A stretch of 29,258 bases of DNA, taken from IMG/VR virus record IMGVR_UViG_3300006749_000073, positions 1 through 29,258 of that record. One strand, written 5' to 3'. Of the stretch, positions 1 to 29,258 are shown piece after piece. The notes below the pieces were generated by a model, which saw nothing but the letters and a program-made list of their open reading frames with translations, was not told the origin of the DNA and made no database searches. Source of the stretch: a virus. The translations under genes were made by a program, and so were the position numbers. The stretch's first letter is position 1. Each line of letters starts with the position of its first letter.

Positions 1-70
1 GCACATCTAATGTGACGAGCGCATCGTCTGGGTATTCGTACAAGGCGTCGATGAGTTCAGCTTTCGTCAT
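1..70 (-). CDS. Hypothetical phage protein, N-terminal part only
   Basis: This gene starts at 70 and runs off the left edge, so only about 23 residues are visible, beginning MTKAELIDALYEYPDD. That opening, a short amphipathic helix followed by a YPDDA turn, is common in small early phage proteins, but it does not define a function. The start codon lies inside the end of the upstream gene (stop at 57-59), the same overlapping arrangement seen along the whole leftward block, which supports it as a real start. Confidence 0.7.
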   Translation of the reverse strand, partial: MTKAELIDALYEYPDDALVTLDV

Positions 71-176
71 GATATTCGTTTTCGAGTTTGTAAAGGGTGT
101 CCAGAACCTGTTGCAGGTCATACTTGATGTCCGCCACCTTGTGGCAGAGGTCTTCGATGATTTCTTTTTTAGTCAT
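57..176 (-). CDS. Small coiled-coil hypothetical protein (39 aa)
   Basis: The 39-residue product begins MTKKEIIEDL and is predicted by eye to be almost entirely helical, with heptad-like spacing of Leu, Ile and Val (KVADIKYDLQQVLDTLYKLE). It could form a small coiled coil. The start at 176 is preferred over longer upstream options because it overlaps the stop of the preceding gene by 8 bases (ATGACTAA), the usual coupling in this operon. Function unknown. Confidence 0.7.
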   Translation of the reverse strand: MTKKEIIEDLCHKVADIKYDLQQVLDTLYKLENEYHDES

Positions 177-336
177 TGTCTTCAAAGTGTTCGTTATACA
201 TTTCGTCAATCTGCTCGTCAGTGCTGTCCTTGAGTTCGTACAGCATGGAGTCGTACAAAGCCTCGTACATGGTTTTCCAATCCATGTCCTGCAATACACT
301 TTCGATGTAGCGTGTGGTCTTTTCGTATCGTGTCAT
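169..336 (-). CDS. Acidic hypothetical phage protein (55 aa)
   Basis: A 55-residue acidic protein beginning MTRYEKTTRYIESVLQDM and ending in a Glu/Asp-rich tail. I recognise this style (YEKxTRYIExVLQDMDW, then a DEQIDE helix) from small proteins of marine phages, but no function is known to me. The frame stays open upstream to 603. The start at 336 is chosen because it forms an ATGA overlap with the stop of the preceding membrane-peptide gene, and because the upstream part of the frame overlaps two better-supported genes. Confidence 0.75.
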   Translation of the reverse strand: MTRYEKTTRYIESVLQDMDWKTMYEALYDSMLYELKDSTDEQIDEMYNEHFEDND

Positions 337-428
337 TTGTCTTGGATGTATCTGATGATGCATAGGATTCCCAGGGCCGTCAGGTACAAGCATAGTCCTG
401 ACAGACAATAGATGTCGAACGTGGTCAT
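333..428 (-). CDS. Single-pass membrane peptide (31 aa)
   Basis: A 31-residue peptide made mostly of one hydrophobic stretch (about residues 6-26, Leu/Ile/Cys/Tyr-rich, core LCLYLTALGILCII), followed by a short charged tail RYIQDK. It is likely a single membrane-spanning helix with a cytoplasmic C-terminus by the positive-inside rule. It ends in an ATGA overlap with the next gene and starts 3 bases after the preceding small gene, so it is translationally linked to both. A holin-like or envelope-modifying role is possible but not shown. A similar membrane peptide occurs at 3528-3632. Confidence 0.7.
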   Translation of the reverse strand: MTTFDIYCLSGLCLYLTALGILCIIRYIQDK

Positions 429-431
429 GAA

Positions 432-524
432 TTAAAGTTTGAATGTGGTGAGGTCGCCCCTCATAATCTTGACTTGATTGTCGTGCGTGTAGAAGGGAGG
501 TTGGGATTCGAACACAACTGCCAT
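432..524 (-). CDS. Small hypothetical protein (30 aa)
   Basis: A 30-residue ORF beginning MAVVFESQPP and ending KIMRGDLTTFKL, stopping 3 bases before the downstream membrane-peptide gene. The ATG-GCA start and close spacing favour it over the competing frame that spans the same DNA. Its last third lies in a DNA block that is repeated at 3649-3684, where the reading frame is not preserved. It also overlaps a tRNA-like sequence on the same strand (493-555). It could therefore be RNA-functional DNA that happens to be open. Confidence 0.45.
   Translation of the reverse strand: MAVVFESQPPFYTHDNQVKIMRGDLTTFKL
447..481 (-). repeat. Leader repeat, copy 1
   Basis: This 35-base block matches 3649-3684 with three substitutions and one single-base indel. 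It contains the stem TGAGG/CCTCA, whose 5 pairs are unchanged in both copies while the 5-base loop differs. On the minus strand the stem overlaps an ATGAGG, so a folded transcript would bury that possible start codon. Both copies lie shortly upstream of a small membrane-peptide gene. Confidence 0.7.
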
Positions 525-555
525 CGTATGATGTACGCACCATCTGCGCTCCCTT
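493..555 (-). ncRNA. Possible tRNA-like fold, short and atypical
   Basis: On the minus strand, AAGGGAG pairs perfectly with CTCCCTT 63 nt apart. A T-arm-like hairpin directly precedes the 3' strand, with loop TTCGAAT and a GTTGTG/CCCAAC stem carrying one mismatch. Between them is a 4-bp stem (GATG/CATC) with a 7-base loop GTGCGTA and no room for a normal D arm. It overlaps a plausible small ORF, lacks an encoded CCA, and would carry C as discriminator, so it may be chance or a decayed tRNA. Confidence 0.2.
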
Positions 556-606
556 GAAAAAGGTGGGGGTGGCATGACGTTTCATACACACCCCCTTGGT
601 CAAACT

Positions 607-819
607 TCACTCAACCAAATACTTTTCGTACTGCACCACCATGTCAATCGCTTGAGTCATGGCGTATGTCTTCTGTTGCTCGATGGTTCCTGCCACTTGT
701 GGCTTGGGCAAAGTAAACTTAAAACAGCCTTCCTTGCAAATGTGCCCCATCGTGACACTACCTATCATGATCGCCTGGGCGATGTCATTTGTCAGCTTTA
801 TCTTCTCTTGATGTGTCAT
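607..819 (-). CDS. Hypothetical phage protein (70 aa)
   Basis: A 70-residue protein beginning MTHQEKIKLTNDIAQ. It has a helical N-terminus, a central stretch with two Cys (HICKEGCFKF) and a helical C-terminus ending YEKYLVE. The two cysteines four residues apart are not enough to call a metal site. Its start overlaps the end of the preceding gene by 35 bases. Its stop is followed by an 82-base gap holding a GGGGGTG...CACCCCC inverted repeat before the next small gene. Function unknown. Confidence 0.75.
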   Translation of the reverse strand: MTHQEKIKLTNDIAQAIMIGSVTMGHICKEGCFKFTLPKPQVAGTIEQQKTYAMTQAIDMVVQYEKYLVE

Positions 820-937
820 TCTTCTTTTTCTTCAATGGTGGGATAGTCACGAAGTGAATGTTGTGCTTCTTGAGTGCCTTCTCTTGCATTTGTGCAAGCT
901 CCTTCACGAGGTTGAATTGTGTGTTGTCGTTGTTCAT
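785..937 (-). CDS. Basic hypothetical protein (50 aa)
   Basis: A 50-residue protein beginning MNNDNTQFNLVKELAQM, with a helical Lys-rich middle and a KKKK tract near residues 36-39. The C-terminus is highly charged. It starts in an ATGA overlap with the upstream gene, the strongest evidence that this frame is translated, and overlaps the next gene by 35 bases. No family recognised. Confidence 0.7.
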   Translation of the reverse strand: MNNDNTQFNLVKELAQMQEKALKKHNIHFVTIPPLKKKKNDTSREDKADK

Positions 938-1080
938 GTCAAATCAAATGCTGTGTCTTTGAAGGCGTTTTCGAGGATGCGTTTGTTGTTGCCGTCTGCA
1001 TGATACCATGTGTCGATGAGTCGATACATGAATCCACCGCAGGTCTTTTGTCGTTGCTCAAGTTTCTCGTGTTGTGTCAT
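934..1080 (-). CDS. Hypothetical phage protein (48 aa)
   Basis: A 48-residue protein beginning MTQHEKLEQRQKTCGGF. Its centre, YRLIDTWYHADGNNKRI, resembles short conserved proteins in phage early regions, but I cannot assign a function. Both ends are ATGA overlaps (with the genes starting at 937 and stopping at 1077), so translation is probably coupled through three consecutive cistrons. Confidence 0.75.
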   Translation of the reverse strand: MTQHEKLEQRQKTCGGFMYRLIDTWYHADGNNKRILENAFKDTAFDLT

Positions 1081-1262
1081 GCTTCTTGCTTTAAAAGTTC
1101 GAGGTGTTGGTCTGCTCGCCAGATGATTTCTTGCTTGGAGATTTGAACGTACACGTCTGGGTTGTGTGTCATGACGTGTATGGTGCCGTCTGCTTGGAGT
1201 TCAGCGTCGATTTCAAATCGCTCGAAGCATGCGAGGCAGTCTTGTAGTGTGGACTTGTTCAT
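1077..1262 (-). CDS. Hypothetical phage protein (61 aa)
   Basis: A 61-residue protein beginning MNKSTLQDCLACFERFE, reading like a small alpha/beta protein with strand-like segments (AELQADGTIHVMT and PDVYVQIS) between helices. Longer in-frame starts exist at 1280 and 1289. The start at 1262 is chosen because it makes an ATGA overlap with the upstream zinc-binding-type gene. Function unknown. Confidence 0.7.
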   Translation of the reverse strand: MNKSTLQDCLACFERFEIDAELQADGTIHVMTHNPDVYVQISKQEIIWRADQHLELLKQEA

Positions 1263-1381
1263 GTCTTGTTGTGTTTGCATTCGTCGCATACTTCGTAACG
1301 CTCCGTCCCGTCAGGGATGGTTGGGTGTGAGTACACCGCAGTATGGATGTACCCCTTGCCGTTACAGGTTTCGCAGTTCAT
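1259..1381 (-). CDS. Small Cys4 protein, probably zinc-binding (40 aa)
   Basis: The 40-residue product has two CxxC knuckles, C3/C6 (CETCNGKG) and C32/C35 (CDEC), separated by 25 residues. CxTCxGxG is the signature of a DnaJ-type zinc knuckle, also used by many tiny phage proteins, so the four cysteines probably bind one zinc ion and stabilise an otherwise very small fold. Partner unknown. It overlaps the upstream gene by one ATGA and the downstream gene likewise. The function could be protein binding or nucleic-acid binding; the sequence does not decide. Confidence 0.75.
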   Translation of the reverse strand: MNCETCNGKGYIHTAVYSHPTIPDGTERYEVCDECKHNKT

Positions 1382-1599
1382 TGTTCGTTGGTTTCAAATT
1401 GGTAGTCATCCTCGTCCTCCCACTCCGTGTAGTAGTAGTATTCGTCGTCGTATGCCTCTTGTGCGGTCTTGTATGATGTGTGCTCCTTGAGCCACCATTC
1501 GATGCCCACCTCTTCAGAGACATAGTATGCACCATCGCAGATGCAGAATCCCTTGTTCATACCCTGTCCTGTGACGTCACATTGTCTTGCGTATCTCAT
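1378..1599 (-). CDS. Acidic aromatic-rich hypothetical protein (73 aa)
   Basis: A 73-residue acidic protein. The N-terminal half, MRYARQCDVTGQGMNKGF, followed by CICDGAYYVSEE, resembles a widespread small phage protein with a CDxTGxGMxxGF opening, probably a minimal zinc-ribbon-like or beta-rich fold. The C-terminal third is a dense Asp/Glu/Tyr tract including YYYYTEWEDEDD, likely disordered or acting as a nucleic-acid mimic. That last idea is speculation. It ends in an ATGA overlap with the next gene. Confidence 0.8.
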   Translation of the reverse strand: MRYARQCDVTGQGMNKGFCICDGAYYVSEEVGIEWWLKEHTSYKTAQEAYDDEYYYYTEWEDEDDYQFETNEQ

Positions 1600-1600
1600 G

Positions 1601-1750
1601 TCAGCTTGTGATGTAATTGATTGGAATGAAGTATGCTTGGGCCTCTTGTATATAGTCGTATGGTGCGGGGCAGGCTTCTGATTGAAACCAATCTTCGCTC
1701 ATGTATACCTGCACTTCAGGCCATAGCACGAGTTTGTATGTGTCATCCAT
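1601..1750 (-). CDS. Hypothetical phage protein (49 aa)
   Basis: A 49-residue protein beginning MDDTYKLVLWPEVQVYM and rich in Trp, Tyr and Pro, suggesting a small beta-type or interaction peptide. It starts 3 bases after the stop of the upstream gene and ends 2 bases before the next start at 1599. An alternative ATG lies 4 bases upstream in another frame and gives no useful product. No family recognised. Confidence 0.7.
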   Translation of the reverse strand: MDDTYKLVLWPEVQVYMSEDWFQSEACPAPYDYIQEAQAYFIPINYITS

Positions 1751-1752
1751 GA

Positions 1753-2022
1753 TTAGCTGTATTTTTCGTCGATTCGTTGCTTGGTTTCTTCACAGCAGGC
1801 AATCCATGCCTCCATGTTCACGAAGGACACCTTGCCCTCCTCACGCATCTTCGCGTCGTTCTCCAGCAGTTCGTCTTTGATTTCTATGTAGTGGTCAAGC
1901 CCCTTCTGCAAGCAGTCGAGGACTACCATTTGTATAAGGGCGCCGTGCTTGCTGTACCCTGTCATGAGGTGTGACATGAACTCGTCGTTGGTCATGTCCT
2001 TGATGTCGATGGGACTTTTCAT
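1753..2022 (-). CDS. Helical hypothetical protein (89 aa)
   Basis: An 89-residue, mostly helical protein beginning MKSPIDIKDMTNDEFMSHLM, with a Cys pair (ACCEET) near the C-terminus. It is the first gene of a sub-operon: a 14-bp inverted repeat lies about 30 bases upstream, and the 12-mer TCAAACTTCACA ends 3 bases before the ATG. No Shine-Dalgarno sequence is seen, which is normal for Bacteroidota. Function unknown. Confidence 0.8.
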   Translation of the reverse strand: MKSPIDIKDMTNDEFMSHLMTGYSKHGALIQMVVLDCLQKGLDHYIEIKDELLENDAKMREEGKVSFVNMEAWIACCEETKQRIDEKYS

Positions 2023-2025
2023 GGT

Positions 2026-2037
2026 TGTGAAGTTTGA
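2026..2037 (-). promoter_or_regulatory. Repeated early-gene 5' motif TCAAACTTCACA
   Basis: This 12-mer on the minus strand recurs exactly at 4375-4386 and 4614-4625 and with one change at 3297-3306, always just upstream of a leftward start codon. It may be a 5' leader, translation-enhancer or initiator element for early genes. Confidence 0.5.
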
Positions 2038-2053
2038 GTTGTTTAGTGTGTTC

Positions 2054-2092
2054 GTGTGTTAGACTCTTCACTATGTTCAGAGTCTAACACAC
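2054..2092. promoter_or_regulatory. 14-bp perfect inverted repeat (hairpin)
   Basis: Fourteen perfectly matched pairs (arm GTGTGTTAGACTCT) enclose an 11-base loop. It begins immediately after the stop codon of the leftward gene at 2093-2263 and lies upstream of the next leftward gene. No T tract follows on either strand, so it is not a classic intrinsic terminator. It could be an RNA-processing site, a transcript-end stabiliser or an operator. Confidence 0.75.
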
Positions 2093-2263
2093 TCACACTA
2101 CATTAGTGGTTGGTGGGTTGACTTCCCACACTTCGTCGAGGTGATACCTGTGCTTGCGTTTCATATATTGTATGAAGTTATCATAGTGGTTCTTGTCACG
2201 GAATGTTTTACTAATAGTAAACTTCCTGCCATAGGGGATAATGAACTGAATTTTCAAGTCCAT
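2093..2263 (-). CDS. Basic hypothetical protein (56 aa)
   Basis: A 56-residue protein beginning MDLKIQFIIPYGRKFTISKT, with a beta-strand-like start, a helical aromatic middle (HYDNFIQYMKRKHRYH) and net positive charge. It starts inside the last codons of the 200-residue gene upstream (10-base overlap), indicating coupling. The stop abuts a 14-bp hairpin, which probably marks the end of this sub-operon. No family recognised. Confidence 0.75.
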   Translation of the reverse strand: MDLKIQFIIPYGRKFTISKTFRDKNHYDNFIQYMKRKHRYHLDEVWEVNPPTTNVV

Positions 2264-2856
2264 AACTCACGAATCATAAGCCATACGACAGCTTGCAAAT
2301 GTGCAGGTGCATACCCCATATCATGCGACATACGTTGGAACCTGCGCTCCATGATGTCATACTGCTTGGGTGTGACGGTGGTTTCAAGGGGCTTGCGCTT
2401 ATTTGATACACTTTGGAATGCTAATAACATCCATGAATCAATTGTAACAGCATTCATGTCTTTTGCACCCACATTTAGAGCGAAGCGATGGGTCTTTCGA
2501 CTCGTTTCTTGGATTGACTTGGTGCCTCTGGCAATGTTGAAAGCCTTGATTTTGTTCGTGTCAAATGTCGAACACTTCACCATGTCATGTGATACGTTGT
2601 CACGAACTGCCTGACATACGTTCCATGCGTCAATCTTGTTGCGTTCCCACTTGTTTCTTGGGGAGAGGGCTGAGATGACACCCCCTGCCATAACAGGGGA
2701 GATGTCAAACTTGTTGGCCATACTCAAAGCGAACTGCTGAGCTTCGTCATACCATACGAGGCCGTCTTGCTTCATGTCATGTGATGCCATGTCATGCCAA
2801 TGTGATACGTTGCGACGCATCTTGGACAGCGTCTTTTCAAATGTTTGTGGATTCAT
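2254..2856 (-). CDS. Conserved phage protein, possibly DUF7178-like (200 aa)
   Basis: The largest conserved protein of the leftward region after the Lys-rich one. Recognisable stretches are GGVISALSPRNKWERN near the middle, then NVGAKDMNAVTIDSW and, near the end, GYAPAHLQAVVWLMIR. I associate this pattern with a phage-wide family of unknown function (DUF7178-like) that superficially recalls helical DNA-glycosylase folds. That link is weak and no catalytic residues can be named. The start at 2856 is chosen over 2904 because it forms an ATGA overlap with the upstream gene. The coding DNA contains repeated words such as CATGTCATGTGAT, giving recurring SHDM peptides. Confidence 0.85.
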   Translation of the reverse strand: MNPQTFEKTLSKMRRNVSHWHDMASHDMKQDGLVWYDEAQQFALSMANKFDISPVMAGGVISALSPRNKWERNKIDAWNVCQAVRDNVSHDMVKCSTFDTNKIKAFNIARGTKSIQETSRKTHRFALNVGAKDMNAVTIDSWMLLAFQSVSNKRKPLETTVTPKQYDIMERRFQRMSHDMGYAPAHLQAVVWLMIRELWT

Positions 2857-3005
2857 GTCTGTTGATTGTTCAAGTATGCCAAAGCATCCTTGATGGTGGT
2901 ACATTGTGGCACATTTTCTGTTGTGCCGTCAGTGAAGTGCAACATGTTGAGTTCTGGGGCATATGCATGGCGCTCAAGCCCAAGGATAGGATGTATTCTC
3001 TTCAC
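2853..3005 (-). CDS. Hypothetical protein with GTG start (50 aa)
   Basis: A 50-residue product that begins (V)KRIHPILGLERHAYAPELN and ends DALAYLNNQQT. The frame has no upstream ATG before an in-frame stop, so GTG at 3005 is the best start. An internal ATG 20 codons in would give a 30-residue product. It ends in an ATGA overlap with the 200-residue gene and begins 5 bases after the stop of the preceding gene. Function unknown. Confidence 0.6.
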   Translation of the reverse strand: MKRIHPILGLERHAYAPELNMLHFTDGTTENVPQCTTIKDALAYLNNQQT

Positions 3006-3010
3006 GATGT

Positions 3011-3292
3011 TTACTTTGTAAGTTCGACGAAGTTGTCACCCCAGTTGTCACACATGATCGTGTGCCTGCTCCCATCATACCCTGTACATACGGGGTTGAA
3101 GCCTGTGCTTTTGAGGTGTTGAAGGGCTTGCTTCAAGGGGTCACCAATGGCGTAATCATATGACATGACTACTTTGTCCGTGTGGCTGAACTCCTTTGCG
3201 GCAGGTTCAATGATTGCAACTCTGGCACCAAGGGTGTTGGTGGGGCCAAGGAAGGCCACCTCAAGGAGGCGGTAGTTAGGTGTATCTGACAT
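3011..3292 (-). CDS. Conserved phage hypothetical protein (93 aa)
   Basis: A 93-residue alpha/beta protein beginning MSDTPNYRLLEVAFLGPTN. The middle reads as strand-helix-strand (VVMSYDYAIGDPLKQALQHLKSTGFNPV), ending with CDNWGDNFVELTK. This layout is familiar from small phage proteins but has no assigned role. The 21 bases around its start codon are almost identical (20/21) to those around the start of the neighbouring gene at 3517, so both proteins open with MSDT. A variant of the repeated TCAAACTTCACA motif lies immediately upstream. Confidence 0.85.
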   Translation of the reverse strand: MSDTPNYRLLEVAFLGPTNTLGARVAIIEPAAKEFSHTDKVVMSYDYAIGDPLKQALQHLKSTGFNPVCTGYDGSRHTIMCDNWGDNFVELTK

Positions 3293-3296
3293 GATG

Positions 3297-3306
3297 TGTG
3301 AAGTTT
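3297..3306 (-). promoter_or_regulatory. Variant of the repeated early-gene 5' motif
   Basis: Reads AAACTTCACA on the minus strand, preceded by GT instead of TC, 4 bases upstream of the start at 3292. It overlaps the stop codon of the upstream gene. Confidence 0.35.
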
Positions 3307-3517
3307 ACTTGGTACGAAATTCTTTGAAGGCTATTCTGGCTTCGCCAAGGGCGTCGAGTTGTCTTTCGAGACGTTCGATTGTCCATTTTGCCTGCTCCAT
3401 GATATCCTTTTGGGCATGGAGGGCACGCTTGGTGGCTTGCCAAATTTCTTCCTGTTTGTCCAGAGAGTCCATAAAGTCCAGCTCTGCTGGGTCAAAGGTC
3501 ATGTGTGTATCTGACAT
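3305..3517 (-). CDS. Coiled-coil hypothetical protein (70 aa)
   Basis: A 70-residue, almost wholly helical, charged protein beginning MSDTHMTFDPAELDFMDSLD. Heptad-like hydrophobic spacing runs through the centre (IMEQAKWTIERLERQLDAL), so it is likely a coiled coil that dimerises. It shares its translation-start region with the next gene (MSDT opening). Its start is 10 bases after the stop of the upstream membrane-peptide gene. Function unknown. Confidence 0.8.
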   Translation of the reverse strand: MSDTHMTFDPAELDFMDSLDKQEEIWQATKRALHAQKDIMEQAKWTIERLERQLDALGEARIAFKEFRTK

Positions 3518-3527
3518 GATATGTGTA

Positions 3528-3632
3528 TTAGAGGTTTGAGCCGTTGTTCATGTTGAGCCAATCGTTCAACAGATTCCACAGAATCAACGTGGATATGATG
3601 ATTACACAGACGGAGATGATTGATGAAAGCAT
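3528..3632 (-). CDS. Single-pass membrane peptide (34 aa)
   Basis: A 34-residue peptide with one strong hydrophobic helix (residues 2-22, core IISVCVIIISTLIL), followed by a polar tail WLNMNNGSNL. This is probably the real gene here: the competing frame (3499-3693) encodes a His-rich sequence with no recognisable features and needs a GTG start. It parallels the membrane peptide at 333-428. Both follow a copy of the same leader repeat, which suggests a duplicated or independently acquired module. Function unknown; a membrane or envelope effect is only a possibility. Confidence 0.65.
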   Translation of the reverse strand: MLSSIISVCVIIISTLILWNLLNDWLNMNNGSNL

Positions 3633-3648
3633 GGGGCATAAAAATTTT

Positions 3649-3684
3649 GGTGAGGACGGCCCTCATTATCTTAGACTTGATTGT
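3649..3684 (-). repeat. Leader repeat, copy 2
   Basis: Second copy of the 447-481 block. The TGAGG/CCTCA stem is intact and its 5-base loop differs. It lies 17 bases upstream of the membrane-peptide gene at 3632. No ORF equivalent to MAVVFESQ is preserved in this copy. Confidence 0.7.
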
Positions 3685-3692
3685 TGGGGGCA

Positions 3693-3734
3693 CACATCAC
3701 ATCATATGATATGCACCCCCTTCACATCACATCA
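3693..3734. promoter_or_regulatory. Palindrome between direct repeats
   Basis: CACATCACATCA occurs at 3693-3704 and again at 3723-3734. Between them is the perfect 10-bp palindrome ATCATATGAT (3701-3710), which overlaps the first repeat, then a CCCCC run that can pair with GGGGG just left of the unit. It lies between two leftward genes and overlaps the last codons of the upstream one. A protein-binding site is plausible. Confidence 0.4.
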
Positions 3735-4356
3735 ACTCTGAAAGCTGACGGAGGGACAGGTCACTGAAGCTAACTTCGTTGGCCGTTCCATCCAACGGGA
3801 ACTCCAAGTCAAGCTTCGCTTGAAAGGCCTTCAGCACCTCTTCCTTTTGAGCCTTCGCCCTCTGTGTGATACGTTCCGTGCTTCCGTTGGCCTTACTGAC
3901 CTCAGCGACAGCTTTCTGTGCTTCCTTGACGGAAGCCGTGGGCTTGTGCTTGGATGGTGTGATAGGTGTATCAGGGCGGCCATGGAAGGCTTTCTCTTGG
4001 CGGTCAGCTACCCTCTGGGTAGGGGTGGCTTTCTTGGTCGTCGTCTTACGACGCTTTGGCTTGGCCTTGGCTTTGGGCTTGGTCACCTTTGGTGGCTCTT
4101 GCGTCATACCCTGTGATACGAGGAACTGCTTGAACAACTCCATCATCTCTTCAGCCCCTTGGGGCTGTTCTTTGTGTGATACCTTAGGCTTGGGTGCCTT
4201 GGGCTTGGGGAGTTCGACTGCTTCAACGAACTCAAGGAGTTCATTGATGGCCTTTCGAGCGGCCCCTTTCTTCACCTTGGAAGGTGAGAAGTAGAACTCA
4301 TTGACTGAGACTGACACTGCCTTCAGCAGTGAGACACGGTTGGTTGAATTTTTCAT
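3727..4356 (-). CDS. Lys/Pro/Ala-rich basic protein (209 aa)
   Basis: A 209-residue protein in three parts. Residues 1-50 form a folded-looking helical start beginning MKNSTNRVSLLKAVSVSVNE. A long low-complexity basic linker rich in Lys, Pro, Ala and Thr follows (KPKAPKPKV, then KPKAKAKPKRRKTTTKK, about residues 50-115). The last ~60 residues form a helical C-terminus. The linker resembles histone H1-like tails and is probably a nucleic-acid-binding or disordered tether. It is preceded by a 54-base hairpin and the repeated TCAAACTTCACA motif, so it probably heads its own regulated unit. Exact role unknown. Confidence 0.85.
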   Translation of the reverse strand: MKNSTNRVSLLKAVSVSVNEFYFSPSKVKKGAARKAINELLEFVEAVELPKPKAPKPKVSHKEQPQGAEEMMELFKQFLVSQGMTQEPPKVTKPKAKAKPKRRKTTTKKATPTQRVADRQEKAFHGRPDTPITPSKHKPTASVKEAQKAVAEVSKANGSTERITQRAKAQKEEVLKAFQAKLDLEFPLDGTANEVSFSDLSLRQLSELM

Positions 4357-4374
4357 TGGAAATGAATTTGAAAA

Positions 4375-4386
4375 TGTGAAGTTTGA
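4375..4386 (-). promoter_or_regulatory. Repeated early-gene 5' motif TCAAACTTCACA
   Basis: Exact copy of the 12-mer, 18 bases upstream of the start at 4356 and just downstream (in the direction of transcription) of a long hairpin. Confidence 0.5.
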
Positions 4387-4397
4387 AGTTGAAAGGG

Positions 4398-4451
4398 AGG
4401 GGTCGTTACTGACACTGTTCGTAAGAACTCACAGTGTCTGTAACTCCCCCT
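4398..4451. promoter_or_regulatory. Long three-segment hairpin
   Basis: Three paired blocks stack: AGGGG/CCCCT, GTTAC/GTAAC and GACACTGT/ACAGTGTC. They are separated by symmetric mismatches (TC opposite TC, and T opposite T), giving 18 pairs over 54 bases. Read on the plus strand, the tip can close further as TTC-GTAA-GAA with a GNRA-type tetraloop. It fills the gap between the leftward genes at 4463 and 4356. No T tract follows, so a processing, stabilising or operator role is more likely than simple termination. Confidence 0.7.
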
Positions 4452-4462
4452 ATGTTGGTTGG

Positions 4463-4603
4463 TCAGTCCATCAACTCGTTGATGATGGCTTGCTGAAGGT
4501 CAGTTGAGAGTTCAAGGAACTCCGCATCATACCACAGGGTGGCAGGTGAGGGAGTCCAGAAGATTTCAAGCAAGGCTTGAACTTTGAGGGTTGAAGTATC
4601 CAT
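4463..4603 (-). CDS. Small hypothetical protein, first gene of leftward block (46 aa)
   Basis: A 46-residue helical, acidic protein beginning MDTSTLKVQALLEIFW and ending LQQAIINELMD. A longer in-frame start at 4702 exists, but the extra 33 residues look non-coding and would cross the candidate leftward promoter. The start at 4603 sits 10 bases after the repeated TCAAACTTCACA motif and about 35 bases after a TAnnTTTG element. It is probably the first product of leftward transcription. Function unknown. Confidence 0.6.
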   Translation of the reverse strand: MDTSTLKVQALLEIFWTPSPATLWYDAEFLELSTDLQQAIINELMD

Positions 4604-4613
4604 CGAAGATGAT

Positions 4614-4625
4614 TGTGAAGTTTGA
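4614..4625 (-). promoter_or_regulatory. Repeated early-gene 5' motif TCAAACTTCACA
   Basis: Exact copy of the 12-mer, 10 bases upstream of the start at 4603 and about 20 bases downstream of the candidate leftward -7 box, so it would lie within the transcript leader. Confidence 0.5.
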
Positions 4626-4643
4626 CTGGCAACATTGCCGCCA

Positions 4644-4675
4644 CAAAGGTAAAGGGCAGAACTGGCAAAATCCAA
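4644..4675 (-). promoter_or_regulatory. Candidate leftward early promoter
   Basis: On the minus strand, TTG (4675-4673) is followed after 21 bases by TACCTTTG (4651-4644). This matches the Bacteroidota TTG/TAnnTTTG pair, with spacing at the long end. A start site near 4640 would give a leader of about 35 nt before the first leftward gene. Confidence 0.5.
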
Positions 4676-4697
4676 CCCTCTTCTTACTGCGCGATTT

Positions 4698-4786
4698 TTC
4701 ACGCGTGAAGGGTACTTTAGTACCCCCTGCTAAAACAGGCGAAGAAGTGGCCTCGCGCCCAAGCATCATGCGGCGTATGTGCGAGG
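4698..4786. other. Cluster of adjacent hairpins
   Basis: Stems follow each other closely: the 12-bp palindrome TTCACGCGTGAA (4698-4709), GGGTAC-TTTA-GTACCC (4710-4725), CCTG-CTAAAA-CAGG (4726-4739), and CCTCGC/GCGAGG (4751-4786) enclosing GCAT-C-ATGC. This density, with no coding signal, suggests a structured RNA or a protein-DNA assembly site. It does not match an RNA family I know. Confidence 0.45.
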
Positions 4787-4952
4787 TTCGACGTTGTTAG
4801 TGTTAGTTGGTTGGGATAGTCAATAGCAAACCCTGCACGTTACTATATGTGGTCCCTTGGACTGCGCGTGGTAAGGCGTAGGGGTTTTGTCCCCCTGATG
4901 GAATTGTCAATACTTTCCAGGGATTTGGCAGGGCATTGGCCTTTCTCCTCCG

Positions 4953-4980
4953 TTGTTAGAACCCCTTGGGGTTCCAACAA
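4953..4980. other. GC-rich hairpin in control region
   Basis: TTGTT and AACAA flank GAACCCC-TT-GGGGTTC, giving 12 pairs with one A/C mismatch and a 2-base loop as drawn (4 bases once strained pairs open). Neither side carries a T tract, so a standard intrinsic terminator is not supported. Confidence 0.55.
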
Positions 4981-5001
4981 AGCTGAAAAGATGTGGCAAA
5001 G

Positions 5002-5016
5002 TTGACCAAAGGTCAA
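5002..5016. promoter_or_regulatory. Inverted repeat TTGACC-AAA-GGTCAA
   Basis: Two perfect 6-base half-sites with a 3-base spacer, typical of a dimeric repressor site. No regulator is identified. The winged-helix-like protein at 13603-14025 is one candidate, by inference only. Confidence 0.4.
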
Positions 5017-5202
5017 GGGGAGGGGGGTCTCACAGCGCATTTGTGTATGCAGGTGTAGACGTACATAGGTATATATAATCCCCACGGTGCGTATTTCTCC
5101 GCTTTTTTCCCAATGATCGTTCGCTCATCGACTTCGAGTGGGAGCATTAACCACAGCCTGATCAGATACTTACACCCTGTTGCCTCTAGTGGCTGTTCAG
5201 GG

Positions 5203-5233
5203 TTGACTTTTAAAATTTTCTAGTATAACTTTG
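5203..5233 (+). promoter_or_regulatory. Candidate rightward promoter P1
   Basis: TTG (5203-5205, within TTGAC) then 20 bases then TAACTTTG (5226-5233) fits the Bacteroidota consensus at both boxes. Transcription would start near 5237, leaving a leader of about 160 nt before the gene at 5398. Confidence 0.55.
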
Positions 5234-5271
5234 CTAAACTATTTAGAAGGTTGTCACTGTACAGATGGTTG

Positions 5272-5283
5272 TGTGTGCACACA
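5272..5283. promoter_or_regulatory. 12-bp palindrome TGTGTGCACACA
   Basis: A perfect palindrome between the two rightward promoter candidates, within the leader of P1. It is a possible operator. Confidence 0.35.
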
Positions 5284-5362
5284 AAGCTGATGCGCGTACT
5301 CTCGTGGGTAACAACTATTACTATAACGCATGGATAGCTGTGTTTTGTCCGTAACCAGGCTG

Positions 5363-5392
5363 TTGTAGTCCTCTGCAGAACGTTTATATTTG
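5363..5392 (+). promoter_or_regulatory. Rightward promoter P2, near-leaderless
   Basis: TTG (5363-5365), 19 bases, then TATATTTG (5385-5392): both boxes and the spacing match the Bacteroidota sigma-A consensus. The ATG of the following gene begins at 5398, only 5 bases after the box. With the usual start-site distance, the transcript would begin within about 2 nt of the start codon. Confidence 0.75.
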
Positions 5393-5397
5393 CAGGT

Positions 5398-7308
5398 ATG
5401 AGATCTAAAGTCAAGAGAAAGCGTGGTTTGCAGCCCATCAAGAGGTATGAGCATGGTGGGCCACATGATGTTCTTGGAAATCCTATCCCACCAGCATCCA
5501 GGGCTGACACCGCTAGGCTTGTAAGTGCGGGTCAGGCGCAGATGCAGGAGCTTTTAGATCAAGGATATATTCCTTTTGGTGATTCAGCCATTAAAAACAC
5601 TGACACCAGAACAGATTTCGTTAGGGCTGACAGAGGATTCTTTGCAGATGACAGCATACTTCTAGGTGAGATTGAAGATGCCATGCTTGAAAAGCCTTGG
5701 CTTGCGTACAAGATGTACCCTCCTGGATATTCTGCATTGGTTGCAGATGATCTGGACTTCAGCAGAGGCTTCTTTTCAAAGTATGCTAGGAAGGTAGAGA
5801 AGTTTGTTGAAGACAATCAAAGGAAATACTTTAGAGATCGCCCATTTAGTCAACTTAAAGAAAGTCTAGAAGAACTCTTAGAGAATAAAGATCAGGGCTC
5901 TTTCTACAGAGTAACGCAAAATTTAAACAGATTTGTAGATCTAGCCAAGCAGTTTCCTGGGAGAAACGACAGTATGCTTTATACAGAGAGCATAAAAGAT
6001 GCTGTTGGTGATATTAGATCTTACGATCAAAAGCTAGAACGACTTAATGCAGTTCAAGATTTTGCTGAGATCCCCGTTTTCCCATTGGACGACGAGGGCA
6101 ACAGAAGAAGACAGACTGTAGAAGAAGAGTACGGGAGGCCTATTGACAGCTCTCCTGCGAAATTTGGAGGCACAAGATCTAAAGAAGATGCTCGATTCTA
6201 CAGAGAGATTAACAGATCCAAAAATCCAAATCCATTTTATGCTGCTATAGGTACAGCTGATCCAGATGCAATTGATTTAGATGAAGTAGAGGATCTGCTT
6301 TCACAAGGATATGGCCCACCCGCTGTTGTTGGTCCAGGAGATGCTTTCTTGGGTTCTGGAATGACAACTCTTGACCAGGCTGGAGCTAATATCACCAATA
6401 TGGGTAAGAGCGCATACAATATGATTTTTGGTACTCCAGCTCAAGTAATAGAGGAAGATGCGGGAGATCTTGGGAAGAATATAACCGTTGTGCCAGGCAC
6501 GCAAGTAAACTATGTGGATGTCCCTAAAGGTAAAGTGAGTAAGTTCAGCAACATCTACCCCACCCAGGCCAGGGATACAAGAATCCAGAAGGTCACTTTC
6601 AACCCCGTGACAGATCAGTTTGAGCCAGTAGAAGGTAGGTTTTACTTAGATAGAGAGTCTGAAGGCACTGGAGCTGTTCGAAGAGACGACTTGGTAAAGA
6701 CTCTATTTAATTACGATATTACTCCTGCTAGAAAATTAAAATTCTACAATGAAGAGCTTGGTGATGTTGTGTCCATCTTTGCATACGACTCACCAGAAAT
6801 GCTTAAGGCGGCTGGTCTGAAAAGAAGCGCTTACGATATTGCGAAGTATGGGGATACCCCACAGGAAACCAGGCAAGAGACAACAGGTCGATTCAATTAC
6901 ATGGCTCCAGGTTCGTCAGCTTCAGTCACGACTCCAGAACGCAGAAAACCACAAAATTTAAAATCCTTGAAGGCCAGACCTGCTGGCATGAATGTCGTCA
7001 AGAATAGAGATCTGATTCCCACATCTCCTATTCAGATGCCAGTAGGTAGAGTTCCTATTCAAATTGGTGCGCTTGCTCAATCGCAAAGAGGAGCAAGACA
7101 GGGTGGTCAGAGGCTGGATAGAGAATACTATTACGATCCAATCAAAAGGCAATACAGAGAACGAGAGGTGGATAGTGAGAGACTGGGCGGACCCGTATAT
7201 GGGACAACAAAACTGTTTGATGAAAAACAAACTCCTGGTGCCCCAGTGTATGGTGGTAGTTATGAGTTTTCCAAAGGGGGTAGACTAATAAAAAGAGTTA
7301 GATCGTAA
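5398..7308 (+). CDS. Putative virion structural or internal protein (636 aa)
   Basis: The first and one of the largest genes of the rightward block. It begins basic (MRSKVKRKRGLQPIKRYEHGG), has a helical, charged middle and a glycine- and Arg-rich C-terminal third, and ends SKGGRLIKRVRS. The short Lys/Tyr/Gly opening recurs in the product at 7771 (KKYKDGG), a style I associate with minor virion or internal proteins of marine phages. No enzymatic motif is visible. Placement with late genes and size suggest a virion component, but this is inference. It is driven by P2 and possibly P1, and is followed 16 bases later by another promoter-gene unit. Confidence 0.85.
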   Translation: MRSKVKRKRGLQPIKRYEHGGPHDVLGNPIPPASRADTARLVSAGQAQMQELLDQGYIPFGDSAIKNTDTRTDFVRADRGFFADDSILLGEIEDAMLEKPWLAYKMYPPGYSALVADDLDFSRGFFSKYARKVEKFVEDNQRKYFRDRPFSQLKESLEELLENKDQGSFYRVTQNLNRFVDLAKQFPGRNDSMLYTESIKDAVGDIRSYDQKLERLNAVQDFAEIPVFPLDDEGNRRRQTVEEEYGRPIDSSPAKFGGTRSKEDARFYREINRSKNPNPFYAAIGTADPDAIDLDEVEDLLSQGYGPPAVVGPGDAFLGSGMTTLDQAGANITNMGKSAYNMIFGTPAQVIEEDAGDLGKNITVVPGTQVNYVDVPKGKVSKFSNIYPTQARDTRIQKVTFNPVTDQFEPVEGRFYLDRESEGTGAVRRDDLVKTLFNYDITPARKLKFYNEELGDVVSIFAYDSPEMLKAAGLKRSAYDIAKYGDTPQETRQETTGRFNYMAPGSSASVTTPERRKPQNLKSLKARPAGMNVVKNRDLIPTSPIQMPVGRVPIQIGALAQSQRGARQGGQRLDREYYYDPIKRQYREREVDSERLGGPVYGTTKLFDEKQTPGAPVYGGSYEFSKGGRLIKRVRS

Positions 7309-7312
7309 TAGG

Positions 7313-7320
7313 TATATTTG
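7313..7320 (+). promoter_or_regulatory. TATATTTG -7 box, near-leaderless
   Basis: TATATTTG is followed by four bases and the ATG at 7325. No TTG is found at the expected upstream distance. The box overlaps no coding sequence, sitting in the 16-base gap after the 636-residue gene. Confidence 0.6.
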
Positions 7321-7324
7321 CCCT

Positions 7325-7771
7325 ATGGCTACACTTACAGTTACAATACAAGAAGAACTTACCATCAACGGTAAGGATAGAGGTAACACCAATACGATCT
7401 CTCTTTCTTCTGTGAGTGAGGTGTACAGCAGGGTTCTTACTGTAGACAATACAGAACAGACTGTACTGCAGTTTCAGGCAACGAGGCCCGCAGGCGGGAC
7501 GCTCACCTTTGCAACAATGCAGTACTTGAGGATCACAAACCTTGATGCATCAAATACTGTTGACCTTCGCATTCAAGACACCTCCAACACAAAAGAATAC
7601 TTTGTTCGTATTGCTGCTTCTGAATCTTTCATCTTGTTTCTTGATAAAATGGATGCAGACGCTACTGCTGGAACTGGTATAGCATTGACTCAGATTGAGT
7701 TGATCTCAGCTGAAGCCACAGGAACAAGTAGCGAGACCGCTGACATTGAGATCTTTGCAGTTGCAACCTAA
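7325..7771 (+). CDS. Beta-rich small virion-type protein (148 aa)
   Basis: A 148-residue, Thr/Ser/Ala-rich protein of alternating strands, beginning MATLTVTIQEELTINGKDRG. The core pattern, YLRITNLDAS followed by a strand, then ESFILFLDKMDA, then ADIEIFAVAT at the end, is shared in order with the products at 25739 and 26131 (LYIKN...GDFALIPWNGD...VEYLLIFEA). The three look like distant paralogues. A capsid-decoration or small fibre-like virion role is likely but inferred. It ends in an overlapping ATG (TAATG) with the next gene and has its own near-leaderless promoter. Confidence 0.85.
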   Translation: MATLTVTIQEELTINGKDRGNTNTISLSSVSEVYSRVLTVDNTEQTVLQFQATRPAGGTLTFATMQYLRITNLDASNTVDLRIQDTSNTKEYFVRIAASESFILFLDKMDADATAGTGIALTQIELISAEATGTSSETADIEIFAVAT

Positions 7772-8169
7772 TGCCTACAGTAAAAAAATATAAGGATGGA
7801 GGTGAGGGTCCAGGCGGCCCTTTCTCTATGACCAAAGAAGAAGAGGACAAGGCAACAGCTGATGTGCTCAAGGGTGACAAGAAGTTTGTCAAGAAGGCTA
7901 AGAAGGACGAAAAAAGAACTGGGCGTCTCATTAAAAGAAAAGGCGGTGGAGCTGAAGGATTGGGTAAACTTCAGGATCAGCTTCAGGCCCGCGCAAAAAG
8001 AAAGCGCAAGAAAGAGGGGAGGCAACAGAAAAGACAAAACAGAAGATCAGCAAGACAGCTAGGTCGTCAACTCATGGCTAAGCGCGTGGGTAAGGCCCTT
8101 GGCCGTGGTAACTCTATATCTGCTAAAGAAGCTGGCTGCCAGGGTGCTGGTTGCGGCGCATACGAATAA
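7771..8169 (+). CDS. Lys/Arg-rich basic protein (132 aa)
   Basis: A 132-residue, very basic protein opening MPTVKKYKDGGEGPGG, with a Lys/Arg-rich helical centre (RKRKKEGRQQKRQNRR) and a Cys pair near the end (CQGAGCGAYE). The basic helix suggests binding to DNA or to the packaged genome; the Cys pair is too little for a zinc call. Its ATG overlaps the stop of the preceding gene (TAATG), so translation is likely coupled. Exact function unknown. Confidence 0.8.
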   Translation: MPTVKKYKDGGEGPGGPFSMTKEEEDKATADVLKGDKKFVKKAKKDEKRTGRLIKRKGGGAEGLGKLQDQLQARAKRKRKKEGRQQKRQNRRSARQLGRQLMAKRVGKALGRGNSISAKEAGCQGAGCGAYE

Positions 8170-8173
8170 GACT

Positions 8174-8485
8174 ATGGAACTTAAAAAGAAAGATGAAAAC
8201 GGAGGGTTGACCAATCGTCAGGTTAGAAAAAACTCCAGGTTTCAAAACAAAGCTGCTAGAGATGCTGCCATTGTAACGCGAGGTGCAAAAGATTCAAAGG
8301 ATCTTATGAAAAACCTCAGTCAGTACGATGAGAAGAAAGACAAAAGATCCATTGCAAAGCAGATGATTAAAGCTGGGGCTATTGCGTTGGGCGGTGTTGC
8401 CCTTAGTAACCTAAAGTATCCTTCTGATGCGAGTGGAATGACCATGGGTGAGTACATCAAAGAGCTCCGCAGAATAAATCGTTGA
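8174..8485 (+). CDS. Basic hypothetical protein with hydrophobic segment (103 aa)
   Basis: A 103-residue protein beginning MELKKKDENGGLTNRQ. It is charged and helical, with one short hydrophobic stretch near residues 69-83 (AGAIALGGVALSNL) that could be a membrane or interface helix, and ends MGEYIKELRRINR. The frame extends upstream to 8099, but the start at 8174 is chosen because it lies 4 bases after the previous stop. It directly precedes the lysis-type peptidase, so a role near lysis or the virion is possible but unproven. Confidence 0.7.
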   Translation: MELKKKDENGGLTNRQVRKNSRFQNKAARDAAIVTRGAKDSKDLMKNLSQYDEKKDKRSIAKQMIKAGAIALGGVALSNLKYPSDASGMTMGEYIKELRRINR

Positions 8486-8489
8486 AAAA

Positions 8490-8969
8490 GTGAAGCTGTC
8501 AAAAAATTTATCACTGTCAGAAGTGACCAAAAGCACTACGGCTAAACGCCTAGGCATAGACAATACACCAGATGAGTGGGTTACAGAGAATCTTAAAAAG
8601 GTTGCAGAGCATATTTTTCAACCTGTGCGCGAGCATTTCAAGTGTCCTATATTCGTTTCGAGCGGCTATCGCTCAGCGGAACTCAACAAGGCGTGTGGTG
8701 GTTCAAAGCGTAGTCAGCATGTGGAGGGTAGAGCATTCGATCTTGACGCAGACGTATTTGGACGTGTGTCGAACAGTAGCATATTCAACCACATACGAGA
8801 GAATCTACAGTTTGATCAGCTCATTTGGGAGTTTGGTGATGAAGACAATCCTGATTGGGTGCACGTCTCTTATGTTTATGATGGCGTTAATCGTGGCAGG
8901 TGCCTCAAAGCTCTTCGAGACGATGAAGGCAAAGTCTACTACGAAGTAATGTTTGGTAAATCACTCTAA
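8490..8969 (+). CDS. Peptidase M15-type endolysin or virion peptidase (159 aa)
   Basis: The sequence matches the zinc D-Ala-D-Ala carboxypeptidase-like fold used by many phage lysins (Peptidase_M15_3 type). The first motif is SSGYRSAELN, then SQHVEGRAFDLDA with likely zinc ligands H77 and D84, then QLIWE with E114 as possible catalytic residue, and DWVHVS with H125 as third ligand. The full domain fits in 159 residues, with no signal peptide and no separate cell-wall-binding domain. It would cleave peptide crosslinks in peptidoglycan, releasing progeny or aiding entry. The start is a GTG 4 bases after the previous stop; no ATG fits the N-terminus. Confidence 0.9.
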   Translation: MKLSKNLSLSEVTKSTTAKRLGIDNTPDEWVTENLKKVAEHIFQPVREHFKCPIFVSSGYRSAELNKACGGSKRSQHVEGRAFDLDADVFGRVSNSSIFNHIRENLQFDQLIWEFGDEDNPDWVHVSYVYDGVNRGRCLKALRDDEGKVYYEVMFGKSL

Positions 8970-8972
8970 GGC

Positions 8973-11234
8973 ATGGCTCTATACGACGACGCATCATTCA
9001 TCTTCTTAGCCTCTGCAGCTGCTGGGCAGGAAAGAAAAGACGCTAGTAAGGTCTACAATGTAAAGCCAGCACCTATTGCCAGCAGTACAAACGCGCAGGA
9101 TTTATCTACCTTCACTATAACTAACGTATCAAACGCGGCTAACTCTATCTCAGTTTCAGGAGGGGTAGCAACTTTTGCGGGGGATGGAACTGAGTTTACG
9201 CACCTCGATAAAGCGTCAGTATTTGAAGCGAACAAAAAATACAAAGTAGTTGCTACGGTAGAGATTACTTCAGGAGCAATAAAGTTTCAAGATGGTATCA
9301 CGGATGCAAAGATTGGTGTAGCAACTGTATCAGGGAAATATGCTTTCTATTTTACTTCAGCTTCAAGCGGTGCTTTTTCGAGATTACGCATTGCCAGAAA
9401 AGACGGTTCCGCAGCATTTAACTTTACTGTATCTGATGTGTCTGTCTCTGAAGTTGATGTGTTACCTGCAGACTTCGACATCAGCAGAGACGCCAACCTC
9501 GATGCTACTCGTGTAGGCCCTGCTGGGTTGATCGAGAAGGGGAGGGAGAACCTGATCTTACAGTCTAATGCTTTTACTACTACGTGGAGCACTTCTAACA
9601 GCCCCAATATTACCTCTGGTCAGCTAGGATACGATGGAAGTTTAAATGCTTGGAAAATTGAACTGACTGCAAACTTTGGTCAGATACTCCAAACTTCTTT
9701 GTCAGTGCCTACTATTAGCACTTTAAGCATTTTTGTAAAGGCTGGAACAGCTGGATTTGTGAGACTTCGTATTGACGCGGACACAAATGCTATTGCAGAC
9801 TTTGATCTTTCTGACGGTAGCGTAGCTCATACTGAAGGAAACATTATTGCCACTAAAGCTGATAGTTTTGGTGATGGATGGTTTAGAGTTCAGATGACTA
9901 GTACAACAGCGTCTGGAAGTGTCGTCAGGATTTACCCTGCTGTTGCAGCAAACGACTTGAGTGGAACAAGCGGCTTCATCTATGTTCAGGACTCTCAGCT
10001 AGAAGTTGGCCTCGTAGCCACTGACGTCATCACCACTGGAGCTGCTGCAGCCACAGCTGGCATCAAAGAAGATGAACCACGCTTTGACTACCCTCTTGCT
10101 GGTGGTGCCCCTGCTTTGTTGATAGAGCCTGAGAGACAGAACCTCATTACAGTTTCAGAGTACTTTGGAGGATCTGGGTGGGATGACAATGGCTCTGGCG
10201 TCACAGTTGTAACTAATCATGCCGTGTCTCCAGAGGGTGTTAAGAACGCCGCTAAGCTTATTATTGACAATGCAGTTAGCTCAGGCGCAGAATTTAGAAC
10301 TGCCTCCGCTGTATCTGTTACTTCTGGAAAGGTTTATGCGTTTAGCATTTTCGCTAAAGCAGACGGGTTCGATCAAGTGCAGCTGGATGTGTTTGATAGT
10401 AAGTTTGGTGGCACTAATACACATGCAACCCTTAGTGGTGATGGATCAATTACTTCTTCAGGAGCCGACACAACAGCGTCTAGTATTGAAAACTATGGCA
10501 ATGGTTGGTATAGAATTATTCTGATTGGCACTTGCATTTCATCAGGAACAAGTGATTTTATTCTTAGACTTCAAGTAAACGGAATAAACGGCACAGGTGA
10601 CGGCTCTAAAGGTATTCTTATCTATGGTGCTCAGGCTGAAGAAGGTCCTTCTGCCAACTCTTACATCCCTTGTCACGAGGCTTCTGCTACGAGAACCACA
10701 GACGATGTAGCTGCGCTTGACACCAGCGGTTTCTCTTTTGGAACCACCTGTACGATCTTTTTTGAAGGATCTATTGGACAATTCAACCCCACTGCATCAT
10801 CTACCATACCTATAACGATGTTTGCTTCGCATGCATCCCCTAATAATTCTGAGCGCTATGTTCTTTTTGCAAGCACCTTTAGTAGCGGAACTTACACTCT
10901 TACCTCTCGTCACGACCATAATGGCAATACTGTTGGGGTAAGCAAAAGTGGACTTACAGAGGGTGCTAAGGTAAAGGTAGCTGCTGTATTTAATGGCACA
11001 TCTCAGAAGTTCTTTGTCAATGGAGCCTTAGCAGGCACAAACACTCACGTTGCTGCAAGTCTCTTTGAATCTCTTGATCTTTCTGGATACGCTCCCAACA
11101 AAAACCACACAGTTGGTTCTGTTATGCTTTTCGATTCTGCTATAAGCGATGTTGATGCTTACGTTCTTACTGACACAAGCTATGAATCGTACAGCGAAGC
11201 TGCAGACTCATTAAATTACAATCAACATGGCTAA
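8973..11234 (+). CDS. Large tail fibre/adhesin, paralogue A (753 aa)
   Basis: A Ser/Thr/Gly/Ala-rich beta protein with two similar modules, each introduced by a short signature: GLIEKGRENL near residue 185 and LLIEPERQNL near 381. Each module then carries SPEGVKNAAKL- or GNGWYRI-type strands typical of carbohydrate-binding jelly-roll domains in phage fibres. After GDGSKGILIYGAQ near 542 a concanavalin/LamG-like region follows (about 575-753). The first ~170 residues have no counterpart in the neighbouring paralogue and may attach to the virion. It starts 3 bases after the peptidase stop and overlaps the next gene by 8 bases. Likely role: receptor binding on host surface glycans. Confidence 0.85.
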   Translation: MALYDDASFIFLASAAAGQERKDASKVYNVKPAPIASSTNAQDLSTFTITNVSNAANSISVSGGVATFAGDGTEFTHLDKASVFEANKKYKVVATVEITSGAIKFQDGITDAKIGVATVSGKYAFYFTSASSGAFSRLRIARKDGSAAFNFTVSDVSVSEVDVLPADFDISRDANLDATRVGPAGLIEKGRENLILQSNAFTTTWSTSNSPNITSGQLGYDGSLNAWKIELTANFGQILQTSLSVPTISTLSIFVKAGTAGFVRLRIDADTNAIADFDLSDGSVAHTEGNIIATKADSFGDGWFRVQMTSTTASGSVVRIYPAVAANDLSGTSGFIYVQDSQLEVGLVATDVITTGAAAATAGIKEDEPRFDYPLAGGAPALLIEPERQNLITVSEYFGGSGWDDNGSGVTVVTNHAVSPEGVKNAAKLIIDNAVSSGAEFRTASAVSVTSGKVYAFSIFAKADGFDQVQLDVFDSKFGGTNTHATLSGDGSITSSGADTTASSIENYGNGWYRIILIGTCISSGTSDFILRLQVNGINGTGDGSKGILIYGAQAEEGPSANSYIPCHEASATRTTDDVAALDTSGFSFGTTCTIFFEGSIGQFNPTASSTIPITMFASHASPNNSERYVLFASTFSSGTYTLTSRHDHNGNTVGVSKSGLTEGAKVKVAAVFNGTSQKFFVNGALAGTNTHVAASLFESLDLSGYAPNKNHTVGSVMLFDSAISDVDAYVLTDTSYESYSEAADSLNYNQHG

Positions 11235-13086
11235 ACCATCAATCGTTATTGGCGACGGGAAGTTCGCAACGAAAGACACCAAGTTCCTCGCTCATGCTCA
11301 GGGGGATAGCTCTAGCAGGTTTGTAGCCCGTGAGCTTACTTACGATAGGGGATCTAATGTTACAGCCACAAGGGTTCTACCTAACGGTCTGATCGAGAAA
11401 GGAAGAGAAAACCTATTCACGCATTCCAACACGTTTTCTAACGACAGCAGTTGGTCTAAGAACAATCTATCAGTATCTGCTTCAGGCGATGCTTTTGACG
11501 TTACAGATGATGCGTCAACTGGGAGCCATTATTTATTTTTCTCAGGTACGACACCTAACTCGAAAGTATTAACTGCTAGTATTGAAGCCAAGGCTGGGAG
11601 TGTAAACTTCTTGGTCATTAGATTAGGAGGGTTTAATTACGCCTTTTTCAATGTCTCTAATGGAACCCTTGCAAATATCCCTGCAGCCTATATTGATGCT
11701 AAAATTGAAGCCACATCAGACGGTTTTTATCGATGCTCTGTTTCAATTCAAACACCAGCTTCAGGCTCTGCATCCGTGTTTTTCCCTACAGATAACTCTT
11801 CATCTGTATCCTACACGGGCACAAACAGTGTTGCTCTAACCGTCAAAAATGCTCAACTTGAATTGGGGCTTGCAGCAACAACCTATATCGAATCAGGAGC
11901 TTCTACAGGCAAAGCTGGTATCCTTGAAGATCAGGCTAGAGTAGATTACTTAAGCAACTCTAATGGCTATCTCTTGCTTGAGCCCACGAGACAGAATAAA
12001 CAGGCTTTAAGTGAAAATTTTTCAGCATATAATGCAACAAGAGCCTCTGTAACCGCAAACGCTGACACCTCCCCAGAGGGCCTTAAAAATGCCGCCAAGC
12101 TTGTAGAGGACATAACTGCTGGAAACACCCATAAGATGGTCCCCCCTGCGTCAGACCCATTCACTTCAGGAACTACATACTCTATTTCTGTCTTTGCCAA
12201 AGCGGCAGGAAGGACTCAGTTTAAGCTGCAGGCTGGAACTACTGCTGTAGCTCCTTACAATGCAGTATTCAACCTTACTGGAGAATCAAGTCCAACCGCC
12301 CCCACCAACAATGATGAGGGCACTGCCTCTATGGAGTATTATGGCAATGGTTGGTATAGGTGTAAAATTGAGGGATTTGAAGCGGATCAGAGCGCCAGTA
12401 CTACTCCAAATTTTTACTTGCAATCTTCAGGTAACGCATCCTATGATGGAGACGGAACAAGCGGAATACTGTTTTATGGTTTTCAGCTAGAAGAGGGTTC
12501 TTTTGCTACTTCTTACATACCTACTCATGGCGCTGCCGCAAGCAGAGCAGCAGAAGGACTCCCTGCAAGCACTGGTTCAGTTATAGACATGAGTAGCTTC
12601 ATGAAGGGTGATGATGTCACGCTTGTTGTTGAGCTTGCTGAAAACTCATCTACTGTAAGAGACGCCAGCAACGCGAGCATTAGACTCAGTAATGGTAATT
12701 CTCAGAGTGGTTCTATAAATATATATAGAGCTAGTGCTTCAGCCTCGACGTATAGAGCAGTGTTTTTTGGTACGTCTCCTGATAGTTTTAGTTCAGGTGT
12801 TAGCAGTGGCGCTGTGATAATCGATGGTTCTGCACCAAAGATTGCTATAAGCAGAGATAGATCAGCAGGCACATTTACTATATATGTAAATGGGTCTGCT
12901 CTTGCTAATTCAGATGGATTAACTGATAGCAACGGACAATTTACAAACTCCAACTTTGATGTTACAATGGATGATTTGCAAATCACAGGAGTGGGAAGCA
13001 TATTAAAACTTTCAAAGCTCAAGCTGTTTGATTCAGTATTGACAAATTCAGGGGATAACAACGAAATGGCAAGTGAAACAACATGA
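11227..13086 (+). CDS. Large tail fibre/adhesin, paralogue B (619 aa)
   Basis: A shorter paralogue of the preceding gene. The same landmarks appear in the same order: GLIEKGRENL near residue 53, LLLEPTRQN near 249, SPEGLKNAAKL, GNGWYRCKI, GDGTSGILFYGFQ near 409 and SYIPTHGAA, then a C-terminal LamG-like region. It lacks the N-terminal ~130 residues of paralogue A. Sequences between landmarks have diverged strongly, as expected for receptor-binding proteins under diversifying pressure. Tandem overlapping copies suggest either a heteromeric fibre or two specificities. It overlaps the next gene by 4 bases. Confidence 0.85.
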   Translation: MAKPSIVIGDGKFATKDTKFLAHAQGDSSSRFVARELTYDRGSNVTATRVLPNGLIEKGRENLFTHSNTFSNDSSWSKNNLSVSASGDAFDVTDDASTGSHYLFFSGTTPNSKVLTASIEAKAGSVNFLVIRLGGFNYAFFNVSNGTLANIPAAYIDAKIEATSDGFYRCSVSIQTPASGSASVFFPTDNSSSVSYTGTNSVALTVKNAQLELGLAATTYIESGASTGKAGILEDQARVDYLSNSNGYLLLEPTRQNKQALSENFSAYNATRASVTANADTSPEGLKNAAKLVEDITAGNTHKMVPPASDPFTSGTTYSISVFAKAAGRTQFKLQAGTTAVAPYNAVFNLTGESSPTAPTNNDEGTASMEYYGNGWYRCKIEGFEADQSASTTPNFYLQSSGNASYDGDGTSGILFYGFQLEEGSFATSYIPTHGAAASRAAEGLPASTGSVIDMSSFMKGDDVTLVVELAENSSTVRDASNASIRLSNGNSQSGSINIYRASASASTYRAVFFGTSPDSFSSGVSSGAVIIDGSAPKIAISRDRSAGTFTIYVNGSALANSDGLTDSNGQFTNSNFDVTMDDLQITGVGSILKLSKLKLFDSVLTNSGDNNEMASETT

Positions 13087-13448
13087 GAATATTTAGAAAA
13101 TACGAGTTTGGCAGCCAGTCTGCTGCTACAACAAAGATCAATGCCTTGGGTCTTGACGACGAAGGCAATCCAACCCACGGTCATTCGATTGCAAGGCTGG
13201 GTCATATCGTGACAACACAAGGGGAGTATGATGCAGAAGGCAATGAAACTAAGGCCCCTGTATGCTCAGAGAACTACCACGTCGATGTCTTGTGGAAAGA
13301 CGAAGCATCTTCAGACTGGGATAGTCAGATGGTGTGGTGCATGCCTATGGGGGTGCATACCTTTGGATCGTCCAGCGCCAATGCAGAGTATATTGCGAAG
13401 TGTAAGGAGCTACACCCAGAGTGGTTCCCAGAACCTGAAGAAGACTAA
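13083..13448 (+). CDS. Conserved phage protein next to fibre genes (121 aa)
   Basis: A 121-residue protein opening MRIFRKYEFGSQSAATTKIN, followed by a short His/Gly segment, HVDVLWKDEASSDW and a loop with GVHTFGSSSANAEYI. I recognise this arrangement from small proteins encoded directly after tail-fibre genes in several marine phages. It may be a fibre-associated or chaperone-like protein, though that is not established. It starts inside the end of the fibre gene (ATGA), so translation is probably coupled. Confidence 0.85.
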   Translation: MRIFRKYEFGSQSAATTKINALGLDDEGNPTHGHSIARLGHIVTTQGEYDAEGNETKAPVCSENYHVDVLWKDEASSDWDSQMVWCMPMGVHTFGSSSANAEYIAKCKELHPEWFPEPEED

Positions 13449-13450
13449 CT

Positions 13451-13606
13451 ATGCTTGGGCTTAGCACAACAATAGCATCATCATCTTATGTTTCTCGATT
13501 AAGGTCAGACGACCTTGTCTCAGCGTTTGCGTCTAGGATTACCGCTGACGATGGCGAAGTAGAGAACACAAACGATCTTGAAAAAGACCTAAGAAAACTT
13601 ATCTAA
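13451..13606 (+). CDS. Small hypothetical protein (51 aa)
   Basis: A 51-residue protein beginning MLGLSTTIASSSYVSRLRS and ending EKDLRKLI. It starts 2 bases after the previous stop. Its stop codon overlaps the stop of the leftward regulator gene by 3 bases, so two transcription units converge here with no separating terminator. Function unknown. Confidence 0.7.
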   Translation: MLGLSTTIASSSYVSRLRSDDLVSAFASRITADDGEVENTNDLEKDLRKLI

Positions 13607-14025
13607 GACTCTAGATCTCTGTAAAGAGTTTGCACTAGCAGTCTTCCTCTTTGTGTAAGGGCGTATCTAACCCTGTAGTTGTATTTTGTTTCCTCTCTAA
13701 ACAAGTGATCTTCTCTGGTGTCTGAGGGGGTCATTCTGTCGAAGTGTTTGTACAATATTCCTTCTTTTACAAGGGGGTACACATACTCTACACCAATCTT
13801 ATTTGAGGAGATACCAAAGTCTTCTGACGCATACTTTAGAGTAAAGAACTCTAAGTCGTAAGCCCACAGCATAAACATAATTTCTTTTTGAAATATGCTG
13901 TGTTTTTCTTTTGCGCTAAGCAGCTCTCTTCTTAGATATTTGAGGTAGTTACGTTTTACGTATCTTTGATTAAGCCTCGAAAACTCTCTGAAGAGTTTTT
14001 TCTTAGATACTTTGCTTTTGGGCAT
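13603..14025 (-). CDS. Winged-helix-like protein, possible regulator (140 aa)
   Basis: The only leftward gene in the late half. The N-terminus is very basic (MPKSKVSKKKLFREF). The centre reads as helices followed by a recognition-helix-like SSNKIGVEYVYPLVKEGIL and a strand-turn-strand wing (YNYRVRYALTQRGRLLVQ). This matches a MarR/PadR-type winged helix in outline. It probably binds DNA and may control late transcription, but no operator is proven. Its start is 4 bases from the rightward start at 14030, so its promoter must lie within that gene (candidate TATCTTTG, 14047-14054). Confidence 0.75.
   Translation of the reverse strand: MPKSKVSKKKLFREFSRLNQRYVKRNYLKYLRRELLSAKEKHSIFQKEIMFMLWAYDLEFFTLKYASEDFGISSNKIGVEYVYPLVKEGILYKHFDRMTPSDTREDHLFREETKYNYRVRYALTQRGRLLVQTLYRDLES
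13940..13968 (+). promoter_or_regulatory. Candidate rightward promoter inside the regulator gene
   Basis: TTG (13940-13942), 18 bases, then TATCTTTG (13961-13968) fits both boxes. It would drive the gene at 14030 with a leader of about 55 nt that passes through an AAAACTCT-CTGA-AGAGTTTT hairpin followed by a T run. Confidence 0.45.
13980..14001 (+). terminator. Possible terminator or attenuator hairpin
   Basis: AAAACTCT, a 4-base loop CTGA, AGAGTTTT and then more T form an 8-bp stem with a T run on the plus strand. The stem is AT-rich at its base and lies antisense within the regulator's codons, so it may be coincidental. If real, it would limit rightward read-through or attenuate the transcript starting near 13973. 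Confidence 0.35.
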
Positions 14026-14029
14026 TCAA

Positions 14030-14335
14030 ATGGATTTACAGAACTACAAAGATATGGAGAGAGAAGGATTTTTGTTTGAGGTTCAGCAGATCGCTTTGGA
14101 AATAGAATCTTTGATTGACAAGTATGACGTGAGAGAAGATGTCATGTCTTTGATGATTATAGGTCTAATTGATGAGATGGAAGACACTCATCAACTAAAG
14201 GCTGTGTATGGATATAATCTTAGAGATAGAAGTGAGCTCGAAGAATTGGTTACATTTGCTCAAGACTCCTTTAAAGGAAATGATGAGCCAGATATTGATG
14301 ATCTAATCAAAGGTCTTGGCATAAGTTTAAATTAA
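14030..14335 (+). CDS. Acidic helical hypothetical protein (101 aa)
   Basis: A 101-residue acidic protein beginning MDLQNYKDMEREGFLFEVQQ, mostly helical with a short aromatic loop near the middle (YGYNLRD). A TTG start six codons upstream is possible, but the ATG at 14030 is better placed. It is divergent from the winged-helix-like gene, with only 4 bases between the starts. The next gene's ATG begins directly after its stop. No family recognised. Confidence 0.75.
   Translation: MDLQNYKDMEREGFLFEVQQIALEIESLIDKYDVREDVMSLMIIGLIDEMEDTHQLKAVYGYNLRDRSELEELVTFAQDSFKGNDEPDIDDLIKGLGISLN
14047..14054 (-). promoter_or_regulatory. Candidate -7 box for the leftward regulator
   Basis: On the minus strand this reads TATCTTTG, 21 bases upstream of the regulator's start, which would give a leader of roughly 15 nt. 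No TTG is found at the usual distance. Confidence 0.35.
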
Positions 14336-14575
14336 ATGGAAGGTGTAATCAGAAAAATCATCATAGGTCGTGATCCTAAGGACGCTATGGCCTACTATGT
14401 AGGCATGCGAGCTGGTAGCAGCAGGGTGAGCGCGATTGTTAATGATGAAGCTTTTTTATACAGGCATGGTAAGAACAGATATCTTGTATATCTTCAAGAA
14501 GAAGATGGAAGCAATGTTTTATGGAAGTCTGTAGATGACATGCCATGTATCATTGAATACGATCTAAACTTTTGA
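14336..14575 (+). CDS. Small beta-rich hypothetical protein (79 aa)
   Basis: A 79-residue protein that looks like a small beta barrel: MEGVIRKIIIGRDPKDAMAY, then VSAIVNDEAFL, RYLVYLQEEDGSNVLWKSV and CIIEYDLNF. It starts immediately after the previous stop and ends one base before the next gene. The strand pattern is consistent with a small adaptor or nucleic-acid-binding fold, but no specific family is recognised. Confidence 0.75.
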   Translation: MEGVIRKIIIGRDPKDAMAYYVGMRAGSSRVSAIVNDEAFLYRHGKNRYLVYLQEEDGSNVLWKSVDDMPCIIEYDLNF

Positions 14576-14576
14576 T

Positions 14577-14909
14577 ATGGCTACAAGGACTTATCCTGAT
14601 GGAACTGTTATCCCAGCATCTTTGCCTGCGGCGTATAAACGCGCAAAGAATAAGAATCAATACTGCGGTAATTGTATGTATTGGATGGGTAACTACTGCA
14701 CAAGATGGGAGGCTAGAGTAAAATCAGGATATGTGTGTGCGTCTTGGGCTCCCAAACAGGCCATGTCTATTACTCCTGCCGCTGCGCCTGAAGTAGATGT
14801 AGCCCCACCAACTGTAGCCCCACCAACTGTTCCATCTCCAACTCCTGTTCCTGCGCAGCCTCGTCAGACTACAGTGCGCAGAACTTCAAGGAGATCCTAT
14901 GGATACTAA
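14577..14909 (+). CDS. Cys4 protein with Pro-rich tail (110 aa)
   Basis: Residues 30-54 hold four Cys spaced CxxC-x7-C-x12-C (C30, C33, C41, C54), with Trp and Tyr between them and CASWAP at the end. This resembles a family of small phage proteins with a metal-binding or high-potential-iron-sulfur-like Cys cluster. Zinc or an iron-sulfur centre would both fit. Residues 66-100 are Pro/Ala/Val/Thr repeats (APPTVAPPTV), a disordered tether, followed by a basic Arg-rich end. It overlaps the next gene by 11 bases. Function unknown. Confidence 0.8.
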   Translation: MATRTYPDGTVIPASLPAAYKRAKNKNQYCGNCMYWMGNYCTRWEARVKSGYVCASWAPKQAMSITPAAAPEVDVAPPTVAPPTVPSPTPVPAQPRQTTVRRTSRRSYGY

Positions 14910-15054
14910 AAAATCCAAGGGTGTTGGTGACACTGTAGAAAAATTCACTCAAAGAACAGGGCTAAAACGCCTGGTCGAAAAGGTCTCAAAAGACTGCGGA
15001 TGCAGTGAGAGACGAGATAAATTAAATAAAATGTTTCCCTACAAAAATCAATGA
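14899..15054 (+). CDS. Small conserved phage protein with CGC motif (51 aa)
   Basis: A 51-residue protein reading MDTKKSKGVGDTVEKFTQ, then TGLKRLVEKVSKDCGCSERR and KLNKMFPYKN. This is a familiar small phage protein: helix, a CGC motif followed by RR, and the FPYK ending recur across unrelated phages. Two Cys could form half of a shared metal site. Function unknown. It starts within the end of the Cys4 gene and ends in an ATGA overlap with the next gene. Confidence 0.8.
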   Translation: MDTKKSKGVGDTVEKFTQRTGLKRLVEKVSKDCGCSERRDKLNKMFPYKNQ

Positions 15055-15635
15055 AATCTTTAAACATGTTTATCGTTGAGCTGGACAGGCCAATCAACGA
15101 TACAATCTCCACCAAAAGTGGAATTGAGTTATACATCGACACTCGATATGAGGGCGGTGAGTTCAAATACAGAGTTACTGACGGACCAGTCATAGCTACA
15201 CCAGCCAAGTACAAAACTCCAGTCAAGAAAGGTGATAGGCTATACTTCCATCACCTTGTTGTGATGCAAGGGGGTCAAAAGCTGACAGGCATGGATAATA
15301 GCTACTTTGTCAAGTATGATCCAGAACACGCTATAAATAATCAGGCTATTGCTTACAAAGACAAGAAAGGAAAAATACATCCACTTAATGGTTGGAGCTT
15401 GCTGTCTGCTGTTGAAGAAGAGGAAAGAGAAGACGGCACTATTGAAGTAGTGTCTTTGAAAGAAGAGCTCCCAACCAAGGGTGTCGTTGCTTTTGATTCA
15501 AAAGAACTGAAGTCAATAGGAGTAAAGAAAGGAGATGTTGTTGGGTTCAAAGAAAACAGAGACTATCGCATCAAGATTGATGGGAAGGAGTACTACAGAA
15601 CTCGCACTGAAGACCTTTTATACGTAGAGCAATGA
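15051..15635 (+). CDS. GroES-like co-chaperonin (194 aa)
   Basis: Two similar beta-barrel-type parts. The first has VKKGDRLYFHHLV near residues 58-70. The second, residues 142-194, has GVVAFDSKEL, then VKKGDVVGFKEN, then YRIKIDGKEYYRTRTEDLLYV. The latter closely follows the GroES/Cpn10 layout (GDxVxF, strand, IDGxEY, then a DLL-type end). Such proteins pair with host GroEL, as T4 gp31 does, to fold large capsid proteins. Double-length fused barrels are less usual than single 95-residue GroES. Adjacent cistrons overlap at both ends by 4 bases. Confidence 0.7.
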   Translation: MKSLNMFIVELDRPINDTISTKSGIELYIDTRYEGGEFKYRVTDGPVIATPAKYKTPVKKGDRLYFHHLVVMQGGQKLTGMDNSYFVKYDPEHAINNQAIAYKDKKGKIHPLNGWSLLSAVEEEEREDGTIEVVSLKEELPTKGVVAFDSKELKSIGVKKGDVVGFKENRDYRIKIDGKEYYRTRTEDLLYVEQ

Positions 15636-15901
15636 TTGATAAAGAACACCTGATGACTGTCCTCGAAGAAGAGGAGTGCCTTACTGCTGATGGATTTGAC
15701 TCTGCTTTAGTGGGGTGCACCTGTGGCCCCAACATAGTTGCTGTATACGATATCAATAAGATGATTGAAGTCTTGATTGAAGAAGGCATGAGCTATGACG
15801 ACGCTGTAGAGCACTTAGATTACAATGTAGTTGGCTCATACGTTGGAGAAAAAACACCTCAATACATCAACCTTGTCACGCAAGAAGTTTACAACGATTG
15901 A
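15632..15901 (+). CDS. Conserved phage hypothetical protein (89 aa)
   Basis: An 89-residue acidic protein: MIDKEHLMTVLEEEECLTAD, then FDSALVGCTCG, AVYDINKMIEVLIEEGMSYDDAVEHLDY, and VVGSYVGEKTPQYI. The ExECLTADGFDxAL and GMSYDDAxE...NVVGSYVGEKTP signatures are familiar from many podovirus-like phages, where the function is unknown. The start forms an ATGA overlap with the GroES-like gene. Confidence 0.85.
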   Translation: MIDKEHLMTVLEEEECLTADGFDSALVGCTCGPNIVAVYDINKMIEVLIEEGMSYDDAVEHLDYNVVGSYVGEKTPQYINLVTQEVYND

Positions 15902-15917
15902 TGCTGCTCAGCGCTTG

Positions 15918-16163
15918 ATGACAAGCATGGAGGCAGCCATCAATAACATGATTGATGAAATTAAAAAACCTGTTGATCCAGAGATCAATGGTAGTGCCCG
16001 TAAAGCAGAGTTGCAGTCCATTAAGCAGACAGCAACAGACTGTAAGGAGTTAATTGTGGAAAGACAGCGCTTAGAACAAATGATCAAAGACCTTACGAAC
16101 AATGGATCAATCGAGCAAGCAAAAGACTACAGCGGAGGCTTCGCTGAAAGATATTCTAAATGA
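15918..16163 (+). CDS. Helical hypothetical protein (81 aa)
   Basis: An 81-residue, almost entirely helical charged protein beginning MTSMEAAINNMIDEIKKP and ending in a GGFAERYSK tail. The open frame extends to 15831, but the start at 15918 is the first ATG after the previous stop. A small terminase subunit or head-tail protein is conceivable from position near the terminase gene, but nothing in the sequence demonstrates it. It overlaps the next small gene by 62 bases. Confidence 0.65.
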   Translation: MTSMEAAINNMIDEIKKPVDPEINGSARKAELQSIKQTATDCKELIVERQRLEQMIKDLTNNGSIEQAKDYSGGFAERYSK

Positions 16164-16245
16164 TTGGCAGGCAATAGTCTGGCAAAAGAACAAAACTGAT
16201 TTTAAATTCTGGGAAGAATCCTGGAATGATGAGTTTGAGGACTGA
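16102..16245 (+). CDS. Small acidic hypothetical protein (47 aa)
   Basis: A 47-residue protein beginning MDQSSKQKTTAEASLKDILND, with three Trp in the second half (WQAIVWQ, FWEESWND) and an acidic end. It overlaps the upstream gene by 62 bases, more than is usual here. Its stop shares a base with the HNH start codon (TGATG), which supports translation. Function unknown. Confidence 0.55.
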   Translation: MDQSSKQKTTAEASLKDILNDWQAIVWQKNKTDFKFWEESWNDEFED

Positions 16246-16601
16246 TGCCCTTTAAGGACCGTAATGTTAGGAGGGCTTACAATAAGGAGTACCAGAAAAA
16301 ACATTACGAGAAAAACAAGGATTACTATAAGTCGAAAGCAAAACAGACTAAAGCACAGCAAAGAAGATGGAATAGAGAGTTTGTAAATAGAGTCAAAAAG
16401 ATTTTTAGCTGTGTAGACTGTGGAGAGTCAAACACTCTGGTTCTTGATTTTGATCATGTCAAAGGAGACAAAGTTGAAAACATAGCAGACATGGTCCATC
16501 GTCCCAACTCTATATCAACTATAAAAAAAGAAATGAGAAAGTGTGAGATTAGATGTGCCAACTGTCACAGGATCAAAACACATGAAAGAAGAAATTCATA
16601 G
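16245..16601 (+). CDS. HNH endonuclease (118 aa)
   Basis: Residues 1-50 are a basic Lys/Tyr-rich helix. The catalytic part has a CxxC knuckle (C56, C59), DFDH with catalytic H71, and a second CxNCHR (C104, C107, H108), the standard zinc-stabilised HNH layout. It cuts double-stranded DNA. Next to a terminase it may assist genome packaging at cohesive ends, as reported for HNH proteins of other phages, or it may be a homing enzyme. Its stop codon abuts the tRNA-like element, which may be its insertion neighbour. Confidence 0.9.
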   Translation: MPFKDRNVRRAYNKEYQKKHYEKNKDYYKSKAKQTKAQQRRWNREFVNRVKKIFSCVDCGESNTLVLDFDHVKGDKVENIADMVHRPNSISTIKKEMRKCEIRCANCHRIKTHERRNS

Positions 16602-16678
16602 CCGCGAGTATCCCCTCAAGCTTATACCTTGTAGAAAGGGTAACTGGTTACATGTGGGTTCAAGTCCCACTTCGCGGA
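16602..16678 (+). tRNA. tRNA-like gene, anticodon uncertain, apparently no D arm
   Basis: A 7-bp acceptor (CCGCGAG with TTCGCGG, one G-T pair) and a perfect T arm (GTGGG-TTCAAGT-CCCAC) are clear, followed by discriminator A and CA. The middle does not fold as a normal cloverleaf. The best stem is CAAG-CTTATAC-CTTG, a 7-base loop with T at position 33 and anticodon TAT (Ile, AUA codons), reached after only 8 bases, too few for a D arm. A second hairpin GTAA-CTGG-TTAC sits where a long variable arm would be. It may be decayed, chimeric or a tRNA mimic. Confidence 0.45.
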
Positions 16679-16681
16679 CAC

Positions 16682-16755
16682 GCACCTGTAGCTCAACTGG
16701 ATAGAGCAGCACACTTCTAATGTGCAGGTTTAGGGTTCGAGTCCCTACAGGTGTA
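16682..16755 (+). tRNA. tRNA-Arg(UCU)
   Basis: A complete cloverleaf: acceptor GCACCTG/CAGGTGT (one G-T pair at the end), D arm GCTC-AACTGGATA-GAGC, anticodon stem GCACA/TGTGC with loop CTTCTAA (anticodon TCT at 16716-16718), variable AGGTT, T arm TAGGG-TTCGAGT-CCCTA, discriminator A. CCA is not encoded. It reads AGA/AGG, codons used heavily in the rightward late genes, so it probably supports their translation. It lies 3 bases after the tRNA-like element and just before the packaging genes. Confidence 0.95.
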
Positions 16756-16774
16756 CTAAATTAAATTATATCAA

Positions 16775-16906
16775 ATGGCTAAGATTCAAGTTTCAACCTA
16801 TCAAAAGAAGAAGATCCGTCGCAAGGGCGTACACGCCAAGACGAAAGCTTCAAAAAACAAAAGCTCAAAAAACTATCGCAAGCAGTATGCTGGTCAAGGA
16901 CGATAA
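16775..16906 (+). CDS. Small basic protein upstream of terminase (43 aa)
   Basis: A 43-residue, strongly basic protein beginning MAKIQVSTYQKKKIRRKG and ending YRKQYAGQGR. The same kind of tiny Lys/Ser-rich protein (KIRRKGVHAKTK, then KNYRKQYxGQGR) is often found just before the terminase in phages of Bacteroidota. Its role is unknown; DNA or packaging-motor binding would fit its charge. It overlaps the terminase start by 20 bases. Confidence 0.85.
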   Translation: MAKIQVSTYQKKKIRRKGVHAKTKASKNKSSKNYRKQYAGQGR

Positions 16907-19001
16907 ATATGAGGACTATGCTATCTCAATTTGTCCCAACGGTACGCAAGGTGAAAGTATTGAACTTGGTGGGCTACTCATTATTCTTCCCGCTCAGCCT
17001 CCCAAGAAACAAATTGCAGGACATGCAAAGTCAAAGCGCCTGCAATTGTGGGAAAGGATTGATATGCCTGAGGAGCTGTCTAGGATTAAGTCTATGGATG
17101 AGTGGGCAGAAATGCCAAGGGAGTTTAGAGAAAAGTTTCGTCCGTATATCGAAGAGGAGTTTCGCCGTAGGCGTGAGGGCTTTTGGTTCTATAACAACGG
17201 TGTCGCTACGTATATTACGGGCAGGCACTATATGATGCTGCAATGGACCAAGATGGACATAGGCTATCCATCTTACCTTGCCTTCCAACGTGATATATTT
17301 ATACACCTCGCTGCGTGCGAGTCTGATCCGCGTTGCATTGGTCAGCTGTATACTAAGTGTCGTCGTTCTGGATATACCAATATCTGTTCTTCAGTTTTAG
17401 TTGATGAAGCAACTCAGATTAAAGAAAAGCTTCTAGGCATTCAATCAAAAACAGGTAAGGACGCGCAAGAAAACATCTTTATGAAGAAGGTGGTGTATAT
17501 GTTCAGGAGCTATCCTTTCTTTTTTAAACCCATTCAAGACGGTACTACGAACCCTCGAATGGAGCTTGCCTTTCGAGAACCATCTAAAAGAATTACGAAA
17601 AAGAATAAGACATCACAGAATGGTGAGGCGTTGAATACAGTGATCAACTGGAAAAACACCACCAACAATGCATATGATGGTGAGAAGCTACATCTGTTGT
17701 ATCTTGATGAGGCTGGCAAATGGGAAAAACCTACGGATATAAGGGACGCCTGGAGGATTCAAAGAACCTGCTTGATCGTAGGGCGGAAAATCGTAGGAAA
17801 AGCAATGGTGGGAAGCACCGTAAATCCAATGGACAAAGGGGGGAAGGAATACAAAGATTTGTGGAGCGATTCAAACCCAGTGGAGAGAAACAAGAATGGG
17901 AGGACTAGGTCTGGATTATACAGGCTATTTATTCCAGCTTTTGAATCACTAGAGGGGTTTTTTGATTTGTACGGAGAGCCTGTAGTTAACGATCCTGACT
18001 CTCCTGTTGAGGGGATTGATGGAGAGGAAATATATACTGGATCAAAGTCTTACCTCAAGAACGAAAGGCAGGGACTTATGGAAGACCCCTCAGAACTTAA
18101 CGAGGTTATCAGGCAGTTTCCCTTTACTACAGACGAAGCATTTAGAGACAGCGTCCAAAGTACCTTGTTTAACATCACTAAGATTTATGAGCAGGTACAA
18201 TACAATGATGACTTGTATCCAAATCCAGTGGTCGTAGGAAACTTCTATTGGAAGAATGGAGATCAAGACACAGAGATTGCGTTCAAGCCTGACCCCAACG
18301 GTAGATTTCATATTGGGTGGATGCCGCCTCCAGAGATGCGGAATCAAAAAAAGTTTGACAGAAACAAACGAGTTGCACCAAATTCAAACATAGGTGTTGG
18401 TGGTGTTGACTCTTATGATCTTGATGCAACAGTAGACGGCAGAGGATCTAAGGGGGCAATGCACATGTTTAACAAGTTCAACATGCATCACCCATCAAAC
18501 ATGTTTGTTCTAGAGTATGCTTCTCGCCCACCGTTAGCCAAGATTTTCTACGAGGATTGCTTAATGGCATCTGTGTTTTACGGATATCCTTTGTTAATTG
18601 AAAACAATAAGTACGGCATCGCAAGATACTTTGAATCAAGGGGTTATGATGGGTATCTATTGGATAGACCTAAGCATTTGTCAAACAGTCCTGGTGCTCA
18701 AAAAGTGAAGACAAAAGGAATCCCCTCCAACTCACAGGATGTTATTCACGCTCATGCTCAGTCTATAGAAGCATACATACACGATCATGTAGGAATAAAT
18801 CATGATAGTGGTGAATATGGTAAAATGTATTTCAATAGAACCTTGGAGGATTGGATTGGATTTAAAATCGACAATCGAACCAAGTACGACCTTAGTATAA
18901 GCTCTGGGCTGTGTTTGTTAGCAGCACAAAAAGAAAAAACAAAACCTAAATCTAGCTTCCAAGAGAAGAGGTTTTTTCGCAGATATAACGTAACTCGTTG
19001 A
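16887..19001 (+). CDS. terL: Terminase large subunit
   Basis: A 704-residue packaging motor. The ATPase region has a P-loop-like segment YTKCRRSGYTN at 155-165 and Walker B LLYLDEAG with D274 and E275, followed by a coupling motif near GSTVNPMDKGG. The nuclease half contains VDSYDLDATVDG with D508 and D511/D513 as metal-ligand candidates, and PLLIENNKYG further on. It translocates DNA into the prohead and cuts it. The P-loop lacks the usual GKT lysine; K157 may substitute, as in other terminases with displaced basic residues. Its start overlaps the small basic gene. Confidence 0.95.
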   Translation: MLVKDDKYEDYAISICPNGTQGESIELGGLLIILPAQPPKKQIAGHAKSKRLQLWERIDMPEELSRIKSMDEWAEMPREFREKFRPYIEEEFRRRREGFWFYNNGVATYITGRHYMMLQWTKMDIGYPSYLAFQRDIFIHLAACESDPRCIGQLYTKCRRSGYTNICSSVLVDEATQIKEKLLGIQSKTGKDAQENIFMKKVVYMFRSYPFFFKPIQDGTTNPRMELAFREPSKRITKKNKTSQNGEALNTVINWKNTTNNAYDGEKLHLLYLDEAGKWEKPTDIRDAWRIQRTCLIVGRKIVGKAMVGSTVNPMDKGGKEYKDLWSDSNPVERNKNGRTRSGLYRLFIPAFESLEGFFDLYGEPVVNDPDSPVEGIDGEEIYTGSKSYLKNERQGLMEDPSELNEVIRQFPFTTDEAFRDSVQSTLFNITKIYEQVQYNDDLYPNPVVVGNFYWKNGDQDTEIAFKPDPNGRFHIGWMPPPEMRNQKKFDRNKRVAPNSNIGVGGVDSYDLDATVDGRGSKGAMHMFNKFNMHHPSNMFVLEYASRPPLAKIFYEDCLMASVFYGYPLLIENNKYGIARYFESRGYDGYLLDRPKHLSNSPGAQKVKTKGIPSNSQDVIHAHAQSIEAYIHDHVGINHDSGEYGKMYFNRTLEDWIGFKIDNRTKYDLSISSGLCLLAAQKEKTKPKSSFQEKRFFRRYNVTR

Positions 19002-19006
19002 TTACT

Positions 19007-19014
19007 TATATTTG
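19007..19014 (+). promoter_or_regulatory. TATATTTG -7 box before the portal gene
   Basis: TATATTTG lies 27 bases before the portal ATG, giving a leader of roughly 25 nt. No TTG is seen at the usual distance. The box contains a TTG that could be mistaken for a start codon. Confidence 0.55.
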
Positions 19015-19041
19015 CAAAAGGTAAAATGGAATCCCTATCTA

Positions 19042-21477
19042 ATGCAGGACACAAAAGGTACGAGTAAAGGGTTCCCAAATCCTCTTGCCTCCCCAGAAGA
19101 AAAAGCGTCAAAAGCTTACGGCACTCAATATGCAAAAGCTATTGATTCGCAGTGGGGAAGGATGACGGATGTTGGGAGTCTTGTAGGGAAAAGAAATAGA
19201 ATATTTGCCAGAAGCAGAGACTATGCTATTGGCACACAGGACACAAATATCTACAAGCAGCTACTTAACAGTCTTGACCCCAACGGTGGAGACGGAAGCT
19301 TGATGAATCTTGATTATACGCCAGTACCTATTCTGCCTAAGTTTGTTCGTATTGTAGCCAACAAGATTCTTGCAAAGAAGATGTATCCCAACCTAGAGGC
19401 CGTTGACCCTCTGTCTACATCTCAAAAAAACCAGAACAAAAGATTTCTGAAGTCTCAGGTTGCTAACAAAGATTTGTTGATGCAATTCAAAGAGCAGACT
19501 GGTCAGTCTTTGGGACAAGATCCTGAAACCTTGCCTGATTCAGCTGAAGAGGTTGATATTCTGTACGGAGACAACATTAAGACAGGAGGGGAGATATCTG
19601 CTCAGCTTGCAACAAATCTCACTCTTGAGTGGAATCAGTTTGATGATTCTGTTTTTAGAAGATCTGTAAACGACCTGGTTGCATTAGGTATGGCAGTTGT
19701 TAAAAGGTCAAATGACCCAAACATTGGCATCAAAACAGACTATGTAGATCCCTCTTTGTTTATACATAGCTATACAGAAGACCCAGGTTTTAATGATCTA
19801 ACTTACGCGGGTCACATTAAAAAAGTCTCTATTGCTGAATTGCGTAGACTAGCAGGTGATGAGCTTTCTGAAGAAGATCTAGATAAGATTGCCAACAAGG
19901 TTAAAGGCACCAATGGCAACAACGCCAACAAATACAGCACAAAAAAATACGATCAAGACTTGAATACCATGACATACGGTTATGATGAATATACCGTCAA
20001 TGTTTTGGACTTTGAGTTTTTGACTGTTGAGACCATGCACTTTGAAGAGAAAGAAAATCGCTACGGCAATTCTAATTTTTTCTACAAGGGATTTTCTTAC
20101 AAAGCACCTAAGGGATCTGTCTATGAAAGACGTCCCCAGTGTATGGATATACAGGTTGTTTACCAAGGCAGCTATATTGTTGATTGTGGCATGCTGTATG
20201 GGTATGGCAAAAAGAAAAACATTCCCAAGACAATTCACGACTTGTCTAAAGCCACGTTGTCATACTCAGTTTCTGCAGTGAATCTGAAGGATATGATGCC
20301 TAAGTCCATGGTGGATAGCTGCACTGGTTTTGCTGACATGCTTCAGCTCACTCACTTGAAGATTCAGCAGGCAATTGCAAAAGCAAAGCCAGATGGATTG
20401 GTGATTGATATTGAGGGGCTGGAGAATGTACAGCTTGGAAAAGGAGGGGAGCTTCAGCCACTTGATCTTCATGATATCTATGAACAGACTGGTGTATTCT
20501 ACTACAGAAGTAAGAATCCAGAGGGGGGATTCCAGAACCCTCCTGTTCGAGAGATTGGCAACAGCATTAGAAACATCAATGAGTTGATTGGATTGTACAA
20601 TCACTACTTGAGGATGATTCGCGATACAACTGGTGTCAATGAGGCTGTTGATGCCTCAACACCTAAAGGCGATGCTCTTGTGGGTGTGCAACAGCAAGCT
20701 ATTCAGGCAAGCAACAATGCAACATATGACATTACCAATGCTTCTTTAATACTCTTCAAAAAAGTTTGTCAAGACATTATCAAGTGCATTCAGATTTTGC
20801 CAGAAGAGTCTGTAATCTACGGAGCATACAAGAGGTCTTTAGGTGACGAAAACATGGACGCCTTGTCTTCATTTGCAGAGTTGCCTATGTACAACTTTGG
20901 GGTTCTTGTCACAAAAGACATGGAGGATAAAGACAAAGCTTATTTGGAGCAGAATATTCAGATGGCTTTGCAACAAAAAGAAATTGATCTTGAAGACGCT
21001 ATTGCTGTACGAGGGCTTACGGATGTAAATCAAGCTGAGAGACTTCTCATTGTAAAACGTAAGAAGAGAATGCAAAGAGTTTCAGCGATGGCTGAGCAAA
21101 ATTCTCAGCGTCAAAAACAAGAGGCTCTTCAAGCGGCTCAAGCAGCTTCTCAGCTCAAGCTTCAAGAAGCTCAGGTAGAAGCTCAGCTTGATATGGAAAA
21201 GATGAAGCTGAAGAACGAGATGGAGACTTCGCTTGAGACAATGAGGCATCAGTTTAGGCAAGAGATTGAAATGATCAAAGCCAAAGCTACTCTTGGGTTT
21301 AGAGAAGAGGATCAAGCGTTTAGAGAGAAGCTTGAAGTTCTTAAAGAGGATAGAAAAGATGATCGCCTTGAATCTCAAACAGCGGATCAGAGCAAGCTTA
21401 TATCTCAAAGACAAGGCAAGAGAGAGGAGGTTGCAAAAGAGACAAAAGGATTGGTAGATAAAATATTTGAAGACTGA
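19042..21477 (+). CDS. Portal protein (811 aa)
   Basis: Large protein with a portal-type layout. The helical N-terminal part (NIYKQLLNSLDPNGG, then PKFVRIVANKILAKKM) leads into a wing-like mixed region and a stem-like region near QTGVFYYRSKNPEGG and NSIRNINELIGLYNHYLRMI. The last ~135 residues are a Gln/Lys/Glu-rich coiled coil (EALQAAQAASQLKLQEAQ). Portals form the ring through which terminase pumps DNA. The ATG at 19042 is chosen over a TTG at 19012, which lies inside a promoter box. The 811-residue length is near the upper end for portals, mainly because of the coiled-coil tail. It overlaps the next gene by one base. Confidence 0.9.
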   Translation: MQDTKGTSKGFPNPLASPEEKASKAYGTQYAKAIDSQWGRMTDVGSLVGKRNRIFARSRDYAIGTQDTNIYKQLLNSLDPNGGDGSLMNLDYTPVPILPKFVRIVANKILAKKMYPNLEAVDPLSTSQKNQNKRFLKSQVANKDLLMQFKEQTGQSLGQDPETLPDSAEEVDILYGDNIKTGGEISAQLATNLTLEWNQFDDSVFRRSVNDLVALGMAVVKRSNDPNIGIKTDYVDPSLFIHSYTEDPGFNDLTYAGHIKKVSIAELRRLAGDELSEEDLDKIANKVKGTNGNNANKYSTKKYDQDLNTMTYGYDEYTVNVLDFEFLTVETMHFEEKENRYGNSNFFYKGFSYKAPKGSVYERRPQCMDIQVVYQGSYIVDCGMLYGYGKKKNIPKTIHDLSKATLSYSVSAVNLKDMMPKSMVDSCTGFADMLQLTHLKIQQAIAKAKPDGLVIDIEGLENVQLGKGGELQPLDLHDIYEQTGVFYYRSKNPEGGFQNPPVREIGNSIRNINELIGLYNHYLRMIRDTTGVNEAVDASTPKGDALVGVQQQAIQASNNATYDITNASLILFKKVCQDIIKCIQILPEESVIYGAYKRSLGDENMDALSSFAELPMYNFGVLVTKDMEDKDKAYLEQNIQMALQQKEIDLEDAIAVRGLTDVNQAERLLIVKRKKRMQRVSAMAEQNSQRQKQEALQAAQAASQLKLQEAQVEAQLDMEKMKLKNEMETSLETMRHQFRQEIEMIKAKATLGFREEDQAFREKLEVLKEDRKDDRLESQTADQSKLISQRQGKREEVAKETKGLVDKIFED

Positions 21478-21926
21478 TGGCTGAAACAGCAAACTTTGAC
21501 ACAACAGAAGAGCTGAACATCGTCTGTAGAGAGGGCGACACCTTTTCTATGACAGTTAATCTCAAGGATTCTAATGGCACAGGTCTAACGCTAGTGACTG
21601 ACGAGTATGTTTTTTACATGCAGGTTAAGTCAATAACTCGTGTTGGAGACAAGAGATCTGGTAGACAAAGGGAAAACGTTGTCCTTCAAACGCCAAGCAT
21701 TGCTAAGGGGCGAGATACAGATGTTAGAATATTTGAATCACCAACCCTGGACAACAGTGGTAACGTAACCATTGAGGCTTCTGCAGAAACCATGAGCCTA
21801 ATTGCACCTGGATCATACGTATATGATTTGAAGTATGTCAAACCAAGCTCTACTGGACTTGACACTCACAAAGGAGTATTAAGAGGCTCTTTTGTAATTA
21901 ACTCACAGGTAACTGATGCATTCTAA
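21477..21926 (+). CDS. Fibre-adaptor-like beta protein (149 aa)
   Basis: A 149-residue protein with an N-terminal FDTTEELNIVCREGDTFSM, a beta-sandwich-like core, and APGSYVYDLKYVKPS near the end. REGDTFxMxVxL...YVFYMQV...SYVYDLKY is reminiscent of the N-terminal domains of baseplate or fibre-anchoring proteins such as BppU in other phages. It sits between the portal and the collagen-like fibre and overlaps both by one base (TGATG, TAATG). An adaptor linking fibre to virion is plausible but inferred. Confidence 0.7.
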   Translation: MAETANFDTTEELNIVCREGDTFSMTVNLKDSNGTGLTLVTDEYVFYMQVKSITRVGDKRSGRQRENVVLQTPSIAKGRDTDVRIFESPTLDNSGNVTIEASAETMSLIAPGSYVYDLKYVKPSSTGLDTHKGVLRGSFVINSQVTDAF

Positions 21927-23563
21927 TGTCTGTATCTGTAAGCACAACAGCTGCCAACAAAGTTAGCGTTAGCGTAGATGGAGCTACGCAGCTGTCATTT
22001 ACGACACAAGAATCTTCTGTATCCGTAACTGAGGCTGCTGATATATCCGTTACTGTCACTGAGAAAGGGCCAAAGGGGGATGCTGGTGCGACAGGTGCTC
22101 AGGGCCCTACAGGTGCCACAGGTCCAGCTGGTGCTGACGGAAAGTCTTATACTGTATCATGTGTCGATGGCGACAACAGTGATGAGGAGAAGATTAGACT
22201 CACAGACAATGACGGCACAACGGACGACGTAGTTCTAGAAGCAGGAACTGGACTTTCTATTGCCAGGTCTGGTGATAAGATCACATTCACCAACACAATC
22301 ACTGACACTGACACAGTCTTGACTTCTGAGCAGGTTCAGGATATTGTGGGGGCCATGTTTAGCGGCAACACAGAGACAAGGATATCAGCTACTTACCAAG
22401 ACGGTGACGGAAACATTGACTTGGTTGTCGATGATATGACTGCTGACACGCAGCTTACTACAGAGCAAGTTCAGGACATTGTAGGCGCTATGTTTAGCGG
22501 GAACACGGAGACTCGCATTGCAGCTACTTATCAAGATGGCGATGGAAACATTGACCTAGTTGTTGATGACATGACCGCGAATGACAACACTACATACGGT
22601 GTGTCTTGCGTGGATGGAGACAACAGTGACGAAGAAAAAATACGCCTTACAGACAGCAGTGGAGGAACAGATGATGTAGTTCTAGAGGCGGGGACTGGGT
22701 TGTCTATTGCTAGAGCTGGAGATAAGATCACCTTTACGAATACAGTCAGCGACACAAACACTCAACTGAGCACTGAAGAAGTTCAGGATATTGCTGGGCC
22801 GCTTGTTGCAACAGGAGGCACGAAGACAAACATTGCTGTCACCTATGATGACGCCAGCGGCAATATGGATTTCGTTGTTGCCTCAGATTTGAGCACCACA
22901 GGTAATGCTGGGACAGCTACGGCGCTTGCCACTGCAAGGGCTATTAACGGGGTGGACTTTGACGGTACCGCACCTATTACCGTGACTGCGGCTGGATCTA
23001 CTTTGTCTGATACCGTTACTGTGGCCAAGGGGGGTACTGGGGCTACTAGCTTGACTTCTGATTCTGTTCTTACGGGTGCGGGCACAAGTGCTGTTGTAGC
23101 TGAAGCTAACCTTACGTTTGACGGCAGCATACTGACTGTGACTGGTCAAAGAAAAATACCATCTACAACCAGCAGTTCTCAGTATTACGGAGATGTAGTG
23201 ACTTTTGGTAGCGGGCCCGCTGGTGATGATGGGGACATTGAGGAAGGAAAGCTTTACTATTTAGACTCTTCTCAGCAGTGGGAGCAAACTAATGCAAATG
23301 CCGCATCAACAGCTACGGGCATGATTGCTATTGCAGTGGTTGATGATAATGCAAGGTATCTTGTAAAAGGATTGGCTAGACATTCTAGTTGGTCTGGTTT
23401 TACAACTGGAGATATTTTGTATGTGTCAGGAACAGCAGGAGAGATAACAAAGACAGCGCCTACTGGAAGCGCTGACATCGTTAGAATTGTAGGCTACTGC
23501 ACAAATGGTGGCACCAGGGAGATATATTTTGATCCGTCAAAAGACTGGGTTGAGTTGTCATGA
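21926..23563 (+). CDS. Collagen-containing tail fibre protein (545 aa)
   Basis: N-terminal beta segment (1-48), then a Gly-X-Y collagen-like stretch (about 49-74, GPKGDAGATGAQGPTGATGP) that trimerises as in other phage fibres. It continues with duplicated modules. Module A (VSCVDGDNSDEEKIRL...GTGLSIARxGDKITFTNT) occurs twice, and module B (VQDIVGAMFSGNTETRI...YQDGDGNIDLVVDDM) occurs twice with a third degenerate copy. The last ~170 residues contain an AKGGTGATS linker and a small beta domain ending in REIYFDPSKDWVELS. It likely projects from the virion and binds the host surface. It overlaps the next gene by 4 bases. Confidence 0.9.
   Translation: MSVSVSTTAANKVSVSVDGATQLSFTTQESSVSVTEAADISVTVTEKGPKGDAGATGAQGPTGATGPAGADGKSYTVSCVDGDNSDEEKIRLTDNDGTTDDVVLEAGTGLSIARSGDKITFTNTITDTDTVLTSEQVQDIVGAMFSGNTETRISATYQDGDGNIDLVVDDMTADTQLTTEQVQDIVGAMFSGNTETRIAATYQDGDGNIDLVVDDMTANDNTTYGVSCVDGDNSDEEKIRLTDSSGGTDDVVLEAGTGLSIARAGDKITFTNTVSDTNTQLSTEEVQDIAGPLVATGGTKTNIAVTYDDASGNMDFVVASDLSTTGNAGTATALATARAINGVDFDGTAPITVTAAGSTLSDTVTVAKGGTGATSLTSDSVLTGAGTSAVVAEANLTFDGSILTVTGQRKIPSTTSSSQYYGDVVTFGSGPAGDDGDIEEGKLYYLDSSQQWEQTNANAASTATGMIAIAVVDDNARYLVKGLARHSSWSGFTTGDILYVSGTAGEITKTAPTGSADIVRIVGYCTNGGTREIYFDPSKDWVELS
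22148..22302 (+). repeat. Fibre module A, copy 1
   Basis: About 52 codons almost identical in protein to 22595-22749 but clearly different in DNA, mostly at third codon positions. Confidence 0.8.
22331..22444 (+). repeat. Fibre module B, copy 1
   Basis: 38 codons nearly identical in protein to 22466-22579, again with mostly synonymous DNA differences. A third, degenerate copy is at about 22778-22880. Confidence 0.8.
22466..22579 (+). repeat. Fibre module B, copy 2
   Basis: Second copy of module B, 45 codons after the first. Confidence 0.8.
22595..22749 (+). repeat. Fibre module A, copy 2
   Basis: Second copy of module A, 149 codons after the first. Confidence 0.8.
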
Positions 23564-24516
23564 GCATAAGTAAGCTTTCAGGAGTTTCTTACAGCTCTAT
23601 CAATAAGATTTCTGGGGTGGCAAAGTCTGGGGTGGCGAAGGTCAAAGGAGCTACTGTGCCTTCTTCATTCGCAAACACCAAGTCCCTCTTCACTGACGGT
23701 GTCAACGACTTTTTTGAGATAAGTTTATCTTCAGATATTATACCTCGTGCTCAGGGGTCTGTGTCTTGTTGGGTCAACATTGATTCATCCAATACATCTA
23801 CAAAAGTTTTTTGGACAATTTTTGATTCGAGTGAACTGGCTAAGGGTAGAATGGATTTGATTTATTTCAACACCAGTGGGTCAAATGTTTTTGGTCTTGT
23901 GGGGCTTTACAGAGAAAACTCAATGAGTGGGAGTTTTGGCACTAGACAATGCGCTGCAAAAACAGCGGCTTCTCATCACGGGGCTCCTTTCAATAGAATT
24001 GCAAGTGACTATGGGTCATTTGGCTCAGCTTCAGACAGCATATACAATGCCAACGATATGAAAGGAAACTGGCATCACGTTGTGTACACTTGGGATACAT
24101 CAGACACCTATGCGTACAGTGGCACAACACACACTGGTGTCATGAAATTGTACTTTGATGGGACGTTGGTTAATTTTGGTCAAAGCACAGTAGCCAGCCA
24201 TAATGGTACAGGTACTGCTGCGGGTCTTACTGTTGTTGCGGCAGACGTAGTTTTTGACACTATAAGAATTGGTGCAAATAGAGGTGGAGGCCAAGCAATG
24301 GACTTGTTGACAGACGAATGGGCTTTGTTTGACAAAGTTCTGAGCGCCAGCGAAGTAACAAACATTTACAATTCTGGCGCACCTGGTGATCTTTCAGGAG
24401 AGTCTGATCTGATTGGATGGTGGAGATTTGAAGACAACACAAACGACTCTTCATCAAACTCTAACTCTGGCACTCTTACAAACGGGGCCACCTATAACGC
24501 TAGTGTTCCATCATGA
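23560..24516 (+). CDS. LamG/concanavalin-like lectin protein (318 aa)
   Basis: A 318-residue beta-sandwich protein with the typical LamG/pentraxin-like landmarks: a first strand around DGVNDFFEISLSS, then GSVSCWVNIDSS, a tryptophan segment GNWHHVVYTWD, MKLYFDGTLV, a strand run IRIGANRGGGQA, DEWALFDKVLSASEV and YNSGAPGDL near the end. This fold commonly binds glycans, so the protein is a good candidate for host recognition, probably as part of the fibre assembly begun by the preceding gene, with which it overlaps by 4 bases. The N-terminal ~45 residues (KLSGVSYSSINKISGV) probably attach it to the fibre. Confidence 0.9.
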   Translation: MSISKLSGVSYSSINKISGVAKSGVAKVKGATVPSSFANTKSLFTDGVNDFFEISLSSDIIPRAQGSVSCWVNIDSSNTSTKVFWTIFDSSELAKGRMDLIYFNTSGSNVFGLVGLYRENSMSGSFGTRQCAAKTAASHHGAPFNRIASDYGSFGSASDSIYNANDMKGNWHHVVYTWDTSDTYAYSGTTHTGVMKLYFDGTLVNFGQSTVASHNGTGTAAGLTVVAADVVFDTIRIGANRGGGQAMDLLTDEWALFDKVLSASEVTNIYNSGAPGDLSGESDLIGWWRFEDNTNDSSSNSNSGTLTNGATYNASVPS

Positions 24517-24746
24517 GTATGTATTGCATTGTTGATTCTTCTGAAGTTAGTGCTCTTGATTTCTCACAACTTCAAGACGACAGTATCGATGTGCTTCGAT
24601 ACAATTTAACCCGCACACAAGTTGTAGTGGAGTACGATGGCGCACGGCCTTCATTTCTTTCTGGCAAAACAGAATACACTCACTCTGAAATTTCAGCCAT
24701 CATAAACGACTATGATCAGGGCTGGAATGAGCAAGATCCAGAATGA
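24513..24746 (+). CDS. Acidic hypothetical protein (77 aa)
   Basis: A 77-residue acidic protein beginning MSMYCIVDSSEVSALDFSQL. It contains strand-like segments and a helix (SEISAIINDYDQGWNEQ). It starts in an ATGA overlap with the lectin gene, as expected for a partner or small accessory protein of the fibre. It ends just before a TATATTTG promoter box. Function unknown. Confidence 0.75.
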   Translation: MSMYCIVDSSEVSALDFSQLQDDSIDVLRYNLTRTQVVVEYDGARPSFLSGKTEYTHSEISAIINDYDQGWNEQDPE

Positions 24747-24747
24747 T

Positions 24748-24755
24748 TATATTTG
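24748..24755 (+). promoter_or_regulatory. TATATTTG -7 box, near-leaderless
   Basis: TATATTTG is followed by 4 bases and the ATG at 24760. No TTG at the usual upstream distance. The box lies just after the previous stop codon. Confidence 0.6.
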
Positions 24756-24759
24756 TAAT

Positions 24760-25065
24760 ATGCCTACGGTAAAAAGAAAAGGAAAGATGCCCAAGAAGTT
24801 CTCCGTCAAAAGCGGGGACAAGTCTGCATCTGGAGGATTGACAGCCAAGGGCGTTAAAAGATACAGAGCTGCAAACCCTGGCAGCAAATTAAAAACTGCT
24901 GTAACTACCAAGCCATCAAAGCTTAAGGCAGGTAGTAAGTCAGCCAAGCGTCGCAAATCTTTTTGCGCTAGAATGAAAGGGATGAAGAAGAGACTTACCA
25001 GTGCAAAGACTGCAAGAGATCCAAACTCACGCATCAATAAGGCACTTAGAAAATGGAATTGCTAA
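24760..25065 (+). CDS. Small basic conserved phage protein (101 aa)
   Basis: A 101-residue, very basic protein: MPTVKRKGKMPKKFSVKSGD, then SASGGLTAKGVKRYRAANPG, and ending SFCARMKGMKKRLTSAKTAR with a C-terminal KWNC. The SFCARMxGMKKRLTSAKTARDPNSRINxALRKWNC ending is familiar from marine phages and is conserved across unrelated viruses, though its function is unknown. The high charge suggests nucleic-acid binding. The start at 24760 follows a promoter box by only 4 bases. An earlier frame extension from 24712 crosses that box and is not preferred. Confidence 0.85.
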   Translation: MPTVKRKGKMPKKFSVKSGDKSASGGLTAKGVKRYRAANPGSKLKTAVTTKPSKLKAGSKSAKRRKSFCARMKGMKKRLTSAKTARDPNSRINKALRKWNC

Positions 25066-25256
25066 TGAATGCTGTAAAGAAAAATAAAGGAGGCAAGCTG
25101 TCAATCAGCAATAAAAAGGTTTCTGTCTCTCCCCCGTCTGGATATCACTGGATGGAGGATAGGGGTCGATACTTTCTTATGAAAGGCGAATACAAGCCAC
25201 ACCCTGGGGCTGTCGCAAAAGCTGAGTTCAAACTTGCAAATCATCCAAAGTCATGA
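25065..25256 (+). CDS. Basic hypothetical protein (63 aa)
   Basis: A 63-residue protein beginning MNAVKKNKGGKLSISNKKV, followed by GYHWMEDRGRYFLMKGEYKPHPG and a helical end. The YHWM...RYFLMKGEY segment recurs in short phage proteins. Its ATG overlaps the stop of the previous gene (TAATG), which is why it is preferred over an in-frame ATG four codons earlier. Probably co-translated within a cluster of small basic proteins. Function unknown. Confidence 0.75.
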   Translation: MNAVKKNKGGKLSISNKKVSVSPPSGYHWMEDRGRYFLMKGEYKPHPGAVAKAEFKLANHPKS

Positions 25257-25387
25257 AAACTAAAAAAGACGCTTGTTATCACAGAGTAAAGGCAGGAGAG
25301 AAGGTGTTCCCAAGTGCGTATGCCAGCGGAAGGATTGCTAAGTGCAGAAAGGTAGGGATTGAGAACTACGGCAAGAGCAAGAAGTAG
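25253..25387 (+). CDS. Small basic phage protein, DUF5872-like ending (44 aa)
   Basis: A 44-residue protein reading MKTKKDACYHRVKAGEKVF, then PSAYASGRIAKCRKVG and NYGKSKK. KDACYxxVKAxYKVFPSAYASGxIxKCR is a well-known small phage motif often annotated as DUF5872 or similar, with two conserved Cys. No function is established. It overlaps the preceding gene by 4 bases and is immediately followed by another gene of the same family style. Confidence 0.85.
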   Translation: MKTKKDACYHRVKAGEKVFPSAYASGRIAKCRKVGIENYGKSKK

Positions 25388-25705
25388 ATGCCACCAAACG
25401 TCAGAAAGACAAAAAAAGGTCTGGCTCTTAGGCGGTGGTTCAAAGAAAAGTGGAGAACACCAAAGGGCAAAAAAGGCTATAGCGGAAAGGACAGAACCTT
25501 TCGCCCTACTGTTCGTGTTTCAAAAGATACCCCATCAACCTGGAGTGAGTTGTCTCCCTCAGAAAGAGCTAGGGCTGCAAAAGAAAAAAGAGAGAAGGGT
25601 AGGGTGTCTCGATACAAAAGAAAAACAGAGAGACAGAATAAACGAAAGACTAGAAAAGCGGAGAGAAGAGCAGAGAGCGGCATGCGCGTAATCAAAAGTA
25701 GATAA
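25388..25705 (+). CDS. Basic DUF5872-like phage protein (105 aa)
   Basis: A 105-residue, Lys/Arg-rich protein: MPPNVRKTKKGLALRRWFKE, then KWRTPKGKKGYSGKDRTF and RPTVRVSKDTPSTWSELSPS, followed by a charged helical tail. The RRWFKEKW...RTFRPTxRVSxDTPxTWSELSPSE pattern matches the DUF5872-type small protein also found in other viruses and some cellular genomes; the role is unknown. Its ATG directly follows the stop of its 44-residue neighbour, suggesting they act together. Confidence 0.85.
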   Translation: MPPNVRKTKKGLALRRWFKEKWRTPKGKKGYSGKDRTFRPTVRVSKDTPSTWSELSPSERARAAKEKREKGRVSRYKRKTERQNKRKTRKAERRAESGMRVIKSR

Positions 25706-25709
25706 TACC

Positions 25710-25717
25710 TATATTTG
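25710..25717 (+). promoter_or_regulatory. TATATTTG -7 box before the beta-protein cluster
   Basis: TATATTTG lies 21 bases before the ATG at 25739, giving a leader of about 17 nt. No TTG is found at the expected distance. Confidence 0.55.
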
Positions 25718-25738
25718 CAAAACAAACAATAACTAAAA

Positions 25739-26131
25739 ATGGCTACTACTACTGCATCAATTACCATTTCCAGTGGTGACCTCACTGGAGATGCCTTGTC
25801 TCTTAGCTCGACAGCAACGCTTACGAAAGCTGGCACAACTACTGGCTTGGATCAAACTACTGGCGTTGGACGTATTCTATATGGGTCTGCTGGTGTAAAC
25901 ACTTTGATTGCTCATGCTACTTATACAGCAGACAAGGCTCATAAGCTTTACATCAAGAATCCAAGCGGCACAGCTGGTGAGAACATCGTTATTACCTTTG
26001 CTTCTCAAGCTATTGGTCGTCTTTACGCTGGAGACTTTGCTCTTATCCCTTGGAATGGAGACACTGACATCAAAGTCACTACTAGTGACGCTAACATGGT
26101 TGTCGAGTATCTCTTGATCTTCGAAGCATAA
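25739..26131 (+). CDS. Beta-rich small virion-type protein (130 aa)
   Basis: A 130-residue, Thr/Ser/Ala-rich beta protein, beginning MATTTASITISSGDLTGDAL. Shared landmarks with the next gene and with 7325-7771 are the strand LYIKNPSG, a loop, then GDFALIPWNGDTDIKV and the end VVEYLLIFEA. A capsid-decoration or small virion-fibre role is likely; three copies suggest distinct positions on the virion. It overlaps the next ATG by one base. Confidence 0.85.
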   Translation: MATTTASITISSGDLTGDALSLSSTATLTKAGTTTGLDQTTGVGRILYGSAGVNTLIAHATYTADKAHKLYIKNPSGTAGENIVITFASQAIGRLYAGDFALIPWNGDTDIKVTTSDANMVVEYLLIFEA

Positions 26132-26538
26132 TGGCAACGGTAAGAGTCACACTGGGACTCTCAAGTGCTGATGTCATGTCAACAGCTGTTGGTCTAAATG
26201 TGGCCACTACGCTGTCTGCTGACTCTGGCAGTATTACACGCGCCAAAGTCAAGGGAACTGCTGCAGACACAGATGATCTTGTCGTTTACAAAGCCAACGA
26301 CAAACTTGAGAACGCTTATCTCTACATCCAGAACCTGGATCAAGAGAAAGAAAATTACATTATTGTAAGAAACGAAACTGAGTCTAACACAGCTCTTGTC
26401 GCTAAGATTGGTGGTGGTGAGTTTGCATTTATTCCTGTTGCAGTAGACAAGACATACGAATGCATTGCCACTAAGGTCAACACTCTAGTTGAATATGGCG
26501 TGTTTGGTTTGGACAACTCAGCAGTTACACTCGCATAA
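26131..26538 (+). CDS. Beta-rich small virion-type protein (135 aa)
   Basis: A 135-residue protein beginning MATVRVTLGLSSADVMSTAV, with landmarks AYLYIQNLDQE, GGGEFAFIPVAVDKT and LVEYGVFGLD in the same order as in the adjacent 25739 protein. It is probably a tandem-duplicated paralogue. Ten bases separate it from the next gene. Same predicted role as its neighbour. Confidence 0.85.
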   Translation: MATVRVTLGLSSADVMSTAVGLNVATTLSADSGSITRAKVKGTAADTDDLVVYKANDKLENAYLYIQNLDQEKENYIIVRNETESNTALVAKIGGGEFAFIPVAVDKTYECIATKVNTLVEYGVFGLDNSAVTLA

Positions 26539-26548
26539 AAATTAAAAG

Positions 26549-26893
26549 ATGGCGACATTAGCAAATCAAGGAATAGCAAGTCAGGCTTCTTTTGGTCAAC
26601 TAGGCAGTGCTTTTGTGGATGACGGAGGTGCATACACCCCACCCACAGGCAAGGTCGTAGTGGCCATTCAGTGCCTGGCTGACACCACATTTACTGTTTT
26701 AACTCCAGAGGCTACAGGAGATTGTTTTGGTATAGCTGCCAGTTCTGGCGTTGGAACCAATAACGAGCTGGTTGATAGTAGCAACATTTTCCCAAAGGGC
26801 ATGACCATTTTTGGACGGTGGACTGCTGTTACTGCTGCGACTGATACTGATGGAGGTGTCATTCTGTACCTGGGGCCAGCAAAACTCAATTGA
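26549..26893 (+). CDS. Small virion-type protein (114 aa)
   Basis: A 114-residue Gly/Ala/Thr-rich beta protein: MATLANQGIASQASFGQLGS, then VVVAIQCLADTTFTVLTP, a central loop, and FPKGMTIFGRWTAVTAATD and GGVILYLGPAKLN. The VVAIQxLxDTTFxxLTPE...FPKGMTIxGxW pattern is typical of small structural proteins adjacent to capsid genes in phages. It is probably a minor head or decoration component. It precedes the scaffold gene. Confidence 0.8.
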   Translation: MATLANQGIASQASFGQLGSAFVDDGGAYTPPTGKVVVAIQCLADTTFTVLTPEATGDCFGIAASSGVGTNNELVDSSNIFPKGMTIFGRWTAVTAATDTDGGVILYLGPAKLN

Positions 26894-26911
26894 ATATAAA
26901 TAACTAATTAA

Positions 26912-28033
26912 ATGGAAAATACAATTCACCTTCAAGAAGAGTCGTTTGAAAAAGCTGAGATTTTTGACACGCCAGAGCAGCTCGCTGCCAGCATGCAACA
27001 AGAGTCTCAGCCCCAAGCAGAAGCTCAACCAGAGCAGCCTGCAGAACCTGCCCCAGTGCAGACTGAAGCTGCGCCCACTGAAGAGTCTACTACCCTAGAG
27101 CAAATTACTGAAGCTGCTGATCCACAGCCTGAACAACAGGTTGCTGAACAGCCTCAAGATGATAATTATAGTGAGGAGGAAATCGAGGCTGCGGTCTACA
27201 CATACCTTAGCGAAAGGCTGGGGAGAGAGATCAATAGCTTTGATGAACTTCAAACAACCCCTGCTGTCGATGAACGTGTGCAGGCTATTGCTGATTTTGT
27301 GTCTGAAACAGGTCGTAAGCCAGAAGATTGGTTTACGTATCAATCGATGAATCCGTCTGAAATGGACGATCTGACGGTTGTACGTGTACAGATGTCACAG
27401 CAATATCCTAATCTCTCTTTTGATGAGATCAACATGCTTGTTGGCAACAAATACAAACTGGACTCCAACGTCTATGATGACAAGGATGTCCAGATGTCTA
27501 CTCTTCAGTTGAAGATTGATGCAACGGACGCTCGTGGCGATATCGAAAAGATTCGTGAGTCGTACAAAGCACCAGAAGTTCAACAAGAAGTAAGTGGAAA
27601 CCGTTATGACATTGACGACAATTGGATTCAGCATGCAACTCTCGAAACGGAAGCAATGCAGGCGCTTGAGTTTGATCTAGGCAATGACAGAACATTTACG
27701 TTTGGGCTGAACGATTCTCATAGACAGAATCTGATGCGTCAAAATTCAAACATCAATTCGTTCTTTGACAATTATGTCAATGGCGATGGCTCATGGGATT
27801 ACGACAAGCTAAACTCACACCTTGCTGTGATTGATAATGTGGACACCATTGTGGCGTCAGCATATCGTCAGGGATTGGGTGATGGGCAGAAGACTGTGGT
27901 GAGCAACGCTGCGAATATCTCTACAGATACTTCGCCTAGCGCGTCCCAAAATCTAAATCAGGAAAACCCTCTTGCTCAGCAGGTTAGAACTTTGCTGCGT
28001 GGAGGTAGATCCAAAACTACTTTTAACATCTAA
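26912..28033 (+). CDS. Capsid scaffold protein (373 aa)
   Basis: A 373-residue acidic protein. The N-terminal ~90 residues are a disordered Gln/Glu/Pro/Ala stretch (QPQAEAQPEQPAEPAPVQ), typical of scaffolding proteins. Predicted helices follow around AAVYTYLSERLGREI and later VQMSTLQLKIDATDA, and the C-terminus has a Ser/Thr-rich tail ending GGRSKTTFNI. Position directly before the major capsid gene is the classic scaffold location. It would help assemble the prohead and be removed before packaging. No protease active site is visible, so it is not a fused protease-scaffold. Confidence 0.85.
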   Translation: MENTIHLQEESFEKAEIFDTPEQLAASMQQESQPQAEAQPEQPAEPAPVQTEAAPTEESTTLEQITEAADPQPEQQVAEQPQDDNYSEEEIEAAVYTYLSERLGREINSFDELQTTPAVDERVQAIADFVSETGRKPEDWFTYQSMNPSEMDDLTVVRVQMSQQYPNLSFDEINMLVGNKYKLDSNVYDDKDVQMSTLQLKIDATDARGDIEKIRESYKAPEVQQEVSGNRYDIDDNWIQHATLETEAMQALEFDLGNDRTFTFGLNDSHRQNLMRQNSNINSFFDNYVNGDGSWDYDKLNSHLAVIDNVDTIVASAYRQGLGDGQKTVVSNAANISTDTSPSASQNLNQENPLAQQVRTLLRGGRSKTTFNI

Positions 28034-28044
28034 GAATAACTATT

Positions 28045-29258
28045 ATGGCTAATATTCTTTCAACTCAGCCAGTAGTCGATGCTTCTAATGCAGCGGCTAA
28101 CGCGGCTGGTAACAAGCCTTCGTTTCGCATTACGCCAGAAACGTACACAACTATTGACAGTCTTATTAAGACTACCAAAGACCACGTCCTTCCAGACTTG
28201 GTTGAAACTTACGGTGATCAGGGCATCACTGGATTCTTGAAACTCACTGGCGCTATCAACGCTGGCGGAACCTCTGATCAGTTTGACTGGTGGGAGTTGG
28301 GTCGTCGTCACTCCAAGTTGGCCTACACTTCAGGCCACACTACCATTAACGGTAGCGGTGAGACTGTGACCATCAACTCTGCCTCTGATGTTGCAAGCAA
28401 TGTTCAGGCTAACGACGTTGTGATGGACGCTGCAACTGGTGCTCGCTTTATCGTCAAGTCTGGCGGGTCAGGCACTGGCTCAGCAGCTGACGTTGTTCTC
28501 GTTAAGCTCGACGACTCAGCATCTGTTGAAGACACTGATATCGACGCTTCTGCTGGCGGTACTTTGATCAAGCTTGGTAACATGTATGCTCAAGGCACCA
28601 ACCAGCCAACAGCATATGATGACATTGGTGTTCGCAAGTACAGCAACTCTTACATGATCGTGAAGGGTCGTTACGAAGTCAATGGATCTCAGGCCACTAA
28701 CATTGGCTGGGTGAACATTGGTGGTGGCGAATACCGCTGGTTCATGAAGGGTGAGCAGGAAGCTCGCGCTAAGTTTGAGGATCAGAGAGAGATGATGTTG
28801 CTCTTTGGACAGAAGAGAGACGACGCCACTGGCACAGGTTCTAACCTCGACGACGAGCTCGCTGGTTCTGAGGGTTACTTCTCAGCTATCGAAGACAGAG
28901 GTATCGTTGTTCAAAACGCCAATGCTAACCCTATGGATAGCTTTGCTGAGTTTGACGACTTGATCTTGGAACTCGACAAGCAGGGTGCACCTTCTGAGTA
29001 CGCTATGTACTTGAACAGAAAGCAGTCCTTGGCTATTGATGACATGCTCGCAGCTGGTATTGCAACTGGAGTGACTGCTGGTTTGCCAGCACAGTTTGGT
29101 GCATTCCAGAACGATTCTGACATGGCCGTGAAGCTGGGCTTTAAGTCATTCACTCGTGGAGGTTACTCTTTCCACAAGCATGACTGGAAGCTGTTGAACG
29201 ATCCAACCTTGTTGGGTGCTGGTAACTTCTTGCAGGGCGCTATGGTGCCTTTGATGAA
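28045..29258 (+). CDS. Major capsid protein, partial
   Basis: Begins MANILSTQPVVDASNAAANA and is open to the window edge, with 404 codons visible. The helical start TYTTIDSLIKTTKDHVLPDL, the QEARAKFEDQREMMLLFGQ helix and the later GGYSFHKHDWKLLNDP segment have the look of an HK97-type coat protein. Position right after the scaffold supports this. It would form the head shell. Codon use (CGT, GCT, GTT and AAC favoured) differs from the fibre genes, consistent with high expression. It starts 11 bases after the scaffold stop. Confidence 0.9.
   Translation, partial: MANILSTQPVVDASNAAANAAGNKPSFRITPETYTTIDSLIKTTKDHVLPDLVETYGDQGITGFLKLTGAINAGGTSDQFDWWELGRRHSKLAYTSGHTTINGSGETVTINSASDVASNVQANDVVMDAATGARFIVKSGGSGTGSAADVVLVKLDDSASVEDTDIDASAGGTLIKLGNMYAQGTNQPTAYDDIGVRKYSNSYMIVKGRYEVNGSQATNIGWVNIGGGEYRWFMKGEQEARAKFEDQREMMLLFGQKRDDATGTGSNLDDELAGSEGYFSAIEDRGIVVQNANANPMDSFAEFDDLILELDKQGAPSEYAMYLNRKQSLAIDDMLAAGIATGVTAGLPAQFGAFQNDSDMAVKLGFKSFTRGGYSFHKHDWKLLNDPTLLGAGNFLQGAMVPLM

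Follow-up and report, generated by a model that had tools for sequence, protein, structure and literature searches.

Late genes and box copies in the window

Terminase, portal and capsid genes are encoded in the analyzed stretch of 29,258 nt (the window), a 29-kb virus record. In a near-identical 65-kb relative (G001, locus L007), the late arm is long and lies on one strand, and the opposite strand carries a shorter early arm. Relatives of the terminase (about 41-47% identity) and portal (24-32%) in phage collections and among isolates belong to phages of Flavobacterium, Cellulophaga, Tenacibaculum and Maribacter as well as to one environmental genome with no assigned host. Two terminase relatives come from MAGs, a closer one (68% identity) from a Bacteroidetes MAG and another from one labelled Maricaulis. 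Since the related phages infect these four genera and the closer terminase lies in a Bacteroidetes MAG, a host among the Bacteroidota is likely for this virus family, judging from sequence relationships.

Five copies of the box TATATTTG precede late genes in the window; the corresponding features, with start codons assigned from ORFs and homology, are as follows:

5363-5365 (+), TTG, N19 before the box at 5385; only this one of the five boxes has a -33-like TTG
5385..5392 (+), TATATTTG, candidate -7 box; spacer CAGGT (5 nt) to the ATG at 5398
5398..7308 (+), late gene, 636 aa; predicted leaderless or with a 1-nt leader
7313..7320 (+), TATATTTG box; spacer CCCT (4 nt) to the ATG at 7325
7325..7771 (+), late gene, 148 aa; predicted leaderless, protein conserved from M1
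19007..19014 (+), TATATTTG box of the portal gene, short-leader class; spacer 27 nt to 19042
19042..21477 (+), portal protein, start at 19042
24748..24755 (+), TATATTTG box; spacer TAAT (4 nt) to the ATG at 24760
24760..25065 (+), DUF6321 (PF19846) protein, 101 aa; predicted leaderless
25710..25717 (+), TATATTTG box, leadered class; spacer 21 nt
25739..26131 (+), late gene, 130 aa; short A-rich leader

The first-pass annotation had placed the box 4-5 bases before the ATG of three late genes. This distance stands with spacers of 5, 4 and 4 nt, but the positions given there for the element (5398, 7325 and 24760) are those of the ATGs, and the boxes start at 5385, 7313 and 24748. The two further copies at 19007 and 25710 do have short leaders as described, with spacers of 27 and 21 nt once the portal start is corrected to 19042; an ATG at 19026 was rejected as the portal start, being out of frame with the portal gene. 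In the protein encoded at 7325 the next Met after M1 does not occur before residue 65. Its orthologs are conserved from the first Met, and a further in-frame ATG within 30 codons was present only at codon 4 in two of them. The 636-aa protein of gene 5398 had no family match.

Enrichment and spacing of the box

All five TATATTTG matches in the window were located on the late (+) strand, each no more than 30 nt ahead of a gene start; positions that close (0-30 nt) make up 3.4% of the strand (p about 4e-8). Shuffled sequence contained a mean of 0.9 matches and reached five or more in one of 100 shuffles. The enrichment was confined to TATATTTG, as the degenerate pattern TAnnTTTG occurred 26 times versus 21 expected and was not over-represented. 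In 0.99 Mb of sequence from relatives, TATATTTG was found 222 times on the gene strand, which placed it at the top of 168 words of the same composition (next word 90, median 31, its own reverse complement 29).

Among 93 non-redundant TATATTTG sites, 78 were situated within 31 nt of a downstream ORF, including 30 at exactly 4 nt, four at 5 nt, none at 6-11 nt and 44 at 12-31 nt; a second mode was apparent at about 15-22 nt, near 19. The 4-nt peak had a binomial p of 5e-25, and none of the 167 other words exceeded four sites at this distance (N4). The variant TATCTTTG displayed the same peak (7/21). The one point in favor of a chance occurrence of TATATTTG in AT-rich sequence is the lack of enrichment of TAnnTTTG itself in the window. 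Conservation (see below) already refutes this explanation, and with the shuffles, the words of equal composition, the N4 peak and the binomial test also speaking against it, we rejected it with near certainty.

Counting boxes no more than 31 nt ahead of a start codon, the five long relatives had equal numbers of leaderless and leadered arrangements (18 each), nearly all on the late strand. The N4 arrangement reached about 39 sites per Mb in twelve related phage records. Forty Bacteroidota genomes related to the Bacteroidetes MAG contained 237 such sites versus 139 at N8, corresponding to about 2.6 per Mb and 1.7x the N8 control; host genes rarely place the box at the start codon in this way. 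No enrichment of the box pattern, with single sites only, was seen in relatives available in culture (Cellulophaga phi38:1 and phi19:3, Flavobacterium elemoA, Maribacter Panino, Tenacibaculum Gundel_1) or in one other genome (MW202828), and no N4 peak was present at the DUF6321 loci of diverse phages. At three sites in relatives (L004:12250, L037:6135 and L055:11276) the box is followed at N4 by a GTG with an in-frame ATG 15 nt (five codons) further on, which would fit a leaderless start at the GTG as well as a 19-nt leader before the ATG.

Conservation of box and spacing at individual genes

Comparison of orthologous upstream regions, the check proposed in the first-pass annotation, revealed that the 4-nt spacing is conserved. 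In all 12 close orthologs of gene 7325 (window included), TATATTTG or TATCTTTG lies exactly 4 nt before the ATG, even though these orthologs represent four mutually non-aligning upstream contexts. For gene 24760, all five boxed ortholog contexts had the 4-nt spacer, and the adaptor gene, which is located outside the window, was preceded by the box in 5/5 non-redundant contexts, four of them with 4-nt spacing. Leaderless genes are marked by a conserved promoter box about 12 nt before the start codon, and this arrangement was observed here both in the close 7325 orthologs and at the 30 of 93 family sites with a 4-nt spacer.

The expectation that related phages share the box was borne out for the portal gene, where it was kept in 80/80 relatives at 62-100% identity with varying spacers, and only in part for other genes. 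Across a wider set of 17 non-redundant contexts of gene 7325, the box was located at 4 nt in seven and at 12 nt in two and was absent from eight, mostly of lower identity, and 4/9 contexts of gene 24760 were without it. For gene 5398 the relatives found were all near-identical and provided a single independent context. Among other promoter-led genes, the box preceded the portal gene (18/18 non-redundant contexts), g24223 (7/7) and gene 25739 (14/16 ortholog contexts, spacers 18-31), while it was missing from the operon-internal genes encoding terminase (0/16), 21477 (0/26), 15051 (0/21) and the capsid protein MCP (0/9). With single exceptions, leader class mostly tracked the gene, with a leaderless arrangement at 7325, at 24760 and at the adaptor gene and a leadered one at portal, 25739 and g24223. 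The box architecture, leaderless or short-leader, tends to stay with the gene it serves.

Sequence context of the boxes

Many boxes in relatives directly follow intrinsic terminators (fold z scores of -3.2 to -5.5), a position expected of promoters because transcription must restart there. A terminator-like hairpin with a T-run was found no more than 60 nt upstream of 13/101 boxes versus 10/3000 random sites. In the leaderless class, a pyrimidine immediately preceded the ATG in 97% of cases.

Two alternative readings involve longer mRNAs. In one, the box is a promoter, yet translation proceeds mainly from longer read-through or polycistronic mRNAs and the leaderless end is minor. Four of the five window boxes do have an upstream stop codon only a few nt away, in a densely packed array of co-directional genes, a scan of 4400-20000 revealed no obvious terminator adjoining the window boxes, and read-through from upstream promoters could also yield leadered mRNA at terminator-free sites. 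The terminators directly ahead of many boxes in relatives argue against this reading, which moreover offers no reason for the exact 4-nt spacing and the empty gap at 6-11 nt, and we consider it improbable. In the other, TATATTTG is a translational element that signals to ribosomes from an upstream position in longer mRNAs, which would fit the fixed distance to the ATG in one class and the use of upstream A-rich signals by Bacteroidota (PMC6847099). The presence of the same box at 15-31 nt in the other class, its position after terminators and its identity to the sigma-A -7 consensus make this role very hard to sustain.

The first-pass annotation had invoked the bipartite Bacteroidota sigma-A promoter, and its TTG (-33) half did not hold. 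Only the box at 5385 among the five in the window has a TTG at N19, and in the family a -33 TTG was found at 3/82 sites versus 11.6% of random positions and was therefore not enriched. A classical -33/-7 promoter was accordingly rejected for all window boxes except 5385. The -33 element is not strictly defining for sigma-A promoters of this phylum either, because it is weak in F. johnsoniae as well (PMC6847099). Elsewhere in the window, two diverging promoter-like intergenic sites at 4651 (-) and 5226 (+) carry the full TTG-N20/21-TAMCTTTG and, unlike the late boxes, possess the -33; they are likely arm promoters. Both are also found in G001, and transcription from the site at 5226 would cover about 150 nt of non-coding DNA ahead of gene 5398.

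T4 late promoters (TATAAATA) are strict, single-element promoters that lack a -35. A comparable requirement for a phage factor, either an own sigma or a co-activator, would account for the strict TATATTTG and the missing -33. Consistent with this, the box tolerates less variation than the host TAHHTTTG, the likely arm promoters do carry the upstream TTG, and the relative G003 encodes a 289-aa sigma-A/RpoD-like protein (L194:10496-11365, (-)) with a full Sigma70_r4 domain and a best isolate-phage match of 43.5%. In a search of 23 records of relatives, no sigma homolog was found in the other 22, several of which are fragments and in which a very divergent sigma could escape detection. This lack of a gp55-like sigma in most of the phage family, together with a box that equals the host -7 consensus, sets the system apart from T4, and the weakness of the -33 in host sigma-A promoters (PMC6847099) also reduces the need for a phage factor. 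We regard such a factor as unlikely, though as a serious candidate.

Proposed late promoter and comparison with known systems

Our preferred reading, to which we assign a probability of roughly 0.8, is that TATATTTG constitutes the -7 box of late promoters that are read by the host primary sigma factor without a -33 element and that come in two leader architectures, including predicted leaderless mRNAs. A sigma of the Bacteroidota sigma-A type (box TAHHTTTG) would recognize the box, and RNA synthesis would start 4-5 nt past it. In F. johnsoniae, the -7 element spans -12 to -5, the TSS lies 4 or 5 nt after it and the -33 is weak (PMC6847099); together with the 4-nt spacer this places the predicted +1 on the A of the AUG. 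The earlier expectation of a 5' end at or near the start codon thus agrees, at the level of distances, with published promoters. In the leaderless class (box-N4-ATG), the A of AUG would be the first transcribed base and ribosomes would initiate on a 5'-terminal AUG, whereas short-leader mRNAs (box plus about 15-30 nt) would carry 10-25 nt of A-rich leader before the AUG. Between them, the two classes would start several late units on the late strand, in some cases right behind a terminator. The family places an invariant box exactly 4 bases before the start codon in about half of its promoter-led late genes, whose mRNAs should, as read from the sequence, begin at the first coding base.

Compared with Bacteroidota sigma-A promoters (-7 TAnnTTTG or TAHHTTTG), the box is identical in all five window copies, AT-rich DNA lies just upstream and the -33 is similarly weak (PMC6847099), with a TTG/TTTG present only at 5385 among the five boxes. 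The phage box differs in that its positions 3-4 are almost always TA, and in its leaders: those of the host have a mean length of 33 nt and few mRNAs lack one, with leaderless shares of 5.5% in F. psychrophilum (PMC9723704) and, including leaders under 10 nt, of 3.7% in B. theta (PMC7366714), while by sequence about half of the promoters with this box (18/36 in the five long relatives) are leaderless. The first-pass annotation had related leaderless late units to host ribosomes that do not rely on Shine-Dalgarno pairing. This explanation is insufficient alone because leaderless mRNAs are rare in these very hosts (3.7-5.5%).

Leaderless late phage transcripts are already known in kind, since most middle and late mRNA of Thermus phage phiYS40 is leaderless (PMC3594737) and a -10 box adjoining the ORF, giving leaderless mRNA with no need for a -35, is common in Deinococcus-Thermus (PMC12340547). 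Against the phiYS40 yardstick of most late transcripts being leaderless, the share predicted here is about half. This phage family resembles phiYS40 in its predicted leaderless late mRNAs and differs from it in the host phylum (leaderless genes being common in Deinococcus-Thermus), in the box and in showing no sign of altered IF2/IF3. The Deinococcus-Thermus arrangement likewise puts the promoter box right beside the ORF, but it concerns cellular genes with a TANNNT-type box; here the genes are those of a phage, the box is of the Bacteroidota kind and a leadered class exists as well. The literature searched, which leaves most subscription journals outside its coverage, contained no report of such promoters in Bacteroidota phages, of spacing exact to the base or of two leader classes.

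It is an open question how ribosomes of Bacteroidota locate start codons when Shine-Dalgarno pairing plays no part, and this virus family supplies natural pairs of genes, leaderless and leadered, under a common box that are suited to reporter tests. More tentatively, leader length may be a gene-specific control in a phylum with few leaderless mRNAs: late transcripts launched from one and the same box would be translated differently during infection depending on whether they are leaderless or have a short leader, perhaps via phage-altered host initiation factors or ribosomes; we hold this to be possible but on balance doubtful. The box and N4 rule can also be used to locate promoters and start codons in uncultured flavophages, and it corrects gene starts.

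Further features of the window

A phage-encoded GroES-like co-chaperonin (Cpn10) is located at 15051-15635. A 140-aa gene at 13603-14025 (-) runs antisense to the late array, is apparently retained in several relatives and had no Pfam or PHROGs match. Adjoining tRNA-Arg (16682-16756) is a tRNA-like element (16602-16678) that scored 27.1 bits against an Rfam tRNA threshold of 29 and was missed by ARAGORN; in relatives, similar 3' ends precede leaderless boxes. Several late proteins (window 5398, 7771, 8174, 25065 and others) share a basic N-terminus followed by Gly-Gly (RYEHGG, KYKDGG, KDENGG, KNKGG), possibly a processing or packaging signal.
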